Origin: a virus
Strand: one strand, 5' to 3'
DNA: 64,000 nucleotides
IMG/VR virus record: IMGVR_UViG_3300027857_000004
Location: 1-64,000 of that record
The notes under the pieces are model-generated. The model saw nothing but the letters and a program-made list of their open reading frames with translations, ran no database searches and was not told where the DNA came from. Shown here piece after piece: positions 1 through 64,000 of this stretch. Each line of letters opens with the position of its first letter. Positions within the stretch are counted from its first letter, which is position 1. The position numbers and the translations under genes were made by a program.

Positions 1-224
1 GAGACTTCGGCTGGCACCAGTATCAAATCACCCGTGCGTATCGGCCTCTGCGACCGCACTGGATTATCCCGATTCTGTATCAGCGCTGCACTGCTGACCT
101 GGGCCTCGTGAGCTGCAATACCACGAACGCCAGCTCGTTCAGTGGAGCTGACAGCTTCACCTCCATCGGAGTGTGCGGCGACAACGAGTCACCAGTGATT
201 GGGCCGGGTGTGCCCACGCTGTAA
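1..224 (+). CDS. C-terminal end of a virion-region protein (partial)
   Basis: An open frame enters from the left edge and ends with TAA at 222-224, giving about 73 residues ending in GPGVPTL. The codon pattern matches the following virion genes and two strong hairpins follow directly, so this is the end of a transcription unit. The visible part is rich in Cys, Ser, Asn and Gly. Because the portal-like gene leaves the window on the right, this could be the end of a capsid or head gene, but no domain is recognisable. The identity is unknown. Confidence 0.6.
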   Translation, partial: DFGWHQYQITRAYRPLRPHWIIPILYQRCTADLGLVSCNTTNASSFSGADSFTSIGVCGDNESPVIGPGVPTL

Positions 225-232
225 ACCCTTTC

Positions 233-273
233 GATGACTTCTTTGTGGCCCCGAGAGGGCCACTAGAGTCATC
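233..273 (+). terminator. Strong two-part hairpin after left-edge gene
   Basis: GATGACT (233-239) pairs with AGTCATC (267-273), and inside it GTGGCCC (245-251) pairs with GGGCCAC (257-263) around a CGAGA loop. It sits 9 bases after a stop codon. There is no U-tract directly after it, so it may be an RNA-processing or stability hairpin rather than a classical terminator. Confidence 0.6.
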
Positions 274-290
274 GGGGTAGGGGAACCTTC

Positions 291-336
291 GGGGGCTGTT
301 TGGCGCCTCAACAGCCAGCAGCCCCCGATTCATTTT
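291..336 (+). terminator. Rho-independent terminator candidate
   Basis: GGGGGCT (291-297) pairs with AGCCCCC (320-326), with further pairing possible between GGCTGTT and AACAGCC. It is followed by GATTCATTTTT, a T-rich tract. It lies between the left-edge gene and the gene starting at 353, which suggests the capsid-side transcript ends here at least partly. Confidence 0.65.
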
Positions 337-352
337 TCAGAATAGCTTTTTT

Positions 353-1171
353 ATGATTAACGACACAGTCTTTCAACCGGCTGACTCGGACAACAACCTG
401 TTGCGGAAAATCCTCACCCGATTGAACCTGGGCATTTCCACGTCAGGTGGCGGAGGCGCAGGTGGTGCAACACAGATTCAAGACGGGACCGCGAGTGGCA
501 ACGCTAGAGTCCTGGGCGCGTCTACGCCAAACCTGACGACCGACCCGGCTTTGCTGGTTCGTATCGGCGACGGCGACGTGCGCGCTTCGGTGGCTAACGG
601 CGCCGATGTCACGCAGGGGTCGACAATCGATGCGGCAGCGACCGACTCTACTTCGGCCTGGACCGTTGTGTCGTTGCTAAAGGGACTTTTTGCAAGGTTG
701 GTCATCAACAACAATGTCGGCGGATATACCTTCACCGCGAAAATCAACCCAACAATTTCCACGTCTGCATACTCCGCCGGTTTCACGGTCGGAGCGATTC
801 AGACGTTGACGAATGCCGTTCGAAAATCGGGAGGCACTGCGATTCTAGAATCACTTACTCTTCTGGATAAGTCAAACCAGAAAGCTGCGATGGACATTTT
901 CATTTTCGATGTCAATCCCGCCGCAGCTACTACGACTGACCACGCTGCTTTCGCGTTTAGCACGAACGACGTGAACGTGATTGCACGCGTTTCGGTGGCA
1001 GCCACCGATTATGTGACCGTGAACAGTGAAGCGGTTGCGGTGAAGTCCGGCCTGGGCATCGCTGTGCAAGCCTCGGGCAGTGCCAATTTGTATGCGGTAG
1101 CGGTGACATCTGGAACGCCAACGTATGCGGCGACCGCGCTGCAGTGGGTCTGGGGATTATTGCAAGACTAA
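353..1171 (+). CDS. Virion-region protein, unknown
   Basis: 272 residues. ATG is at 353, after two hairpins. A Gly-rich linker (residues about 28-40) separates a short N-terminal part from a Thr/Ser/Ala/Val-rich body of beta-strand-like character, typical of phage decoration or fibre proteins. There are no catalytic motifs and no signal peptide. The stop overlaps the next start as TAATG, so the two are probably translationally coupled. The function is not recognised; a structural role is inferred from neighbourhood and composition only. Confidence 0.6.
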   Translation: MINDTVFQPADSDNNLLRKILTRLNLGISTSGGGGAGGATQIQDGTASGNARVLGASTPNLTTDPALLVRIGDGDVRASVANGADVTQGSTIDAAATDSTSAWTVVSLLKGLFARLVINNNVGGYTFTAKINPTISTSAYSAGFTVGAIQTLTNAVRKSGGTAILESLTLLDKSNQKAAMDIFIFDVNPAAATTTDHAAFAFSTNDVNVIARVSVAATDYVTVNSEAVAVKSGLGIAVQASGSANLYAVAVTSGTPTYAATALQWVWGLLQD

Positions 1172-2079
1172 TGCCTAATCCGATTTTCAATCGAAGACTG
1201 TTAGCTGCTGCGCAAGTGGCAGCCGCCTCGCTCGACCCGGTAGCAACAGCTTGGGAAGCTCGCGTAATCGCCAATGGTGGCGCAGACCCGTCTGCGGCTT
1301 ACGTTCAAGCCGTGTCAGACCTTGTGTCTGGTATGAAGGCAGACGGCGTTTGGTCAAAGATGATTTTCGTTCACGGCGTAGTGCCTGGGCCGATAGTCGG
1401 AATTAATCCACCCGCTTCGAGCTGCTATGCGCCCAACACTCCTATTCTTGTCGGTCCGTCTGTGAACGAGCTATTAAACAACAACGGGCAGCACGCTGCT
1501 TCTGTTTGGCCTGTTGCTGGCTCATCAATAATCACCCTAGATGGACTGAACAACTGGACTTCCGATTTGGGCTGCACTAGCTCGGTTATGTGGGGTGTAG
1601 GGCAAGGCGCAAGCGCAACAAATATAGGGTGGTCAGTTTATGTCTTTACCGAAAACAGCAATCCCGTTTTTGGTTGCACTGATAACGTAGTTGGAACTAA
1701 TAACAGCGCGCCATCCGCTGGCGCATGGACGTTGGAGTGCGGCTCGTGTTGCGGTAGCGCTGGGTCTTTTACTCCAGGCTTTACGAAAGGGTTTTTCTCA
1801 GTCAATCGAACTGCGACCAACGTGCTCAAGATTCATGCCGCTAATTCTAGCAATGCGCCTGCAACAGTATATACATTTTCTGGCAACGATACTTCCGACC
1901 CGCGGCAAAACGCTTTTAGTGTTTATTTTCATGGCCGGAATGGTCCAGCTGCGACTGTTAATGGAAGTTACATACTGAGTCTTAACCTTTGCCATCAGGC
2001 ATTGACACTAGCCGACTTCACGTTTGTATATAACCGAGTCCAGGCTTTTAGAACGGCAATTGGAGGTGGTTTTGTATGA
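1171..2079 (+). CDS. Virion-region protein, possible lectin-like fold
   Basis: 302 residues from the ATG at 1171, which overlaps the previous stop as TAATG; a GTG at 1144 in the same frame is less likely. The sequence is rich in Ser, Asn, Gly and aromatics, with several Cys, and ends in a segment (LSLNLCHQALT...VYNRVQAFRTAIG) resembling the end of concanavalin/LamG-like receptor-binding domains. It lies between other surface-type proteins. A tail or surface attachment protein is plausible but not proven. Confidence 0.45.
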   Translation: MPNPIFNRRLLAAAQVAAASLDPVATAWEARVIANGGADPSAAYVQAVSDLVSGMKADGVWSKMIFVHGVVPGPIVGINPPASSCYAPNTPILVGPSVNELLNNNGQHAASVWPVAGSSIITLDGLNNWTSDLGCTSSVMWGVGQGASATNIGWSVYVFTENSNPVFGCTDNVVGTNNSAPSAGAWTLECGSCCGSAGSFTPGFTKGFFSVNRTATNVLKIHAANSSNAPATVYTFSGNDTSDPRQNAFSVYFHGRNGPAATVNGSYILSLNLCHQALTLADFTFVYNRVQAFRTAIGGGFV

Positions 2080-2492
2080 ATTCGCAGCATATCACAGAAA
2101 CTCAGCTCGCTGCTTTTGCGACACTCAATTTGTCAGCTGCTGCGGTTGCGCACACTATCGACCAAGCTTTGCCTCACGTAGCGACCGCTTTGCAAGTCGC
2201 TATTGCCGCAGTCACCCTGTATCACCTACTCAAAAGAAAGCGTTATGCGAAGAATCATTCTGTCCCTATCTCTCATGTTATCACTCCTAAGCCTCACGGG
2301 GTGCATCAGCAGCCTAATCCCGAAGACAGTGGAATTCGGCCAGAGCAAGGTCCATCGTTTTCCGGAACCGACAAGCTCGCAGAAGGAACTGCAGAAAGAA
2401 GCAGCGGAGCTGGCGAAGGAAAAGGCTGCTCAGACTCTGTTAGCTGCGACTGCGGAAAACACAAGCACAAACGTCATTACCCCCGCGCGTGA
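2076..2492 (+). CDS. Small membrane protein overlapping a lipoprotein gene
   Basis: 138 residues. The start overlaps the preceding stop (ATGA). The N-terminal half has one hydrophobic segment (about residues 24-50) followed by a basic KRKRY stretch, consistent with one membrane span. The C-terminal 80 residues are low-complexity, hydrophilic and Cys/His/Lys-rich, and lie in a different frame over the first 248 bases of the lipoprotein gene at 2245. The nested arrangement recalls lysis genes such as Rz/Rz1, so a holin- or spanin-like role is possible. No specific family is recognised. Confidence 0.5.
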   Translation: MNSQHITETQLAAFATLNLSAAAVAHTIDQALPHVATALQVAIAAVTLYHLLKRKRYAKNHSVPISHVITPKPHGVHQQPNPEDSGIRPEQGPSFSGTDKLAEGTAERSSGAGEGKGCSDSVSCDCGKHKHKRHYPRA

Positions 2493-3000
2493 GACGGCAG
2501 TTTTGACGGACGCAGTTGCGGAATCGGTAGGGGTTCCGGCTTCGCGGCCAACTGAATCGTCTCAAGCCCTGGCGGATGAGTTGCGAGCCTCGATTGCCAA
2601 GCTTGATAAAAAAATCGAGTCATTTAAGGCCGAGAACGAGAAAGTGGCTGGAAAGAAAGTCGAAGGAAGCGGTCTGATACAGGTGCCATATTTTCTATAT
2701 GCCGGTGGATTCGTTCTGATTGTTGTCGTAGGCTGGCATTTGGCTAAGACCGCTTTGACAGTTGCCTCCGCAGCCAACCCGGGCGCGTTAGTGGGAGTTG
2801 GCGCGATGAATGTTGCCGGTTCACTCGCTGGCAAGGGATTGACGCAGGTTGTCCAAGGAGGTAAAGATTTTCTTGGCTGGGTGAACAAAGAAGTCTCGGA
2901 CCCCATCTTGAAACAGAAAGTTTTGGATGCGTTTACTTCCTCGCATAAAATGGCGCAGGATAGCGACGTTCAATCCGTAGTCAAGCAGCTCATCAAGTAG
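2245..3000 (+). CDS. Lipoprotein with internal TM segment, u-spanin-like
   Basis: The open frame extends back to 2203, but the natural start is ATG 2245, giving 251 residues beginning MRRIILSLSLMLS with an LTGC lipobox, so cleavage would leave a lipidated Cys. A charged Ala/Glu/Lys region (about 30-140) looks helical or coiled-coil. A clear membrane span follows (YFLYAGGFVLIVVVGW, about 150-170) and then an 80-residue tail. An N-terminal lipid anchor plus a downstream TM is the architecture of unimolecular spanins, which bridge outer and inner membranes at lysis. Most u-spanins have the TM nearer the C-terminus, so the assignment is tentative. It overlaps the gene at 2076 in another frame. 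Confidence 0.5.
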   Translation: MRRIILSLSLMLSLLSLTGCISSLIPKTVEFGQSKVHRFPEPTSSQKELQKEAAELAKEKAAQTLLAATAENTSTNVITPARETAVLTDAVAESVGVPASRPTESSQALADELRASIAKLDKKIESFKAENEKVAGKKVEGSGLIQVPYFLYAGGFVLIVVVGWHLAKTALTVASAANPGALVGVGAMNVAGSLAGKGLTQVVQGGKDFLGWVNKEVSDPILKQKVLDAFTSSHKMAQDSDVQSVVKQLIK

Positions 3001-3001
3001 T

Positions 3002-4147
3002 ATGCCTCAAGGATTTTGCACAGATTGCGGCGACGGCGGCGACAATGACCGGGGCGGTTTGCCCGAGAGTGACGAGGCATTGGGGCGGGGTCGGATGAAA
3101 GACAATCCGATTGACACCTGTTCCGGACGGTTTATGTCCTGTCACAACCCGTGCGGGCACGGGCCGGACAATCGCGCAAATTGCGAAACGCTTCCGAGCC
3201 AGATTGAAAATTTCATCAAGCAGTTTTTCGGTGACGTAATCAAAACGGAAGTTAATGGACAGGTTCAATGGTCTCTACCGTGTTCGCTCGATGTTGGCTT
3301 GCTCAACAACCCGCGCGGAGCGACCGAGCCGTTAGGCTGCTATTTTCTCCGGCTGTTTTCAACGGGCATCACCGGCTTGACCGGTCCGCAAGGCGCCGCT
3401 GGAACTAACGGCGCGAACGGGCAGAATGCGTTCACCATCGTGACGCACGGTTTCAATCAACCCGCGTTAAACAATCCTCAGATTCAGGTAAGAACTGAAT
3501 TCAATCCGGTGTTGGTGCAAGACTTGGTGGTTTTCATCGACAATTCGGGCTGGTATCACATTGACCAAGCTAACCCGGATGGCACGCTGTTCTTGACAAT
3601 GATAGCGGTCCTGGCGGGCGCCCCGGCATTTATTCCGGTTAATTCGCTCGTGGTTGCATCAGGTGCGCCGGGCGCGAACATCGTCGGCGACCCGGGTCCG
3701 AAAGGAGAGAAGGGCGATAAGGGCGACACTGGCGACCAAGGCCCGCAAGGGCTACCGGCGCCCACGAGTGGCGTCACCAACACCAACGGACAGTATCACG
3801 AGGGCGCCGGAACTAATTTTCATCAGGCGGTAAACTCGTGGAACGCAGTTTATTTTGTGGCGTCTAACCCAGTTGTGACGCTTCCGAATGTTGGCCGGTA
3901 TCTTTTCACCGTCGTAGTCGCGATGCAGCCCGATAATAACGGCGTGCCTTTCTTTGCGAGAATGTTCAATACAACCACCAACACCGACTTAGTCGAGGCA
4001 CAAGTCACGCTGATTGCGGACATGATGGTCCCTATGACGGTGCTCGTGGACACGCTCTCTATTAACAATAACGTTGCTCTTGAGGTCTTTGGCGCCGGGA
4101 CTGTGTTTCCTCTCTATACGACTATCACATGGGTTCAAATCGCGTAA
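3002..4147 (+). CDS. Collagen-like fibre protein A
   Basis: 381 residues. The N-terminus is Cys-rich (CTDCGDGGD, CHNPCGHG). A conserved block (CETLPSQIENFIKQFFG ... GCYFLRLF) leads into a short Gly-X-Y run (GLTGPQGAAGTNGANGQ), a beta-rich section, a second collagen-like run (GDPGPKGEKGDKGDTGDQG, about residues 226-245) and a C-terminal domain. Collagen-like repeats in phages form trimeric fibre stalks. It is a clear paralogue of the next gene, which overlaps its 3' end by 19 bases. Expected role: virion fibre or surface spike. Confidence 0.75.
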   Translation: MPQGFCTDCGDGGDNDRGGLPESDEALGRGRMKDNPIDTCSGRFMSCHNPCGHGPDNRANCETLPSQIENFIKQFFGDVIKTEVNGQVQWSLPCSLDVGLLNNPRGATEPLGCYFLRLFSTGITGLTGPQGAAGTNGANGQNAFTIVTHGFNQPALNNPQIQVRTEFNPVLVQDLVVFIDNSGWYHIDQANPDGTLFLTMIAVLAGAPAFIPVNSLVVASGAPGANIVGDPGPKGEKGDKGDTGDQGPQGLPAPTSGVTNTNGQYHEGAGTNFHQAVNSWNAVYFVASNPVVTLPNVGRYLFTVVVAMQPDNNGVPFFARMFNTTTNTDLVEAQVTLIADMMVPMTVLVDTLSINNNVALEVFGAGTVFPLYTTITWVQIA

Positions 4148-5154
4148 TCTGTGAATCGCTACAGAGCGAAGTCAACAATTTTGTTTCCGCATTTTTCGGC
4201 GCGGTCACTAAAGTTGATGTATCGCCCGGCGTGGTCGATTGGCAACTGCCGTGTGGCCTAGACCTGGGGCTGCCTTCGAATCCGCGTGGATTCGGCGAAG
4301 GAATCTCTTGCTATTTTCTCCGTCTGCTCCATCAGTCAATCGTTGACTTTGCTGGCCCGGCAGGGAATGTCGGTCAACCGGGAACAAACGGCCAACAAGG
4401 GTTTTCAGTGACCTTGTCCGCGTTTAACCAGCCAGTCAATTCGAGCACGATTGTCACGGTAAGATATTTTCTAACATCGGCTATTCAGACGGCGGAATTT
4501 GTCTTTGTCCAAGGGTCCGGCTGGTATTCGGTGCTGGATGCGACTAATGGCGTCTTATCGTTGTCGCTTGTGCGAGCCATTGGAAATCCGAAAAGCATAA
4601 TCGATGCTGGTCGGATTGTTATTCCCGTTGCTCCAGGCGGGCTATCTATAAAAGGTGCGCCCGGCGTTCCTGGCGACAAGGGGGATAAAGGCGGCAAAGG
4701 CCCAACCGGCCAGCGCGGTCCTACCCTCTTAAACGGACCCACGCAGCAGAATGGAATTTTTGAAGGAGGGCCGAATTCAAATTTTTCAACCGGTTTGAAC
4801 GGAGCGGTCCCCGTGGTTTTTGGAACGGTTCCAGCGCAGGTTATTCTTCCTGTCGCTGGGCAATACCTTGTTCGGTTTACCTCAACCGTCACGAACCAGT
4901 CTTCAGCGGTAAACTCTCCGTTGAATCTCAGCTTACAAGATACAACGGATACTAGTGTGAACACGCAAGCACTCACTACGTTAACAGAACCAGCTTTTGA
5001 GGGGGGCGTGGGATTTAACCAAAGTGTCACCGTCAACGCGGTAGGTATCGTCACTACACTCAGCCCGAACAATGTTCTGCAGCTTTTCGCCAACGGGCTT
5101 TTCTGGCAAGTCAGGTCAACTTACACGAGGATTTCATGGGTGCGAATAACTTAA
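4129..5154 (+). CDS. Collagen-like fibre protein B
   Basis: 341 residues, with the same plan as the preceding gene: N-terminal block (CESLQSEVNNFVSAFFG ... CYFLRLLHQS), a first Gly-X-Y run (GPAGNVGQPGTNGQQG), beta-rich middle, a second run (GAPGVPGDKGDKGGKG, about 180-196) and a C-terminal domain starting GIFEGGPNSNFST, matching GQYHEGAGTNFHQ of protein A. Unlike A it lacks the Cys-rich leader. Tandem duplication followed by divergence is evident. Both probably form trimeric fibres. Confidence 0.75.
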   Translation: MGSNRVICESLQSEVNNFVSAFFGAVTKVDVSPGVVDWQLPCGLDLGLPSNPRGFGEGISCYFLRLLHQSIVDFAGPAGNVGQPGTNGQQGFSVTLSAFNQPVNSSTIVTVRYFLTSAIQTAEFVFVQGSGWYSVLDATNGVLSLSLVRAIGNPKSIIDAGRIVIPVAPGGLSIKGAPGVPGDKGDKGGKGPTGQRGPTLLNGPTQQNGIFEGGPNSNFSTGLNGAVPVVFGTVPAQVILPVAGQYLVRFTSTVTNQSSAVNSPLNLSLQDTTDTSVNTQALTTLTEPAFEGGVGFNQSVTVNAVGIVTTLSPNNVLQLFANGLFWQVRSTYTRISWVRIT

Positions 5155-5375
5155 AGTGTGACCGGGATGAAGACGGCGACCACCGGCGACGAGGCGACTG
5201 CACACTACCGGTCGTGCGTGACAAAATCACGCTGCCGGACGGGACCGTGCACCGGCGCATTCTTTCACACGAATGCCGGGCGCCGCAAGGCGGAGACAAG
5301 ACTGTAAAACCCCCTGTGTATCAGCTGACTGTGAAGAATCCTCCGGACGGAGAAACATTCCTTCCGGGTAGCTGA
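5136..5375 (+). CDS. Small hypothetical protein
   Basis: 79 residues, starting inside the end of the preceding fibre gene (19-base overlap in another frame). It is rich in Asp, Arg, Gly and Pro, with two Cys in the first half (LKCDRDEDGD, GDCTLPVV). There are no membrane segments. It is followed by a CGACTGTTA-type site and the next gene. The function is unknown. Confidence 0.55.
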   Translation: MGANNLKCDRDEDGDHRRRGDCTLPVVRDKITLPDGTVHRRILSHECRAPQGGDKTVKPPVYQLTVKNPPDGETFLPGS

Positions 5376-5383
5376 AAAACCAC

Positions 5384-5393
5384 CGACTGTTAA
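5384..5393 (+). promoter_or_regulatory. CGACTGTTA start-site motif
   Basis: CCGACTGTTAATAGT lies directly before the ATG at 5398, with 7 nt between the CGACTGT core and the start codon. It belongs to the set of near-identical sites described in the findings. It lies in a short intergenic gap and no purine-rich Shine-Dalgarno is present. Confidence 0.65.
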
Positions 5394-5397
5394 TAGT

Positions 5398-5769
5398 ATG
5401 GAATCGATGCCAATTGAGCTAGGCGAAAAACGTGAAGATACCTATGACGAGAAAATCGGCCTAGGGCACCCTACGGACGCCGGTGAAACTATTTATCCAA
5501 AGTTTTGTTACCGGGGGCCAAAAGATTTGGATTTGCCTGATTGCGGAACAATGGTGATTTGTTATCAGAAGACGACTGAGAAATACAAAGCCAACGAAGA
5601 AGGCGAGCACTATTACTACGAGTGCGAAATCACCGTGAAGCGCATTCTAGCTGCCGAAGAGGAAAAAGACATTCGCCCCTCGAAGCGCGACATGAGCGCG
5701 GATGATGCGCTCGATGCGCTCGCAAAAGCAAAATCGGAAGATAATGAGAACGAGGGAGACGAATATTGA
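5398..5769 (+). CDS. Acidic hypothetical protein
   Basis: 123 residues, highly charged (C-terminus EDNENEGDEY), with no membrane segments. A central beta-like stretch (EGEHYYYECEITVKRIL) is followed by an acidic helical tail. It is preceded by a CGACTGTTA motif, so it probably starts a transcription or translation unit. Its TGA overlaps the TTG start of an inserted HNH gene (TTGA). The function is unknown. Confidence 0.6.
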   Translation: MESMPIELGEKREDTYDEKIGLGHPTDAGETIYPKFCYRGPKDLDLPDCGTMVICYQKTTEKYKANEEGEHYYYECEITVKRILAAEEEKDIRPSKRDMSADDALDALAKAKSEDNENEGDEY

Positions 5770-6401
5770 AAAGCTGTTCTCGTTGCAAAAAAGAAAAGCC
5801 ACTTTCAGATTTTTATACCTGCAAAGACGGACGTGTTTTGTCACATTGTAAAGAATGTGGACGCGCCCGGGCGTTGCGTTGGTATTCTGAAAACACAGAA
5901 AAAGCCCACTTGGCGATGGCAGCTTGGGTTGCTAAAAATCCGGAAGGTCGAAAACGAATCGCCAATAAATCTGCAAAAAAACGCCGTGATGCTGATTTGG
6001 AAGCTGCTAGGGCTTACGGGAGATTGCAGGCGAAGAAGCACAAACTGAATCGGTGGGCGTATCGTGCGAAGCAACGACAAGAAAACCCAGAATACAATTT
6101 GATAAACAATCTTCGATGCCGGATTTACGTGGCGTTGAAGGGCGCAAATAAGTCGGATACCACAAAATCTTTATTGGGGTGTTCGGTGGCTGAATTGAAG
6201 CTGCACTTGTCGGCTCAATTTAAGCCCGGCATGACCTGGGAAAACTATGGCCCAGTATGGCACGTAGACCACATTAAGCCATGTGCCAAGTTTGATTTGT
6301 CTAGGTCCGACGAACAAAAAAAATGTTTTCATTTTTCCAATTTGCAACCCTTGTTTGCTGTGGAAAATATCCGGAAAGGAGCCGCTTATCTTCACAGTTG
6401 A
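5766..6401 (+). CDS. HNH homing-type endonuclease with zinc ribbon
   Basis: 211 residues from a TTG start that overlaps the upstream stop. The N-terminal zinc-binding module is CSRCKKEKP ... CKECGRAR (Cys at about 4, 7, 28, 31). A basic linker leads to a C-terminal HNH-like core (WHVDHIKPCAKFDLS ... HFSNLQPL ... NIRKG), the signature of free-standing phage HNH nucleases. The same core occurs in the gene at 49801. It appears inserted between two virion genes, and its 3' end overlaps the likely start of the next one. Role: site-specific DNA cleavage promoting its own spread. Confidence 0.85.
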   Translation: MKSCSRCKKEKPLSDFYTCKDGRVLSHCKECGRARALRWYSENTEKAHLAMAAWVAKNPEGRKRIANKSAKKRRDADLEAARAYGRLQAKKHKLNRWAYRAKQRQENPEYNLINNLRCRIYVALKGANKSDTTKSLLGCSVAELKLHLSAQFKPGMTWENYGPVWHVDHIKPCAKFDLSRSDEQKKCFHFSNLQPLFAVENIRKGAAYLHS

Positions 6402-7395
6402 CTCAATTTGGGATGACTCCAAAGAAATTATTGGAACTTGTAATGATGCGAAGCTTTTACGCTGGATAGGGGACGCTGTTGGGTTAGTAGCCAACAAAGA
6501 AGACTTAGAAGGAATAAAGGGATATTTAGATGTGTGCTCGGTCGGTTGTCATTGTCATGAGAACAAGACGTGTGGGTCATCGGCGGGGTGCGGTCGCCGG
6601 TGCGTCACTCTTCCTCGTGAAGTCCAGACCGTAATTGGCGTCAACGTGGGCGGGCAGCCCGCGGTTGGACGTTCGGCTCTTTTCAGTTTCCACCTAAACG
6701 GTCCTGGTGACTGCAAGCGCGGCGTGTGCGAGTGGTCATTTGATGACAAAGGGTTCGGCTGGCCAACTTATCGCGACCTGATTCATCCGGCCAAGCTCGT
6801 GGCATTTGTCAACACGCCGGAAGACAACAATGTTCCGCTGATTGTTTTTGGATATGATGACCAGGGAAATGTTCTTCGCCGACAGGAAAATGGTGTGTGG
6901 CTTAACGGGCTGCTTGTTCCTACTATTTTCGGTGTTGCAGTTCCTGATTTGGGCGCCCCTAATGTGGCTCGCATTACGAGCGTTCAAAAGGGATTGTCGG
7001 TCTCGCAAATAACGCTGAGCACAATCGACAACAGCGGCGCCGCGCACACCGTCCTGGGCACATACGAGCCGGATGAGACACTTCCCCAATATCGGAGATT
7101 ACGTTTAAACAGGAGTTGCTCCTGGGTGCGAATCGCTTTCATCAAGACCATCGCGGAGTTTCGCTACAAGAGCGACCACATTCCGATGAGCAGCAGGCTC
7201 GCTTTTCTTCTCGCGCTGCAGGCCAGGAAATTCTACAAGGAATTGCGAATGGCTGAAGCTCAGCAATACGAGGCGAACGCCGCGCGCATGGAACTTGAAG
7301 CGCAGCTTAAGCTGGAGAGCCCGAACGCGATGATGCCGCCGCAAGTGCTCGACTGGAGTCAGCCGCGCGACAAGTTTGAGTATGACATTCGGTAA
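6388..7395 (+). CDS. Conserved virion-region protein with unusual start
   Basis: The natural N-terminus appears to be IFTVDSIWDDSKEI. The only in-frame ATG upstream (6283) lies 100 bases inside the HNH gene. A good Shine-Dalgarno (GGAAAGGAG, 6373-6381) stands 6 nt before ATC at 6388, suggesting an ATC start (335 residues); TTG at 6355 is the alternative. The protein has a Cys/His cluster (CSVGCHCHENKTCGSSAGCG), a beta-rich middle and a charged helical C-terminus (about 285-325). It lies directly upstream of the nozzle-like gene, so a head-tail connector or tail role is likely. No family is named. Confidence 0.5.
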   Translation: MFTVDSIWDDSKEIIGTCNDAKLLRWIGDAVGLVANKEDLEGIKGYLDVCSVGCHCHENKTCGSSAGCGRRCVTLPREVQTVIGVNVGGQPAVGRSALFSFHLNGPGDCKRGVCEWSFDDKGFGWPTYRDLIHPAKLVAFVNTPEDNNVPLIVFGYDDQGNVLRRQENGVWLNGLLVPTIFGVAVPDLGAPNVARITSVQKGLSVSQITLSTIDNSGAAHTVLGTYEPDETLPQYRRLRLNRSCSWVRIAFIKTIAEFRYKSDHIPMSSRLAFLLALQARKFYKELRMAEAQQYEANAARMELEAQLKLESPNAMMPPQVLDWSQPRDKFEYDIR

Positions 7396-7400
7396 TCGCG

Positions 7401-9437
7401 ATGGCTTCAACGTTCGACAGTTTACCGCCAGGAACAAGGCTGCTCGACTTCGACAGCACTTGGCCCTCTGGCGTTCGGTCCGACACTGACCCGGCGCAAA
7501 CTCCGCTCGGTTACGCTTGGTCCGCCATTAACATGCTCAACGTGGGCGGCATGTGGGCTTGCCGTCCTGGTTACAAATGCTGGGCAACTCTTCCGGATGG
7601 AAATCTTCAGGGCGCCGCTATTTTCAGACCGTTAGTAGGCACGGAGATTTGTCTCGCTGCTGTTGATGGCGTAATCTACCGAAGCACGTTTCCGTTCACG
7701 ACGTTCACTCCGGTGCCCGGTCTGCTGTTCAGCCCATTCGCGGAGCAATTGTTTTTCGAGCAGACTTTCCAGTCAGCAGAACGCATAACGCCCAACAACC
7801 TCATTTCCGCCATAAAAATAATTCCGAGCAAAGCGGTCATGTTTATTCAGGATGGCGGCTTCTCAGCTCCAGGTTGGTTCGATGGCGCGAATGCCGGGCA
7901 GCTCGTTGGTGACCCGTTCGAAACTCCGAGCGGTTCAATGATGGTTTGGGTTGGTGACCGGCTCTGGGTAGCAAGTCAGGAGCAGCTTTTCGCGTCCGAC
8001 ATCGACAACCCATTTAGCTTTCGCGAAAACATTTATCTAGGCAGCGCAAGCAGCTTTTTCTTCGGTCATGAAATCACTGCGATGGTTCGGACTCCCGCTA
8101 TCGAGGCGCCGCAGCTCATGGTATTCACTGCCGTAAACGGTTCTATCGTTCAGGCGAACATCAGAGACCGAACGCTCTGGCCCACGACCGTGAATTTTCA
8201 ACAGGAAGTAATCCAGGTCGGAAATCTCTCGAACCGCTCGACCGTTTCGCACTTCGGGCATCTCGTGTGGTTCGGTCCGTCCGGCGTAGCCTTTTTTGAC
8301 CCGGCTCAATCTGGAAAAATCACAACGCGTTTGCCAACTCGTGACAACGAAATGTTGGTGAGTAAATCTACTCTCGATGATGACCTTTCGTTGGTGGCTA
8401 CAGGGGCTTTTGGTCAGTTTCTATGTATCAGCGTCCCCGCAGAAGATAGATTTAATTTGCATACTTGGGTTCTTAATCACGCTAGCTTCACTAGCTTGTC
8501 TGATGATTCTGGACCTGCTTGGGCAGGATACTGGCTAGGCACGCGCCCTGTGCAATGGATGGGCGGCACCGTTCAGGACGTCGAAAGATTGTTTCACGTA
8601 AGCGTAGACGACGATGGGAAAAACAGGCTGTGGGAAGTTTTCCAGCCCAACCGGCTCGACAATGGGTGCCCGATTACGTGGGCGCTTTTCACGCGCGGCA
8701 TGTTCGGTCAAACTGCTAACGTAACACCGAAACCGCCGGGCAGTAAAATACGTTTGAAGTGGGTAGACGTCGCTCTCAGTGCTGTTGAGGAAGACCTGGA
8801 CATCGCGGTTAAATACGCAGGTGGCATGAGCGGCTCGTTTAAATCGACTCTCGTAAAGAAGCTGGAAGTTGAGCGAGGTAGCTTGTCGAACGACACTGAA
8901 ATTGATATTAACTCTCCAATTTTTCAGTTCAAGCCGGAATCTCGAACGATTCGGACCGAAGATGCCGCAGAGCAAACCGCACCGGAAAGCGGAGCGTGCG
9001 GCGTAGAGAAGCATCAAGACGATTTTATTGATACGAATTTTCAGCTGCTGGTAGTCGGGCATGGACCGGTGACTATCCGCTGGATTCGTCCGGTGGCTAT
9101 CATGGAAGCACCCGAGCTTACCGGTAGCCCGTTTGCTTGCCAGGATGAAACCGGATTACACGCGGTTCGATACGATGGAGCAGCAACGAAAGCGGATACG
9201 TTTGCAGAGTTGGTCACCGCTCTCGCGAACGCGCCTGAAGATTTGTTCACCTCTGTGGAAACGGTTACGCTGACCGAAGACGGATTCGTTGGGACCGGAA
9301 TCGGCACAGCCGAGAGCATTGTTTCGCAACGCGCGGCTGACCGAGTGGCTCAGATTATCGCAACCAAGTTCGCAGAACAGGAGTTGTCTGCGTTGGTTCC
9401 TTTCATATATTCTACAGGCGAGGGCTTTGGGCCATGA
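7401..9437 (+). CDS. Tail nozzle/stabilisation-like protein
   Basis: 678 residues. Repeated beta-strand motifs run through residues about 30-450 (LGYAWSAINMLNVGG, PLVGTEICLAAVDGVIY, SGSMMVWVGDRLWVAS, HFGHLVWFGPSGVAFF). This resembles the propeller-type nozzle or stabilisation proteins of podoviruses (T7 gp12-like and P22-like). Size and position downstream of connector-type genes fit. The C-terminal 150 residues form a separate region. The stop overlaps the start of a GIY-YIG gene (ATGA). The family call is by fold impression, not a specific motif. Confidence 0.5.
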   Translation: MASTFDSLPPGTRLLDFDSTWPSGVRSDTDPAQTPLGYAWSAINMLNVGGMWACRPGYKCWATLPDGNLQGAAIFRPLVGTEICLAAVDGVIYRSTFPFTTFTPVPGLLFSPFAEQLFFEQTFQSAERITPNNLISAIKIIPSKAVMFIQDGGFSAPGWFDGANAGQLVGDPFETPSGSMMVWVGDRLWVASQEQLFASDIDNPFSFRENIYLGSASSFFFGHEITAMVRTPAIEAPQLMVFTAVNGSIVQANIRDRTLWPTTVNFQQEVIQVGNLSNRSTVSHFGHLVWFGPSGVAFFDPAQSGKITTRLPTRDNEMLVSKSTLDDDLSLVATGAFGQFLCISVPAEDRFNLHTWVLNHASFTSLSDDSGPAWAGYWLGTRPVQWMGGTVQDVERLFHVSVDDDGKNRLWEVFQPNRLDNGCPITWALFTRGMFGQTANVTPKPPGSKIRLKWVDVALSAVEEDLDIAVKYAGGMSGSFKSTLVKKLEVERGSLSNDTEIDINSPIFQFKPESRTIRTEDAAEQTAPESGACGVEKHQDDFIDTNFQLLVVGHGPVTIRWIRPVAIMEAPELTGSPFACQDETGLHAVRYDGAATKADTFAELVTALANAPEDLFTSVETVTLTEDGFVGTGIGTAESIVSQRAADRVAQIIATKFAEQELSALVPFIYSTGEGFGP

Positions 9438-10012
9438 AGTCGATAACATTTATTTACGCGTTAAAAGAGCCGGATACCGGAGAAATTCGATATGTGGGAA
9501 AATCGGATTCCCCAAAGGAACGCTTTAAACAGCATGTTCGAGAAGCCAAAAAAGGTGGGACGCACAACCGGACGTGGATTTTATCTTTGCAAAAATTAGG
9601 GCTTCTTCCGGTTTTGGAAGTTCTGGATTCTGTGCCTAGCGTAGAATGGGATTTTTGGGAACGGGAATACATTCGGCTGTTTAAAGCTTTGGGGTTTCGT
9701 TTGACCAATACCACGGAGGGCGGAGACGGAGTATTTTTACGAGTGCCTGGATTTACAGGTAAGAGGCATTCAGAAGAATCCAACGAAAAGAATCGTTTAG
9801 CGCATTTGGGTAAGAAAAGACCCCCAGAGGAGTGCGAAAAAATTTCTTTGGCTTTGAGAAAAAGGTCTGCCGAAGTTCGAGACCGGGCCGCTTCTAAATT
9901 GCGAGGCATTCCCAGACCAGTGCACGCCAAACCGTCTTTTGCAGGCCGAAAGCATTCATTGGAATCGCGATTAAAAATGAGCGAATCGGCAAAAAAGAGG
10001 AGGGTCGCGTGA
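9434..10012 (+). CDS. GIY-YIG homing endonuclease
   Basis: 192 residues. The GIY-YIG core spans residues 1-95: FIYALKEPDTGEIRYVGK, then the catalytic region ending in a conserved LTNTTEGGDG. The C-terminal half holds NUMOD3-type DNA-binding motifs (GKRHSEESNEKNRLAHLGKK and a second copy GRKHSLESRLKMSESAKK). It overlaps the upstream stop as ATGA and the downstream start as GTGA, so it is inserted seamlessly at a gene junction. It is one of four homologues in the window. Confidence 0.92.
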   Translation: MKSITFIYALKEPDTGEIRYVGKSDSPKERFKQHVREAKKGGTHNRTWILSLQKLGLLPVLEVLDSVPSVEWDFWEREYIRLFKALGFRLTNTTEGGDGVFLRVPGFTGKRHSEESNEKNRLAHLGKKRPPEECEKISLALRKRSAEVRDRAASKLRGIPRPVHAKPSFAGRKHSLESRLKMSESAKKRRVA

Positions 10013-11364
10013 TTTCAAATTTGGTATTGGATACCTTATTTTCAAGGCGTCCAAAAATAAGGTATGTGTCTCCGCCGATTTGCGGGCTCATCCAGTCGCC
10101 CACAAGCTCCGGCGCCCCGGCAGTGTCGCTCGAAACAATCAGCCCATTGGGCACGGTTCATTACTTTTTCACTGATGGCGGTCTAACGTGGGACTCGTAT
10201 CCAGGCGCGATTTGTTACAATGTTTACCGTTCTAACCTGGGCTCGACTTCTTTTCTTGGGATTGTCGAGTGCGGACCGCAACAGATTTTGCCCGTCGACC
10301 CAGGGTGCTACGTTGTCACCGGGGTAACGCAGGATGGAGAAACACCATTCGGGCAGCCCATCTGCACTCAAACGCACATTCCGCCTTGCTCGGTGCCGGT
10401 GCATTATTTTATCACGGATGCTATCGGAGGTTTGGTGTTGCGTTGGGACGCTTTTCCAGATGCAACCTGTTACAACGTTTATCAGGACGGCACGAAAATC
10501 CAATCGTGCATACCTTTACAGGACGTGCCGGTCTCGCCCCCTTTAACGGGTCAGACTTGCTTTGTAGTCACCGCGATTGCTCCTTGTGGCGAAACTCCGC
10601 AGAGCACACCGGTTTGTTTGTCGCCACCTCCACCTCCGCCATTGCGAAATGGACTCGTGGGGTATTGGCCTTTGGATGAACAGGTAGGAGTTACCCCGGT
10701 CTATAATCCGCCCGCGATTGATTTTTCAGGAAACGGAGAAAATCTCCCACTTACGAACGGTCCGAGTGCACAATCGAACACCGGGCTCGTCAATCGCTGC
10801 TTTTTCCAGAGCACCAGTGCGAACCTGTCGCACCCGGACGATGCTTTTCTGGGCATGGGACCGGGCAAATCGTTTACCATGACCGGCTGGACATTGGGAA
10901 TTGGTTACGGATTCAGCAGTGCTATAGTCTATTCGAAATGGTCAGTCGCTAACAAAGATTATGCAGTTTATATCGCGGACGATGGGGTAAATTTTCAATT
11001 GAAGTTCACGGCATACGATTTGACGGGTTCGCCGCAAACCGCTATTTACGCGGTGCCAGTGGCAGGGCGCCCCAATAACACGGATTGGCATTTCATCGCG
11101 TTCGGATACGACGATTCTTTGCAGCAAATCTGGTTGCAGCTCGACAACGGAACAAAGGTAACCGCTCCGTGCGTTGGCGTTCATCGAACAGTGGCTCCAT
11201 TCGGTTTAGCGGACACGACCAACACGGCGGACATTGCGCCGTCTGCCGGTTCTATCGGTAATTACGACGAGACCGCTTTTTGGGACCGTCCGTTAACTGC
11301 GGCTGAACTGACTCTGATTTACAACACGAACCTGGGCGGCCAGCCGCTCTCAATCCTTATTTAA
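10009..11364 (+). CDS. LamG/concanavalin-domain tail protein
   Basis: 451 residues. GTG start at 10009, preceded by a strong Shine-Dalgarno (GAGGAGGG). Two Fn3-like modules in the first 190 residues share a pattern (HYFFTDGGLTWDSYPGAICYNVYR and HYFITDAIGGLVLRWDAFPDATCYNVYQ). A proline hinge (PPPPPPLRNG) then leads to a LamG-like lectin fold (GLVGYWPLDE ... GYGFSS ... WHFIAFGYDD ... ETAFWDRPLTAAELTLIYN), about 205-450. Such proteins bind surface glycans and serve as tail or fibre adhesins. The domain boundaries are visual estimates. Confidence 0.7.
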   Translation: MISNLVLDTLFSRRPKIRYVSPPICGLIQSPTSSGAPAVSLETISPLGTVHYFFTDGGLTWDSYPGAICYNVYRSNLGSTSFLGIVECGPQQILPVDPGCYVVTGVTQDGETPFGQPICTQTHIPPCSVPVHYFITDAIGGLVLRWDAFPDATCYNVYQDGTKIQSCIPLQDVPVSPPLTGQTCFVVTAIAPCGETPQSTPVCLSPPPPPPLRNGLVGYWPLDEQVGVTPVYNPPAIDFSGNGENLPLTNGPSAQSNTGLVNRCFFQSTSANLSHPDDAFLGMGPGKSFTMTGWTLGIGYGFSSAIVYSKWSVANKDYAVYIADDGVNFQLKFTAYDLTGSPQTAIYAVPVAGRPNNTDWHFIAFGYDDSLQQIWLQLDNGTKVTAPCVGVHRTVAPFGLADTTNTADIAPSAGSIGNYDETAFWDRPLTAAELTLIYNTNLGGQPLSILI

Positions 11365-11365
11365 T

Positions 11366-12199
11366 ATGGCACTCAAAGCAACAAACCTAACGCTGCAGGT
11401 GGCGCCGCTGCCTCCGACATTCAAAGGGACTCCGAACGATTTAGTCGCGCAAATCGTCGCGCGGACTCGAATTCTTTCGCCGAGCGGCACGAATTTCATT
11501 TTCATCGGCGACACCGAGCCGACGAGCAATGTGGGTCCGTGGCTCAAAGGCGGCACACAATGGTGGGTCTGGTCCGACACGCTAAATAAGTATGTCCCGG
11601 TCGACATTTCGGCATCGTTCACGATTCCATTTTGGGTCAGCAACTCGCAGCCTCCGAATGCTACGCCGCCGGTGTGGCTGAAGACCGAGAAAGACCAGAC
11701 TGACCAAACAATCGGTCAATTCGGAAATCCGGTAGGCTGGTTTTTCTGGAACCCGGCTACTTCGGCCTGGGTGCCGTGGAATTCTGAACCGATTTCTGGG
11801 CCAACATCTGCGCGACCGGCTAATCCGGAAAATCTTCAGCAATTCTATGACACTGATATCGGCTGCTTGATTTGGTTCGAGCGTAGCCAGTGGCGGACTG
11901 TGTCAGGCGTTCCCGGGGACGTCAAATCGGTTCTGTTCACCACCTTGGGGGCTGCCTTGATAGCGAACCCAGGCTGGGCAGTTGTTGGCGACGTCGCCCC
12001 TCAGTTGATTGGCCGGGTAATCATGCAGGCCACTCAAGACCCAGGTGCGACTCCGGCGGCTGTGCTAAATCCGCCAACGAACGTGCCATCGCGCGCGGCT
12101 TTCGACACGTTCGGTGAAAACTCCGGAATTCAGTCAAATCCAGGGAGCACGCTGACAATTCCGCCCCAGGTAGCGCTCTGGCACCTGTATAAGCAGTAA
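11366..12199 (+). CDS. Virion-region protein, unknown
   Basis: 277 residues, starting 2 bases after the previous stop. It is rich in Pro, Trp and Thr, with repeated tryptophan-containing strands (GGTQWWVWSDTLNKYVPV, GWFFWNPATSAWVPW). The last 40 residues mention TLTIPPQVALWHLYKQ, which could anchor it to a fibre. It has no signal or membrane segment. Its place between the LamG adhesin and a GNAT gene suggests a tail or fibre accessory. Confidence 0.5.
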   Translation: MALKATNLTLQVAPLPPTFKGTPNDLVAQIVARTRILSPSGTNFIFIGDTEPTSNVGPWLKGGTQWWVWSDTLNKYVPVDISASFTIPFWVSNSQPPNATPPVWLKTEKDQTDQTIGQFGNPVGWFFWNPATSAWVPWNSEPISGPTSARPANPENLQQFYDTDIGCLIWFERSQWRTVSGVPGDVKSVLFTTLGAALIANPGWAVVGDVAPQLIGRVIMQATQDPGATPAAVLNPPTNVPSRAAFDTFGENSGIQSNPGSTLTIPPQVALWHLYKQ

Positions 12200-12221
12200 T
12201 AGCGGTAAGGCCCGAATAGAG

Positions 12222-12231
12222 CGACTGTTAG
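12222..12231 (+). promoter_or_regulatory. CGACTGTTA start-site motif
   Basis: GCGACTGTTAGTAG stands 6 nt (core to start) before the ATG at 12235, in a 35-base gap following the gene ending at 12199. It is a member of the repeated motif family; no Shine-Dalgarno is seen. Confidence 0.65.
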
Positions 12232-12234
12232 TAG

Positions 12235-12675
12235 ATGATTCGTCGCTTGAAACGGCCAGATGAAATATCGCTTACGATTGAGAAGGTGATTTTGGGCTGT
12301 CCGGAGCGGAACTGGACACCAAAGCGCATTAGCGCGTGTTCGCTAGTTGAGGCGTTTTCACCGCGCGGTGAACAGGTGAACATCTACGGTGCGTTTGAGC
12401 CGGAGGCAGTTGGATTTTTGATAGGGTTCGTAATTGATGACCCGACGACCGGAGAGAAGACCGGCAGCGAAATGTGCTGGTTCGTGTTGCCCGAATACCG
12501 GGGAACTGGAGTTGCAAAAGCTTTGTTGGGTGCATTTGAAAGCGATGCTAAAGCGGCTGGAGCAACGCGAATGCTCGCTGGGTTTTCGATGTTCGTGCAC
12601 GTGCCGAAGATGATTAAGCTTTACAGGCATCTGGGGTATCAGCCCCATTTGGTGACGGTCAGCAAAAAGATTTAA
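12235..12675 (+). CDS. GNAT-family acetyltransferase
   Basis: 146 residues. It matches the GNAT fold: N-terminal part, then the acetyl-CoA-binding motif A region (EMCWFVLPEYRGTGVAKALL, containing the R/Q-x-x-G-x-A pattern as YRGTGVAKAL at about 86-95), and a C-terminal segment LYRHLGYQPH typical of the end of GNAT enzymes. It would transfer an acetyl group to an unknown amine. Similar GNATs occur in podovirus virion clusters next to internal proteins. It is preceded by a CGACTGTTA motif. Confidence 0.8.
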   Translation: MIRRLKRPDEISLTIEKVILGCPERNWTPKRISACSLVEAFSPRGEQVNIYGAFEPEAVGFLIGFVIDDPTTGEKTGSEMCWFVLPEYRGTGVAKALLGAFESDAKAAGATRMLAGFSMFVHVPKMIKLYRHLGYQPHLVTVSKKI

Positions 12676-12676
12676 T

Positions 12677-13666
12677 ATGGGTGACGTTCTTGGATTCGTT
12701 GGGCAGCTCGGTGCGGCAGGCATTAGCGCGGAAGCGGCTCAGACCGCGCAGGAAATGCAGCTCGCTGCCATTCAGCAGCAGCGGCAGTTCGTCTATTCCA
12801 ATCTCGACCCGAGCGTAATCGGCTCAGCTGCCACTGCCGCTGATGCTGCTCGCGCAAAGAATCAGCTCGCGCTACAAGGACAGATTGACCCCGCACTGCT
12901 TCAGGCTAGGTATGCGAGCGAAGCGAAACTGAATTCAGACCTTTCGAGTCTGGGGGTTCAATCAGGACAAGTTGCTGACCAAGCGACGAAAGAAGCGCTC
13001 GCGGGCACACCCGGGCTGACCGATGCGAAAAACAAATTGGTAGATGCTGCGTTAGACCAGCTCAAGGCTGGCGCAACTCTTCCGCCCGATGTCGAGGCGC
13101 AGCTTGTCCAGTCCGGACTGGAAAATACCGGAACGGTCACCCAAGGCGTAGGCGGCGCTCAAGGAATCGGTGGCACGATGCTGAGAACGATTCTCGGAAC
13201 TGCCGGTGTGAACCTTCAGCTGCAGCGGCAGAATCAGGCAGCCCAGTTGCTGACGTCCGCTTCGAATCTCGATGCGCAACGGCAACAGATTCTGCAAGGA
13301 CTTTTTCCCAAGTTGCAGTCTCAACAGCTTTCAAATCTCGCAGGCGCCGGTTCTGTTTTTGGAACCGCGCAATCTGCCGCGCCGAATGCCGGGCTCAGTG
13401 GCCAAGACGTGGCTAACATTTGGCTCGCGCGAGTCGGTGCAACTAACTCGCTGACCGCGCAACAGGGTCAAGTGTTGGCTCAAGGCGCGATGAACCAGGG
13501 CAACATCTGGAGCAATGCGTTGGGCGGAGCGACCGGCTCGGTCGGAAACTCTCTGCCGACCTTGGCACAAATCGTTAAATCGTCCCCCTCGACAGGCTAC
13601 ACCCCGATAACGCCATCTGCCGCTGCGAGTGAAGGCGGAGATATTCCGATAAGCCCGAATTTTTAA
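12677..13666 (+). CDS. Internal virion protein candidate, Gln/Ala-rich
   Basis: 329 residues, starting one base after the GNAT stop. It is strongly helical and Gln/Ala-rich (GISAEAAQTAQEMQLAAIQQ; QLQRQNQAAQLLTSASNLDAQRQQILQ), with few charged residues and a Gly/Ser/Ala-rich end. This composition, just upstream of two more internal-type proteins and a giant protein, resembles the internal or ejected core proteins of podoviruses. No enzymatic motif is seen. Confidence 0.5.
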   Translation: MGDVLGFVGQLGAAGISAEAAQTAQEMQLAAIQQQRQFVYSNLDPSVIGSAATAADAARAKNQLALQGQIDPALLQARYASEAKLNSDLSSLGVQSGQVADQATKEALAGTPGLTDAKNKLVDAALDQLKAGATLPPDVEAQLVQSGLENTGTVTQGVGGAQGIGGTMLRTILGTAGVNLQLQRQNQAAQLLTSASNLDAQRQQILQGLFPKLQSQQLSNLAGAGSVFGTAQSAAPNAGLSGQDVANIWLARVGATNSLTAQQGQVLAQGAMNQGNIWSNALGGATGSVGNSLPTLAQIVKSSPSTGYTPITPSAAASEGGDIPISPNF

Positions 13667-13672
13667 AGCCGC

Positions 13673-14152
13673 ATGATACTCAATAACGGCTGGACAGTTA
13701 ATACCTTGATTCCTCAATCGGTCCGCGACCTGATTGGGACATTCGGCACTTCGTCCAGCACTCAGGTTGACCCCTCCGCATTGGCGGAAAGAAAAGACAT
13801 GATGGCAGAAGGCTACCGTGGCTTTTTCAGACCGCTACCCAGGCAGGTGGCGCCACCCGCTCCGGCGCCCGCAACGCAGCCGGTGTCTGTTCCTGCTTCG
13901 CCCAGTCTGTTATCGGCAGTCTTCGGAAACGGTAACAAGCCGGTGCAGAATTTTAACGCGTCTGGGAATTTTCAACCGGTGCCGCCGCCTGAACCGAGCA
14001 GCCCGTCATTTTTTCAGGTGCCTTCATTTTCGGAATCCGGTTGGGTAAGTCCGACTATGGATTCGAGCGGCTTTTATCAGATTCCTAAGTCAACACCGTC
14101 GAACGTCAGGCCGATAATGCCGGTAGCGTCGACTCAAATGCAACCGAGATAA
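13673..14152 (+). CDS. Proline-rich virion protein
   Basis: 159 residues. A short helical N-terminal part (TLIPQSVRDLIGTFG) is followed by a long Pro/Ser/Phe-rich low-complexity region (PVSVPASPSLLSAVFGNG, PPPEPSSPSFFQVPSFS). There is no signal peptide. It lies between candidate internal virion proteins with short gaps, so it is likely co-expressed and structural. The function is unknown. Confidence 0.5.
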   Translation: MILNNGWTVNTLIPQSVRDLIGTFGTSSSTQVDPSALAERKDMMAEGYRGFFRPLPRQVAPPAPAPATQPVSVPASPSLLSAVFGNGNKPVQNFNASGNFQPVPPPEPSSPSFFQVPSFSESGWVSPTMDSSGFYQIPKSTPSNVRPIMPVASTQMQPR

Positions 14153-14156
14153 TTTT

Positions 14157-15887
14157 ATGGCAGGAATAGGTCAAGATGCAGCGCCCGTTTCAGTTCCGGA
14201 AGGTCCGCTAGTTTCGCCGTCTGTGCTGCCCGACCAAAACGCGGCAGTTCAGAACATGATTGATGCGTTTCACAAGGGCTTTATAACTAGCCAGGACATT
14301 GTGGACAGGATTGGCGACCGCGGACAAGCTCAGAAAAAGGCGTTGCTTGAATCTCTCGGTGAATACGTTTCGCCTGACGCGATTAACTCGCGCATGGCTG
14401 CTTACAAGGCATCCGGTGCGCAGTCCGCTCTTGCGACTCAGGCTGCCCAGGCGCAATCAGCGGCTGGACTGCCCCAGGCGACCGCAGGACTCGCTGCGAC
14501 ACAAACAGCGGCTGCCCAAGCGGCAACCGTTGGGGGCGCCGCCGGTCTTCAAGCTTTTCAATCTTACGCACCGTGGTATGGCGAATCGCCGGACGACTAC
14601 AAGACGTCTACCGGCGCACCGGACTTCGCTGCGATGACGTCGCGCGGCAACAAGATGAACGCCGAAATGGCGCTCTCGCAAAACTGGATTAGCCAGCTCA
14701 CCCCGGCTACGGACAGGACTGTAAAGGATGCCGCCGGTGGCGAATACACTCAGAAGCTAAATAAGTTCGGCGTGAACGTAACGCCTCCGGACCCGAATTC
14801 TGGCTACCCAGGTTCGCCCGCATACTGGGCCTATGTGAAGCAGCTCGATAAGGTGCTGCCGGAGTTTCATCCGATGCGCGGTCAGTTTTTGATGACTCCG
14901 ACAGGTGGTGATGACACAGTTCCTGGGCATCCGGCTGGAACCGTTTCGCCGCACACTCCGGCGCCCGTCCAAGGTGCACCCACGATATACGGCACCGGCG
15001 TGACCGGCGGAGAACCTGCCCAAATTTCTGCGGCTCGTGCGCAGCTAGTGAACAGCGGCATGGAACCGGTTGCGGTGAATCAGCTCACCCCCGCGCAAGT
15101 TCAATCGCTTGTCACTCCGGCTGCCCCATCGTTGCCGGGTATTCCTCCGACCGCTCCGGTGATTCAACCTGCTGCTTCCACACCTACCGCAGCCGGGCTC
15201 ATCCAACCTGGAGTGCCTCCGGCATCCGCTCTCGGTGTTCCAACTGTCGCGGCGAAAGGTTCGTATCAAACGCCGAGCGACATCAAAACACAGTTGGTGT
15301 CCGACCCGGTTTACAAGACGTTCGCTGAGCAGCAAAAATACGCTGAGAACTTCAAGACCGTCGCGGACGCAATCGAATCGTCACCGGCGCCGAATAAGAA
15401 AGTTCAAATCAACAACGATATCGGGCTCGCCGAAAGCATCATCAAACTGTATGACCCGCAAGCCGCGTTGCGCGAATTCAAATGGTCAAAACTTGAGGAA
15501 GCTCAGCCTTGGCTGGAAAAAATCGGCGCGCTAAAATCGCTTGTGCTGCGAGAGGGCGCTTTCACGCCTGAATCTCGCCAGCGGTTGATTAAGATGGGCG
15601 ACGATATCATTAACGGCATGGAAAGCTCGGTGAAAGGCCGGTTGCAACAGGCCGATTCGATTGCCCGCGCGTCCGCCCAGACCGCCGGGCAAGACCCACA
15701 GACTTGGTCTAACCAAACGTTAACTTCGAACGAGAAGCGAATTTTGGCTGGTCAACCTTTTCGAGAGAGCGGTGCATCGGCAGCTACTGGCGCAATGCCA
15801 AAAGGTGTTCCACCTGGGTCTGTCCCGATGAATATTCCAGGCCGCGGCACAGTGTGGAAATCGCCAACCGGTCAATTCTTCCAATAA
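14157..15887 (+). CDS. Internal virion protein candidate
   Basis: 576 residues, lying between a Pro-rich protein and the giant gene, one base before the giant's start. Residues about 20-130 are Ala/Gln helical, the middle (130-380) is Pro/Thr/Ala-rich with linkers, and the C-terminal 200 residues are helical and charged (KTQLVSDPVYKTFAEQQKYAENFK ...). The end reads MNIPGRGTVWKSPTGQFFQ. No catalytic motif is evident. It is probably part of the ejected or internal protein set. Confidence 0.5.
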   Translation: MAGIGQDAAPVSVPEGPLVSPSVLPDQNAAVQNMIDAFHKGFITSQDIVDRIGDRGQAQKKALLESLGEYVSPDAINSRMAAYKASGAQSALATQAAQAQSAAGLPQATAGLAATQTAAAQAATVGGAAGLQAFQSYAPWYGESPDDYKTSTGAPDFAAMTSRGNKMNAEMALSQNWISQLTPATDRTVKDAAGGEYTQKLNKFGVNVTPPDPNSGYPGSPAYWAYVKQLDKVLPEFHPMRGQFLMTPTGGDDTVPGHPAGTVSPHTPAPVQGAPTIYGTGVTGGEPAQISAARAQLVNSGMEPVAVNQLTPAQVQSLVTPAAPSLPGIPPTAPVIQPAASTPTAAGLIQPGVPPASALGVPTVAAKGSYQTPSDIKTQLVSDPVYKTFAEQQKYAENFKTVADAIESSPAPNKKVQINNDIGLAESIIKLYDPQAALREFKWSKLEEAQPWLEKIGALKSLVLREGAFTPESRQRLIKMGDDIINGMESSVKGRLQQADSIARASAQTAGQDPQTWSNQTLTSNEKRILAGQPFRESGASAATGAMPKGVPPGSVPMNIPGRGTVWKSPTGQFFQ

Positions 15888-15888
15888 A

Positions 15889-18800
15889 ATGGCAGACCCG
15901 ATTACATTGACGCCGGACGAAATCGCTTCGGCGACTCCAATCACTCAGCCTACTGCTCAACCGGTGCAGCTCACGCCGGAAGAGATTGCTTCTGCTCAGC
16001 CGGTCAATCAGGCAAACCCGGTAAATCCTATTCGTGATTTCACGCCGGACCAGCTCGTCGCTCTCCAACGGCAAGCACCTGAGAGTTTCGATATCATTCA
16101 GCAATTTCTCTCCGACCCGACCGCGCAAAAAGACCCTGCCGTTAGGCGGAACGCTGAGCAGGCGTATCATCAACTCCGCCAAGAGCCGTGGTATCACGAT
16201 TTGCCGACACCGGCGCAAATGGCGGGGTCTGTTGGCACTATCGTCAAAGGTTTCGGCAAGCAGGCGAGTAATTACGCCTATGCGGCAGCTGGCGCGCCCG
16301 CACTCGGAATCGCAACCGCAACCGGCGCAGGTGATGAACAATCCCGCCAAGAACTGGCGACCGAAATTCAGAACAAGATTGCAACGAACTGGGCAGGCAC
16401 AGAGACCGGTCTCACCGGATTAATTTCGCAGATTGGCAAAGTAGTCAGCGCAACAGGCCGGGTGCTCCATATAAACAAGCAGCTCGCCGACTACACGCCG
16501 GAAGACAAAAGCGCAGCTTTTCAAGACGCGCTAACCCAGGCGCAGCAAATTCAATCAGCGATGAAGGGACAGGGACCGCTCATGCAAGCGGTGGGCGGCA
16601 ACATCGTGCCGTCACTGAATCTCAAACCCGAAGAAGTTGCCACCGCAGCCGCTGGCGACCCATTTTCGTGGGAAGCGATGGGGACTGGATTAGGCGCAGC
16701 CGGGAAGCTAACGCGCGCCGCGATTCCCGAGGCGGCTCGCGCGGCGATTCAAGATGTTTCGCAACGGGCAGTCGACACACTCGCCAAAGGTGTGACCATT
16801 CCCGCCGGTGCTGCTATTTCATCTTTTGGCAAACTGGCCGGTATGGGAATCGAAAGAGCCCCCGGCGCAGCGGCTGCCGGAGCTGTTCTTGGCGCCACTC
16901 ACGCACTCGGTCTCCCCGGTGAACTTAGCGGCTTCTTGGCTGCCGGTTTAAAAGACATTCGGTCTGCCCCGATAACTCGGCTAGGTGAAGCAGTCGGTCA
17001 AGCTGCCTCTGAGGCACCCGCATTCGGGCGACAAATTACCGGCGCTGAACCGGTCACCGGCGCCTACGCTCAATTAGGACGCGATATCGTCAAATCGATT
17101 CCCACTGCCGTAGCAGATATCGGCAAAGGCGCGGCATTCGACCTGGGGCTCGCTGCGACGTCTGACACGCCGCAGGAAAAGCAAGCGGTTGGGCTGGGCA
17201 CAACGTTAGGAATTCTCGGAGGCGTAGCTGGCGCAGGAAAACGCGCTCTAACCGGACAGCTAATTGCACCGCGCGAATTCACCGGCAACGCGAACTATTT
17301 ACCAGGAACTGGAACAGTTCCGATTTTGGAAGATTTGACCCGGCAAACGTTCCCCAGCATGACGCCGGGCCAGCGTGTCCGGTTCAACGCGACCAGAGAT
17401 TTTCTGCGCGGCGCGAATCCGAATGCAGACATTTTCGTCAGCTCTGGCTCAGATGCGACAGCTAAAGCGTTGACCGACCTTGGCTACTCGCCGGACGATG
17501 CTGCCCGGCTCAGCTCACAAGGTGGCGTCACAACCGAAATTAACGGTCACAAAGTCGCCATCGTCAATGCCGACAGCTTTGATACCGCGCCACACGAAGC
17601 TCGCCACGCGATTGAGAACGTAATGGGCGAGCAGGCACTCCGCCAGCTCGATGACGAAATCAGTTCCGCATACGGAACTAAAAACATGGACGCTATCGGG
17701 CGCTATTACACGTCCAAGATATTTCAGGGGCGAGACCCGGGCGCAAATTGGCAGACGCCTCTTCTCGATATCACGGGCGAAGGCGAGCGGATGGCGCGTG
17801 AGAAATTAATTCAGCAAGGAGTGCCGGACGACCAACTCAAACAGCAATCGTCCGACTGGGGAAATGTTTTGACTCCGGCGGAGATGCAAGACGCAGCGAA
17901 CCGTTACGTGGCTCGCGAAATCGCCGCAGAGAATTTCAGCACTTGGTTCAGCAAGATGGGCGGAGACGTCAACGCGAAACAACAGGTGCCCGAGAAGCTC
18001 GCGCAATGGACAGCCGCCGTGATGAGAACCTTCGGCGCTGAACCGCTCGCCGGTCAGGTCAGTCCGCTTGGATTGCCGCTCTCCAGCAAAGTGATTCAAC
18101 GAGTGGGTGAGCAGGCGCGTGAGTTGACCCGACCGAGTGTCGAACCGGCTGAAGAACCAGCTACCGGTGCGCCGAGACCCCCGGAAAAGGAAGCGCGCAA
18201 CGCAGTCGAATTAGCGAGAACCGCGCCCGATGTTCCGGTAGCCGGTGGCACGAAATCGCAGCGTGAAATTCTCGGGACCGTCGCCGAAGCGATAGCGAAC
18301 CGGACCGGCGTAAAGCTCAATTACCTGTCAGCGCCGGAGGAACCGGCTGCCGCTACGACGTCAAACCGGCCAGTTCGGCGTCAGATGATTGAGATTTTTC
18401 GCTCGATGCCGGAGTCGGCACGCAAACTCTGGGAGAAAACTTTCTTCCCCGACAAAGTCACGAAGTCGAAAAAGGGTTATCAAATTCAAGGCTGGGCACC
18501 GGAAGTCTTTGCCGCCAATGCGCACAAGTTGGCAGGCACAATCGCCAGCACGCCGGAAATGGCTGGCCTGTCTCCGTATGAAGTCGACCCGGCAACAAAG
18601 TCATTTACGCCAGAAGCTTGGCAGCAACTGTATAACGACACCAGCCGATTTGTGGCGAATCAGCAGTCCGGACGCACCGGTTCAGGTGTCCCTCTCGAAG
18701 TTCCGCCGGGAATGCAAGAGAAGGGATTTTTCAAACCGCCGTTGAAACCGGGCGCAGGTTCGCTCGACCAACGCAAGGCCGATTTTATTTCGATGCTTTT

Positions 18801-21800
18801 CAACTTCAAGCTGCCTGACACTGCGCGGCTCGGAGGTGGAAAGTTCCCGCTCAATGTCGCCGGGCAGGAAGTAAGCAAAGCGACTATCCCGGGACGCATT
18901 GAGTCGCCAGTGATTCCCAGACCGGAATTTACAGAGGGCGCAGTCAAGAAGTTTCCCGAACTGCAAGGCAGACAGATTCTGGAAGTCAATCCGGTCCGGA
19001 ACGAATTCGAGAATGCGGCGCTGAAGGCGAATAAGCCGATGCCTTCGTTCATCGAATCCGTTCAGAAATTAAACCTGGAGCACATCAAGGAAGCGGAACA
19101 CGCTCCGGAAGCGTCTCCGGAATTCCGCGGCAACACTTTAACACTGTCAGCCGGATTCGCGCCGAAAACGAACGAGCCGCGAGCCGTTAAAATGGCGGCT
19201 ATTCGCGACGAAGGCACCGGCAGGGTTTTCGAGGGTCCGATGCATGCGTCCGCTACGCTCGACTGGCTGCGCGACAAGCACGCTGACAAAATCGATGAAG
19301 CTGGCAATCTGCCGCCCGAAGTAGAATTGGATGCCTGGAATTCGCACCCCAACGTAACCGAAGGATTTACTACAAACAATGGTGAGTTTCTTAACCGAGA
19401 AGAGGCGTTCGAAAGAGCCCAAAGCTTTGGTCAGATGCCAGCTGCTGTAGACGAACCTGGGGCTTCTTTAGAATCCACCGCATTTGAAAAACACAAAAAG
19501 TTAATATCTGCGTTCGCTCCAGCTTCTCGTGAGCAGATGGCAGAATATGAACGTCAACGAGCCGCCTACGAAGCGACTCCCTGGTGGAAGCGTCCACCCG
19601 TAGGGGAGACCGAAACCGGACGGCACACTTCCTACGCCGGTGACCCGGAATCGGGTTTAGTTCTGCACAGCGCGAAGCAGCGCAGCACCGTTTTCGTCAG
19701 GCCGGGAAACGAAGCGAACGCTTTTCTTTCGAAGTGGCAACAGGCGCCGAACCAAGCGGCAAAAGACCAAGTGGTGGAATCTTATTTCGGTCCGACTGGT
19801 GCGCAATTTGCGCCCGATAAAAAGACGTTCATCGTTCGGCACGGCTCGACCGAAATGAACAACTCGGACCCGGACAAAGACTTGATTCGCGGCCATATCG
19901 ATGTTCCGCTCGATGATAAAGGCAGACGCGAAGCGGGTGAGGCTGCTCAGAATATCGCCGACCAAGGCGGAGTTAACCACGTCATCGCGTCCGACTTGGG
20001 TAGGACGCAAGAAACCGGCCAGATAATCGCCGATAAGAACGGCGCGACAATGGAATTAGACCCGGGGTTGCGGCCTTGGAAGTTCGGTCCGACAATCGAA
20101 GGCAAGCCGACGGCGAAGATGCTGCCTGAGATTAAGCGGCTGACCGAGAACCCGGATGAGAGACCGCCCGAGGGTGAAACGTTCAACGAATTCAAAGACC
20201 GCTTTCTGGACGCTTTCCATCGCGCGCAAGAGAATCACGCCGACAAAAACACTGCGATTGTGACGCACTACCGAGGCACGAAGTTGCTCGATGCGTGGCG
20301 CGCTACCGGAACTGACAACGACACAATCGACAAGGCTATTTTCGAGAAATACGACAAAGACAAAACGCCGGGCAACGTTGACGTTGTCGACAAAGCCGGT
20401 GCTGAGCTAGCGCCAGAGCCTGAGAAACAACCAGCAGTCGATAAAGCGGCTGAGTTAATGCGGGATGCGAATGACGATGTCAGCCGACAATGGGCAAGCG
20501 AAGCAGCCGCGCAATTCGCCGCGAAAAAACCTGTCGAAGGTGGGCGAAAATCCAAACAGGATTGGACACTGCGAGAGGGGCCGGGTCTTTTCAGCAAAGC
20601 GTGGATTCTGCCCGATGGCAAACCGGTTCAGCTTGGCGGCCAATGGCACCACGAGTGGCTGAATGAGAATCCGAACATCGCGAAAAAATATGGTCTTAAA
20701 ACTACCACTAGCGCTGAAGACAACCGTTCTGAGGCTTTGCAAAAAGGGTTCGCTCGTGTTAACTATGAAAAAAACACCGGCACGCTCAAGGTCGAAGCTC
20801 GCGCGCAGGATTGGCAAAAAATAGCACCGGCAATCAGGCAGCTAGCGGAAACTAATCTGCGCAAAATCGACAACATGGACGTTCATCTGCTCGACTCCAA
20901 AGCGCAGCGAATAGTCGACTCTGATGGGGTGGCATTGCACACATACGACCCGGGCGAGAAGATGGACCATCTTCCGATGATATCGGAGCCGACGAGCACG
21001 ACCACGATGAGTGCACAAGCTCCAGCAGAAAAAGCTCAATTTTCACCTAGTAAAAAAGAAGATAAAATAAGAGCGGTTGAAAGATACAAACAATTTTGGA
21101 TTTTGAACAATGGTGAAATAGTGCCTTCTCCAGAAGGGCACATGGCTTCTGCTAGAGACGTGCTGCCCCACGAAACCATATTAGAAGACCGTAAAACTGG
21201 TGTGGCAGGTTCCTTATATGATAGCATGCAAAACCGGGGGCATCTTCGGGGCATGCTAATGGAATATCCAAACAAAAGCATAGAAATTGAGGGGTCGGTA
21301 AAAGTGCCAGTGTCCAGATTAGCAAAAGAATCCATAGAAGATATTTCACACGCTCTCGAAAGACCAGCAAATATAAATGGAAAGCGACTGGAGACTGGTT
21401 TTCCGGAAGAACAAGGTCCGGGCCTCGTCTCAAATCAATTCGCACCGAGCGACCATCCGCGCGCTATTCGCGGCGCCGCTGTGCGTGACCGTGAGACCGG
21501 TAAGATTTACGAGGGTCCGATGCACTTCTATGCGTTGCAGCGAGCGGAAGAGGCGGGCGCGACCGGGATACATGACGAAGGTTTTATGACGAACAGCGGC
21601 GAGTTTTTGAATCGCCGAGAAGCATTTGACCGAGCAAAAGAACTAGACCAGTTGAAGACGCCGGAAACTCCGCAGCAAGCGGAAGCGTTGGAACGCGCAG
21701 AGCGATTCGGCGCGTTATCGGAACAAGTCAAAGGCATCCAATTCGCGCCACCGAATCAAGACGAGCTGGACAAAATCAAATCGGGCGAATCGTTCGGTCA

Positions 21801-23559
21801 AACGTTCAACCAGGACGGTTCGGTATGGCAGCCCACAAACAAAAAGCAGGATATCGTCACACTCGCCAGTGTCAACATTCCGACTGCCCAATTGAGTCAG
21901 GACGAAGTCCAGAAAGCATCTGCCCCCTACTCCGATTTGCTGAACAATCCGAATGTCAAACTCGGTGCGTTCAATTTCGAGCAGGCCGGTAAGCCAATGA
22001 CGAGTATCGATATCAACGCCATCGTGCCGCAAGCACACCGCGAGAATTCGCTCAAGTTCGCCAAGGACAACGACCAGATGGCGATTTTCGATATGGCGAA
22101 AAACGATGTGGTGAACACCGGCGGCGCCGGTAACACGAAGCTGACCACTCCGGCGCACATTGCCAAAGCTCTGCCCGCGCTACTCGCTGGAGAACCAGTT
22201 GATGTCGACCGGATTTTAGCTGCCCAACATCGCATAGCGTCGAACATTCCGGCTGGCAAAAAGCCTTTGCCTGTCAGTGACGACTTGTCGGTCAAGTCAG
22301 CTCTCGCGCAGACGACGATGGACAAGTTCACCACCGAAGTTGCGGACCGAATCAAAAGCAATCCAGGTTTTCGAGACATCAAAGGAACGTCTCCAGAGAA
22401 AGTCCTGCCGCAGATTGTGAATCGGATGGCTGAGAATATCCGTTTCCTTTTCGACAAAGCGACCGATGCGAACAAAAAACTGTGGAAGCAATGGTATGAC
22501 ATCGCGAACGATTTAAGCCATCGCCTGGGTGGCGAATTCGAGCTGCCCCACTTTGCTGTCGCCGGTATCAATGCCCGGCTCTCGCCGCAAAAAGATTGGT
22601 ATATGAACGTGACGCTGACTCGCAAGCTTCTTCAGACCGTTGCGGCGGACCCGGCGTGGAGCGAAAGCGACAAACTGTTCACGCGGTCAGTTCTGGAGAA
22701 CGCCGAAACAGCGCGCCGCAAAAAATTAGCCGATGACGGCGAAACTCCGACCCAGAAAAGTATCGATGCATTTAACGACCGCATTGCGAACGTGGAGAGC
22801 ATTCCGGAAGGAAAACGAGTAAGCGAAATGACGCCGGAGGATGCCGCTTACTTGATTCGCAGTCACAACGAACTGAAGGGCGACAAAATAATTGTCGACC
22901 ACAATTTCAAGCCGGTCAAGGGAGCGGGCAAACTGACGTGGCAGACATATGAGGCACTCTCTGATGCGTTGAAGATTCTGCGCAACCCGACTCTCGAAGA
23001 AATCAACACCCAGCTCGGGAGCAACCACAAGGTCAGAAGTTTTTATAACAATCACGTCGACCCGATGAACCCACAAGACGTGACTGTCGACACTCACGCC
23101 GTCGCAGCTTCGCACTTAATGCCCTACGGGAGCAAGAACAAACCTATCTTGGAGAACTTCGGAGCGGTCCGGCACAAAAACTCCGGCTACAACGGAAGCT
23201 ATTTCGTGACTGCCGATGCGTATCGGCAGGTTGCAAAAGAAGTTGGCTTACTCCCGCGCGAAGTTCAATCTATCGTGTGGGAACAAATGCGCAACACGCT
23301 GACACCGGCAGGAAAGCGGACACCTGGATTGGTGAAGCAGACCGACGCAATCTGGGCGAAAGCAGAGAAGGGAAAAATCACTCGCGACGAAGCACGCAAC
23401 CAGATTTACAGCCTTTTCGAAAAGGTCAGCGGTAACAAAGCGAGCAAAGGTCAAGCGGACTGGTATGACGAGTATCTGGCGAGCAAAGAGCAAGCGTTCG
23501 CAAAAGATTTCGAAGGTAAAGAAAGTCTAACACATGAAACTGCCGAACAGCCATTTTAG
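15889..23559 (+). CDS. Giant multidomain virion (polyvalent-type) protein
   Basis: 2556 residues. The N-terminus contains repeated TLTPDEIASA / QLTPEEIASA motifs. Residues about 550-590 contain HEARH (His569, Glu570, His573), a possible zinc-peptidase motif. Two homologous modules lie at about 1097-1184 and 1850-1924 (RDEGTGRVFEGPMH ... GEFLNREEAFERA and RDRETGKIYEGPMH ... GEFLNRREAFDRA). A segment at about 1247-1301 (GLVLHSAKQRSTVF ... VVESYF) recurs as a separate small gene at 38198. A histidine-phosphatase domain follows (RHG at 1317-1319, VTHYRG near 1460). The last 400 residues form another large helical domain. This is the pattern of polyvalent proteins injected with phage DNA. Confidence 0.7.
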   Translation: MADPITLTPDEIASATPITQPTAQPVQLTPEEIASAQPVNQANPVNPIRDFTPDQLVALQRQAPESFDIIQQFLSDPTAQKDPAVRRNAEQAYHQLRQEPWYHDLPTPAQMAGSVGTIVKGFGKQASNYAYAAAGAPALGIATATGAGDEQSRQELATEIQNKIATNWAGTETGLTGLISQIGKVVSATGRVLHINKQLADYTPEDKSAAFQDALTQAQQIQSAMKGQGPLMQAVGGNIVPSLNLKPEEVATAAAGDPFSWEAMGTGLGAAGKLTRAAIPEAARAAIQDVSQRAVDTLAKGVTIPAGAAISSFGKLAGMGIERAPGAAAAGAVLGATHALGLPGELSGFLAAGLKDIRSAPITRLGEAVGQAASEAPAFGRQITGAEPVTGAYAQLGRDIVKSIPTAVADIGKGAAFDLGLAATSDTPQEKQAVGLGTTLGILGGVAGAGKRALTGQLIAPREFTGNANYLPGTGTVPILEDLTRQTFPSMTPGQRVRFNATRDFLRGANPNADIFVSSGSDATAKALTDLGYSPDDAARLSSQGGVTTEINGHKVAIVNADSFDTAPHEARHAIENVMGEQALRQLDDEISSAYGTKNMDAIGRYYTSKIFQGRDPGANWQTPLLDITGEGERMAREKLIQQGVPDDQLKQQSSDWGNVLTPAEMQDAANRYVAREIAAENFSTWFSKMGGDVNAKQQVPEKLAQWTAAVMRTFGAEPLAGQVSPLGLPLSSKVIQRVGEQARELTRPSVEPAEEPATGAPRPPEKEARNAVELARTAPDVPVAGGTKSQREILGTVAEAIANRTGVKLNYLSAPEEPAAATTSNRPVRRQMIEIFRSMPESARKLWEKTFFPDKVTKSKKGYQIQGWAPEVFAANAHKLAGTIASTPEMAGLSPYEVDPATKSFTPEAWQQLYNDTSRFVANQQSGRTGSGVPLEVPPGMQEKGFFKPPLKPGAGSLDQRKADFISMLFNFKLPDTARLGGGKFPLNVAGQEVSKATIPGRIESPVIPRPEFTEGAVKKFPELQGRQILEVNPVRNEFENAALKANKPMPSFIESVQKLNLEHIKEAEHAPEASPEFRGNTLTLSAGFAPKTNEPRAVKMAAIRDEGTGRVFEGPMHASATLDWLRDKHADKIDEAGNLPPEVELDAWNSHPNVTEGFTTNNGEFLNREEAFERAQSFGQMPAAVDEPGASLESTAFEKHKKLISAFAPASREQMAEYERQRAAYEATPWWKRPPVGETETGRHTSYAGDPESGLVLHSAKQRSTVFVRPGNEANAFLSKWQQAPNQAAKDQVVESYFGPTGAQFAPDKKTFIVRHGSTEMNNSDPDKDLIRGHIDVPLDDKGRREAGEAAQNIADQGGVNHVIASDLGRTQETGQIIADKNGATMELDPGLRPWKFGPTIEGKPTAKMLPEIKRLTENPDERPPEGETFNEFKDRFLDAFHRAQENHADKNTAIVTHYRGTKLLDAWRATGTDNDTIDKAIFEKYDKDKTPGNVDVVDKAGAELAPEPEKQPAVDKAAELMRDANDDVSRQWASEAAAQFAAKKPVEGGRKSKQDWTLREGPGLFSKAWILPDGKPVQLGGQWHHEWLNENPNIAKKYGLKTTTSAEDNRSEALQKGFARVNYEKNTGTLKVEARAQDWQKIAPAIRQLAETNLRKIDNMDVHLLDSKAQRIVDSDGVALHTYDPGEKMDHLPMISEPTSTTTMSAQAPAEKAQFSPSKKEDKIRAVERYKQFWILNNGEIVPSPEGHMASARDVLPHETILEDRKTGVAGSLYDSMQNRGHLRGMLMEYPNKSIEIEGSVKVPVSRLAKESIEDISHALERPANINGKRLETGFPEEQGPGLVSNQFAPSDHPRAIRGAAVRDRETGKIYEGPMHFYALQRAEEAGATGIHDEGFMTNSGEFLNRREAFDRAKELDQLKTPETPQQAEALERAERFGALSEQVKGIQFAPPNQDELDKIKSGESFGQTFNQDGSVWQPTNKKQDIVTLASVNIPTAQLSQDEVQKASAPYSDLLNNPNVKLGAFNFEQAGKPMTSIDINAIVPQAHRENSLKFAKDNDQMAIFDMAKNDVVNTGGAGNTKLTTPAHIAKALPALLAGEPVDVDRILAAQHRIASNIPAGKKPLPVSDDLSVKSALAQTTMDKFTTEVADRIKSNPGFRDIKGTSPEKVLPQIVNRMAENIRFLFDKATDANKKLWKQWYDIANDLSHRLGGEFELPHFAVAGINARLSPQKDWYMNVTLTRKLLQTVAADPAWSESDKLFTRSVLENAETARRKKLADDGETPTQKSIDAFNDRIANVESIPEGKRVSEMTPEDAAYLIRSHNELKGDKIIVDHNFKPVKGAGKLTWQTYEALSDALKILRNPTLEEINTQLGSNHKVRSFYNNHVDPMNPQDVTVDTHAVAASHLMPYGSKNKPILENFGAVRHKNSGYNGSYFVTADAYRQVAKEVGLLPREVQSIVWEQMRNTLTPAGKRTPGLVKQTDAIWAKAEKGKITRDEARNQIYSLFEKVSGNKASKGQADWYDEYLASKEQAFAKDFEGKESLTHETAEQPF

Positions 23560-23767
23560 AATCCCGGCTATATCTCCGGAAGATAAAGACGTGCCCGAAA
23601 TCGAACCCCAGCAGGCGTTCGTCGCAGACCCTGAGTCCGACACCGTTAAAAAACTGGCGAAGCTAATCGGCTGGGACAAAGTCAGGGAGCTGGCCGAACC
23701 GACCCCGAAAGAATCGACTGCCCACCTCGTGCAGCCTAGCCCCAGGTCAACAATCAACCGACTGTAA
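23534..23767 (+). CDS. Small hypothetical protein after the giant gene
   Basis: 77 residues. ATG 23534 overlaps the giant gene's end by 26 bases in another frame. It is Pro/Glu/Lys-rich (ISPEDKDVPEIEPQQ; DTVKKLAKLIGWDKVREL). Its last codons (CGA CTG TAA) coincide with the CGACTGTAA motif of the next gene. The function is unknown; co-expression with the virion genes is likely. Confidence 0.5.
   Translation: MKLPNSHFRIPAISPEDKDVPEIEPQQAFVADPESDTVKKLAKLIGWDKVRELAEPTPKESTAHLVQPSPRSTINRL
23759..23767 (+). promoter_or_regulatory. CGACTGTAA start-site motif
   Basis: CCGACTGTAATCGT stands 6 nt (core to start) before the ATG at 23772 and overlaps the stop codon of the preceding small gene. Confidence 0.6.
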
Positions 23768-23771
23768 TCGT

Positions 23772-24506
23772 ATGCCAGATGCCCAATCTTTAGTCCAACC
23801 TTTAGCCGCACCGATGCCGCAGACCACTGGGGGTGCGCCAATACCCAACACCGCAGACGGCGCAGCTGGGGGCAGCCCTGCGCCGAATTCGGCCACTCCT
23901 GAAGGCCCAGCCATACCCAAGGAATTGGTGAAGCACCCAGCCTTCCAGGCACTGTTCTCCGGCGCGCCGCCCGCGCTATCCTATCACATTAAGGGGTTTG
24001 CCGACCGCGATGAGCGGGAGCTATTCTCTAAAAACAAAGCCTTTCTCCAAAAAGCCGGGATATCGGTTTACAAGTCAATCAGCGGAGATAGGGGCGTGAT
24101 ATTCAATGCTTTACATGTTCATCCGCAAGACCTGTATGCGGCTGACAAGATGGGAAAACTCGACCAGATTGCCCCCGACTTTGATGTCGTAAATCACGCG
24201 GTGGCGAAAAGCGGCATATCGAACCCGGTTCTGCGGGTTGGGCACGTCCCAGCGGCGCCACCGATGTCCAGGTCAGCCACTATAGCGCCCCAATCTGCGT
24301 CCCAGGATGCCCTAGCACAGCGCGTAATGGGCAACCAAGCTCCTGGGCCGGGGCAAACCCCTCCCGTGGCTCCTACGCTTCCTGCATCAGTTCAAAAGCG
24401 GCTTCTAGCAGAACGTTCTGCGAACCTAACGCCCGGGGCACCAACCGCGGGACAGGCGCCTGGGCAGGGCCGTCTGTTAAATTCGATTTTGAAACCGGTT
24501 CAGTGA
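23772..24506 (+). CDS. Pro/Ala-rich virion-region protein
   Basis: 244 residues. N- and C-terminal regions are Pro/Ala/Gln low-complexity. The central part (about 55-160) looks folded (HPAFQALFSGAPPALSYHIKGF ... NALHVHPQDLYAADKMGKLD). It has no signal or TM. It is the last gene of the left + block, and its final 134 bases overlap tail-to-tail with the C-terminal extension of an HNH-AP2 gene on the other strand. The function is unknown. Confidence 0.5.
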   Translation: MPDAQSLVQPLAAPMPQTTGGAPIPNTADGAAGGSPAPNSATPEGPAIPKELVKHPAFQALFSGAPPALSYHIKGFADRDERELFSKNKAFLQKAGISVYKSISGDRGVIFNALHVHPQDLYAADKMGKLDQIAPDFDVVNHAVAKSGISNPVLRVGHVPAAPPMSRSATIAPQSASQDALAQRVMGNQAPGPGQTPPVAPTLPASVQKRLLAERSANLTPGAPTAGQAPGQGRLLNSILKPVQ

Positions 24507-24957
24507 CCGGAAAGTTAAGAAGAGCAAACTGTCCGAAAAGCGCTAGGGCACGCTTGTCATACGCCTGGGCTGCCTCAATGGCCGTATCGAAGCAGCCGAT
24601 GTGTATTCGCTGTCGGTCTTTGCCGATAGTGGCATAGTATTTATTTCCTCGATTTGGCCGGAAATGAACGCCCTTGTATCCGCTTTTGTTACGCTTAGGC
24701 TTGCCTTTATTTGCTTGGTTTTGAGAGTTGGTGCAGTCTCTAAGGTTGTCCCGCTGATTGTTTAACCCATCGCCGTCCCAGTGGTCTGAAAATTCGTAAT
24801 CCGGATTAAGAAGTTTATGCAACGGAATGCTACTAACGGCATAAACTGTATTTTTGTCCTTCCGCTTCTTGGCTTGCCATTTGAATTTACTTAAAAATTC
24901 AAAATCGGCGTCATCGACTTTTGTAACGAATCCTTGCGTGAGTTTAATTTCTTTCAT
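24373..24957 (-). CDS. HNH-AP2 homing endonuclease (copy 1, last in - operon)
   Basis: 194 residues from ATG at 24957; a TTG three codons earlier is an alternative. The N-terminal signature is MKEIKLTQGFVTKVDDADFE, then an HNH core (DHWDGDGLNNQRDNLRDCTN) and an AP2-like DNA-binding domain (SGYKGVHFRPNRGNKYYATI ... AAQAYDKRALALFG). Other copies end near LLNFP; this one continues about 45 residues antisense to the convergent virion gene, so it seems to have lost its own stop. The extension is probably non-functional. The family is very recognisable. Confidence 0.88.
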   Translation of the reverse strand: MKEIKLTQGFVTKVDDADFEFLSKFKWQAKKRKDKNTVYAVSSIPLHKLLNPDYEFSDHWDGDGLNNQRDNLRDCTNSQNQANKGKPKRNKSGYKGVHFRPNRGNKYYATIGKDRQRIHIGCFDTAIEAAQAYDKRALALFGQFALLNFPVTEPVSKSNLTDGPAQAPVPRLVPRALGSQNVLLEAAFELMQEA

Positions 24958-24969
24958 TGTCTTCAATAG

Positions 24970-26268
24970 CTATTCTATCGGGAACCCGGCGGGAATGGTG
25001 TAGGGCAGCTTGTCACCCACGGCATCCGCGAATTTTAGCGTCAGCGGGTATTCAGCCGTGCGTCCGTATTTCGGATGCACGAACATCAGCCGTTGCATAG
25101 GGTCAACCGGATTGAAGTTGCCCGCTAGAGCAAACCCGTCGAGCCCAGGGAAGCCGCCATTGATAATCACCTCGCCCAACGCATGCGGAAGTTGAATGCC
25201 CCGGTGAAGATGCCCCACGAGGTAATAGTGCGGCGATTGCCGGTCGTGCTTCGTGAACAACTGGGTCGTGGTGGAAATCTCACGCGCAATAGCGTGGTTC
25301 GGAATTCCAAGCGCTTTGTCTCCACCGCGGAGGTGGTCACCGTGCGCCGCTCGAAATGTGAAACCCTGGACTTCGAAAACTGTGAACGGCTGCTGGTTCA
25401 AATTCCAGCGAATGTTTTTAAGGTCGCTTGTCAGTGCCTCAACCAGCGCATACAAAAACATATCGAGGTTCGAATAGCGATTGTCAGTCGGCATCTTGTG
25501 CTGAGACTGCCACCGGGTGTGGTTGCCGACAACAGTGTGGATTCGAATCTGAGGAACGCGCGCCGACAGCACTCGGAGAAATTGCGCGATAGCGTGCCCG
25601 GCGCCATAGAATTGCGAGAAGAGCGTGGTGTGTTGGCCAGCTTCAACGCCGTGATTCAACGCGCCGTGCAGCATGTCGCCCAGCATCGCAATTACCAGCT
25701 CATCGATTTTGACCGTCGTGTGGTTTTCCAGAATCGACAGCACTGATTCTTCCAGATACTTCAGGCGCGACAGGAAAATGCTGAAGTTGTATTCGCCGAA
25801 CCCGAGCGTTTGCTCCGGCGTGATTACCTGTCCGACGTGGGTGTCTGAGAAGAGAAGAACTGCGCTCTGGTTCGCGCTCTTGCCTCCCACCTTTCGAACC
25901 TGTGTAATCGCTGGCGCTGCCGCATACGACTGCGGAGCGATTGCCCTGATATCAGCAACCAGAGCATCCACAACCGAGTTTTCATGGAGAGCTTTTTCAT
26001 ATTTCGTTTGGAGCTGAGAATATCGTTTCCGCCACAGCTCACCGGTGGCGCGTTCCTGGTCTTCCGAATATTTCGACTCAGCTGATGTAGTCGCCACCAA
26101 AGGCTGTAGGCCCAGGCCCGCTATCTTTCGTTCCACCGCTTTGTGGGTTCTTCCGAGTGCCTTTGCGAGCTGCCGGACGCTTAGCCCGCTTTCTCGAAGG
26201 TCCGTTAACATTTTCTCTTCGCTCGGTCTCCACGGGTTTGCTTTGCTCTTGTTGGGTCTGTTGCTCAT
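24970..26268 (-). CDS. Metallophosphoesterase with N-terminal HTH
   Basis: 432 residues from MSNRPNKS. Residues about 12-50 form a helix-turn-helix (WRPSEEKMLTDLRESGLSVR ... LGRTHKAVERKIAGLGL). From about 138 there is a calcineurin-type phosphoesterase with all metal motifs: SDTHVG (141-146), GDMLHG (197-202), GNHTR (248-252), HGDHLRGG (309-316) and GHLHRG (352-357). Family members include SbcD/Mre11-type nucleases and phosphodiesterases, so a DNA-processing role is likely in this replication block. The first 191 bases overlap the upstream gene in another frame. Confidence 0.8.
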   Translation of the reverse strand: MSNRPNKSKANPWRPSEEKMLTDLRESGLSVRQLAKALGRTHKAVERKIAGLGLQPLVATTSAESKYSEDQERATGELWRKRYSQLQTKYEKALHENSVVDALVADIRAIAPQSYAAAPAITQVRKVGGKSANQSAVLLFSDTHVGQVITPEQTLGFGEYNFSIFLSRLKYLEESVLSILENHTTVKIDELVIAMLGDMLHGALNHGVEAGQHTTLFSQFYGAGHAIAQFLRVLSARVPQIRIHTVVGNHTRWQSQHKMPTDNRYSNLDMFLYALVEALTSDLKNIRWNLNQQPFTVFEVQGFTFRAAHGDHLRGGDKALGIPNHAIAREISTTTQLFTKHDRQSPHYYLVGHLHRGIQLPHALGEVIINGGFPGLDGFALAGNFNPVDPMQRLMFVHPKYGRTAEYPLTLKFADAVGDKLPYTIPAGFPIE

Positions 26269-26887
26269 TATTTTTGGGATACGGTTCAGGCGTCTGACCA
26301 TTTTCAATTTGTTGTTCTCTGCGTTCTAAATACTGCGCCACAATCGCGGGCACGCCCTGTTCGAAAACTTCGTCGAACGCGCGCAAAGCAGCCTCCGGCG
26401 ATTTGCCGGTGCCGATGATGCAGTTATTCGCATCATTCGGGTCACCGATAAAAGCGGCGTAAGTCACTCCGTCCACACATCGCGCAAGGGCTGGGTGAAA
26501 CCGAAAGTGCGGAGTGGTGTAGTAGTAAGCCGCCTGCGCTTGGTGCTCCAGAAACTTTTTATTCAGCGCGTGCGATTCGAGAAACTCTTTTTCGAGTGCG
26601 TGCTGCTTGTCCAGGCTCCAGCGGCATTTGTCGGCAATAATAGCTTCGAGTGCTTCAGTCGCTTTGATGAACAGATTTTCGGCAGCGATTTTCGCTTCGG
26701 GCGGCATCGTGTCGGTCTGTTCCTGCGGCTCGCTCTGGCCGAACATTCCCACGTTGGGAGGATTGCGCAAACTCGCCAAAGCGAGACTGGCAATCTGCAT
26801 CAGATTATTAATCTGATTTTGAGTCGTGACTTCCGCGTTCGGGAAAATCAACTGTGATGTCGGCGTTTTCGGCTGCTGACCATTCAT
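26078..26887 (-). CDS. Hypothetical protein overlapping phosphoesterase gene
   Basis: 269 residues from ATG 26887, which overlaps the RuvC-like stop (ATGA). Helical segments (about 25-130) precede a small folded region (CVDGVTYAAFIGDPNDANNC ... SPEAALRAFDEVFEQGVP) resembling phage-type Ala/Phe-rich modules. The last 70 residues are low-complexity and basic (SRKRAKRPAARKGTRKNP) and are encoded in a second frame over the HTH region of the next gene. The function is unknown; the basic tail could contact nucleic acid. Confidence 0.55.
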   Translation of the reverse strand: MNGQQPKTPTSQLIFPNAEVTTQNQINNLMQIASLALASLRNPPNVGMFGQSEPQEQTDTMPPEAKIAAENLFIKATEALEAIIADKCRWSLDKQHALEKEFLESHALNKKFLEHQAQAAYYYTTPHFRFHPALARCVDGVTYAAFIGDPNDANNCIIGTGKSPEAALRAFDEVFEQGVPAIVAQYLERREQQIENGQTPEPYPKNNEQQTQQEQSKPVETERRENVNGPSRKRAKRPAARKGTRKNPQSGGTKDSGPGPTAFGGDYIS

Positions 26888-27393
26888 CGTCTTGCTAGAG
26901 TTTGTGCTGCCCATTTCCAGATAAAGATAGCGTCAACCGCATTATCGTCCAACTCTTTTTTCGAGAATTCTGGATGCCTCATTTTCAGCGCACGCGCCAT
27001 CATCGATTTGTCCGCGTTGCCCGCGCCGGTGGCAAATTTCTTCAGCGTAGTCACGGGCACGCACTCAACCGTGACATCAGCGGCATTCGCTGCAATCCAC
27101 ACCACGGCGCGAAAGCTTGACCAGAGTTGTGTTTGCTTCGTGTATGTCGAGAATTCCACGTCTTCGAAAATAATCGCGTCGAGCTTCGTAGTTTGCAATT
27201 TCCCGGCGAGCCATCTTTCGAATCTCAAGACTCTCGGGTCCGAGGTGCGTGTCAATCGCATCCTGCCGAATTGTGTCACCTCTGTTTTGGTTGCCCACAG
27301 AATGCTTCCCGCTTGCGGGACCGGCGCGCCGATGCCGGTTTGCCCCAGGCAATAGCCGGTCGTTGTGCCCAGGTCTAGCGCTAAAATATTCAC
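26884..27393 (-). CDS. RuvC-like Holliday junction resolvase
   Basis: 169 residues from GTG at 27393. It has RNase-H-fold acidic residues in the expected order: Asp7 in ILALDLGTTTGYCL, Glu77 in IIFEDVEF, and Asp150/Asp154 in ELDDNAVDAIFIWKWA. This matches phage crossover-junction endodeoxyribonucleases, which resolve branched DNA before packaging. A CGACTGTAG site is placed 7 nt upstream of the GTG, supporting this start; the ATG at 27397 opens only a shadow frame. It lies downstream of the sigma gene and a broken HNH gene. Confidence 0.85.
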   Translation of the reverse strand: MNILALDLGTTTGYCLGQTGIGAPVPQAGSILWATKTEVTQFGRMRLTRTSDPRVLRFERWLAGKLQTTKLDAIIFEDVEFSTYTKQTQLWSSFRAVVWIAANAADVTVECVPVTTLKKFATGAGNADKSMMARALKMRHPEFSKKELDDNAVDAIFIWKWAAQTLARR

Positions 27394-27398
27394 TCATA

Positions 27399-27407
27399 CT
27401 ACAGTCG
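27399..27407 (-). promoter_or_regulatory. CGACTGTAG start-site motif (minus strand)
   Basis: Read leftward, GCCGACTGTAGTATGA precedes the GTG start of the RuvC-like gene (7 nt from core to start). The TAG inside the motif is also the stop of the broken HNH-AP2 gene. It probably gives the resolvase its own entry point inside the operon. Confidence 0.6.
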
Positions 27408-27881
27408 GCATTTTCCAAAGTTAAGGAGAGCGAATTCTTTGTGATACCGGACAGCCGCTAAATCGTAAGCCCTTGTTGCTTTTCTTTCATCTGCAAAATA
27501 TCCCAGATGATGCTGCTTTCCGTCGAATCGTATCAGAGCTTGCCACAAGGAATACCGGGCATACCAGCTAACCCCCTTGAACTTACTGGCGCAGTTTTTA
27601 AGCTTCCTTCTGTTTCGTGAGTTTTCGCCATGCGTTGCATTTCTAATGTTTTTGCGACGGTTATCAAGCCCGTTTAAATTTTCATGGTCTCCCTGCTCAT
27701 GCCGCTTCAATCCCAGGATTAGCCTATGCATGCGTATCGTGCCGACACCCGGTTGGCGCCGCAGCGCGTATTTGCGCCCGTCTTTCTTGGTCTCAATTTG
27801 CCACTTTCATTGGCTAAGCCATTCAAAATCACAATCATCAACCAAAGCAAACTGACCCTGCGTAAGTGGTATGCGCTTCAT
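27399..27881 (-). pseudogene. HNH-AP2 homing endonuclease with in-frame TGA (copy 2)
   Basis: The reading frame from ATG 27881 gives MKRIPLTQGQFALVDDCDFE, then WLSQ, then TGA (27807-27809), then KWQIE and onward with a complete HNH (DHENLNGLDNRRKNIRNATH) and AP2 domain (SKFKGVSWYARYSLWQALIR ... ATRAYDLAAV) to a stop at 27399. In the sister genes the stop position is Trp (QWKW/QWNW), so this is a one-base TGG-to-TGA nonsense change. Everything downstream remains open, meaning the lesion is recent or suppressed. The start overlaps the sigma stop (ATGA). Confidence 0.85.
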
Positions 27882-28561
27882 TCGGACAGTTCCTCCTTAA
27901 GTTTCGCAATTGCACGATTCCAGGTGACTCCAATCCAGGCGCGGCTGCAATTGAATTCTTCTCCTGCTTCCCGAAACGAAAAGCCAGTGTGCCGGATGAA
28001 AAGAATAACGGCGCGCTCAAACGGCGTAAGGCAGCCGATAACTTTTTCAATCGCTTCCCACTGTTCTTTCGCGTCAATCGCGCTGAAGTCAGGTTCAACT
28101 TTGCCTTCGATTTCTCCGCTTTCATCAACGCCTTCGATTTCTCTTTCTATTCCTCTCCGGCTAGCGGTGCGGTCTCTACCCTCTTCGATATATGCATCCC
28201 AGCTCGTGGTGTGCGCCTTTTTCACTGTCTCTAAGCCTCTCCAGTATTCGGTCAGCAAACCGCGGAGAGCTTTCTTGGCGAAATGAAAATACCTTCCATG
28301 TTTCGGGTCAAAGTTTCGAGCTGCCCGGTCAAGAGCTTTGTAGGACACGCTCACTAATTCACCATCTTCAACTTGGTGCTTGGACAGCTCTCGCAGATAC
28401 AACACTGCCTCCCGCAAGGAATGCTCAATCAGAAAATTAATCGCCTCTCGGTCTCCCTTGCGACGCTTGATTCGGCCTGCGTAATGGCGCTCTTGCTCGA
28501 CCGTCAGCGGCTCATCGAGAAGCTGTTTAAACACTATGCTTTCTTCGGTTGTGGTGCTCAT
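27878..28561 (-). CDS. Sigma-70-family RNA polymerase sigma factor
   Basis: 227 residues. Region 2-like sequence lies at about 38-110 (REAINFLIEHSLREAVLYLR ... VSVSYKALDRAARNFDPKHG, YFHFAKKALRGLLTEYWR). After an acidic linker a region 4 HTH lies at about 178-225 (LTPFERAVILFIRHTGFSFR, EAGEEFNCSRAWIGVTWNRA). This is the layout of a short sigma factor redirecting host RNA polymerase. It overlaps the primase-helicase stop by ATGA. It is a natural candidate to read the repeated CGACTRTTA sites, though nothing in the sequence proves it. Confidence 0.78.
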   Translation of the reverse strand: MSTTTEESIVFKQLLDEPLTVEQERHYAGRIKRRKGDREAINFLIEHSLREAVLYLRELSKHQVEDGELVSVSYKALDRAARNFDPKHGRYFHFAKKALRGLLTEYWRGLETVKKAHTTSWDAYIEEGRDRTASRRGIEREIEGVDESGEIEGKVEPDFSAIDAKEQWEAIEKVIGCLTPFERAVILFIRHTGFSFREAGEEFNCSRAWIGVTWNRAIAKLKEELSE

Positions 28562-30705
28562 GGTTGTGGTGGCTTAGAAAAGGTCCAGACTCTCGTCTTG
28601 CTGTTCGCATCAGTGCTGACTTCCGCTTTGACCGAATTCTCTTTCTGAAGTTGCTCTAAATACCGGTTAGACTGCTCCAACCGCAAGCTGCGGAGAATCG
28701 ATTCGTTGAGCGGGTTCGACATCAACAACCGGTTAATAGCAGAGACTGTGCCGGACCAAACGCTCTCGCTCGGATTTTCACGGAACCATTGCGCGAGAGA
28801 GTCGAGCAGAATTTCCTTAAAAGGCGCACTCGGGTTCGTCTGATTGCATTGTTCAAGCAGACTCGGCTCTTGAAAACTCACGAATCCGTATCGCGGGTCG
28901 CGTTCGATTTCGTCCGACACTTTCCAGTCGAGCAGCCATCGTGCGTAGTAGGGCAGCTCGGCGCGGATGAACCGGATTGTGTCTTCTCGATTCGGGAATT
29001 TAAATGCGCGCCCTTCGTTATCTGCGATGCAGCGGAAAAGATTAAGCTTATCGAGAGAGCTGTTGTCAAGCGGGCCGATAATTCGACTTGACTGAAAATC
29101 GAGATTTGCGGTGATGCCTAACCGGCCAACCCATTGAACCATACAAGGAACTTCGAACTTCTTATGAAATTCCCACTCCGAGTTGGCCGCAATTTTTTTG
29201 AACAGCATATGCGTCCGATTTGCAGTTGCGTAGCTCGAAGTAGGCGTGTCATCATCTAACACCATGTGAGGCACCGCTAACAACTGAGAATTAAATGTTC
29301 CGCCGTCGACCAAAAATCCGCTTGCATCCGCAAAACCCCCAACAAGAGTGCCTATGATTTGACGATTCACAAAAGTCTTACCGATGCCCACGCCTCCTTG
29401 CAACACAAGATTCTGTCCAGGCCGCGGCATCCACAGATAAGCGCTTTCGTAATAATATTTCAACCATGCGTTGAACCGGATAAGCTGCTCCGGAGGGTCA
29501 AACAGAGTCAAGAAAAAGGTAGAGATAAATGGAAAGTTTCCCACGCTTCCGAAAATCTGTGCCCCGATAGCGGGTTCAAGTGGCTTGCTATCGTAAATGT
29601 TGAGTGTCCGCTTGCCCTGGTATTCAATCAACCCGGGTCGCATAAAAACAAATGGCGCTGCTCCTACCACGCGCTGTTGGCAATGAATGTGGTCCAGAGC
29701 CCTGTCGACAGCTGAATGGCCCTGCCCATCCGGCTTAGCAGACATTCTGCAGGACACTTTCAAGTAATTTGTAAACTCTCCTCGCTCCGAGCTAGCCCAA
29801 CTCTCACCAATCTTTCGATGGTATCGGTGCCCATCAAAATAAATGTCCGAGGTTCCGGCTGCGACAGATTTTTCTGCAAACTCTGTGATGAATTCCTTGC
29901 CCAAAATCGATGCCCAATCATAAAACATCTTCGTCGCATGCGCCGAAAACGTCAGCATGCCTTCGGCTTTGACGATGGCTGAAAGCGGAGAAACTGATTC
30001 TGGAATAAAAAACGACGGCCCTTGGGAACCTTCCGCAAACTCTCCAGGCCAGTTGAAATTTGGGAATTTTTCTTTGATAGCCTTTTCCACCACATCGAGA
30101 CCTACATTCACCTGCGCCATTTCTTTGAAGCGGAAAGCTTGCGCTATCTTCACGAAGTGGGCCTGAAGCTTCGAAAAAGGCACCGGTCCATGCCCCGTAG
30201 CTTTCCAAATATCGCCTCGACAAAACAATCGGCTAGTCGTTGTCAGCGCGGGCAAGTCGAGAGCCGGAAGCAGATTTAGATTCAAAAATTTCTCGCACGA
30301 TTGAAGAAAGTAAACTCCAAAATCATTCCCGTCGACCAGCAATGGACGTTCTAAAATCCAGATGAGCCTTCGGTTTCCGCCAAGGGAGGTTTCCACCCAG
30401 GACGCTTTTACCGGCATACTTTCGAGAGCTTCATCAATGCGTGCATCGGGAATAGGAATGTCGTAATCGGCTACGATGGCATGAACCGCACGAACCGGAT
30501 TGTCTTTACCGCAGCGCACCCCCGCGTTTACGCCTTCGAGACCGCTATAGAAGCAGTGCCGGGTAGCCGGATTCTGATAAAAATTTTGACGCTCGTGCTT
30601 GTCTTTGCGTATCTGCTCCGTGATTTGTTCTGTGACTTGAAATTCCCAAGGCAGCCCAGGAACGACGGATTGAGTAACGAGATTCGGGGCAAAGAAAAAA
30701 TTCAT
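28558..30705 (-). CDS. Primase-helicase (PrimPol-like + SF3-like ATPase)
   Basis: 715 residues. The N-terminal 200 residues show a PrimPol-type pattern: IVADYD near 77-82, SLGGNRRLIWIL near 107-118 and a downstream CRGD. The C-terminal half holds an ATPase with Walker A GGVGIGKT (437-444) and an acidic strand (HMVLDDDTP) as Walker B, as in phage D5/SF3-like primase-helicases. Length and order resemble the NrS-1-type phage primase-polymerase, which is about 718 residues. It would prime and unwind for the family A polymerase encoded just upstream. Confidence 0.75.
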   Translation of the reverse strand: MNFFFAPNLVTQSVVPGLPWEFQVTEQITEQIRKDKHERQNFYQNPATRHCFYSGLEGVNAGVRCGKDNPVRAVHAIVADYDIPIPDARIDEALESMPVKASWVETSLGGNRRLIWILERPLLVDGNDFGVYFLQSCEKFLNLNLLPALDLPALTTTSRLFCRGDIWKATGHGPVPFSKLQAHFVKIAQAFRFKEMAQVNVGLDVVEKAIKEKFPNFNWPGEFAEGSQGPSFFIPESVSPLSAIVKAEGMLTFSAHATKMFYDWASILGKEFITEFAEKSVAAGTSDIYFDGHRYHRKIGESWASSERGEFTNYLKVSCRMSAKPDGQGHSAVDRALDHIHCQQRVVGAAPFVFMRPGLIEYQGKRTLNIYDSKPLEPAIGAQIFGSVGNFPFISTFFLTLFDPPEQLIRFNAWLKYYYESAYLWMPRPGQNLVLQGGVGIGKTFVNRQIIGTLVGGFADASGFLVDGGTFNSQLLAVPHMVLDDDTPTSSYATANRTHMLFKKIAANSEWEFHKKFEVPCMVQWVGRLGITANLDFQSSRIIGPLDNSSLDKLNLFRCIADNEGRAFKFPNREDTIRFIRAELPYYARWLLDWKVSDEIERDPRYGFVSFQEPSLLEQCNQTNPSAPFKEILLDSLAQWFRENPSESVWSGTVSAINRLLMSNPLNESILRSLRLEQSNRYLEQLQKENSVKAEVSTDANSKTRVWTFSKPPQP

Positions 30706-30941
30706 GCGAAATTTGGACTGGCGAATTCATTTCCGTCCTGGTGGTCCGTCCGAATCCTTGGTTCAGTCAATCCGAGGATTTGCCGGTGCATGTAGACATA
30801 CCTTTTGCGGCCTTCGCGCCGCGCGGCATGCCAGAGACCGGTTGGCCTTTTCTGTGCGGTCCATTTCCATTGATTCAACCAATCAAAATCAGCGTCATCA
30901 ACCAAAGCAAACTGGCCTTGAGTAAGCGGTATCTTTTTCAT
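30702..30941 (-). pseudogene. Truncated HNH-AP2 homing endonuclease (copy 3)
   Basis: 79 residues: a complete N-terminal block (MKKIPLTQGQFALVDDADFD, NQWKW), MHRQILGLTE, and the first half of HNH (RTDHQDGNE). It then jumps to FASPNFA, which matches the extreme C-terminus of sister proteins. An in-frame deletion has removed the second HNH part and the whole AP2 domain. Both ends keep 4-bp ATGA overlaps with DNA polymerase (upstream) and primase-helicase (downstream). It probably no longer cuts DNA. Confidence 0.82.
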
Positions 30942-32917
30942 TTCAGGTAGTGCTGGACTTCCTTAGCTTCGGCGCCGATGGGACAGCCGGGCAGCCATTC
31001 CGGCGTCTTGCTCATTTCGTGTTCGACATCGCGTGCGGTCACGCTTTTGTCCACTTCCAGAATTGCTTCGTCGTGACTTGAGAAAAGGTTGCACCAGCCG
31101 TTGGAGTCCATCCGCACAACTGACTCGCCGAACACGTCGCGTGCGATTGCCTGGGTGACGTTCTCGACAATCTTTCCGCCATACCAAGGAAGCCGCCGGT
31201 GTCCGTCAGTGGTTGCGGTGTATTCCCAGTTGCGGCGCGGCTTGCCGGTCTCTGGGTCTTTAACAATCTTGAGCACTCCTTTGATGTCGGCGTAGCACAT
31301 TTTGCGTCCGTTGGGCAGCGTCACCGGCATGTTGCCGCCAATGCTCCGGCGAAATGCGTCGTCCATTTTCTCCCACAGTTTCACAATCTTCGGATTATTC
31401 TTGCGGAATCCGTCAACCAGATTGCGCGCGAATGTTCCATAGCCGGGCACTGTTTTGACTTTGCCGGTAGCTTGGTCCGTCACCTCGACTGTCTCCGGGT
31501 CAGTCTCAGTCAGGTCCATGCCGCTCTCTTTTAACGCGGTGCTGATAAACTTTTTCCAACCCGCTTGATAACCCAGCTGCAGCACCTGGATTTTAATCAG
31601 CTTGTATTCTTTAGATGCTTTGTCCATCTTCGGACCGCTGTAACCCATCGTCGTTCGTGCAAACGATTCGTATATCGACATTCCCCCTGATATTTTTTCG
31701 AGCAGTTCCTTGTTACCGGTCAGCCAACCCAGCACACGCGGCTCGATTTGTGCAAGGTCACTGACTATCATTTTAGTGCCTGGACGCGGAATAATCAGAG
31801 CCCGAAAATCGATAGTGCCCTTCACCCAGGTTGGGTAGGCGCCGGTGTCGTCAAATTGCTCCATCGCGGCAAAAACTCGCCGGTCGTCGGTCTCCATCAG
31901 GCAGTGTTCGTTTTGGAAGACGGGAACCTTCCGCATGTTTTGCATGTTGATTCGTGCGTCACCGGACCACCGTCCTGTGTGCGCCCCGAAATACTTCAAA
32001 CTGAACGGCATTATACCGTCGTCATTTAGCCGCCTTTTGACAAGTAAGAGAGTCTTATATAGCTTATTAATACTTCTCCATGCGGTCACCGCGAAAATCC
32101 AGGGATGCTGCGGAGCGTAGGTGTCTTCCCACTCCTGGTAAGCTTCGGCGTCTCTCGTTTTCACCGGCGGCGCCGGGATTCCTTTCCGTCTGCACTGCTC
32201 GACTATGCATTTCGTTGACGTGGGCGAGGCGTTGAATTCATCCCAATCGTCTGAGTCGTCGTCCTGCATCCACGGAATCTCTTTCGTGGTTCGCATGAGC
32301 ATGTCATGAGAGCGATTGAGATATTCATGGAGAAGTTCGACGTTGATTTGCACTCCGTGCATGCCCTGCTCAATTGTCAGGTCAGATAATCGCTGCTCGA
32401 CACTCGGCATCTGCGCAGAAAAATCGTTCCACAACCTCCAGCACCACAGCGCGTCATCCTTTGCGTAGCGCAGCATGTTGACCCGCTCTTGCTCGGAGAA
32501 GTCATTCGGCCAGCGCTTGCCTTCTGCGTTTGCCCTAGCGGATTTATCTAGCTTGATTTTAAAAAGGTGCTCAACCGCTGCATCTAACGAGCGGCGATTA
32601 CAGAGATAGCTGGTCAGGTTCGCTGTGCACTTCCATCCGGCAAAATTGATTTTCGGTGCGAGTTTCTGTTCCACCAGACGGTTGTAAACCGTTTGGTCAA
32701 ATCGGCGATTGTGGCTCAGCAGGACTTTCCCGTCCAGCGCATTCCAATTAAATTCGGACGGATGCCCAGACCACGCTCGCTCGCCGTCGCAATATGAAAG
32801 CATGTAGGTATCAAACAGCTCATGCTGAACGTATTCCTCCGGCAGATTGCCGGACACGCTACACTTCAATTTGCGGCTGTAGAATGTTTCGAAGTCGATT
32901 GAGACAAATTTAGACAC
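30938..32917 (-). CDS. Family A DNA polymerase with 3'-5' exonuclease
   Basis: 659 residues from GTG 32917; the ATG at 32953 lies inside a terminator hairpin and is unlikely. Exonuclease motif I is VSIDFETF (Asp8, Glu10). Polymerase motif A is SDLAQIEPRVLGWL (about 386-399), the motif B region is KLIKIQVLQLGYQAGWKKF (about 439-457) and motif C is SSHDEAILEV (HDE at about 615-617). Size and motifs fit compact phage family A replicative polymerases. Motif A has SDLAQ where many relatives have DYSQ. It is replisome partner to the following primase-helicase. Confidence 0.9.
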   Translation of the reverse strand: MSKFVSIDFETFYSRKLKCSVSGNLPEEYVQHELFDTYMLSYCDGERAWSGHPSEFNWNALDGKVLLSHNRRFDQTVYNRLVEQKLAPKINFAGWKCTANLTSYLCNRRSLDAAVEHLFKIKLDKSARANAEGKRWPNDFSEQERVNMLRYAKDDALWCWRLWNDFSAQMPSVEQRLSDLTIEQGMHGVQINVELLHEYLNRSHDMLMRTTKEIPWMQDDDSDDWDEFNASPTSTKCIVEQCRRKGIPAPPVKTRDAEAYQEWEDTYAPQHPWIFAVTAWRSINKLYKTLLLVKRRLNDDGIMPFSLKYFGAHTGRWSGDARINMQNMRKVPVFQNEHCLMETDDRRVFAAMEQFDDTGAYPTWVKGTIDFRALIIPRPGTKMIVSDLAQIEPRVLGWLTGNKELLEKISGGMSIYESFARTTMGYSGPKMDKASKEYKLIKIQVLQLGYQAGWKKFISTALKESGMDLTETDPETVEVTDQATGKVKTVPGYGTFARNLVDGFRKNNPKIVKLWEKMDDAFRRSIGGNMPVTLPNGRKMCYADIKGVLKIVKDPETGKPRRNWEYTATTDGHRRLPWYGGKIVENVTQAIARDVFGESVVRMDSNGWCNLFSSHDEAILEVDKSVTARDVEHEMSKTPEWLPGCPIGAEAKEVQHYLK

Positions 32918-32941
32918 GGAAACTAGCTTGGCAGGAAAAAG

Positions 32942-32980
32942 AAACGGGCACAACTCGTTTTGAGCGAGCTGTGCCCGTTT
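32942..32980 (-). terminator. Terminator between small gene and DNA polymerase
   Basis: AAACGGGCACA and TGTGCCCGTTT form an 11-bp stem, with an inner CTCG/CGAG pairing. On the minus strand it is followed by CTTTTTC. It lies just after the gene ending at 32984, so transcription may partly stop before the polymerase gene. Confidence 0.7.
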
Positions 32981-32983
32981 GAA

Positions 32984-33328
32984 TTAGCGCGTTGCACGCG
33001 CCGTGCAGCCGACTGTTGGTTGTCTCTTTATCTTATTCTGGATGATTCGACCAATGAGCCGATTCAGTTCCGGTTCCAGCCGGTCCATTAGCGCGCCGGT
33101 GGTGAACCGCAATTCGGTTTCCAGCGGCTCGTCTAAAGTCACCGGATTGTTGTTGCGAATGTTTCGGATGAGGCATTCCACGTCTGTCAGCGTCTCCGTG
33201 ATGAAGTCCTGGCCCACACGGGTGAACTTTCCCGCTCGGAACTTTTTTGAGCAAGCGAGTGCGTGCTCACGGATGGCGGATTCGTTCAGATACCGGCCCG
33301 AAGCTAAGTCCAGCGTTTCACTACTCAT
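32984..33328 (-). CDS. Small protein, possible histone-fold/DNA-binding type
   Basis: 114 residues from ATG 33328, which has the best Shine-Dalgarno in the region (AGAAGGAGG, 7 nt spacing). A helical core (YLNESAIREHALACSKKFRA, GKFTRVGQDFITETLTDVE, CLIRNIR) has the hydrophobic pattern of short histone-like or nucleoid-associated phage proteins, with an RVG-x-x-F element. The C-terminal half is helical (LEPELNRLIGRIIQNKIKRQ). The DNA-binding idea is by pattern only. It lies between a tiny gene and DNA polymerase. Confidence 0.5.
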   Translation of the reverse strand: MSSETLDLASGRYLNESAIREHALACSKKFRAGKFTRVGQDFITETLTDVECLIRNIRNNNPVTLDEPLETELRFTTGALMDRLEPELNRLIGRIIQNKIKRQPTVGCTARATR

Positions 33329-33446
33329 CGATACGCCTCCTTCTGTCGGTCCGCATAACACGTATTGCAGAGCGTGACTTTTCGGCGCAAATCGCTAAAG
33401 CCCGGTTAACTGTCTCGTGCAGCGTTTCAAAATATATGTCACTCAT
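33321..33446 (-). CDS. Tiny gene, 41 residues
   Basis: MSDIYFETLHETVNRALAIC and a basic end (RVMRTDRRRRIDE). The stop TAG overlaps the next gene's start region by 8 bases, and its last codons contain the strong Shine-Dalgarno of that gene, suggesting translational coupling. No domain is recognised. Confidence 0.5.
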   Translation of the reverse strand: MSDIYFETLHETVNRALAICAEKSRSAIRVMRTDRRRRIDE

Positions 33447-33500
33447 GCCATCAAACTAGCACGGCGTTTAAACGGGCGCAACTCGTTTTTGAAAGATTTA

Positions 33501-33555
33501 AGGGCAGCTGATGCTTTCACCAGCTGCCCTAATGCTTGCTCATAATCATGAGCAA
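33501..33555 (-). terminator. Tandem hairpins after the gene at 33574
   Basis: TTGCTCAT (33536-33543) pairs with ATGAGCAA (33548-33555). AGGGCAGCTG (33501-33510) pairs perfectly with CAGCTGCCCT (33521-33530). Read leftward they follow the stop of the gene at 33574, and the second stem runs into a T-rich stretch (TTAAATCTTTCAAAAACG), consistent with termination. Confidence 0.65.
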
Positions 33556-33573
33556 CCAGCGCGCCAAAACCAA

Positions 33574-34437
33574 CTAGCTGCTTGAACCGCCGGGGAGAAC
33601 TTCACGGACGAATTCCATAAAAGCTTCGCTTGACTTCTCCTTTGGTAAGGCAACGGGCACCCAGGCGGCGTGACCACCGGGATACTTGTCTTCGCGGGAA
33701 CTTACGGAGTAAGACCAGCTCGGAAAACCTCCGTGGCGGAGGGCGCCTAAGCGACGAGCGGGAAATAATGTCTTCTTGCACAACTGAGTGTAACTCGTGC
33801 CACGGACTGCCCACAAAGCTAACGCAACTTTCTTTCCGGCAACGTCATAGACAAAGACTGTCCCGTCATCGGCGATTGCTTCGGGCTTCTCAATGGCAAC
33901 CATACAGTCGGCCAACGGTTCAAACCGCTTCATGCCGGAATCTTTTTTGAGCTGCCACTCGCGATAATCCAGAGTGCCTCCGTTCGCGCGCACTTCCTCT
34001 TCACTCGCGACGAGCAGACCGCGGGCGCCACCTTCGCACTTTTCTGCGTAGCGAGTAGGTCGGAACCCAAGAAATGTCATCGTCACGGGCGGAGTCGCCG
34101 CGCGCTTCAACGTGCTGGTCTTTGCCTCGATGATGGCGGGCAAGAAAAGAACGAGCTGCTGGCCATAGAGAATCGAGCCGGATTCGAATGACTGCGATAA
34201 GTCACCTATGTTCTGCACAATGTTGCAGCGAGGGAGCTGCATGTCAGAGAAGTCCGGCAAAAGGTCTCCGAGCAGAAAAGACTGCCTCGCCGGTGCGGCG
34301 AATGACGACGCTATCGCGGGCAGCTGCGTGCCCGGAACGGCGGGCGACGGTTTAGCCGGTTCTTGCGTTACGGTGGCCGCAACTTCCACGACCGGAGTCG
34401 CGGGGTTCGCGGGGTTATTGCTGAGATTCACTTCCAT
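33574..34437 (-). CDS. Hypothetical protein of replication block, possible ssDNA-binding
   Basis: 287 residues from MEVNLSNN; the frame extends 20 codons further upstream. A Pro/Ala-rich N-terminal linker (about 1-60) precedes a globular domain (LLPDFSDMQLPRCNIVQNIG, GQQLVLFLPAIIEAK, VTMTFLGFRPTRYAEK). The C-terminus is rich in Ser. It sits directly after a Cas4/RecB-type nuclease, the position where phages often encode annealing or ssDNA-binding partners. Function is inferred from context only. Confidence 0.45.
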   Translation of the reverse strand: MEVNLSNNPANPATPVVEVAATVTQEPAKPSPAVPGTQLPAIASSFAAPARQSFLLGDLLPDFSDMQLPRCNIVQNIGDLSQSFESGSILYGQQLVLFLPAIIEAKTSTLKRAATPPVTMTFLGFRPTRYAEKCEGGARGLLVASEEEVRANGGTLDYREWQLKKDSGMKRFEPLADCMVAIEKPEAIADDGTVFVYDVAGKKVALALWAVRGTSYTQLCKKTLFPARRLGALRHGGFPSWSYSVSSREDKYPGGHAAWVPVALPKEKSSEAFMEFVREVLPGGSSS

Positions 34438-34450
34438 ACGTTTGTTCTTT

Positions 34451-35707
34451 CTATTTTTGAATGTTTGTGTTTTCTGCGTTCTCATCGGATTTGACACTAG
34501 GTCTAGCCTTGAGAAAAGTAAATGGCGGCTGCTTCACAACTGCGCCCAGCTCTTCAACTTGCTTTTTGAACTTTTCGACCCAGGCTTGCTTTTGTCCCCG
34601 AGGCGCTTTCTCCGCGATGAGCCCTTCCACTGCGCCGAACGTGGTGTCAAGGGTAGAAGCGAATTCGGCAGCCGTGATATAATCAAGCGCAGCCTCCCGA
34701 TATTTTTTCAGGTCAACTAACTCGCGCTTTTCGGTCGTCTGAAGAGAGAATCCGATGGGCACCGGAGCGTCTCCCCGTAAGACTCGGTCCGACAGGACGG
34801 ACTTGAATGCCTTCGCCCACACGCTGACAATCGATGCCAGCTGGAGAGCGAGCTTGGTCTGGTTCGGGTCCATTATCTGAGTAGGCGTGATTGAGTCAGG
34901 CATTTCGAGCGGGTGAAACTTTTTGCCGATTTGCAAGAAAAGATTCAGCGCTTTGTCGCACTTGCCGAGGTGCTCACAGAAACCACAAACGGGCGAATAC
35001 GGAGCAGCCATAGAAAAGTCCCCCTTTGCTCTCGCTTCACGAGCGCGAGCCACTGTCGCACACACGCGCGCATAGTGCATTGGAATTTCCTGCCGTGCGA
35101 TTTTCGAATACGTAATGGGTCTCTCAGTGACGTGCGGCTGGAGAAAATCGACATACACTTCTTGGACTTTCGGATAGTGGTGAAACACTCCGAGTGCGTA
35201 TGCGATGCCCTGCAGGTTTTCTTCCGCGTGAGTAACCGGCCAAATGCCATACTTATAATCGAGAATCACCGCTTTTTTCTGGTCCCACGAAAGTAGTAGC
35301 TTGTCCAGGTAACCAGCGGTTGTGGCGACCGTGCCGTCGTCGTAAATCCGGTCATCTATTCGCAGATAGCACTCGTTAATGTCGAGCACTTGCATTTCGA
35401 AATCGGCGGGGTGCGCCGGGTTCTGAGGCTCGTCGCGTTTGTATCGAGCTTCAACAGCTTCCTCAATGAGCTGCTGCTTACGCATCGCAACATGCTCTAA
35501 ACACTGAGCGACAGCAGCGGAGTCTTCGTCACTGATTCGCTCGTCATCGGTCTCTTTCTCAGCCGCGCCGTGCGAGCGGGTTCCGGCAATGGTGCGCTCA
35601 TGCAGTTTCTTCGGCTGCCGGGATTTGTAGCACGGACACGCTTCGAGCGATTCAAGCGTGCTCGGAGAGGTTGGATGGTGCGGGCGTTCTTTAATCTCGG
35701 TGTCCAT
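34451..35707 (-). CDS. PD-(D/E)XK exonuclease, Cas4/RecB-like
   Basis: 418 residues. The nuclease core is GYLDKLLLSWDQKKAVILDY followed by Lys152 (Asp135 ... Asp150-x-Lys152), then a helical motif around LQGIAYALG. Cysteines at 24/26 and a C-terminal cluster PVCGFCEHLGKC (241, 244, 250) are placed as for a 4Fe-4S cluster in Cas4/AddB-like nucleases. It resembles phage DUF2800-type proteins. It likely degrades or resects DNA ends for recombination. Its start overlaps an HNH gene's end by 17 bases. Confidence 0.78.
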   Translation of the reverse strand: MDTEIKERPHHPTSPSTLESLEACPCYKSRQPKKLHERTIAGTRSHGAAEKETDDERISDEDSAAVAQCLEHVAMRKQQLIEEAVEARYKRDEPQNPAHPADFEMQVLDINECYLRIDDRIYDDGTVATTAGYLDKLLLSWDQKKAVILDYKYGIWPVTHAEENLQGIAYALGVFHHYPKVQEVYVDFLQPHVTERPITYSKIARQEIPMHYARVCATVARAREARAKGDFSMAAPYSPVCGFCEHLGKCDKALNLFLQIGKKFHPLEMPDSITPTQIMDPNQTKLALQLASIVSVWAKAFKSVLSDRVLRGDAPVPIGFSLQTTEKRELVDLKKYREAALDYITAAEFASTLDTTFGAVEGLIAEKAPRGQKQAWVEKFKKQVEELGAVVKQPPFTFLKARPSVKSDENAENTNIQK

Positions 35708-36176
35708 ATTTCTCTCTCATTTCTCGGTAACTTTTTATAGCGTGGCAATTGGCGCAACGCACCTCACATTTTTCTATTTCATCTAAGACCAACGACCACT
35801 GCCGGGTTCTACCTTCTCCAATAGTAAAGCATTTCGTTCCTCTGACGTGGTCAAAGTGTAAAGCTGCCGGATGCTTGTTATAGCCACAATCGAGGCACCC
35901 TCTGGAGGATTTTATTTTGTTAATTTCCTGATGCCGCCATCCAAGACTTTTTCGGCTCCATCCGGCGATTCGTTTTTTGCAGGCAGGGCACCTGACGTGA
36001 TAAGTGCAAGCCGGTCCACTGTTAAGCGGGCACCGCCAATTTTGTCGATTGTTTTTTCGAGTAGCCGCGGCGCGCGCTCGATTAACGTCTCGTGTTTTTA
36101 TACAAGCGGCACAAGGAAAATGATACCGACAACCCTCGGTGCCGGATGGGCATTTAAATTTGAGAATATGCGACAT
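35691..36176 (-). CDS. HNH endonuclease, zinc-rich type
   Basis: 161 residues from ATG 36176, which overlaps the upstream TAA. There are several Cys pairs: CPSGTEGCRYHFPCAACIK, a second similar block CPLNSGPACTYHVRCPACKK, and then an HNH-like core (GCLDCGYNKHPAALHFDHV ... CEVRCANCHAIKSYREM). The two N-terminal blocks are internal repeats. It probably acts as a free-standing homing nuclease, different from the AP2 family. It is inserted between a sigma-4-like regulator and the PD-(D/E)XK nuclease. Confidence 0.8.
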   Translation of the reverse strand: MSHILKFKCPSGTEGCRYHFPCAACIKTRDVNRARAAATRKNNRQNWRCPLNSGPACTYHVRCPACKKRIAGWSRKSLGWRHQEINKIKSSRGCLDCGYNKHPAALHFDHVRGTKCFTIGEGRTRQWSLVLDEIEKCEVRCANCHAIKSYREMREKYGHRD

Positions 36177-36421
36177 TAAACTTCTCCACCTTCGGTAGCC
36201 AAAAGCTCTCGTAGTTTTGCTTGAACACGAAAAAGAGCTTGGCATTCAATCCTGCGCACCATAGTGTCCGATATACCGAGCGCTCTGCCCACTTCTGTCA
36301 GACCTTTCCGCTTGTCGAGCTGGTCTGCGATTGCGGCGCCGATTCGCATTTGCTCACGAAACGCGACCGTTTTCTGCTGCGGGATATAACTGGGCTTCCC
36401 TGCTTTTCGAGGTGTGCTCAT
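36176..36421 (-). CDS. Sigma region 4-like HTH protein
   Basis: 81 residues from MSTPRKAG. The helix-turn-helix GLTEVGRALGISDTMVRRIE followed by CQALFRVQAKL closely matches sigma-70 region 4.2, which contacts the -35 element. There is no region 2, so it is not a full sigma factor; it may act as a transcription co-regulator or anti-sigma-like decoy. Its stop overlaps the HNH start. Confidence 0.65.
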   Translation of the reverse strand: MSTPRKAGKPSYIPQQKTVAFREQMRIGAAIADQLDKRKGLTEVGRALGISDTMVRRIECQALFRVQAKLRELLATEGGEV

Positions 36422-36422
36422 A

Positions 36423-36635
36423 TTACAGCCAGATTGGAGTAGCGGGTGGCACAGATGTCCGGTAAACCTGGAACGCATCAGTGACGGCGTAGAAAGCTCG
36501 ACTGCATTTCGCTGGTTTGGTGCCGCTGCGTTCCCGACTGTGCGTCGTCAACGACTTTTCGAGATTGGCGGTGTCTGTTGGCCGGAGACCGAGGTGGTCG
36601 CGAGGCTCTGCTGTTTCGGATAGGGCAATTTGCAT
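36423..36635 (-). CDS. Possible small gene, 70 residues
   Basis: Open frame from ATG 36635 (MQIALSETAEPRDHLGLRP), ending one base before the next gene's start. It is downstream of a terminator hairpin on the same strand. No domain, weak start context and ordinary composition leave the coding call uncertain. Confidence 0.35.
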   Translation of the reverse strand: MQIALSETAEPRDHLGLRPTDTANLEKSLTTHSRERSGTKPAKCSRAFYAVTDAFQVYRTSVPPATPIWL

Positions 36636-36681
36636 ATTTCAATTAATGTATCAGTTTTCGACCACCTACACAACTCATCTT

Positions 36682-36714
36682 TTTTCGCGCGGGTGGCTGG
36701 TTAGCGCGCGAAAA
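36682..36714. terminator. Bidirectional-looking hairpin
   Basis: TTTTCGCGCG (36682-36691) and CGCGCGAAAA (36705-36714) form a perfect 10-bp stem with a 13-base loop. The A/T ends give a T-tract in both directions. It lies after the gene ending at 36729 on the minus strand. Confidence 0.7.
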
Positions 36715-36728
36715 TAAATTAAATTCAA

Positions 36729-36923
36729 TTAATAGCTCGACATGACTTTCTTCGCCATGCTGTCCTGGGCCGGTTTGCCTGTCGGTTTCCAGCCATGCTC
36801 GACCGCATTCAGCAATCGCTTCTGACGCGCCGCCTTGGCAGGAGTGGTGGCTTTCGCTTTGATTCCGCCGGGCGTTCGGACCTGGACTTTTCCTTTGCCC
36901 ACTGATTTCATTTTGACTGGCAT
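36729..36923 (-). CDS. Small basic conserved-type phage protein
   Basis: 64 residues (MPVKMKSVGKGKVQVRTPGG, then AKATTPAKAARQKRLLNAVE, HGWKPTGK). It is strongly basic with Gly/Lys motifs, resembling small phage proteins of unknown role that may bind nucleic acid. It has a CGACTATTA site 7 nt upstream of ATG and a hairpin terminator downstream, so it may be expressed as its own unit. Confidence 0.6.
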   Translation of the reverse strand: MPVKMKSVGKGKVQVRTPGGIKAKATTPAKAARQKRLLNAVEHGWKPTGKPAQDSMAKKVMSSY

Positions 36924-36928
36924 ACCTC

Positions 36929-36937
36929 TAATAGTCG
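36929..36937 (-). promoter_or_regulatory. CGACTATTA start-site motif (minus strand)
   Basis: Read leftward, GCCGACTATTAGAGGT precedes the ATG of the 64-residue gene (7 nt from core to start). It lies in a 20-base intergenic gap. Confidence 0.65.
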
Positions 36938-36942
36938 GCGAT

Positions 36943-37182
36943 TTACATCATCAGCGCTAGTAAAGAGTCAATCTGCCTGCCGTAGTGCTTGTCTCTCCAG
37001 GTGTCGTAAATTCGCTTGCGCTTTCCTCTGGGTGGGCGCGGATGAAATCGAGCGTTTGGCCCGGCGACACGTTCCCAGTAATTGTGGCGTCGCAATTGTT
37101 TTTTCGACATCGACTTCAACCCATGCCAGTGCACAGCATGAATAAAGCGAATCGCATTTCGGAGTGCTCGTTCGGGTGTCAT
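36943..37182 (-). CDS. Small basic hypothetical protein
   Basis: 79 residues from MTPERALRNAIRFIHAVHWH; its ATG overlaps the upstream stop (ATGA). It is Arg/His-rich (RRHNYWERVAGPNARFHPRP, PRGKRKRIYD). No domain is recognised; it might bind nucleic acid. It is followed by the CGACTATTA motif of the next unit. Confidence 0.5.
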   Translation of the reverse strand: MTPERALRNAIRFIHAVHWHGLKSMSKKQLRRHNYWERVAGPNARFHPRPPRGKRKRIYDTWRDKHYGRQIDSLLALMM

Positions 37183-37313
37183 AAAAACAACGAAGTGATG
37201 AGGGCAGCCCATGCGATGACTTCAAGAATCGCCCGGTCACGAACTAACTGGCGCCGGGTTTTTTGCGGCTCGAACTGGGCACGCAATATACACGAAAAGC
37301 AAATGGCACTCAT
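37179..37313 (-). CDS. Tiny membrane protein, 44 residues
   Basis: MSAICFSCILRAQFEPQKTR, then a C-terminal hydrophobic segment (AILEVIAWAALITSLFL) that would span the membrane. It overlaps neighbours by about 4 bases at both ends, fitting a tight operon. The function is unknown. Confidence 0.5.
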   Translation of the reverse strand: MSAICFSCILRAQFEPQKTRRQLVRDRAILEVIAWAALITSLFL

Positions 37314-37489
37314 TCTCGTTCGTGCTGCTCGCTCCCGCGCGGAGTCCAAAAGTATCTTGTGCCGTCCCACTCGGTGTAACCGTCGCCGCCAAACAGGCCG
37401 CGAGCAGCGAGGAATTGGGTAACTCTGGCGTGATACCAAGTCGAGGGAAAATAGTAAGTAACCGTGTCAGTAAGCCTCCGCTTCCTCAC
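37310..37489 (-). CDS. Small hypothetical protein, start uncertain
   Basis: From a GTG at 37489 this gives 59 residues (TDTVTYYFPSTWYHARVTQF, LAARGLFGGDGYTEWDGTR). The ATG at 37543 is also in frame but would overlap the pentapeptide gene by 77 bases. The aromatic-rich, compact sequence and ATGA link to the next gene support coding. The function is unknown. Confidence 0.45.
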   Translation of the reverse strand: MRKRRLTDTVTYYFPSTWYHARVTQFLAARGLFGGDGYTEWDGTRYFWTPRGSEQHERE

Positions 37490-38189
37490 GCGTGATGAAA
37501 AAGTGAATACCACCGGAGCATTCAACACGCGGGTCCGGGTCAAAAGAAGCGGGCCTTACAACCTTCCCGACCACGTATTTAAACTCCGGGTCGTGGCTAC
37601 TTGCCCCGGCGCCCGAAATGACTTTCGCATACTCAGCGCGACACTTTCGGCCAATCAAACCGCCAACTCGCTTTGCCTTTGCCGGAATCTTGAGTTTGCA
37701 AATGCTTCCGCCTGAAAGTTTCTTCCAACCAATCAAATCGCCTTCCGGAACTATCGTTTTAATGAAAAGAATATGCTCCCAATTTGTCGCGCCGCTGAGG
37801 TCCGCGCCGCTGAGGTCCGCGCCGTAGAGGTCCGCGCCGTAGAGGTCCGCGCTGCGGAGGTCCACGCTGCGGAGGTCCGCGCTGCAGAGGTCCGCGCTGC
37901 GGAGGTTCGCGCCGTAGAGGTTCGCGCTACTGAGGTTCGCGCTAATGAGGTTCGCGCTACTGAGGTCCGCGCCGTAGAGGTCCGCGCCGCTGAGGTCCGC
38001 GCCGTAGAGGTCCGCGCTGCGGAGGTCCGCGCTGCGGAGGTCCGCGCTGCGGAGGTTCGCGCTGCGGAGGTTCGCGCCGTAGAGGTCCGCCGTCGATGCA
38101 ATAGCGGCAGCAACCGCACCACCGATTGTTTCGGCATCGGTCTCAAAGATTACTTTTTCGTCCCAACGATTTTTGATTTGAATTTTCAT
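37467..38189 (-). CDS. Pentapeptide-repeat protein
   Basis: 240 residues. After 33 residues (MKIQIKNRWDEKVIFETDAE) there are about 20 tandem A-(D/N)-L-x-x pentapeptides (ADLYG, ANLRS, ADLRS, ADLSG) to about residue 137, forming a predicted right-handed beta-helix. The C-terminal 100 residues (GWKKLSGGSICKLKIPAKAK ... DPEFKYVVGKVV) resemble the domain found after pentapeptides in phage proteins of the DUF5758 type. DNA-mimic gyrase inhibitors share the repeat fold, but no specific target can be read. The underlying DNA is a 15-bp tandem repeat. Confidence 0.85.
   Translation of the reverse strand: MKIQIKNRWDEKVIFETDAETIGGAVAAAIASTADLYGANLRSANLRSADLRSADLRSADLYGADLSGADLYGADLSSANLISANLSSANLYGANLRSADLCSADLRSVDLRSADLYGADLYGADLSGADLSGATNWEHILFIKTIVPEGDLIGWKKLSGGSICKLKIPAKAKRVGGLIGRKCRAEYAKVISGAGASSHDPEFKYVVGKVVRPASFDPDPRVECSGGIHFFITREEAEAY
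37793..38090 (-). repeat. 15-bp tandem DNA repeats coding pentapeptides
   Basis: About 20 units of a 15-bp sequence (plus-strand form GAGGTCCGCGCCGCT with variants) code for the A(D/N)Lxx repeats. Units differ at few positions, so slippage or unequal recombination could change repeat number. Other frames on both strands also stay open as a by-product. Confidence 0.85.
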
Positions 38190-38197
38190 GTTTGTTT

Positions 38198-38410
38198 TTA
38201 GCTAAAATACGATTCGATTAAGTGGTCACGCTCGATGCCTGTCTTCGCCTTCCGGAGACGGGTGACAAACTTTGCCGCTTTCGCCGGAGCGAGAAACACG
38301 GTGTTTCGGAGTTTCGCACTGTGCAACACAATCCCATCTGCTACGCTGCCCGTCCAGCTGCAATGCCGGTTGTGGTTGTCTTCCACCTTTTCAGTGGCAC
38401 GATTATTCAT
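38198..38410 (-). CDS. Small protein sharing a module with the giant virion protein
   Basis: 70 residues from MNNRATEK; the frame extends to 38437. The core (GIVLHSAKLRNTVFLAPAKA ... DHLIESYFS) closely resembles residues about 1247-1301 of the 2556-residue protein (GLVLHSAKQRSTVF ... QVVESYF). It is therefore a stand-alone copy of a virion module placed in the replication block. The function of the module is unknown. Confidence 0.6.
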   Translation of the reverse strand: MNNRATEKVEDNHNRHCSWTGSVADGIVLHSAKLRNTVFLAPAKAAKFVTRLRKAKTGIERDHLIESYFS

Positions 38411-38415
38411 CGCGA

Positions 38416-38646
38416 TTATTTCAGTAAGTCCGTGCATATAAAATTGTTGATTCCAGATTTCATCGCTGCCGCGAATTTCGAAACGTGGCAGTTACAAGCC
38501 GGGCGAAACTCCCAGGCCGGGTGTTGCGGCGGCAGGTGCGAATTGTGCACCGTGAAAACTCGCTCTGGGCAGTCTTCGTTATGCTTGAGATTGAGCAGCA
38601 CGTCGATTGCCAAGTCGGCAGGGATTAAAACGTTGTCGCTGTTCAT
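38416..38646 (-). CDS. Small hypothetical protein, His/Cys-bearing
   Basis: 76 residues (MNSDNVLIPADLAIDVLLNL, KHNEDCPERVFTVHNSHLPP, PACNCHVSKF). The Cys/His content could bind a metal. The start overlaps the stop of the tiny membrane gene upstream (ATGA). No family is recognised. Confidence 0.5.
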   Translation of the reverse strand: MNSDNVLIPADLAIDVLLNLKHNEDCPERVFTVHNSHLPPQHPAWEFRPACNCHVSKFAAAMKSGINNFICTDLLK

Positions 38647-38723
38647 AACCAGTATTCGTCAATCGCCCAGGAAATTAGCACGCACATCAGCACGATGCAA
38701 CCGAAAAAAGATGCGTCGGTCAT
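38643..38723 (-). CDS. Tiny membrane peptide, 26 residues
   Basis: MTDASFFGCIVLMCVLISWA followed by IDEYWL. It is almost entirely one hydrophobic segment. It is linked to the next gene by ATGA and lies 3 bases after the preceding one. It belongs to a run of three small ORFs. Too short for confident identification. Confidence 0.4.
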   Translation of the reverse strand: MTDASFFGCIVLMCVLISWAIDEYWL

Positions 38724-38726
38724 GGG

Positions 38727-38843
38727 TCAGTCAAACAGATAATTAATTAGCCAGAACGCCAGAACTACCGAGGCGATGACCAGTGCGGGCACGACCCACA
38801 GGGTATTGTTGATTGCGACTGCGTCGATTTGTGCGAGGGTCAT
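38727..38843 (-). CDS. Tiny membrane peptide, 38 residues
   Basis: MTLAQIDAVAINNTLWVVPA, then LVIASVVLAFWLINYLFD: one predicted transmembrane span with a short polar N-terminus. It sits between a 52-residue and a 26-residue ORF in the same direction with gaps of 3-4 bases. The function is unknown; holin-like or inner-membrane modulators are possible. Confidence 0.45.
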   Translation of the reverse strand: MTLAQIDAVAINNTLWVVPALVIASVVLAFWLINYLFD

Positions 38844-38847
38844 AAAA

Positions 38848-39006
38848 TCAGGGAGCTTGATAAATGAGCGACGAGCGGAACAAACCGGCGCTCTCGCGAA
38901 TCAGTTTGTAGCCCGCGTTCTCCAGCCGAAGCTTTTTGCGCTCAGCAGCGCGCAGACTCTTGATATCTTGCCCGTCCCACTTGACCTCAACTTGTTTTCT
39001 ATTCAT
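38848..39006 (-). CDS. Small basic protein, 52 residues
   Basis: MNRKQVEVKWDGQDIKSLRA, then AERKKLRLENAGYKLIRESA. It is charged and helical. It starts 44 bases after the helicase stop and leads a run of tiny ORFs. The function is unknown. Confidence 0.45.
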   Translation of the reverse strand: MNRKQVEVKWDGQDIKSLRAAERKKLRLENAGYKLIRESAGLFRSSLIYQAP

Positions 39007-39049
39007 GCCAAAAGAATATCACACCTCGCGAAACTGTCAACAGTTTGTT

Positions 39050-40543
39050 TTAGTCTATTTGTAAGTTGTTGGGAATCAGGTCATTGTCGAGCAGCGCATC
39101 CAGATTATTCAGCTTCGCTGCGAGTGCTCTGCGCATCGGCACCTCGACCGATTTCGCCGCGAAAATCACCCGGTAATATGCAGCCGATTTGCCGCCATCG
39201 CGAGCAAGGCGACCGAATAACTGCCTCATCGCGGTTGCTGAGTCGGATGGAAACACGATACCCACTCTTGGAGAGTCGCCAGTTAAATCGTGAAGCGAAA
39301 GAGATTCCCGGCCAGCTTGATTGTTCACTATTAGCTCGCGGAATTTGTTGGCCTGAAAATCGTCCACAATCTGCTGGCGGTTTTTTGTGTTGTTCCCGTC
39401 GATTATGCGAGCGTTCGGAAATCGTTTAAACAGCTCATCAATTGTGGCGCGAAAATTCACGAAGAACGCGACCGAGTTTCCTTTTTCAATATAATCCTGG
39501 CCCAACTCAGCGGCTACCCCAATTTTCAAAAGTTCGATGAGCTGCCTTGCGCGTAGCCTTTTTGTCAAAGGCAATTCCGGGTTAATGTCTAGCGAAGCGC
39601 GTTCCTGCAGCTTCGAGTAAGAGTCCGCAATATCGGCATACAGCGCGTTGAGAGCTTCGGTGTCCTTGTCCGGCAGCGTGTATAGTTCAGCCGAAATATG
39701 CCGTTCGGGAAAATCGGGTATGTCTTTTTCTGAAAGTCTAACGCCGCGCATCTGAGTCCGAATGTCCGCCATGATAGCGAGCTGGTCGGCCTGGGACGCT
39801 TGCCATGCCCAGCCTCGCATGGGCACACGACGGCAGCCTTTTCGATAGGCCCAGTTATCGAAGTTGGCTAAGCCATGCAAGCCGAGAAGATAACCCAGCG
39901 CGCGCATCTGGAGTGGCGAGTTAGCAGGAGTGGCGGACAGCGCTAGCGTCATAATGCCTTGCCGTTTGGCGGCAATCATCATTTCCGCGTTTAAACTGTC
40001 ATTCGCGGCGCGATGACATTCGTCTAGGATGATAAACTTAACACCAGGATGAAACTGAAAGCGACCGTAACGGTGCGGGCGAACTTTAGTTTGAACGCAG
40101 TGCGTGCCAAACCTGTGGTGAGGGCAAGCCATGAATTTCTCCGCCTGCATTTCTACAACCCGCAGGCAAACGACGCATTGAAAAAATTCTCTTTGCGTCT
40201 TCGAAAGCGGTAAGCCCCCGCTCCACGAACCCAAACTTGTTCTCCCGCTGCGCAACATTTCCCAGCTGAGTATGGTGCAAGTGTCGCCGAAATGTGAAAA
40301 AGCTCTCTTCCATGACTCTACAGAAATCGCCGGAACAACTGCCAAAGTTGGCACGTTAAGATATACAGCCGCGGCTGCAGCTGTGTAACTTTTTCCCGCA
40401 CCAGTCGAACTTGTGTCAATAGCTGCCCCATGCTGTTTGAGAATTTCAATGAGCTGTTCAGCTGGCTTGATTTGCCAAGGCCGGAGTTTCTGGGAAATTT
40501 GGGCAGGCAAAAGCCCCCCAATATCGTTTAGCGGCGTCATCAT
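39050..40543 (-). CDS. SF2 DEAD/DEAH-type helicase
   Basis: 497 residues. Motif I is TSSTGAGKS (about 44-52), motif II LDECHRA (174-178), motif III LSATP (202-206). A C-terminal RecA fold shows VAFFVNFRATIDELF and motif VI MRQLFGRLARDGG. A Cys/His insertion (CVVCLRVV ... CPHHRFGTHC, 123-149) between motifs I and II looks like a zinc knuckle. Nucleic-acid unwinding in replication or repair is likely. Its first 86 bases overlap the 3' end of an HNH-AP2 gene. Confidence 0.85.
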   Translation of the reverse strand: MMTPLNDIGGLLPAQISQKLRPWQIKPAEQLIEILKQHGAAIDTSSTGAGKSYTAAAAAVYLNVPTLAVVPAISVESWKRAFSHFGDTCTILSWEMLRSGRTSLGSWSGGLPLSKTQREFFQCVVCLRVVEMQAEKFMACPHHRFGTHCVQTKVRPHRYGRFQFHPGVKFIILDECHRAANDSLNAEMMIAAKRQGIMTLALSATPANSPLQMRALGYLLGLHGLANFDNWAYRKGCRRVPMRGWAWQASQADQLAIMADIRTQMRGVRLSEKDIPDFPERHISAELYTLPDKDTEALNALYADIADSYSKLQERASLDINPELPLTKRLRARQLIELLKIGVAAELGQDYIEKGNSVAFFVNFRATIDELFKRFPNARIIDGNNTKNRQQIVDDFQANKFRELIVNNQAGRESLSLHDLTGDSPRVGIVFPSDSATAMRQLFGRLARDGGKSAAYYRVIFAAKSVEVPMRRALAAKLNNLDALLDNDLIPNNLQID

Positions 40544-40973
40544 AGGCTCGCGCTGCTTCCTCTTCTGAACAGAAGTATCCTACATCTATCCATTTGTAAT
40601 TTACCGTAATCCTAGAACGCCATTTATTGCAATTAGGCGCCCAGGAGACTCCTTTAAATCGGCTCGAAGTGGCACCCTTTTCTTTCCCTCTGTTCGCGCC
40701 GTTCTGAGCCGTGGTTGCTTTTCTAAGATTGTATCGCTGGTTGTTTAAACTGTTTCGGTCTTCGTGGTCGACCTTTACGCCAGAAGGAACCTGTAAAATC
40801 TCTCGGTGCATCTGGAACTGCAAGCTTCGTCCAAGTTCTGGAAAATATTCTCCTCGACACGCGTATAATCTTCCCCTGGAGTTACGCACTTGCCATTTCC
40901 ATTGCATCAGCCAATCGTAATCGGCGTCATCCACCAGCGCGACCTGACCCTGAGTTAAAGGAATTTCTTTCAT
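40458..40973 (-). CDS. HNH-AP2 homing endonuclease (copy 4, intact)
   Basis: 171 residues. N-terminal signature MKEIPLTQGQVALVDDADYD with QWKW, HNH core (VDHEDRNSLNNQRYNLRKAT) and AP2 domain (SSRFKGVSWAPNCNKWRSRI ... AARAYDDAAKRYWGA). It ends with a short extra tail (FPETPALANQAS) overlapping the helicase start. The start overlaps the Tat-protein stop as ATGA. Confidence 0.9.
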   Translation of the reverse strand: MKEIPLTQGQVALVDDADYDWLMQWKWQVRNSRGRLYACRGEYFPELGRSLQFQMHREILQVPSGVKVDHEDRNSLNNQRYNLRKATTAQNGANRGKEKGATSSRFKGVSWAPNCNKWRSRITVNYKWIDVGYFCSEEEAARAYDDAAKRYWGAFACPNFPETPALANQAS

Positions 40974-41311
40974 GAGATTTTGATTTTTCGGCTAACTCTG
41001 AACGCATTGAATTCTTGCTGTTGCTTCGTCAGTTGTGCTAAAAAATATTCTCCATCGCTCTGCGTCCGGAAACGAAAAGGAAACGGGTCGGCGGCCCAGC
41101 CCGTCCCACTCTTGGGCTGAATCCTAAGCTCCCACACCGCGTCGAGCCACTCCTGGTTCGGTAGCGCGCATTCTCGTCCCAGGCATTTACGCATGACGAA
41201 CGGCGGTATCGGTCCCGCGTGCTTGCGAGACGTTGCCCAGGAGAATGCGGGACACGCTGCGATGGCACTCACAGCGAGACAGACCGACTTGAAAAAACTT
41301 CTGCGGTTCAT
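40970..41311 (-). CDS. Exported protein with twin-arginine-like signal
   Basis: 113 residues from ATG 41311. MNRRSFFKSVCLAVSAIAAC fits a Tat signal (RRxFFK followed by a mildly hydrophobic segment and PAFSWA as the cleavage area). The mature part (EWLDAVWELRIQPKSGTGWA, SDGEYFLAQLTKQQQEF) has no recognised domain. A Tat-type signal in a phage replication block is unusual, and could be a host-derived cargo gene. The start overlaps the preceding stop (TGATG). Confidence 0.6.
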   Translation of the reverse strand: MNRRSFFKSVCLAVSAIAACPAFSWATSRKHAGPIPPFVMRKCLGRECALPNQEWLDAVWELRIQPKSGTGWAADPFPFRFRTQSDGEYFLAQLTKQQQEFNAFRVSRKIKIS

Positions 41312-41832
41312 CAGAACGGGATATCGGAAAACCGAGAACACTTTGGTCCGTGCATCTTTCCTGGCGAAGAGCCGCACTCCTGGCAATAGCTTTCCACCCG
41401 CTCAACGCAAGGGCTCGGATAGCCCGGCATAAGGTCGGCGCATACCGGGCACAGCGGGCTGCACGACACTGGTGCGGTGGTGGCTGCCGCCTTCTCTGCT
41501 TCAAGTTCTTTCTGAAGCAGCGCAAGGGCTCGCCATGCCATCTTCGCACTGTGCCGGGTGCCATCCTTGTCGAGATTGCCTCGTTGCAGGAAATGGCGGA
41601 GAAGAGTATCGGCCTCGTCACCTGACTTCGTCCGGTCCCAGTGCAGCGGCTTGCCGGTATTGTGCTGCTCGTTGCCGATGTAGGAGACATTCGCCACGAC
41701 CGCACACGCATCGGGGAAGTAATCTAATAGGCCGGAGGCAACTGGAAATTTTTTACGCTCGGCGGCTGAATCCGGAAGCACGGTCGCGCGAGTCGGGGCG
41801 CCGCCAATACCTGGGCATGATTCGTTACTCAT
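41311..41832 (-). CDS. DUF5664-type dATP/dGTP diphosphohydrolase-like protein
   Basis: 173 residues. Residues about 27-112 (KKFPVASGLLDYFPDACAVV, ANVSYIGNEQHNTGKPLHWD, SGDEADTLLRHFLQRGNLD, HSAKMAWRALALLQKELE) match the all-alpha phage family annotated DUF5664 or dATP/dGTP diphosphohydrolase N-terminal domain. The C-terminus adds Cys pairs (CPVCADLMP, CQECGSSPG) that could hold zinc. It likely adjusts nucleotide pools. It overlaps both neighbours by a few bases. Confidence 0.7.
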   Translation of the reverse strand: MSNESCPGIGGAPTRATVLPDSAAERKKFPVASGLLDYFPDACAVVANVSYIGNEQHNTGKPLHWDRTKSGDEADTLLRHFLQRGNLDKDGTRHSAKMAWRALALLQKELEAEKAAATTAPVSCSPLCPVCADLMPGYPSPCVERVESYCQECGSSPGKMHGPKCSRFSDIPF

Positions 41833-42290
41833 GGTCTTTTCCTCAACTGATATTTTCCATCTTTCGAAATCTTAACATACCAGATGTCCAGGTCGAACCG
41901 TTTTGCAATCTCAATTTCGGCTTGCACACCTGTCGATTCTTTCCAGCCCGGTATCGTCAACACGATGAGCATGTCGGATACGAAAAGGAAATCGGTATCG
42001 ATTTTCTGCCAGAATCCCCAGTCACCTTGCATCCCGGCGAGGTGAAGCGCGTGCGAGTGGATAATTGGCGAAAACACATTCAGCTTGTGATTCTCCATCA
42101 GCCACTTCGCCGCCTTGACTGCCTCGTCGCACCGCATCGACTTGACTTCGTTGTCGGTGCAATGAACGAAATGAGTTACATGCAGCCCGCGCCGAACTGG
42201 AGAATACGGTGAAGCTAGATACGCGAGCGGGAAGTTTTTCACCCCCATTACTAAGTGCGGTGCTAGCGGGTCCATGACTCCGTTCCTCAT
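41829..42290 (-). CDS. DUF1937 nucleotide-related protein
   Basis: 153 residues. The pattern YLASPYS ... DEAVKAAKWLMENHKLNVFS, PIIHSHALHLAG, DTDFLFVSDMLIVLTIPGWK and STGVQAEIEIAKRFD matches phage DUF1937 proteins, related to nucleoside 2-deoxyribosyltransferases. The GW-x-x-S-x-G-x-x-x-E arrangement carries the likely catalytic Glu. The likely role is nucleotide or base processing. Possible starts at 42290, 42275 or 42248. Confidence 0.72.
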   Translation of the reverse strand: MRNGVMDPLAPHLVMGVKNFPLAYLASPYSPVRRGLHVTHFVHCTDNEVKSMRCDEAVKAAKWLMENHKLNVFSPIIHSHALHLAGMQGDWGFWQKIDTDFLFVSDMLIVLTIPGWKESTGVQAEIEIAKRFDLDIWYVKISKDGKYQLRKRP

Positions 42291-42478
42291 GACATTTCGG
42301 CAACTTTTTTGCGCAGCTCATCGACCGCTTGGTTCGCCACACTCGCAGCTGCCGGAGCGATGCCGTAGTGATGAAGGCAAGCGATAAAGGCATGCTTCCA
42401 GAAGTCGATTTCTCCTGGCACTTGCGCCTGACGCTTTTCATAACCTTCGGGAAGCTCAATTACGGATTTGTTTGACAT
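42287..42478 (-). CDS. Small helical hypothetical protein
   Basis: 63 residues (MSNKSVIELPEGYEKRQAQV, DFWKHAFIACLHHYGIAPAA), with no membrane span. It overlaps the DUF1937 start as ATGA. It is encoded just after an HNH-AP2 gene. The function is unknown. Confidence 0.5.
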   Translation of the reverse strand: MSNKSVIELPEGYEKRQAQVPGEIDFWKHAFIACLHHYGIAPAAASVANQAVDELRKKVAEMS

Positions 42479-42490
42479 ATTTTTTTAATG

Positions 42491-42961
42491 TTAGAAGTTG
42501 GTGACTGCAAACTCTCGATACATTTTGCGGGCAGCGGCATCGTAAGCCTTGGCCGCATCAACCTCGCTTGAAAAGCTGCCTAAATATAGGCGTTGCCCGT
42601 CTGCGTAAATGCGCGCCATCCACTGTTCCCGATAACTATGGACTCCCTTATACTGGCTTGAACACCCGCTTCGTTTCCTTCGGTTTCTGTTATTTTGCGA
42701 GAAAGTGGCTGGGCGCAAGTTGTGCCGTTGATTGTCTAACCCGTTTCTGTTTTGATGGTCCACTCGCGGGCACCCCGGAAGCAAAACGCTATGCATTCCA
42801 ATCGTGGTTTGCTTTCGCGTAATAGGGTCACGCGGCGACTTGCGAGAGGCATAGAACGTGTTGTCAGCCTTTATCGCATGCCAGTTCCACTGGCTCAGCC
42901 AATCAAAATCGGCATCGTCCACTAGGGCAAACTGACCTTGAGTGAGCGGAATCCGTTTCAT
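42491..42961 (-). CDS. HNH-AP2 homing endonuclease (copy 5, intact)
   Basis: 156 residues from ATG 42961; the frame continues upstream but other copies begin at this MKRIPLTQGQ. HNH core VDHQNRNGLDNQRHNLRPAT; AP2 domain SSQYKGVHSYREQWMARIYA ... AAKAYDAAARKMYREFA; end VTNF. Start and upstream stop overlap as ATGA (42958-42961). It is an intact, minimal form of the family. Confidence 0.9.
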   Translation of the reverse strand: MKRIPLTQGQFALVDDADFDWLSQWNWHAIKADNTFYASRKSPRDPITRKQTTIGMHSVLLPGCPRVDHQNRNGLDNQRHNLRPATFSQNNRNRRKRSGCSSQYKGVHSYREQWMARIYADGQRLYLGSFSSEVDAAKAYDAAARKMYREFAVTNF

Positions 42962-43131
42962 TGAACCCGAGGCACAATTGTTTTCTCGACGATTTTGCCA
43001 CCCTTCTCGTCCGCCTTGCGGCTGGTCTTGTCGTATTCGCCAGCGTTGCGGTTGCGTTCGAGTGGCCAATATTCCTGTGGGATAGCATCCGGCCTTGAAT
43101 CAGCCGGTGTGTTCTTCTTTGATTTCTTCAT
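42958..43131 (-). CDS. Small hydrophilic protein, 57 residues
   Basis: MKKSKKNTPADSRPDAIPQE, then YWPLERNRNAGEYDKTSRKA. It is very charged and basic at the N-terminus with no TM. Coding is supported by the exact ATGA junction with the HNH-AP2 gene downstream. The function is unknown. Confidence 0.5.
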   Translation of the reverse strand: MKKSKKNTPADSRPDAIPQEYWPLERNRNAGEYDKTSRKADEKGGKIVEKTIVPRVQ

Positions 43132-43142
43132 AATATGTTAAT

Positions 43143-43316
43143 TCACTCATTTGGTAAAACGCTCAACACGTCCCAGTCTTCCATTGACTTTTCTGTTTCG
43201 CTGACCACATAACTCCACGGGTCTTCGCTCGCCTGACTGGCGGTGCAGTTGTCGCACACAAGCTCTTTGATGCCCGTGCAGCGAATTTTGACTATGTGGC
43301 TTTTGTCGCCGGGCAT
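43143..43316 (-). CDS. Small protein with CxxC, 57 residues
   Basis: MPGDKSHIVKIRCTGIKELV, then CDNCTASQASEDPWSYVVSE. A CDNC pair and preceding RC suggest possible metal binding. It follows the upstream stop by 1 base. The function is unknown. Confidence 0.5.
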   Translation of the reverse strand: MPGDKSHIVKIRCTGIKELVCDNCTASQASEDPWSYVVSETEKSMEDWDVLSVLPNE

Positions 43317-43317
43317 G

Positions 43318-43569
43318 TCAGTTTCCTTCCAGTGAAGCGGGCATCTGGCTGCCGTCGCATGAATGCTTCGGTGGTAGCGCAGCAACGAGGTCAAGAAAAG
43401 CCTGGATAGCGGCGTCTGCCTTTGCAACAGCTTGCTCAACAGTAGGTGTCACGGTGACGCTACCAAAGCAATTAGTAGGATTGATAATAGTCTGGGTGCG
43501 GGCAAGCTCGCTCGTCACGATGTCGCGCCACCAGGCTTGAAGCTCCGGATATTTTGAAAGATTAATCAT
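43318..43569 (-). CDS. Hypothetical protein, 83 residues
   Basis: MINLSKYPELQAWWRDIVTS and a helical middle (VEQAVAKADAAIQAFLDLVA). The start overlaps the preceding stop (ATGA). It is helical and of ordinary composition. The function is unknown. Confidence 0.5.
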   Translation of the reverse strand: MINLSKYPELQAWWRDIVTSELARTQTIINPTNCFGSVTVTPTVEQAVAKADAAIQAFLDLVAALPPKHSCDGSQMPASLEGN

Positions 43570-44558
43570 ATAACCATTAAAGATTCTACGACAGTTTCGG
43601 GTGCGGACACAACTTCTTTCCTGAACTGGTCCGGCGTCATCAAGCGGTCCGTGGCTGGCATCTTGGCCGGTTCGTCCATCCAGATTACACGGAGACGTGG
43701 CTTGCCATTACGCTGCTGAGATAGCTGCTTCGACACTTCGTTGTCGAGGTGCGTAGTCAGCGCGTTAGACGCACCGCCGGAGCCGACTGCGTGATAGTGA
43801 ACGAACCCAGCTGCCTCAAGCGCTTTGAATTCAGCTGACGTTTGGACACCTACAACAATCGATTGACCTTGTGTGGCAGGAATGCTACCGAGAATCAAGC
43901 CAGCCCAGAAACCGGCGGTGCCGAAATCGGCGAACGTTTTTCGAATCAGGCCGAGCAGCAGCAAACGTTCGAGAGTGTAAGGCGCCGATTGCGATTGAAT
44001 ACCTTCGCCCCAGGCACGAAAAGGCGCCACCAAAGAGGCGGGCGGTTCGCCTTTGAGCTGGCAGGTCGACTTGAGCACTTCGGCTGCCGTCTTATTCAAG
44101 CTGACGACTGCAGTCGAAACAGGCAGGTTGACTAACAGCCGCTCAATACCGGCGTTGCCGCCAATGCGACCGGTCACGAAAATCTTGGGCAGGAACTGAA
44201 CGGGCGCGGGCGACACGGAATCCACGGCTTGTTCAGTCTCGTTTACAGCAACAGAGGTAGGACCAGCCACAATCGGGGCAGATACCTGGGACGGTTGGCC
44301 TGCAGAGGAAGCTGCCAACTCCTTGAAAGCGCGCGCGACTTCGGCTTTTGATTCCGGCGCGAGCACCATTCGCTCCGCGTCGTCCGGTGTCGCCGGGTTG
44401 TTTAGCTGCGCCACGATTGACCGCAGAGTTGCGACGTCCGCGCTGTGCCCGTGCAGTGTCTTCGGCACTACCGCTTTTTGCGTGCCCAGACCTAGTTCTG
44501 CATCGGCAGGAAGGTTTGGGTTGATTGAAAACTTTTCTCTTTCTTGTTCGGTGGGCAT
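43566..44558 (-). CDS. Diverged dNMP-kinase-like protein
   Basis: 330 residues. An N-terminal 120-residue linker is rich in Ala/Pro/Val. From about 125, KIFVTGRIGGNAGIERLLVN sits where phage deoxynucleotide monophosphate kinases have a P-loop. Later FWAGLILGSIPATQGQSIVV, GVQTSAEFKALEAAGFVHYH and AVGSGGASN mirror the kinase C-terminal part. The P-loop Lys-Ser/Thr is missing, so ATP binding may be lost or altered. A nucleotide-metabolism neighbourhood (DUF1937, DUF5664) fits. Confidence 0.45.
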   Translation of the reverse strand: MPTEQEREKFSINPNLPADAELGLGTQKAVVPKTLHGHSADVATLRSIVAQLNNPATPDDAERMVLAPESKAEVARAFKELAASSAGQPSQVSAPIVAGPTSVAVNETEQAVDSVSPAPVQFLPKIFVTGRIGGNAGIERLLVNLPVSTAVVSLNKTAAEVLKSTCQLKGEPPASLVAPFRAWGEGIQSQSAPYTLERLLLLGLIRKTFADFGTAGFWAGLILGSIPATQGQSIVVGVQTSAEFKALEAAGFVHYHAVGSGGASNALTTHLDNEVSKQLSQQRNGKPRLRVIWMDEPAKMPATDRLMTPDQFRKEVVSAPETVVESLMVI

Positions 44559-44562
44559 ACAT

Positions 44563-45036
44563 TTACAGAGCTTTGATTAAACGGGAGTCAGCTTCGCTTT
44601 TCAGCGCAGCCATGAAAACATCACACGCGACGGCCTTACGATTTAACATTTCGATTGCCTGCTCAAGCAGCCGCTTCGCAGCTGGTGACGAACCGCCGAG
44701 GATTTCCAGCCGGGCGGCTTGTTTCTTGAGTAGCCTGTCGATAGTGACGCGGCTCGAAAAGGTTCGCTTTGCCCATTTCGCCAACTGTGATGCATTCGCT
44801 TTGCGGCAGCGGTCCGCACAGTTCTGAGCGAATGATTTCGGTTCGAGTGTTGAGCAGAAAATTCCATCTGCCCGGGCAAGGTGGCAGTTCTTGCGAAGGC
44901 GCATTGTCAGGCGAGCACCTGGAGCACACAGCAATTCGGTGGCGACTTCGGCTGGCATCTGGTCGGGCAGCTCGATTACGCCGCGGTTTTGAGGAATCGG
45001 TTTGGACTTTTTGTTTTTGTTGAGGTGTCGATTCAT
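44563..45036 (-). CDS. Hypothetical protein with several Cys
   Basis: 157 residues from MNRHLNKNKK; the ATG at 45054 is an alternative. Lys-rich start, then RLRKNCHLARADGIFCSTLE and FAQNCADRCRKANASQLAKW with four Cys, then a long helical region. It may bind metal or nucleic acid. It overlaps the previous stop (ATGA). Not identified. Confidence 0.5.
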   Translation of the reverse strand: MNRHLNKNKKSKPIPQNRGVIELPDQMPAEVATELLCAPGARLTMRLRKNCHLARADGIFCSTLEPKSFAQNCADRCRKANASQLAKWAKRTFSSRVTIDRLLKKQAARLEILGGSSPAAKRLLEQAIEMLNRKAVACDVFMAALKSEADSRLIKAL

Positions 45037-45227
45037 ATTTGTATCTTGGCCCATTTAGCAACGATTTTGGTTATGGCTTTTCGCATTCTTCGTTTTACCG
45101 GATTTCCGATTGACTTCGGCTCAACAGAAAAAATATCTGTCAGCACTGCACAAATAATTTTCTGATTGTGCAGCCTAGCGAGTTGGTTCATGCTAGTGCC
45201 CGGCAGAATCAGACGCTTTAGTTCCAT
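45033..45227 (-). CDS. Small basic protein, 64 residues
   Basis: MELKRLILPGTSMNQLARLH, then SVEPKSIGNPVKRRMRKAIT and KIVAKWAK. It is basic and helical. It overlaps the 47-residue gene by 35 bases and the next gene by 4. No domain is recognised. Confidence 0.45.
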   Translation of the reverse strand: MELKRLILPGTSMNQLARLHNQKIICAVLTDIFSVEPKSIGNPVKRRMRKAITKIVAKWAKIQI

Positions 45228-45336
45228 CGTCTCGAAACACAACGTCCTGGTTTGATTCTACTTCGGCTGCCTGCTCTTCAGCAGAGTAAACTCTGCCGCC
45301 ATCGTCTTTATTGGAACCGTCATTTGGGTTGTTCAT
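45193..45336 (-). CDS. Small acidic protein, 47 residues
   Basis: MNNPNDGSNKDDGGRVYSAE, then EQAAEVESNQDVVFRDDGTK. It is acidic and probably disordered. ATG 45336 is in a short gap after the previous gene. Coding is plausible but unsupported by homology. Confidence 0.4.
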   Translation of the reverse strand: MNNPNDGSNKDDGGRVYSAEEQAAEVESNQDVVFRDDGTKASDSAGH

Positions 45337-45362
45337 TTGTTTTGTGTCTTTCTTTGTTTGTT

Positions 45363-45713
45363 CTACCTAGTTTGTTCATGGTCATTCGGATTGAACTGTA
45401 AATCGATTGGCCGGTCAGCGCGAGTGGCAGCTGGATACGTGCCATTGAAAATTCGACCCACGGAAACATTAAAGGTCTCCCAAATGCGAGTGTGCGGTCG
45501 AAAATAAAGGTCACCTTCTTCGATTAGTTCGCCCTTCACTAAATGGCGACACCCAATTGGAGGTGGCTCGGGTCGCTTGCCCTTCCAATCGATAGCGTCG
45601 AAATTCCGCCTGTAACTCTCATTCAGTGGGCTGCGGGATTTGTCACCCTTGCCTGCGGTTCGGTGGTTGTTGTCGAACAAATCGCGGCGGTTCGATATGT
45701 GGCGGCTACTCAT
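45363..45713 (-). CDS. Hypothetical protein, 116 residues
   Basis: From MSSRHISNRRDLFDNNHRTA; the open frame extends to 45785. It contains DAIDWKGKRPEPPPIGCRHL, VKGELIEEGDLYFRPHTRIW and ETFNVSVGRIFNGTYP. It has the flavour of small phage proteins built of beta strands. It overlaps the end of the preceding gene by 8 bases. The function is unknown. Confidence 0.5.
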   Translation of the reverse strand: MSSRHISNRRDLFDNNHRTAGKGDKSRSPLNESYRRNFDAIDWKGKRPEPPPIGCRHLVKGELIEEGDLYFRPHTRIWETFNVSVGRIFNGTYPAATRADRPIDLQFNPNDHEQTR

Positions 45714-46209
45714 ATCTAAGTGTGCGTTTACAAGTCGGACAAGTGCGGCTATCGCACCGTTGTTCAGCGAAGCATATCGCTTCAACTTCTCGGTCCCACT
45801 TGTCTGGAGTCATGCAGTCTACGAAGTCAGTTAGAAAACTCCCAGCCGGTATGCCAGAGAACAATACAGTGACCGATTGACCTTGCAGGTCAGGCGGGAT
45901 TTTCGTTTTCAGGAACGGATACACAGTCTCAACTGATACCCAATTAGTAGTCATTTGAGCCGGGAACCAGCGAAGCAGCCAGCCAGGAAAATAGGTCTGC
46001 TTGAAACTGTCCCACCAAGTGCGCGGAGTTTCATACTGATACGGCTTCTGCTGCTCAGCGACAATCTGGGCGCGAAGAGTGCGAACAAGTCGTCGCCCCT
46101 CGCGGTCCCAGCTCTCTCCGCATTCATACTGCGAGTTGAACAACGTGACACCGATTGACCGCAAGTCGAGCGTGACTCTGCCGATTGAATTGAAAAACGA
46201 TTTACTCAT
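45706..46209 (-). CDS. Hypothetical protein, 167 residues, C-terminal Cys
   Basis: Start at MSKSFFNSIGRVTLDLRSIG. It includes TWWDSFKQTYFPGWLLRWFP, a tryptophan-rich amphipathic stretch, and ends with CFAEQRCDSRTCPTCKRTLR (possible zinc site). It has no signal peptide. The function is unknown; peripheral membrane association is possible. Confidence 0.5.
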   Translation of the reverse strand: MSKSFFNSIGRVTLDLRSIGVTLFNSQYECGESWDREGRRLVRTLRAQIVAEQQKPYQYETPRTWWDSFKQTYFPGWLLRWFPAQMTTNWVSVETVYPFLKTKIPPDLQGQSVTVLFSGIPAGSFLTDFVDCMTPDKWDREVEAICFAEQRCDSRTCPTCKRTLRYE

Positions 46210-46267
46210 TAGCGGAGTTAACGAACAATGAGAGAACGTAAAACCATCAGAGCCCACAATCCGAAAA

Positions 46268-46429
46268 CTACCGTCCAATAATGCAGGGCAGGGAGACCGA
46301 AAACTGCAACAGCAACGCAAACCTGAGAGCGATGGAGAAAATGACAATCAGCGGCGCCAGGAGACCGGCGGCACCTCCAGTTGCAGACAGACCGATAGTC
46401 GTTTTGACTTTCTCGATTAGATTAGTCAC
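46268..46429 (-). CDS. Small membrane protein, 53 residues (GTG start)
   Basis: From GTG 46429: TNLIEKVKTTIGLSATGGAA, then GLLAPLIVIFSIALRFALLL. One or two hydrophobic spans. The start overlaps the preceding stop by 8 bases. It is a small inner-membrane protein of unknown role. Confidence 0.5.
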   Translation of the reverse strand: MTNLIEKVKTTIGLSATGGAAGLLAPLIVIFSIALRFALLLQFSVSLPCIIGR

Positions 46430-46733
46430 GGGGCGCCTCCTCCTTCTCGGCTGCGGCTGCCACAGCTTGTTCATGAAGCTGCTTCATCCCGTTGACGCGG
46501 TTCAGAATCGCGCCAACCGAATTGATGAGCGGCTCATACTCAGTGCGGACGGCGAACCAGCACGCGAGTAAGACGCTGGCATGCTCGTAGAGGGCAGTCC
46601 GGACATACGAGTCCAGGCCAGCTTTTTCAGCATCGCTTGTCTTCGTGAGAATCTTTTGCGCGCTGAGTGCGTTCAGTTTGTTCACCGCGTTAATCAAATC
46701 GCGGCCTTCGTTCAGTTCGAGAGGTTTGTTCAT
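46422..46733 (-). CDS. Helical hypothetical protein, 103 residues
   Basis: Start at MNKPLELNEGRDLINAVNKL; the frame extends upstream to 46793. It is helical throughout (SAQKILTKTSDAEKAGLDSY; GMKQLHEQAVAAAAEKEEAP). The start overlaps the upstream stop by 4 bases. The function is unknown. Confidence 0.55.
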   Translation of the reverse strand: MNKPLELNEGRDLINAVNKLNALSAQKILTKTSDAEKAGLDSYVRTALYEHASVLLACWFAVRTEYEPLINSVGAILNRVNGMKQLHEQAVAAAAEKEEAPRD

Positions 46734-46837
46734 AGCCAGAATTTGTTGTCTTTGTCTGCGTGTGTGCTGCTGAAATCTTTGCCGGTCGGACAAAATCCTG
46801 CGGGTGCGGGTCGTTCACGCAATCCGGTTTGTTTCAT
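46730..46837 (-). CDS. Tiny hypothetical protein, 35 residues
   Basis: MKQTGLRERPAPAGFCPTGK, then DFSSTHADKDNKFWL. Coding support is only the tight spacing: it starts 11 bases after the upstream gene and overlaps the next start (ATGA). Confidence 0.4.
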   Translation of the reverse strand: MKQTGLRERPAPAGFCPTGKDFSSTHADKDNKFWL

Positions 46838-46847
46838 AACGAGAGAA

Positions 46848-47492
46848 CTATGACAGAGTGGCAGACTGGACACAACTCGTTTCTGTGTATTTGCGAGAAG
46901 CCGCGAGAGACTCCTGGTTGTAGCGGTCAAGAAAGCGCTTCAGCTCGAAGTCCTGTGCCGCGACTAGCAACTCAAGCGCTGCAATTCGTTTCTCTAGCTT
47001 CTCAACTTCTTTGAGCACCAGGACATTTCTTGGGCGCCTTTCAGTCACCTCACCGGGCTTGTGCGGCGTCTCACTCAACAGCCCTTGTGATTGAAGAGAT
47101 TGCTGGATTTGGAGCAACACAGCGACAATCGCGGATTCGCTACTCAGGTCCGCTAGTGCGCGTTCTTTCGACAGGCACAAGCGAGGTTCCTCCATATAGC
47201 CGCGCTGACGAAAAGGCCAAAAGTAGACCACCAGCATGCCGGACAGCCGAATCGCCGAAGCGATATCGGACGACCTGAATTTGCCAAACAGTCGCTGTTT
47301 ACCGGCGAGATAAAGCGAGGGCCGGTAGTAAGGTGAGAGAAAAGACAAATTGCGGAGAGGCTCGGTCCCCAGCTGGACGCGTCGACACTTCGCCACCTCT
47401 TCGGGTGTCAGTTCGGTTGTGAATTTAATCGTGGCAAGAACGTTGCAAAGTGCCCACGTTTTCTGCTCCGGCGTGATTGCTAATGTATTCAT
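46848..47492 (-). CDS. First gene of the leftward operon, unknown
   Basis: 214 residues. MNTLAITPEQKTWALCNVLA, then a mostly helical protein with a possible coiled coil (LVLKEVEKLEKRIAALELLV) near 155-195. A CGACTGTTA site is 7 nt upstream of ATG, facing away from the palindromic control region, so this is the first gene of the - strand program. Position suggests an early gene. No family is recognised. Confidence 0.55.
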   Translation of the reverse strand: MNTLAITPEQKTWALCNVLATIKFTTELTPEEVAKCRRVQLGTEPLRNLSFLSPYYRPSLYLAGKQRLFGKFRSSDIASAIRLSGMLVVYFWPFRQRGYMEEPRLCLSKERALADLSSESAIVAVLLQIQQSLQSQGLLSETPHKPGEVTERRPRNVLVLKEVEKLEKRIAALELLVAAQDFELKRFLDRYNQESLAASRKYTETSCVQSATLS

Positions 47493-47497
47493 ACACG

Positions 47498-47506
47498 TAA
47501 CAGTCG
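47498..47506 (-). promoter_or_regulatory. CGACTGTTA start-site motif (leftward operon)
   Basis: Read leftward, AAACGACTGTTACGTGT precedes ATG 47492 with 7 nt from core to start. It lies 37 bases outside the left arm of the big inverted repeat. Confidence 0.68.
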
Positions 47507-47542
47507 TTTAAAAACAGACGAGCCGCTACAACTATTTTTAGC

Positions 47543-47731
47543 CAGCACGCCAGCACACCGGATGAGTATGGGTAGAGCTTACCCTTCCTATTAGGTAATT
47601 ATAGGACAGTTAATTCACTATTTATATACTATATTTAATATAATCACACGCGTTAATATAATAAATGTCCTAGAATAAGTTAATAGGAAGGGTAAGCTCT
47701 ACCCATACTCATCCGGTGTGCTGGCGTGCTG
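47543..47731. repeat. 51-bp perfect inverted repeat around AT-rich core
   Basis: 47543-47593 and 47681-47731 are exact reverse complements (51 bp each), separated by an AT-rich 87-base core that itself keeps partial complementarity (AGGACA). It sits between the divergent - and + operons and is flanked on both sides by CGACTGTTA motifs. Candidates are a replication origin, a DNA-binding control region or a terminator pair. Confidence 0.9.
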
Positions 47732-47789
47732 AGTAATAAGCTACCGGCGTGCGCCTGTTTTTCGTAATAGCGCTGCGCCCTCCGGCGAC

Positions 47790-47798
47790 CGACTGTTA
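47790..47798 (+). promoter_or_regulatory. CGACTGTTA start-site motif (rightward operon)
   Basis: GACCGACTGTTAATCA precedes GTG 47803 with 6 nt from core to start. It is the counterpart of the leftward site at 47498. Confidence 0.65.
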
Positions 47799-47802
47799 AT
47801 CA

Positions 47803-47976
47803 GTGAGCAAGAAAAAGCATCGTCCGCGGAAGAATCCGGACCCACTTTTCGACAACCAGCCGCAGTCGCTCCAGACCCTGAACAAAGTCGCGAAGCGCGG
47901 CATTCGGCTGCAAGAGCGTGCCCAGTGGTGGGCGCAAGCCCCAAATAATCCCGACTCGCCTACTTACACCGGATGA
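47803..47976 (+). CDS. Small basic protein, 57 residues (GTG start)
   Basis: From GTG 47803: SKKKHRPRKNPDPLFDNQPQ, then SLQTLNKVAKRGIRLQERAQ and WWAQAPNNPDSP. Its start is supported by the CGACTGTTA site and its TGA overlaps the next ATG (ATGA). It is basic and could contact DNA. It is the first gene of the rightward program; unknown function. Confidence 0.6.
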   Translation: MSKKKHRPRKNPDPLFDNQPQSLQTLNKVAKRGIRLQERAQWWAQAPNNPDSPTYTG

Positions 47977-48503
47977 GTGCAACGACTTTTATTTACGCCC
48001 TTAAAGAAGGTGGAATCGTTCGCTACATAGGCAAAGCCGATAACCCCGCGAAACGATTCAAGCAGCATCTTCGGAATGCGGCCAAAGGTCGAACATACAA
48101 GGACCGCTGGATTCAATCGATGCTGACTCGCAATGAGCCCGTTGTGCTCGATGTTTTGATGCGGATTCCGGTAGCAGAGTGGGACTGGTGGGAACGCGCT
48201 TACATTTCTATTTTCGGGTTAGTGTTTCCTTTAACTAATTCGACCGAGGGAGGCGATGGAGTTTCGGGAAAAGTTGTCTCGGATTCTAATAGAACGCGAA
48301 CATGGTCAACGAAAAGCCGGAATAAAATAAGCATTGGAAATAGAGGTAAAAAACGTTCGCCCGAAGCACGCGTACGGTATCGAGCTATAAAGAAATCACC
48401 TGCGCAACTAGCTGCGCTCGCTCTCGGTTCCGCGGCAAATCGAGGAAGGCAAAAGCTCCCTGATGGAAGCTGGGTCTACCCTAAAGATTTTCTTGGCCTA
48501 TGA
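47973..48503 (+). CDS. GIY-YIG homing endonuclease
   Basis: 176 residues. Core FIYALKEGGIVRYIGKADNP, RDRW-type tryptophan (KDRWIQSMLTRNEPVVLDVL), WWERAYI and LTNSTEGGDG. The C-terminus is more divergent than in other copies (NRGKKRSPEARVRYRAIKK as a NUMOD3 remnant). ATGA overlaps occur at both ends (upstream tiny gene, downstream small terminase). Confidence 0.92.
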   Translation: MSATTFIYALKEGGIVRYIGKADNPAKRFKQHLRNAAKGRTYKDRWIQSMLTRNEPVVLDVLMRIPVAEWDWWERAYISIFGLVFPLTNSTEGGDGVSGKVVSDSNRTRTWSTKSRNKISIGNRGKKRSPEARVRYRAIKKSPAQLAALALGSAANRGRQKLPDGSWVYPKDFLGL

Positions 48504-49147
48504 AAGAAAAGAAAACACGCTCAGAAAAAGTCATCGAGGCAGCGATGAAGAATCCAGTTTTTCAAGAAATGGATAAGAGCATCGCTGAAGTTGACGCGAC
48601 AGAAACACTGCCACCGGCTGATGTAGACCAGACGTTTGAACTGTTCTGCATTTTCATGGGCGACGTCGAGCGAACAGCATTGTCTGCTGGGCTGCCCCGT
48701 GAAAAGATTGTCGAATATTCAACACAATTTGGGTGGACCGAAAAGATAAAAGTTCTCGTGGACATGCGGCTTTCTTCTAAGCCGGGCGACTCGGAGAGAG
48801 GCGTGAACCGTGCAATTAATTTTTTGCAGGCCCACAGATTACGCAACGTTTTGCAAGGTGTGCTGAAGAAGTTGACTACGATGTCATCGAGCGACCTGTC
48901 TGATTTGTTGTTCGCGACCGAGGTAGACCGCAAAGGAATCGTCACGCGCAAGATTGTCACGCGATGCTTTGCTGACCTTGCTTCGGCCTTAGAGAAAACA
49001 CACTCGATGACATACCAAGCGCTAGCGGACACGGTCGGAGACCGAAAGGCCCGAGAAGATTCTGACCCAACCGAACACAAAACAACCGCGGAGCTTCATA
49101 TTGCCTTGACTAAGGCAATGGCGGAGGCTCGCACACCAACACAATGA
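48500..49147 (+). CDS. Putative terminase small subunit
   Basis: 215 residues. An acidic N-terminus leads to a region about 45-90 (TFELFCIFMGDVERTALSAG, LPREKIVEYSTQFGWTEKI) with an HTH-like layout, then helices typical of oligomerising small terminases (GVNRAINFLQAHRLRNVLQG, VLKKLTTM). The large terminase lies 10 kb downstream in the same direction. The family is inferred from this pattern and position; no diagnostic catalytic motif exists for small subunits. Confidence 0.55.
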   Translation: MKEKKTRSEKVIEAAMKNPVFQEMDKSIAEVDATETLPPADVDQTFELFCIFMGDVERTALSAGLPREKIVEYSTQFGWTEKIKVLVDMRLSSKPGDSERGVNRAINFLQAHRLRNVLQGVLKKLTTMSSSDLSDLLFATEVDRKGIVTRKIVTRCFADLASALEKTHSMTYQALADTVGDRKAREDSDPTEHKTTAELHIALTKAMAEARTPTQ

Positions 49148-49425
49148 ACGTTCGAGAATTAAAGCAATTGCTGGCAAAGTTTCCTCCAGATTGTGACGAT
49201 ATGCACGTTTTCTTGACTACTGCCGTGAGCGGCAAACCCGAAGTCGATTTAGTAAGCGGAACGGGATATTTTAGGTGGGTCGGTAGCAATGGCGAGGAAC
49301 TAACTGTAATTGCTATCATCGGTCACCGTGAGATACAACGTCAGGTTGAGAGCGGGCGCATGGAAGCTCCCGAAGGATACCGGCCAGCTGATGGCGGCGA
49401 AGGCGAAGAATGGAAGAAGGGCTGA
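49144..49425 (+). CDS. Small hypothetical protein, phage-common type
   Basis: 93 residues (MNVRELKQLLAKFPPDCDDM, HVFLTTAVSGKPEVDLVSGT). Small proteins with an MxVxELxxxLxxxPxD start are common in phages, without known function. ATGA overlap with the small terminase. It is the last coding gene before a structured non-coding stretch. Confidence 0.6.
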   Translation: MNVRELKQLLAKFPPDCDDMHVFLTTAVSGKPEVDLVSGTGYFRWVGSNGEELTVIAIIGHREIQRQVESGRMEAPEGYRPADGGEGEEWKKG

Positions 49426-49490
49426 TGTGCAAATATTGCACCTAAGCGAAATTCGTCGCGCCGCTCGGGCGTGAGTGCAATATTTGCACA
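49426..49490. repeat. 16-bp perfect inverted repeat
   Basis: TGTGCAAATATTGCAC (49426-49441) and GTGCAATATTTGCACA (49475-49490) are perfect complements, and the inner flanks (GCGAAATTCGT, ACGAAATTTCG) are themselves related. It lies just after a stop codon. It could be a transcription end or a protein-binding palindrome. Confidence 0.8.
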
Positions 49491-49800
49491 CGAAATTTCG
49501 TTGTGTTGAGTATCAACAGCTTATCGAAGCTGTTGTTTTGATTCGACAAATCCCCGACGGTCCGGCGAGCTGGCGCCACGCTGCCCAGCCTTGCCCCCAG
49601 GCTGGCCCAGGCGCGCGCCGCCGGTCCGAGGTGAAGGTTGACCCTCCCTACGCTCCATTAACGTTAAAGGGGGGCGGCGTGCCGGGACGCTTCGCTTACC
49701 GGCAGAGCTTGGTTGTAAAAAATGTTTTATCGTGCTGACTTCCAATGAGTTACGAATGAGAAGTTGTGTGCTGCCGGGATAGCTGGTATACTGTCGTCGT
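49491..49800. other. Non-coding, GC-rich structured stretch
   Basis: About 310 bases with no convincing gene on either strand. After the terminator at 49514 there are nested stems: CCGGCG (49562-49567) with CGCCGG (49619-49624), CCAGCCT (49585-49591) with AGGCTGG (49599-49605), and TGCCGG with CCGGCA near 49680-49705. Base composition is distinctly higher in G+C than the flanks. It may be a structured RNA or a remnant of inserted DNA. Confidence 0.5.
49514..49539 (+). terminator. Rho-independent terminator
   Basis: CAACAGCTT (49514-49522) pairs with AAGCTGTTG (49527-49535) around ATCG and is followed by TTTTG. It is well placed after the small-terminase cluster. Confidence 0.75.
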
Positions 49801-50493
49801 ATGGGAACAAAACATTTGGCTATAGTAGAAACGCAAGGTGTTTGTCTTCCGGAACTTACGCCGGAAGGACACGTAACATATCGGCGACGGCCCAAGGTTA
49901 GGAACTGCGGACGGAGGATTTCTCCGGACGAAGTCAAGCGGCGTTTGCTGGTCCGAGATTTGAAATGCTTGGACATTGTAATTCGAGGTATTCGTCGGAA
50001 GCTCATTAATCGGCGGGACGCCCTTGCGGCGTATCACGAGAAAGGCGACGTGAAGCGGCAGCTTGCTACTTTCGCACCTACGATGAGGCGGCTGCTCGAC
50101 CGTCAGGCGAAACGACAGTCCAGTGAGTTGGCAAGGTTTACCAAAGCTGCGCAGGCAGTAACCGATAGATTCAACGGGCAGGTTAAAACCAAACTCATCC
50201 GGAGGTTGCGCCGGTATTTTGAAAAAGCGTTCTGGACAGGCAGCAAATCGGCGCGCACGCACGAGCTACTTGGTTGCACCGTTGACGAGGCACGGCAGCA
50301 TTTAGAAAAGCAATTCGCGCCCGGCATGACCTGGGCGAATCACAGTTTCAAAGGCTGGCACATCGACCACAAAATCCCGCTTGCCAGTTTTGATTTGTCG
50401 GACCCGGAGCAGCAGAAAAAGGCGTTTCACTTCTCGAATCTGCAGCTGCTTTGGGCTCGACCGAACTTGGTTAAAGGCGCCCGAATCTTGTAA
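49801..50493 (+). CDS. HNH homing-type endonuclease
   Basis: 230 residues. The C-terminal core WHIDHKIPLASFDLSDPEQQ, KKAFHFSNLQLLWARPNLVK and GARIL matches the HNH gene at 5766. The N-terminal half is basic and long-helical (RRLLDRQAKRQSSELARF). It lacks the zinc ribbon seen in the other gene. It stands alone between two non-coding structured stretches. Expected role: mobile homing nuclease. Confidence 0.82.
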   Translation: MGTKHLAIVETQGVCLPELTPEGHVTYRRRPKVRNCGRRISPDEVKRRLLVRDLKCLDIVIRGIRRKLINRRDALAAYHEKGDVKRQLATFAPTMRRLLDRQAKRQSSELARFTKAAQAVTDRFNGQVKTKLIRRLRRYFEKAFWTGSKSARTHELLGCTVDEARQHLEKQFAPGMTWANHSFKGWHIDHKIPLASFDLSDPEQQKKAFHFSNLQLLWARPNLVKGARIL

Positions 50494-50594
50494 GAAAAAC
50501 ACACCAGTATTTCTTACATAGGGGAAATCCCCCATAGCGCTAATCCGCCGAATTAGCGATTATTCTTAGGGAGGCCAACCGCTTCAAAGTTGGC
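50490..50594 (+). other. Hairpin-rich leader before fibre gene
   Basis: Four successive stems: GTAAGAAA/TTTCTTAC (50490-50497, 50510-50517), GGGGA/TCCCC near 50521-50533, CGCTAAT/ATTAGCG (50538-50544, 50552-50558), GCCAAC/GTTGGC (50574-50579, 50589-50594). They occupy the 5' side of the fibre gene at 50624, so they may terminate the HNH transcript or shape the fibre mRNA leader. Confidence 0.55.
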
Positions 50595-50623
50595 AGATGA
50601 CCGTGCTGGCTTCTTAAACCAAT

Positions 50624-51886
50624 ATGGCCACAGAAGTCGACATTCAGAGTCCGATACCCGTTCCAATCAGCGGGCACGTCGTAGTTGACACCGGTTCGAT
50701 TGCAATCGGCAACTCGATAAACATCGCCAACTTTCCGATAACGTATCCCGTTACCGGCACCGTAGACATAGCTAATCTGCCCGCGATTCAGTCCGTCCTG
50801 CTCACAAATCCACTTCCGATTTTAGTCGCCACAGTCGGCGACGTGAACATTGGCAACCTCCCGGCGGTTCAGACAATCACCGGGTCGGTAACCGTGTTGA
50901 ATTTTCCAGTCGTCCTACCGGTGACGATTGCGAACTTCCCGGCTATTCAAGCGGTGGAGATTTCCGGAACCGTCCCGATTAACGGGGTTGTCACCGTTTC
51001 GAATTTTCCGTCACTCCAGCCGGTCAGCGTAGTCGGCGGAGTGGATATCCTTGACAGAGTCAGCCGCTCGCTCGGGCACGTCACCGTCGACAACTTCCCG
51101 GCGGTCTCAGGCACAGTCAGCGTCAGTAATTTTCCAGCCACGCAGCCGGTGAGTGGCAGCATATCAGTTAGCAATTTTCCGGCAACACAACCGGTCAGTG
51201 GAACAGTCGCTATCAGCAACTTCCCGGCATCCCAAGCGGTCACCGGCGCGTTCTTTCAGGCGACTCAGCCGGTGTCTATAGCGGCGACGATTTCAGCAGA
51301 TGTCACGGACCGAGCCGCCCGGTTGCTCGGTCACGTCACGGTTGACTCGCTGCCGTCCGTAGCGGTCAACAATTTTCCAGCGACTCAGCCGGTGAGCGGC
51401 ACGGTGGCGGTTTCTAATTTTCCTGTCGTTCAAGCGGTGTCGATTCCGGTTGTGCCGTCTCGGCAGTCCGTCATGTTGTCGTGGGAACGCTCTGCCGGTG
51501 GCATAGCAGAGAGTGCGCTAGTTGCGTTTACCAACGGAACGCTGAACGCAGTGAATCTCGCTGCAGCTTCCGCATACACGGTGAGTGCGGGGAAGACGTT
51601 ACGCATAACGCAAATCAATGTTGTTGCCCGCGCAACCACTAACGTTGTTTTCAATAGCCGGGTTCGAATCAGGCAGGCAGCCGCAGTCACAAACGCTTCG
51701 CCGATTATCTGGACAGCCGAAATCGGTGCCTCAGTGAGTGCGGTAGTGGCGGAAGCGGAATTTTTCGAAAGCTATTCGCCCGACGGCGGAATCGAAGTGG
51801 CCGCGGGCCAGCAAATCACTTTCACCCACCTAGAATCAAGCGCCACCGGCACGGTGTCGCTTGTGATTATTGGTTATGAGTATTAG
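50624..51886 (+). CDS. Repeat-rich fibre protein
   Basis: 420 residues. Residues about 20-280 are tandem beta repeats built on NFPATQPVSGTVAVSNFP-like units (SNFPATQPVSG, NFPVVLPV, ANFPAIQ). The last 140 residues (LSWERSAGGIAESALVAFTN ... ITQINVV ... ITFTHLESSATGTVSLVIIG) form a distinct domain also present in the next gene. It resembles fibre stalks with a C-terminal head. Role: tail or surface fibre. Confidence 0.65.
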   Translation: MATEVDIQSPIPVPISGHVVVDTGSIAIGNSINIANFPITYPVTGTVDIANLPAIQSVLLTNPLPILVATVGDVNIGNLPAVQTITGSVTVLNFPVVLPVTIANFPAIQAVEISGTVPINGVVTVSNFPSLQPVSVVGGVDILDRVSRSLGHVTVDNFPAVSGTVSVSNFPATQPVSGSISVSNFPATQPVSGTVAISNFPASQAVTGAFFQATQPVSIAATISADVTDRAARLLGHVTVDSLPSVAVNNFPATQPVSGTVAVSNFPVVQAVSIPVVPSRQSVMLSWERSAGGIAESALVAFTNGTLNAVNLAAASAYTVSAGKTLRITQINVVARATTNVVFNSRVRIRQAAAVTNASPIIWTAEIGASVSAVVAEAEFFESYSPDGGIEVAAGQQITFTHLESSATGTVSLVIIGYEY

Positions 51887-51908
51887 TGGCGAAGGCTACA
51901 AAATAGCG

Positions 51909-51917
51909 CGACTGTTA
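51909..51917 (+). promoter_or_regulatory. CGACTGTTA start-site motif
   Basis: GCGACTGTTATCGGT stands 7 nt (core to start) before ATG 51923, in the 36-base gap after the fibre gene. Confidence 0.62.
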
Positions 51918-51922
51918 TCGGT

Positions 51923-52699
51923 ATGCCTGACCATGACAGACCTTTTAATCCGCCGGTGTTCCTTGGCGGCAGCACGCAGCCCCGGCAGCAGCAATTTGTT
52001 TTCGTCTCTAACGCGTTAAAGCTGGACCCGAACGGTCCGCCGGTGAAGCTTGACCCGAATACGCCGGTCAAGCTCGACCCGAATTCGTCTGTCGCGGTTC
52101 GCGGTCCGATTAGCCTCGACCCGAACGGTCCGCCGGTAAAGCTCGACCCGAGCACATCGGTGACGCTTCACGGCAATCCGAAGGTAGCGCTCGCTCGGGG
52201 TAATGAGTCTGCTTCGGTTGACTTCAACGGAATCGCGCAGCCGGTCACTTTTTCGAATCCGGCACGGTCGTATCTATCGCTCGTGTGGGAACGTCTTCCT
52301 GGGGCTATCACCGAAAGCGTGTTAGTGAACTGGACAAGCGGCACGTTCCAAGGCAACAAAATCAATCCGGTGGCGAGTAGCTACAAAGTGACAAACGGCA
52401 AAACGCTTCGCATAACCCAGCTCGGGATTGCGGTCATCGCCACGGCTGCCACTGTTTTCAATTCGCGATTCCGGTTGAGAATGAACGGACCCCAGCCGGT
52501 GACAAACAGCTCGCCGATTTTCTGGCAGGGTGAATTGGGAATCAACACTCCGACCGCAGCGGTCGGTCAGGAAAATTCAGACAGTATTTTTCTTTTCGAT
52601 GGATTCGAAATCCCCGGTGGAACGAGTATCACGTTCACGCATATCGAATCCGTCGCCACCGGTCTGGTGTCTCTTTCTTTAGTCGGATATGAGCAGTGA
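51923..52699 (+). CDS. Fibre protein with KLDPN repeats
   Basis: 258 residues. The N-terminus has tandem L-D-P-N units (KLDPNGPPVKLDPNTPVKLD, DPNSSVAVRGPISLDPN) and the C-terminal 140 residues are homologous to the end of the preceding fibre protein (LVWERLPGAITESVLVNWTS ... GKTLRITQLGI ... ITFTHIESVATGLVSLSLVG). It is a paralogue with a different stalk. Probably a virion fibre or cap. Confidence 0.62.
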   Translation: MPDHDRPFNPPVFLGGSTQPRQQQFVFVSNALKLDPNGPPVKLDPNTPVKLDPNSSVAVRGPISLDPNGPPVKLDPSTSVTLHGNPKVALARGNESASVDFNGIAQPVTFSNPARSYLSLVWERLPGAITESVLVNWTSGTFQGNKINPVASSYKVTNGKTLRITQLGIAVIATAATVFNSRFRLRMNGPQPVTNSSPIFWQGELGINTPTAAVGQENSDSIFLFDGFEIPGGTSITFTHIESVATGLVSLSLVGYEQ

Positions 52700-53246
52700 C
52701 TCGTTAGCCTTTATTTATATTTTAAAAGACCCGGATACCGGAGAACCGAGATACGTTGGCAAAGCCAAGAATCCAAAGGTTCGGTTTTCGGAGCACGTAT
52801 GTCCTTATTTTTTGAGACGCAACACGCATAAAAACAACTGGATAAAGGCGTTGTTAGGCGTAGGAACGCTGCCCGTCCTAGAAGTGGTAGCGGAGGTCCC
52901 GAAAAACGAATGGAGTTTTTGGGAATGCCGTTACATAGAGTTTTTTAAAGAAGTTGGTGCCCGGCTAACAAACGCCACACGGGGAGGGGAAGGATTCACC
53001 GGAAGGCATTCGCAGGCAACTCGTGAAAAAATAGGCAATGCGAATCGTGGGCAAAAGAGGTCTTTAGAGACGTGCGAAAAGATACGACTTATTAAAATAG
53101 GGCACTCGGTCTCTTCCGCAACGAGAGAAAAGTTGCGGGCCGCAAACCTAGGAAAATTTCCCTCCGCCGAGACGACCGCTAAACGCAGAGTAGCTTTGCT
53201 TGCAAGATGGAAGCGAGTCAAAGAAGCGGGCGCGCGACACTTATAA
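52689..53246 (+). CDS. GIY-YIG homing endonuclease
   Basis: 185 residues. FIYILKDPDTGEPRYVGKAK, WSFWECRYIEFFKEVG, LTNATRGGEG, and two NUMOD3-type motifs (GRHSQATREKIGNANRGQKR, GHSVSSATREKLRAANLGK). ATG 52689 lies 11 bases before the previous stop. Third of four homologues. Confidence 0.92.
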   Translation: MSSDSLAFIYILKDPDTGEPRYVGKAKNPKVRFSEHVCPYFLRRNTHKNNWIKALLGVGTLPVLEVVAEVPKNEWSFWECRYIEFFKEVGARLTNATRGGEGFTGRHSQATREKIGNANRGQKRSLETCEKIRLIKIGHSVSSATREKLRAANLGKFPSAETTAKRRVALLARWKRVKEAGARHL

Positions 53247-53253
53247 AAAAGAG

Positions 53254-53466
53254 TTGTGTGCTTTGGTTCGCCCTGCTACGCTTTCCCCAGTGCGTAGACA
53301 AATCACGATTGTTTGGGACGATGATTGCGAGTTCGATAGCGCCGACCACTATCGTTTCCAGGCCGAATTCTTTCGGATTCTGCAGTTGCTCGCACAGAAG
53401 TTTTTGAAGCAGGAAGAAGAAAAAAATGGCTACCGAACGCGAATCAAAATCACCCAGGACAGCTAA
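53254..53466 (+). CDS. Small protein, 70 residues (TTG start)
   Basis: From TTG 53254: CALVRPATLSPVRRQITIVW, DDDCEFDSADHYRFQAEFFR, ILQLLAQKF. AAAAAAGAG upstream is a weak Shine-Dalgarno. The frame starts further upstream at 53200 inside the GIY-YIG gene. It overlaps the next gene's start by 41 bases. The function is unknown. Confidence 0.45.
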   Translation: MCALVRPATLSPVRRQITIVWDDDCEFDSADHYRFQAEFFRILQLLAQKFLKQEEEKNGYRTRIKITQDS

Positions 53467-53803
53467 TGTCCATGACCGGCACGGCGGTTGGATAGGCGTT
53501 GACCTGGATGGCACGCTTGCCCAGTATGACCATTGGCGCGGTATTGACCATATCGGGACGCCAATTCCGAAAATGCACAGTCGCGTTATGCAGTGGCTGG
53601 ATGAAGGCAAAGACGTTCGCATATTCACTGCACGGGTGGCGAATGGGCCAGAAGCGATTGGATATATTGAGGCGTGGTGCCAGTATTGGCTCGGTAGAAG
53701 ATTGCCGGTCACAAATGTGAAGGACATGAAAATGTATGAGCTATGGGACGACCGCGCAGTTCAGGTGATTAAGAACGCCGGAGTTCGTGTAGACGGTAAA
53801 TGA
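53426..53803 (+). CDS. HAD-like phosphatase
   Basis: 125 residues. GWIGVDLDGTLAQYD (Asp26-x-Asp28) is the HAD motif I; KDVRIFTARVANG gives motif II (Thr) and YELWDDRAVQVIKN the C-terminal acidic motif. Small phage HAD proteins of this kind act on nucleotides or 5'-phosphates; the exact substrate is unknown. Confidence 0.78.
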   Translation: MATERESKSPRTANVHDRHGGWIGVDLDGTLAQYDHWRGIDHIGTPIPKMHSRVMQWLDEGKDVRIFTARVANGPEAIGYIEAWCQYWLGRRLPVTNVKDMKMYELWDDRAVQVIKNAGVRVDGK

Positions 53804-53866
53804 ATTTTCACAACCAAAGCGAAACAAAACAATCAGTTGGCTAAATCCTCCTCCGTTTAAACACCT

Positions 53867-54259
53867 ATGTGGTTTAAAAAGTTCTACGCCCTACTTGCAG
53901 TTTTCATGTTGACTTGCAGTGTTCATGCAGGTCCGCCCAGTCCGCCTGACCAGCTCATTGACGCAATCTGCGGTGACGTTGTCACTCACCCGATTCAATT
54001 GGTGTATTTCACCGTCACGCCCCAAACCGATGGCACCCAGTTGGCCACGTTCATTATCCGCGGCGTCGGCAAATGGTCTCTGTATGAGGTTTGCCCCGAT
54101 GCGACCCAACGTGTGATGGCATCCGGCATCGACGATGTCGACGGTGACTATTTGCACCTCGTCATCCTTCCGAATGACGGAATGTATGTCCGCTGCGGTT
54201 TGGAACTTTTCAACATGCACGGGTATCCAGGGCTTTTCAATCCCGGCCAGCTTCCCTAA
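53867..54259 (+). CDS. Secreted small protein
   Basis: 130 residues. A signal peptide (MWFKKFYALLAVFMLTCSVH, then AGPPSPP) is followed by a mature domain with beta-strand character (LVYFTVTPQTDGTQLATFII, DYLHLVILPNDGMYVRCG) and two Cys. Unusual in a phage late cluster; it could be a periplasmic effector or a virion surface protein. A hairpin follows. Confidence 0.6.
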   Translation: MWFKKFYALLAVFMLTCSVHAGPPSPPDQLIDAICGDVVTHPIQLVYFTVTPQTDGTQLATFIIRGVGKWSLYEVCPDATQRVMASGIDDVDGDYLHLVILPNDGMYVRCGLELFNMHGYPGLFNPGQLP

Positions 54260-54282
54260 TCTCAACCAGCTCCTAGGGGCCG

Positions 54283-54314
54283 CCCTCTGCCGTTTACCCT
54301 TTTTCGGCAGAGGG
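54283..54314 (+). terminator. 10-bp stem after secreted-protein gene
   Basis: CCCTCTGCCG (54283-54292) pairs perfectly with CGGCAGAGGG (54305-54314); the TTTACCCTTTTT loop is T-rich but there is no T-tract after the stem. Confidence 0.6.
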
Positions 54315-54333
54315 TGCCGCCCGATAAAATAAA

Positions 54334-54600
54334 ATGCCATACATCCCGCAAGAAGAACGAAACTATTTAGACCCCGCAATCACCGAGCTGGTTATCAAGT
54401 TGCGGTGCACCGGATGCGGCCCAGGGCAAATGAACTATGTGATTTCCAGAATTTGCAATGAGCTTTTTGATAGCAACCCCAGCTACGCGAGGATAAACGG
54501 AATCGTCGGTGTGTTGGAGTGCGCCAAAGCAGAATTCTACCGGCGCAAAGCGGTTCCGTATGAGGAGAACAAAATAAAAGAGAACGGAGACTTGCCCTGA
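54334..54600 (+). CDS. DUF6899-type small phage protein
   Basis: 88 residues. MPYIPQEERNYLDPAITELV, GQMNYVISRICNELF and VLECAKAEFYRRKA fit the small helical phage proteins annotated DUF6899. No function is known. It follows a hairpin and precedes a CGACTGTAA site. Confidence 0.65.
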   Translation: MPYIPQEERNYLDPAITELVIKLRCTGCGPGQMNYVISRICNELFDSNPSYARINGIVGVLECAKAEFYRRKAVPYEENKIKENGDLP

Positions 54601-54613
54601 AGTGGAAACAGAC

Positions 54614-54622
54614 CGACTGTAA
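54614..54622 (+). promoter_or_regulatory. CGACTGTAA start-site motif
   Basis: GACCGACTGTAAAGA stands 5 nt (core to start) before GTG 54626. Confidence 0.55.
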
Positions 54623-54625
54623 AGA

Positions 54626-54700
54626 GTGACGCAGGATGACAGTTGGCAAAATTCAACGTGGTTTGCGTTGTGGCTGAAGCTGGCACGTCACGAAAAATAA
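54626..54700 (+). CDS. Leader-type peptide, 24 residues (GTG start)
   Basis: TQDDSWQNSTWFALWLKLAR ends at TAA 54698-54700, six bases before ATG of the next tiny gene. Start choice rests on the CGACTGTAA site only. It may be a leader for coupled translation of the membrane peptide. Confidence 0.35.
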   Translation: MTQDDSWQNSTWFALWLKLARHEK

Positions 54701-54705
54701 AATAT

Positions 54706-54849
54706 ATGGAACTTGCGCCTTCAATCACATCGATTGTGTTGGTCAACTTGCTTGGTCTCGTTGTTGAATTAGGATTGTTCGCCGCGAAAACCGCTATCGT
54801 TGCGTTCGCTGCGAAGAAAGTTCTCTCGCGAGTTGCGCCTTTGAAATAA
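54706..54849 (+). CDS. Small membrane protein, 47 residues
   Basis: MELAPSITSIVLVNLLGLVV, then ELGLFAAKTAIVAFAAKKVL. One long hydrophobic segment (about 6-37) with a basic end (KKVLSRVAPLK). Could be a holin-like or inner-membrane modulator. The frame also opens upstream from a TTG at 54643. Confidence 0.5.
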   Translation: MELAPSITSIVLVNLLGLVVELGLFAAKTAIVAFAAKKVLSRVAPLK

Positions 54850-54854
54850 AGTCG

Positions 54855-54863
54855 CGACTGTTC
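54855..54863 (+). promoter_or_regulatory. CGACTGTTC start-site motif (long spacing)
   Basis: GTCGCGACTGTTC lies 28 nt before ATG 54890, the only site with long spacing. It lies in the 40-base gap before the ice-binding-like gene. Confidence 0.45.
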
Positions 54864-54889
54864 TTGGTCAGGGAACGAGCATAACGATT

Positions 54890-56224
54890 ATGGAAAATTT
54901 TGATACACTCAGCGCGTCCGTTTCGGGCGCAGACGGCAGCGAACAGGTTAACCTTACGTGGACGAATGTCGTCCCGGGGTTTCCGCCCATTGTGGCGTTC
55001 GGTGTTCAGAGAAAACGGTTTGGCCGCGGCGACGATGACTGGACTACTCTCGTCAGCGCTTTGACTCCGGTGGTCGTTCCGGTTCCTCCGGCGAGCGGTC
55101 CCGGGCCTGCTGGTCTTGCGCCAGCGCTTGGTTTGGCCAGCACCTTCGAGGTTCTCGCCGCCACCACTATCACCAACACCGGGCCAACCGTTGTAAACGG
55201 TGACTTGGGCATGAGCCCCGGCTCTGCCGTGACTGGATTTCCTCCCGGGGTAATCACCGGCTCAGTTCAGATTGGCACTACTCTCGCCACGAACGCGCAG
55301 ACCGATTTGACCACCGCTTACAATAACCTGACCGCGCGTGGTCCCGGCACCGTCGTCGGCACCACTGACTTGGGAGGCAGCACGCTGACCCCCGGCGTCT
55401 ACTCTTCGGCATCTACCATGCTGATTTCTTCGGGCGACTTGATTCTGGACGGCCAAGGCAATCCCGGTGCGGTGTTCGTTTTCATCGTCGGTTCAGCTCT
55501 CACCGTTGTCACCCCTCGCAAGGTGGTCCTGATTAACGGCGCGCAAGCTGTGAACGTTTTCTGGGCTGTCGGCAGCTCCGCCACAATCGGAGTCAGCTCG
55601 GTTCTCCAGGGCTCAATTTTGGCGGTGACTTCCATCACGCTCAACACTGGTGCCACCGTAGTGGGCCGGTTACTGGCCCAGAATGGCGCCGTCACTCTCG
55701 ATTCTAATCCGGCTACGCTTCCGGTTCTTGCTGCACCTGCTCCCGAAGGAGTAGCGATTCCGGTGCCCACGCCGTTTGCATTCACCGATTCTCCGGCAGA
55801 AGGCGACTGGACATATCGTCTGCGGGCTGTTTTGACGCAAGGCGGCACGAACAATCTCGGCACGTTCATTTACTCGAACAGTGTCAACGTGACCACCGAG
55901 GCAACCACCGGCGAGGTGACCTTGACATTGTCTGCTTCGCCTGACGGTGATTTGCCCGCTTACACTCGGGTGACTCTGAACTGGGTCATCGACGGGGACG
56001 CTGTTGACGTGCGGCGATATGAGGTGCAGCGAACACTCGACCGCGGCGCCACCTGGAAGACCGTGCATCAGCAAGATGAGTTTTCGAGCTTGAGCTATGC
56101 CGAGGTGCTTCCTCCGGCTCTCGGCGATGTTTTCTACCGGGTCATTGCGGACTTGCCTTCGGCCACGCCCCCGTATCAGACGGACGTGCAGAGCATTTCC
56201 AACAGTGTGACGGTTCGCACATAG
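54890..56224 (+). CDS. Virion-region protein with ice-binding-like domain
   Basis: 444 residues. Residues about 80-278 (GLASTFEVLAATTITNTGPT, VVNGDLGMSPGSAVTGFPPG, TDLTTAYNNLTARGPGT, GVYSSASTMLISSGDLILDG, GAVFVFIVGSALTV, VNVFWAVGSSATIGVSSVLQ, GSILAVTSITLNTGATVVGR) match the DUF3494 right-handed beta-helix ice-binding fold. It is flanked by Fn3-like sequence on both sides (VQRKRFGRGDDDWTTLVSAL before, TYRLRAVLTQ after). A second Fn3-like module lies near 335-440. It sits in a virion neighbourhood and may be a surface adhesin; ice binding is unproven. Confidence 0.75.
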   Translation: MENFDTLSASVSGADGSEQVNLTWTNVVPGFPPIVAFGVQRKRFGRGDDDWTTLVSALTPVVVPVPPASGPGPAGLAPALGLASTFEVLAATTITNTGPTVVNGDLGMSPGSAVTGFPPGVITGSVQIGTTLATNAQTDLTTAYNNLTARGPGTVVGTTDLGGSTLTPGVYSSASTMLISSGDLILDGQGNPGAVFVFIVGSALTVVTPRKVVLINGAQAVNVFWAVGSSATIGVSSVLQGSILAVTSITLNTGATVVGRLLAQNGAVTLDSNPATLPVLAAPAPEGVAIPVPTPFAFTDSPAEGDWTYRLRAVLTQGGTNNLGTFIYSNSVNVTTEATTGEVTLTLSASPDGDLPAYTRVTLNWVIDGDAVDVRRYEVQRTLDRGATWKTVHQQDEFSSLSYAEVLPPALGDVFYRVIADLPSATPPYQTDVQSISNSVTVRT

Positions 56225-56228
56225 TGGC

Positions 56229-56774
56229 ATGAATCAGACCGTTTTCATTTACGGTCTGAACGACCCCGAGACTGGTAAGTGCCGGTATATCGGAAAATCC
56301 GATAACCCGGCGCACAGATATCGGTTGCATCTTTGGAACGCCAGCCGGTATAAAACGCACAAAGATTGCTGGATAAAATCTTTGCTTAGCTCGGGTAAAG
56401 TTCCGGTGTTAGAAGTTCTTCGGGAGGTTCCCGTGGCCGGATGGCAAGTTTGGGAACGTGCGTTTATTGAGGTGTATCAAGAACGCGGATTCGATTTGAC
56501 CAATCTCGCGGTTGGCGGACTAGGAGGGCAGTCCGGAAAGTCTCCATCCGCAGAAACGCGGTTAAAGCTTTCTTTGGCACTGCGAGGAAGACCTGGACGG
56601 ATTCCATCGGAAGGCACCCGCAATAAAATTTCCAATGCTCTTTCTGGACGGTCTCTTTCGTTAGAAACGATTCAGAAAATGTCTGAGTCACGGACAGGAA
56701 AGTGCTCGCCCATTAAGGGGAAGCCTTGGTCCGAAAAACGACGCGCCGCACAAAAGCTAATTGCGTCTCAGTAA
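56229..56774 (+). CDS. GIY-YIG homing endonuclease
   Basis: 181 residues. FIYGLNDPETGKCRYIGKSD, WQVWERAFIEVYQERG, LTNLAVGGLGGQSG, then NUMOD3-type motifs (GKSPSAETRLKLSLALRGRP, GRSLSLETIQKMSESRTGK). The start is 4 bases after the previous stop. Fourth of four homologues. Confidence 0.92.
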   Translation: MNQTVFIYGLNDPETGKCRYIGKSDNPAHRYRLHLWNASRYKTHKDCWIKSLLSSGKVPVLEVLREVPVAGWQVWERAFIEVYQERGFDLTNLAVGGLGGQSGKSPSAETRLKLSLALRGRPGRIPSEGTRNKISNALSGRSLSLETIQKMSESRTGKCSPIKGKPWSEKRRAAQKLIASQ

Positions 56775-56782
56775 AAAACAAC

Positions 56783-56791
56783 CGACTATTA
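56783..56791 (+). promoter_or_regulatory. CGACTATTA start-site motif
   Basis: AACCGACTATTAATTACT stands 8 nt (core to start) before ATG 56798. Confidence 0.65.
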
Positions 56792-56797
56792 ATTACT

Positions 56798-57013
56798 ATG
56801 GCACTTACAGCATCGCAGCAAGCGCAGATTCAAAGCGCGATTGATTTAATGGATAAAGGCTCTGCATATCAGACGCCTTTTTCCGAAGACGTTATTTCGA
56901 GAGTCGCCCAGGCCGCCGCTAGTTCTGGATTTCTCACGACTGGCGCTTTCTATGAGCAGGCGAAACTCGAACCTATCGCCACATTGCTGAAATTTTTGGT
57001 GTTCGTCCCCTGA
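56798..57013 (+). CDS. Small helical protein, 71 residues
   Basis: MALTASQQAQIQSAIDLMDK, GSAYQTPFSEDVISRVAQAA and LKFLVFVP. Predicted helical with a hydrophobic end. The CGACTATTA site marks its start and a terminator follows, so it may be expressed as a separate unit. The function is unknown. Confidence 0.5.
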   Translation: MALTASQQAQIQSAIDLMDKGSAYQTPFSEDVISRVAQAAASSGFLTTGAFYEQAKLEPIATLLKFLVFVP

Positions 57014-57046
57014 CTACACCTACAACCATAGGCCGGTTAGGCCACG

Positions 57047-57080
57047 TAAGGGCGGCTCAGACAGGAATGAGTCGCCCTTA
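57047..57080 (+). terminator. Hairpin after the 71-residue gene
   Basis: TAAGGGCG (57047-57054) and CGCCCTTA (57073-57080) form a stem with an inner CTCA/TGAG pair, followed by TACTTTC. Likely terminator in the gap 57014-57132. Confidence 0.65.
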
Positions 57081-57132
57081 TACTTTCAGAAAAAGAGTTG
57101 CGCCCGATATATTGGTATGTTAGAGTTTTCGC

Positions 57133-57543
57133 ATGAATGACGTGGTTGTGGCAGCGGTCGTGGGGCTCTTTCTGCTGAAGTGGGCCGTAATAATCGGTTT
57201 TTTTCTCTGGCTCGCCAACGGGGTAGGCAACATTTTTAAAGCCGCCTCGGTAGTCGCTAATGGGCAGCTCGTCATCAATCCTCCGGCGCCCGCCCGCGAC
57301 CCGGGTATGCTTCAAATTGAAGCCCAGGCCAAATCGAACTGGATTGACTCACACCCGCAGCACCCTAGCAACCCGCAGCATGCGGAATACGTGGCCGAAG
57401 AACTAGCGAGGCGAAAGGCTTACGAACGTCGGTTAGTATGGAAAGCCCCGGCGCCCCCTACGCCTTTTGCAGCGAAAGCCGCTGCTTGCTTTTTCGTGCC
57501 GGTTTTGGTCGGTCTTGTTATTGCCATCGTGCGCGCACAATGA
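57133..57543 (+). CDS. Membrane protein, two predicted spans
   Basis: 136 residues. N-terminal span (VVVAAVVGLFLLKWAVIIGF) and C-terminal span (AAKAAACFFVPVLVGLVIAI), joined by a hydrophilic middle (DPGMLQIEAQAKSNWIDSHP). Possible holin or lysis-associated protein, but sequence gives no more. The stop overlaps the recombinase start (ATGA). Confidence 0.5.
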   Translation: MNDVVVAAVVGLFLLKWAVIIGFFLWLANGVGNIFKAASVVANGQLVINPPAPARDPGMLQIEAQAKSNWIDSHPQHPSNPQHAEYVAEELARRKAYERRLVWKAPAPPTPFAAKAAACFFVPVLVGLVIAIVRAQ

Positions 57544-58319
57544 ACGCCTACTCTTACATTCGAGTCAGTTCAATCGGGCAAGTCGATGGCGACGGTCCCG
57601 ACCGGCAGCGCGATGCGATTCGTGCGTTCTGCGCCAAGTTCGCTATCGAGCACCAGGGAGAGTTTCTCGAAGCGATTACCGGCAAGACTGAGGCTGTCGA
57701 CCGGCCAAAGTTCGTTGAGCTTCTGTCCAGTATTGACCGTTTAAACGGAGTCGCTGACGCGCTTCCTGAGATTGGCTACAACGTCCCTCTCAAGCGGCTG
57801 AAAATCGATTGCATCATTGTCGAACGCATGGACCGGCTGGCGCGTGACCTGATTGCCTCCGAGTTGCTACTGCGAGAATGCCGCGAGCGGGGTATCCAGG
57901 TTTTCGCAGCCGACCAGGGACAGGTCGTAGACATGGCGTGCAACACGGGCGACCCTACCCAGACGCTTATGCGGCAAATTCTCGCTGCGATTGCGCAGTG
58001 GGAGAAGAGTGTGCTGGTTCTCAAGATGGCGACCGCGAAGTCCAGAATCCGCAAGGAATTGGGCAAGTGCGAAGGTCAAAAACAATTCGGCGAGAAGATG
58101 GGCGAGCGGGAAGTCTTGCGCCAGATGCGCGAATTAGCCGAGGTTCACAAGCTGAAGTATTCGGAAATCGCGAAAGAGCTGACGCGCCGGGGAATTTTCA
58201 AACGGAACGGGAAAGAATGGAGTCGCAATTCGGTGTATGACATGCTGAAGCGGCGCGACACGGTGAAACCTATTTTCGCTGTGACGTTGGAGCGGATAAC
58301 ACCTGAGACTAAAAACTGA
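57540..58319 (+). CDS. Serine recombinase (resolvase/invertase type)
   Basis: 259 residues from ATG 57540. The catalytic region is YSYIRVSSIGQ (Ser10), then QRDAIRAFCAKF, IDCIIVERMDRLARDLI and ADQGQVVDMACNTGDPTQTL, characteristic of the N-terminal resolvase fold. The C-terminal part has HTH-like helices (EVHKLKYSEIAKELTRRGIF, KRNGKEWSRNSVYDMLKRRD). Could act in integration, inversion or dimer resolution. It lies inside the packaging cluster. Confidence 0.82.
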   Translation: MNAYSYIRVSSIGQVDGDGPDRQRDAIRAFCAKFAIEHQGEFLEAITGKTEAVDRPKFVELLSSIDRLNGVADALPEIGYNVPLKRLKIDCIIVERMDRLARDLIASELLLRECRERGIQVFAADQGQVVDMACNTGDPTQTLMRQILAAIAQWEKSVLVLKMATAKSRIRKELGKCEGQKQFGEKMGEREVLRQMRELAEVHKLKYSEIAKELTRRGIFKRNGKEWSRNSVYDMLKRRDTVKPIFAVTLERITPETKN

Positions 58320-58320
58320 T

Positions 58321-58506
58321 ATGCGAGGCGGAAAATTTAACTGGCCCTCTTTCACGAGGGATGAGGAACGGGCGGGCAAAATCATGAACGGCGCCGACCC
58401 GGCACACAAAAACATGAGCTGGGAAGCGTGGGAAGCAGCGCAAAAGATTGCGGGGATTTCTCGCGACACGCGGCTGGCTGGAAGCCCGCGAAAAGCGAGT
58501 AAGTAA
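58321..58506 (+). CDS. Small hypothetical protein, 61 residues
   Basis: MRGGKFNWPSFTRDEERAGK, then NMSWEAWEAAQKIAGISRD. One base after the recombinase stop. It ends where the structured segment begins. The function is unknown. Confidence 0.5.
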   Translation: MRGGKFNWPSFTRDEERAGKIMNGADPAHKNMSWEAWEAAQKIAGISRDTRLAGSPRKASK

Positions 58507-58510
58507 TTTC

Positions 58511-58780
58511 GAACCGGGCGCCCTAGTAACCAGGGTGAAGTTACGCCTGGGGCAGCCGTGACCCGACCAGCGTCAACTGGTGCCACGGAATAAGAAAAAG
58601 AGGGAGACAGACCGGAGTAGACAGTCCGGGGCGAAAAGCCTACTGTCCGGAGTAATTACCCGGCTAGGTGCCCCGCAACCGTGCTTTTTAGCACGGGAAT
58701 ACGCGACTATTAGCCAACCGGGGCTTACTTATCGCGCGGGGTAAAAGTCCCAACCGGTCGTTTTCTGTAGCGAACCGCCG
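58511..58780 (+). ncRNA. Structured non-coding RNA candidate
   Basis: About 270 bases with no sound ORF and many nested stems: GTAAC/GTTAC (58526-58530, 58540-58544), CCGTG/CACGG (58556-58560, 58584-58588) enclosing CCAG/CTGG, CCGGAGTAG with CTACT-GT-CCGG (58612-58620, 58640-58650), CCCGG/CCGGG (58659-58663, 58718-58722) enclosing a CCGTGC/GCACGG hairpin (58679-58696). No riboswitch or intron signature could be matched. A CGACTATTA copy lies inside it at 58704-58712. It lies between a small gene and the large-terminase cluster. Confidence 0.5.
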
Positions 58781-58789
58781 TTTTAAAGC

Positions 58790-58798
58790 CGACTGTTA
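58790..58798 (+). promoter_or_regulatory. CGACTGTTA start-site motif
   Basis: GCCGACTGTTATGAGTG stands 5 nt (core to start) before GTG 58802. Confidence 0.6.
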
Positions 58799-58801
58799 TG
58801 A

Positions 58802-59074
58802 GTGGCCACTACAATAGTTGCGAAGTATTCGGAGCGCGACCTTCCCCTCGCCCGGCTCTGGTTGAGAAGCTGGAAAGCCCGCGGATGGAAGACCGCAATA
58901 AAGTTTGACCAGGGGATTTCGTTCCGAGTCATCAATTTCGGTCTCTCCGGTCGTGCGACAAAAAAGATAAGACCAAAAAACTTTGGCTCGCGCGGCTGGG
59001 AGACCGCCCCTTTGGTGAAGTTTCCACCTGGAGCGACGGAGGAACAAGTTCTGAATTGCGGGAGGGCAATCTGA
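58802..59074 (+). CDS. Small protein before large terminase, GTG start
   Basis: 90 residues from GTG 58802: ATTIVAKYSERDLPLARLWL, RSWKARGWKTAIKFDQGISF. An ATG at 58798 in another frame gives only 37 residues. It ends one base before the terminase start. The composition is basic and compact. Possible packaging-associated protein; unknown. Confidence 0.55.
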   Translation: MATTIVAKYSERDLPLARLWLRSWKARGWKTAIKFDQGISFRVINFGLSGRATKKIRPKNFGSRGWETAPLVKFPPGATEEQVLNCGRAI

Positions 59075-59075
59075 A

Positions 59076-61031
59076 ATGTTTCCGGAGGGCTCGCGGGAGA
59101 AAGTCCTAGCATCCGATGTCGCCCGGCTCGTCCACGCCGGGAACAAGTTTGAAGCTGCGCAAGCGGTCACCGAATATTTCAAAGTCAAGAATCCGCTCAA
59201 AAAAGACCAGCCGCCGGAGGCAGCGAACACCGTCCTGATTCCGTATGTCCGAAACATAATGGAGCAGGGCGCACTTGAAGAAGCCGCGCAAATTTTCTGG
59301 ACCCCGAACCAGTTTACACCGGAGCCCAACTCGGTGAAACAGGTGTGGAATCTTTTCGAGACGTCCGACATGGGACTGATTCCAGGCGCCGCCTCAATGG
59401 GCAAGAGCTTCAATATGGGAGTCCGGTTGTTTCTTGAATGGGCGCGCGACCCGCAATTCACCACGGTGCGCGTGCTAGGTCCGAGCAAGGACCACCTCGA
59501 AGCGAATTTGTTTTCGCACATGGTCTCGCTTCACTCGCAGTCCACTTTGCCGATGCCCGGCGAGGTGGGCGAGCTGTTTATCGGGCTGACCCGTCGCGAC
59601 CAGTTGAGCTGTATCCGTGGCGTCATCATTCCGAAGGGCAACTTAAAGAAAGCAGGCCGGTTGCAAGGAAGTAAACGCCGCCCCAGGCCGAGTCCGCACC
59701 CGGTGTTCGGTAGCATGTCGCGCATGTTCATTTTCTTGGACGAAATCGAGAACATCGCGCGCGGTATTTGGGCTGACATCGACAATATCTTGTCCAACAC
59801 GGAAGAGAGCGGGCAAGGCTTCAAGATTTTCGGCGCATATAATCCGAACGACCCGTATGACGAGGTAAGCAAACGAGCCGAGCCTCCGTTCGGTTGGGAG
59901 AACGTCGACCCGGAAGTGCATTTTCGCTGGAAGTCTAAACGCGGCTGGGACGTGTTGCGGCTCGATGCTGAGCAATGCGAGAACGTCAAGCTGGGCAAGA
60001 TTATTTATCCCGGCTTGCAGACGCGTGGTGGGCTCGAAAAAATTGCGGCTAACGCCGGGGGCAAGGTGTCGCCCGGCTACTACATCATGGGGCGCGGTAT
60101 GTATCCGCCGATGGGAATCGAGGCGACCGTGTTTCCGCCGGGAATGTTGGCCAAATGTAGAGGCGAATACATCTGGTTCGATGAGCCTGTCTCGGTGGGC
60201 GCGACAGATTTAGCTCTCGAAGGTGGCGACGACGCGATTCACACAATCGGAAAGTGGGGATTAGCGACCGGCATCAAGTGGCCAGCTTCGATTGACTATC
60301 CGAACGGGCACACCACGATGTTTAAACGGGCAGATGGCAGCGCGCAACCGCGATGGGGTCTTCAGGTGAACCAGCAATTCGTGCTTCCGAAAGGTGACAC
60401 GATTGCGATGAAGAAATCGATTCTCGAAATCAATCGGAAAACCGGCGTGCGCCCTGAGTTTTATGCGTGCGACCGCACGGGGCACGGCGCCGGTGTCGCC
60501 GATTTGTTGCGCTACGAGTGGTCGACTCTAATTCATGACGTGAATTACTCGATGGGAGCGAGCGAAGAGAAAATAATGGCCGAGGATAGCAAGCTCGCGA
60601 AGGAACAATACGAGCGAATGTTTTCGGAGCTGTGGTTTGCCACGCGCATGTGGGCCGAATTTCAGTATTTGCTTTTCAGTCCGGCAATGGACTTGGCCAA
60701 GGTGGCTGAGCAAATCGGCAGCCGCCGGTTCCGAGTGCTCTCGGGTAAGTCAAAAGTGGAGAGTAAAAAGGATTATGAGAGTCGAGGGTATAAGTCTCCG
60801 AACGAGGCGGACTCGCTGACGCTGTTAGTGTATGCCGCGCGAAAAGGTAGCGGGCAAATTCTGTCGATGCACGGCGAAGACGCCAACACCGCTGGCAATC
60901 TTTCGGACGACTGGTATGAAGCGAACTACCCAGGCGGCGCGCGGATTGACGTAAGTAACCGTTTTGAGACGCTCGAAGACGGAGAGATGCCGAGCATACC
61001 GTCCGAATTGTCCGCCGGAGGCTGGTCATGA
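59076..61031 (+). CDS. Terminase large subunit
   Basis: 651 residues. ATPase: Walker A GAASMGKS (about 104-111) and Walker B MFIFLDEIEN (217-226). The C-terminal nuclease region begins near SVGATDLALEGGDDAIHTIG (acidic DLALEGGDD), followed by YACDRTGHGAGVADLLRYEW and a late SPNEADSLTLLVYA. Size and motif order match phage DNA-packaging motors. It overlaps the next gene by ATGA. Confidence 0.88.
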   Translation: MFPEGSREKVLASDVARLVHAGNKFEAAQAVTEYFKVKNPLKKDQPPEAANTVLIPYVRNIMEQGALEEAAQIFWTPNQFTPEPNSVKQVWNLFETSDMGLIPGAASMGKSFNMGVRLFLEWARDPQFTTVRVLGPSKDHLEANLFSHMVSLHSQSTLPMPGEVGELFIGLTRRDQLSCIRGVIIPKGNLKKAGRLQGSKRRPRPSPHPVFGSMSRMFIFLDEIENIARGIWADIDNILSNTEESGQGFKIFGAYNPNDPYDEVSKRAEPPFGWENVDPEVHFRWKSKRGWDVLRLDAEQCENVKLGKIIYPGLQTRGGLEKIAANAGGKVSPGYYIMGRGMYPPMGIEATVFPPGMLAKCRGEYIWFDEPVSVGATDLALEGGDDAIHTIGKWGLATGIKWPASIDYPNGHTTMFKRADGSAQPRWGLQVNQQFVLPKGDTIAMKKSILEINRKTGVRPEFYACDRTGHGAGVADLLRYEWSTLIHDVNYSMGASEEKIMAEDSKLAKEQYERMFSELWFATRMWAEFQYLLFSPAMDLAKVAEQIGSRRFRVLSGKSKVESKKDYESRGYKSPNEADSLTLLVYAARKGSGQILSMHGEDANTAGNLSDDWYEANYPGGARIDVSNRFETLEDGEMPSIPSELSAGGWS

Positions 61032-61606
61032 GTCTTTCACTTAATACAAACGTGTATCCGAAGACAGGATATCAATTCAAAGATGGCGACGGAGTGCTCC
61101 ATGTATCAGACTCCTGGGACGGAGTCATCGCGCGCGTGAAAATGTATCGTCAGCGGCGCGGAATTGCGGTCGGAGACCCGGCATCTGAGGTGACTGCGTA
61201 TGCGTGTGCGAACAATCCGGGGCTCTGCAGGCAAGAAAACGAAGCGAACAAACAAGCATTGAAAGTCGCGAGCTTGAAAACACGAGTGCTGCAGTATTTG
61301 AGCGGACTCCGCTCGATGAAAGAACGAGAGCCGCTGCCTTTTGTGACCGATGCGGAACGGGCCGCCCGGGCAAACGTGTGTGCGAGCTGTCCAAAAAACG
61401 CGGCTTTACCGGACGGTTGCTCTTCGTGCAAGAAGGCAGTCAGCGAATTGCGTAAAACGGTGATTGGCGACCGGTTTGTGGACGGGAGACTGAACGGATG
61501 CGTGGTTATGGGAGAAGATTTGCCTTCCGCGGTCCATATCGACCACACTAGGGTAGATAATCCTGAGCTGCCAGGGCATTGCTGGCGGAAAATTCAGCCT
61601 GTATGA
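61028..61606 (+). CDS. Cys-rich hypothetical protein, 192 residues
   Basis: The C-terminal half has CASCPKNAALPDGCSSCKKA and later GHCWRKIQPV, giving a zinc-ribbon-like set. The N-terminus (YPKTGYQFKDGDGVLHVSDS) is polar. It lies between large terminase and portal. Possibly a packaging accessory, but not assigned. Confidence 0.5.
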   Translation: MSLSLNTNVYPKTGYQFKDGDGVLHVSDSWDGVIARVKMYRQRRGIAVGDPASEVTAYACANNPGLCRQENEANKQALKVASLKTRVLQYLSGLRSMKEREPLPFVTDAERAARANVCASCPKNAALPDGCSSCKKAVSELRKTVIGDRFVDGRLNGCVVMGEDLPSAVHIDHTRVDNPELPGHCWRKIQPV

Positions 61607-61857
61607 GCATCGTAATTAGATTTTGGCACTTTTTCAGCGCGTTTTGCCTCTCGGTATGGGCAAAGTGGCGTGGTTATGCGGTTTTGGCACCCGCACACGC
61701 TCAAATAATCCGGCATTCGACCTGTTTGGGCTGCGATAAGCTCGATGACGACATTTGCACCGAGTGCGGATGCCTTGCGTTCGCAAAAACGCAGCTTTCG
61801 ATGGAAAAGTGTCCGCTCGGTAAGTGGAAACGGATATTTATAGCGAAGCAGCCTTAA
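61603..61857 (+). CDS. Small zinc-ribbon protein, DUF6171-like
   Basis: 84 residues from MSIVIRFWHFFSAFCLSVWA (hydrophobic N-terminus). It contains CLGCDKLDDDICTECGCLAF and a KCPLGKWKRIF end, the pattern of small phage zinc-ribbon proteins. Starts at the previous stop (ATGA). The function is unknown. Confidence 0.5.
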   Translation: MSIVIRFWHFFSAFCLSVWAKWRGYAVLAPAHAQIIRHSTCLGCDKLDDDICTECGCLAFAKTQLSMEKCPLGKWKRIFIAKQP

Positions 61858-61862
61858 AACTC

Positions 61863-61871
61863 CGACTGTTA
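61863..61871 (+). promoter_or_regulatory. CGACTGTTA start-site motif
   Basis: CTCCGACTGTTAAAGAC stands 7 nt (core to start) before ATG 61877 of the portal-like gene. Confidence 0.65.
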
Positions 61872-61876
61872 AAGAC

Positions 61877-64000
61877 ATGGCAGACGCAGACAGACCGTCC
61901 GAGGCGTTACCTTTCGCCCTAACGAACACCGGGTATCCAACAAATGCCCTAGGTGCGATTATTCAGTCGCCCGAAGTCACAGCGAAGGGTGAACCTACGC
62001 AGCGCAGCGTTCGCGATATCGCCCAGGCGCGTGATATCGTCCGGACCGTGATGATGGCATCGCGAAATCGCTCAATTGTGAATTCGCGAATCCTTGCGAA
62101 GTTCAATGCCGAGCGTCCGTATAACGCGGACCGGCTTGAGGCAGAAGGATTAGGCTGGCGAAGCAATTTTACCACTAAGCCACTGCCGAGCATGATTGAA
62201 CAGGTGGCGCCGCGGTTCATGGCAGCCATTAACGGGCTCAAGTATTTCACCAACTCGTCGCTCTCAAATAAGTGGCAAGCGTCGACCGAGAAGACAGAGG
62301 ATTTTCGAAAAGAAGTCACCCAGACAATCAAGAATCACAAAGGCTTTCGAACGCTCATCGAAGACATCGCTTTCAACAATGCGCTGTTCGGGCACTCGAT
62401 TGTTTCGTGGCTCGATGATTACAGTTTTTTCCCGCGCCACTTCGACCAGGATTTGTCGTTCGTCGCGGACGGCACGAAATCCGATACACGATGGGCGCAG
62501 ATTGTGGTGTTGAAAGAGAATCTTCTCACGCACGAGCTTTTCGCGCAAATCGAAGACAAAGAATCCGCGGAAATCGCGGGCTGGAATCTGCCGAACACTG
62601 CGCAGGCGATTAATCGCGCCTCACCGATTCAGGTTCGCGACCGGCTGAATGTCGGCGGAACTTTGGAAACGTGGTATCAGAATGCGCTTCGAGAGCTGAC
62701 TATCGGCGCCAGCTGGATGGCGGGCAATTCGATTGTGGTGGTTTACAATTTGCTCGTGCGCGAAGTCACCGGCAAGTTTTCACACTACCGAATGGCTGGC
62801 CCAGAGTTGACAGATATTTTTCAACGGCTCGACCAGTTCGACAATGCGTCCGATTGTCTTACATTTTACTCTTTCCAAAAAGGCAACGGCACTCTCCACG
62901 GCAGCAAAGGAATTGGCCGAGACATTTACGAGCTGGCGGGGATGCTCGACCGAACCCGAAATGAAATCGTTGACCGGCTGATTATGTCCGGCAAGACGCT
63001 CGTGCAGGGCGATGCGAAACGGTTTCACACTTTCAAGACTGGAGTGTTCGGCAACATGATTTTGCTGCCGAAAGAATGGACCGTGTTGGAGCAGAAGATT
63101 GATGGCAACGTCGACAGCTTTATCAAGCTCGATGCATTTTTCAAGCAATTAGTGAACGAGCTGATTGGCTCGACCAGCACGCCGAACGTCGCGCAAGCGG
63201 GCGAGGGAATGCGTTCCCCGGCGGCATGGAATCTTCTCGCTTCTCGGGAAGAGGAATCTCGCGACATTCGAATCACCCGTTTTCTCGAACAGTTCACCGA
63301 CATGGTGGGCACGATGCAGAAACGCATTTGCGACCCGGACGTTGTCGAAGATGACGCGAAAGAATGTCGTCGTCGATTGCTTAAAAAGATGTCAGAAGAG
63401 GAACTGCAGGAACTAGCGCACAGCCCAGTTGCAGGCACCGTCAGCGATTTGACCCCGCAGCAACGGCAGCTGACAGTCATGCTCGCGCAGGAGAAGAAGG
63501 GCAACCCGCTTTACAATCAGCGGCAGTTGGAAGTTGAAGATTTAACCGCTCGCGTCAGCGCGGAATTCGCAGACAAAGTTTTGCTGCCGGACAACGACCC
63601 GACTGAGCAGGCCGAGCAGACTCGAATGCAGAACCTGGAAATGACTTTGTTGAGTGCCGGGCAGGCAGTTGAAGTCAGCCCTCGCGATAATCACATGATT
63701 CACCTCCAGGTGATTATGCCAGTTGCTGAGCAAGCGGGCGGGCATATCCAAGATGGCAGCATTGGCGTCAATGTTCTCGAAGCGATTGTAGCGCATATCA
63801 ACGAGCATTATCAGCAAGCGCTGAAGCAAGGCGTGAAGCAGGAAATGCTCAAAGATGTCAAAACTTTTCTAGCCAAAGCTGGCCCAGCGATAGCGAAGCT
63901 GCAGCAGATTGAGCAAGCTGCACAAGCACACGCGCAGGCCGGGCAGCAGCTCTCGCAAGGTCAAGAACCGGACATGCCGGGGCTCGTGAATTCTCCCACG
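61877..64000 (+). CDS. Portal protein (partial, runs off right edge)
   Basis: 708 codons open to the window end. The N-terminus (MADADRPSEALPFALTNTGY) leads to a helical body with portal-like elements: SVRDIAQARDIVRTVMMASR, DIAFNNALFGHSIVSWLDDY, GSKGIGRDIYELAGMLDRTR, MRSPAAWNLLASREEESRDI. The C-terminal visible part is long, helical and Gln/Ala-rich (QAAQAHAQAGQQLSQGQ). Located directly after large terminase, as portals are. The CGACTGTTA site marks its start. Confidence 0.78.
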   Translation, partial: MADADRPSEALPFALTNTGYPTNALGAIIQSPEVTAKGEPTQRSVRDIAQARDIVRTVMMASRNRSIVNSRILAKFNAERPYNADRLEAEGLGWRSNFTTKPLPSMIEQVAPRFMAAINGLKYFTNSSLSNKWQASTEKTEDFRKEVTQTIKNHKGFRTLIEDIAFNNALFGHSIVSWLDDYSFFPRHFDQDLSFVADGTKSDTRWAQIVVLKENLLTHELFAQIEDKESAEIAGWNLPNTAQAINRASPIQVRDRLNVGGTLETWYQNALRELTIGASWMAGNSIVVVYNLLVREVTGKFSHYRMAGPELTDIFQRLDQFDNASDCLTFYSFQKGNGTLHGSKGIGRDIYELAGMLDRTRNEIVDRLIMSGKTLVQGDAKRFHTFKTGVFGNMILLPKEWTVLEQKIDGNVDSFIKLDAFFKQLVNELIGSTSTPNVAQAGEGMRSPAAWNLLASREEESRDIRITRFLEQFTDMVGTMQKRICDPDVVEDDAKECRRRLLKKMSEEELQELAHSPVAGTVSDLTPQQRQLTVMLAQEKKGNPLYNQRQLEVEDLTARVSAEFADKVLLPDNDPTEQAEQTRMQNLEMTLLSAGQAVEVSPRDNHMIHLQVIMPVAEQAGGHIQDGSIGVNVLEAIVAHINEHYQQALKQGVKQEMLKDVKTFLAKAGPAIAKLQQIEQAAQAHAQAGQQLSQGQEPDMPGLVNSPT

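Follow-up and report, generated by a model that had tools for sequence, protein, structure and literature searches.

The window analysed here, a stretch of 64,000 nucleotides, covers positions 1 to 64,000 of IMG/VR virus record IMGVR_UViG_3300027857_000004, which comprises 72,597 bp. The ends of the record overlap by 127 bp, and the record was accordingly taken to represent a closed map of about 72.47 kb. The leftward genes include those for polymerase A, a helicase, exonucleases, a RuvC-like protein (resolvase) and a 715-aa primase-helicase-like protein; the rightward genes encode a TerS-like protein, TerL (assigned by Walker motifs in a protein alignment and weak matches to annotated large terminases) and structural proteins. 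A non-coding gap, which reaches from the start of a leftward gene at 47492 to the start of a rightward gene at 47803, lies between the divergent leftward (replication) and rightward (packaging and structural) programs and contains a long inverted repeat. The locus comprises the following features, together with a candidate helicase encoded further to the left.

28558..30705, minus strand: 715-aa protein with primase-helicase-like motifs read from an alignment, candidate initiator helicase
46848..47492, minus strand: putative AP2-like DNA-binding protein with a C-terminal coiled coil (family alignment, AF2 model, HH comparison)
47498..47506, minus strand: CGACTGTTA element, leftward promoter-like motif (TAGCG-N~17-CGACTGTTA-N4-6-start)
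47543..47593: left arm, 51 bp that pair without mismatch with 47681-47731
47594..47612: inner extension of the left arm, imperfect, pairs with 47662-47680
47613..47661: asymmetric AT-rich core, 18% GC, AT maximum of the genome
47662..47680: inner extension of the right arm, imperfect, pairs with 47594-47612
47681..47731: right arm, 51 bp that pair without mismatch with 47543-47593
47790..47798, plus strand: CGACTGTTA element, rightward promoter-like motif (same TAGCG-N~17-CGACTGTTA-N4-6-start pattern)
47803..47976, plus strand: first rightward gene, 57 aa, with a short x-LF-x motif also present in the equivalent small ORFs of relatives
47973..48503, plus strand: GIY-YIG homing endonuclease (PF01541, E=2e-5; phrog_314)
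48500..49147, plus strand: TerS-like protein with HTH, long helices and a beta hairpin; marks the control region by synteny

The initial annotation had described a perfect 51-bp inverted repeat at the point where the two gene programs diverge. This repeat is real, with an exact match at 51 of 51 positions, and it sits at the divergence point, in the gap that separates the leftward gene (47492) from the rightward one (47803). The AGGACA on both sides and the AT-rich core mentioned there were also found, the core being the AT-richest 100 bp of the whole 72.6-kb record, and there is indeed one CGACTGTTA site for each direction, at 47498-47506 (-) and 47790-47798 (+). The weaker pairing said to continue into an 87-base core does exist; however, it is part of the same repeat, and thus the unpaired core measures about 49 bp. 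With mismatches allowed, imperfect arms of 70-78 bp surround a core of 49-87 bp, the match being 93% for 47543-47612/47662-47731 and 90% for 47535-47612/47662-47739. The ungapped inverted-repeat score was 55, whereas 20 dinucleotide shuffles gave at most 10, and a scan of the 72.6 kb yielded no second inverted repeat above a score of 16. Folding of the repeat region as single-stranded DNA gave a z value of -16. Matches of the repeat to Rfam miRNA precursors stayed far below the gathering scores and merely reflect the hairpin. A 13-mer of the palindrome arm, ACACCGGATGAGT, was found again at 47966-47978, where the GIY-YIG endonuclease gene begins; this is a marginal observation, as shuffled arms also reach 13.

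The motif TAGCG-N~17-CGACTGTTA-N4-6-start codon precedes about 11 genes in the window (5384, 12222, 23759, 36937(-), 47498(-), 47790, 51909, 54614, 56783, 58790 and 61863). With so short a distance between this promoter-like motif and the start codon, leaderless mRNAs may result. Positions 27878-28561 encode an ECF/sigma-70 region 4-like protein. When sequence outside the arms was searched for composite motifs, the search settled on a coding motif in the small first gene rather than on a promoter. The GIY-YIG endonuclease gene next to this small gene is probably an insertion. Database searches with the 715-aa protein gave no match, and its Walker A motif was found by alignment in two of four relatives. 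The window further encodes a small serine recombinase (57438-58319; matches in 12 of 13 relatives compared, the exception being the G2 fragment), an ice-binding-like domain (54890-56224; PF11999, E=1.3e-60) and, beside the structural genes, a 2556-aa protein (15889-23559) with a histidine-phosphatase domain (PF00300, E=3e-30) and DUF7178.

The protein encoded at 46848-47492, which adjoins the repeat on the left, had no Pfam hit, and its whole chain matched no PDB fold significantly. Its AF2 model (pLDDT 85) displayed three strands and a helix, followed by a coiled coil. An HH comparison of its domain profile with AP2 resulted in P=1.1e-5 and a probability of 82%, compared to 0.1-0.5% for controls, and the matched AP2 domains include HNH-AP2 paralogues of the same genome. 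These results are suggestive of an AP2-like protein without being proof of it. Small AP2-domain paralogues are encoded at 40458-40973, 42491-43069 and 24373-24966, two of them with HNH motifs (homing-endonuclease-like). The profile did not recognise an AP2-like protein in the L270-L287 and L279-L282 groups. On the right, the AF2 layout of the 215-aa TerS-like protein fits small terminases. Many of the BFVD structures nearest to it are named small terminase, with weak E values of at least 2e-3, and the top PDB hit of the model was an SPP1-like small terminase with a weak E value of 0.49.

Named phage records contained only very distant relatives (polymerase at about 24% identity, partial matches of TerL and none of the 715-aa protein), and no sequenced isolate is a close relative of the phage family. 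In phage records, no direct homologue of the control region was found, and an exact 30-mer was absent from the viral contigs searched. Neither single-protein scans with a 214-aa protein and the helicase nor genome-contig scans with the recombinase and TerL yielded relatives. Close relatives were found by alignment-based scans with the polymerase, TerL (69 loci) and the TerS-like protein (64 loci). Gene order was conserved among them, and the control region always had the leftward gene (where recognised, an AP2-like one) on one side and the rightward TerS-like gene on the other. Ungapped inverted repeats (score of at least 13, spacer up to 260 bp) were present in 42 of 60 syntenic control regions, and four more were significant when gaps were allowed. 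Dereplication left 30 distinct repeats, the arms of which measured 16-91 bp and the spacers 44-146 bp; the median arm identity was 90%, and the GC content was 0.45 in the arms versus 0.30 in the cores.

We scanned 13 complete or near-complete contigs, including ours. The repeat at the divergence point ranked first in nine and second in one of them, and the remaining three lacked any repeat of that score. Elsewhere in these contigs (about 0.94 Mb), only three repeats with a score of at least 16 were detected. The AT maximum of the genome coincided with the repeat in our record (G0) and in G1, G3, G009, G010, G013, G014, G015 and G016. Some relatives showed no significant repeat at the equivalent place (G001/L261, L240, L256, L265, L266, L268, L289 and L290). 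At that place in L291 (4705-4750), we observed instead a near-perfect palindrome with 22-bp arms and a 2-base loop. The initial annotation had reasoned that so long a palindrome is hard to keep unless selected or recently made, and the answer is that its symmetry is kept at the same syntenic place in most relatives. Syntenic phages without the palindrome, which had been named as the observation that would speak against it, do exist (e.g., G001/L261); however, they are a minority.

The sequence of the arms behaved differently from their symmetry. Arms of different phages could not be aligned with each other, and no k-mers were common to them above shuffles except for the 8-mer AGTCAACC in three related phages. 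In seven genomes tested, all complete or near-complete, the arm sequence was not found at any other place. This uniqueness points to a function at a single site and argues against operators of a regulon. Among near-identical phages, the repeat block was unchanged although its surroundings differ by 1-6%; L284 and L286 have 277 differences in 4909 bp, none of them inside the repeat. Between L283 and L284, the TerS-like proteins are 97.6% and the leftward proteins 75% identical, and the nucleotide identity rightward of the repeat is 92%. Both phages have the outer part GGAAGTCAACCAACT in common in both arms, and the outer AGTCAACC part is kept. Their inner arms are unrelated, and each pair is nevertheless symmetric. 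Thus, position and symmetry are conserved, while the sequence is not. Mismatches between the arms amounted to 5-9% in the outer half and 11-20% in the inner part, going down to 7% at the loop, and the repeat persists among TerS-like proteins of 30-45% identity. That symmetry rather than sequence was kept suggests a master control site, for example, the start point of genome copying. The arms may have evolved by block exchange together with arm-to-arm copying. Fold-back template switching is a documented mutational process that homogenises the arms of inverted repeats (PMC8604942).

The tests spoke against several candidates. A telomere-like element, one of the functions initially suggested, is at odds with the circular map with its 127-bp overlap, the scattered contig ends and the unpaired spacer of 49-87 bp; the spacers of 44-146 bp in the family likewise speak against hairpin telomeres of the TelN/tos type. 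The suggested regulatory binding array was weakened as far as multiple sites are concerned, since the arms are unique in the seven genomes, but it survives in the form of a local control site. Antitermination leaders of the nut/put type are unlikely because internal dyads in single arms did not exceed chance (mean p 0.64) and the repeat has no outward promoter bias. A cos site with fixed ends found no support, as contigs do not break at the repeat. Of the earlier candidates, an origin is left, and so is a local control site acting in both directions.

We propose that the repeat is a single-copy, family-wide control element and most likely the origin of genome replication, placed between divergent leftward and rightward promoters; we assign this reading a probability of about 45%. 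An origin fits best because there is one such locus per genome, with inverted arms, an AT-rich spacer, an adjacent putative DNA-binding protein, replication proteins encoded by the phage itself and symmetry without sequence conservation. An iteron array was not found in the arms, where direct repeats reached p<0.05 in just 4 of the 30 elements (mean p of 0.49). The sole long tandem array of the window lies in a pentapeptide-repeat gene; about 20 copies of a 15-bp repeat at 37788-38090 code for a pentapeptide-repeat protein with a DUF5758 tail. The GC skew analysis recommended in the initial annotation gave an origin-like picture in this genome but not a consistent one in its relatives. Skew extremes were located at the repeat in G0, G1 and G016 and 2.7-14 kb away in other relatives, and the sign was reversed in G012 and G014; skew is also confounded with gene strand. 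Due to this inconsistency, skew was left unused as origin evidence.

We infer protein binding, unwinding, hairpin formation, replication start and arm homogenisation at the repeat, as follows. A dimeric DNA-binding protein would sit on both inverted arms; the best candidate is the adjacent AP2-like coiled-coil protein. The bound protein would strain the AT-rich spacer until it melts, and the arms could then fold into hairpins. At the melted spacer, the primase-helicase-like protein and the polymerase A of the phage would load. Fold-back template switching during replication, made possible by the pairing of one arm with the other, would keep the two identical, while their sequence may drift or be swapped blockwise between phages. 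More tentatively, the family may represent a class of phage origin or control elements in which the dyad symmetry itself is inherited and selected and the arms are re-templated by fold-back copying, giving each phage a private palindrome at the same place. In the literature searched, no such phage element was described. If the repeat is an origin, it locates the replication start for a whole family of phages of about 70-75 kb without close cultured relatives. The roughly 30 natural replicates of the palindrome, with sequence exchanged and symmetry kept, would make the maintenance of long inverted repeats directly testable.

The features around the repeat would also suit a purely regulatory region without an origin, in which divergent promoters share an inverted upstream copy and the AP2-like protein acts as the common switch for the leftward early and the rightward late operon. 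Promoter-like motifs flank the repeat on both sides, a regulator-like gene adjoins it, and an outward TTGACT (-35-like) is present within the outer, conserved part of the arm in L283, L284 and L276. However, near-perfect arms of 51-91 bp far exceed the need of two binding sites, and the repeat showed no outward promoter preference (outward 5.43 versus inward 5.56, p=0.59). Moreover, the arm sequence occurs nowhere else in the seven genomes tested, and the inner arms of L283/L284 were wholly replaced but symmetric while the leftward protein is still 75% identical. We regard this explanation as less probable than an origin but as a serious rival to it. The repeat might instead be a site of packaging initiation (pac) or a cos site to which the protein encoded downstream binds; packaging sites often adjoin terS, and the first conserved rightward gene is TerS-like by sequence pattern and fold. 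We consider such a site improbable, while still counting pac among the serious rivals: near-complete contigs assemble through the repeat and end at scattered map positions, so that no fixed cos end is visible there, the self-closure of G0 by the 127-bp overlap is far from the repeat, and the TerS-like proteins of L283/L284 are 97.6% identical despite different inner arms.

Symmetry without sequence conservation could also be a functionless by-product, generated when replication or transcription stalls at an AT-rich non-coding spot and fold-back template switching becomes frequent. Fold-back homogenisation is a known mutational process (PMC8604942), and the repeat is missing in some relatives. 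No such repeat is seen at further intergenic or AT-rich places in these genomes, however, and both the unchanged block in relatives with 1-6% divergence around it and its persistence across TerS-like proteins of 30-45% identity make a mere by-product quite improbable. The asymmetric core enclosed by the inverted repeat and the small serine recombinase, matched in 12 of 13 relatives compared, are reminiscent of a site-specific invertible switch. This is very unlikely since seven sets of near-identical phages, drawn from different records, all lacked an inverted core; in addition, the spacer is very short and the arms vary totally, whereas a recombinase site should be recognisable. Within a single genome, the repeat has the terminal-inverted-repeat look of a small mobile (MITE-like) element inserted in the intergenic region. 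It is present as a single copy, however, 30 phages have unrelated sequence at the same site, and no target-site duplication was apparent by eye, leaving hardly any room for this explanation.

The proposed origin was compared to known systems. Lambda-type immunity and early control regions contain OL/OR and nutL/nutR. The phage repeat resembles them in having mirror-image elements that flank a divergent early control region and vary between related phages, but it lacks outward promoters from the core and RNA-hairpin potential in single arms, and its arms are far more identical. N15-type telomere sites (tos) are likewise long perfect palindromic sequences in a phage; the present repeat differs from them by its unpaired spacer of about 44-146 bp and the circular map, and no telomerase-like protein was found among the proteins scanned. 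Origins of the phage P4 or plasmid type use primase-helicase initiators. A phage-encoded primase-helicase-like protein and one special non-coding AT-rich locus are shared with these origins; however, the element is a long inverted repeat and not an iteron array. In herpes simplex virus (HSV), oriL sits between divergent genes. HSV OriS combines inverted boxes and an AT-rich spacer with a dimeric origin-binding protein (OBP, UL9), and a hairpin forms in the unwound origin (PMC12543377). The HSV boxes are short and conserved, in contrast to the phage arms of 16-91 bp that differ from phage to phage, and the HSV initiator is an SF2 helicase, whereas the candidate binder of the phage is AP2-like. 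The phage repeat shares inverted arms, an AT-rich spacer and hairpin capacity with HSV oriS/oriL, at one locus per genome, its binder and origin role being putative. If it does serve as an origin, the phage origin would be built like that of a herpesvirus.
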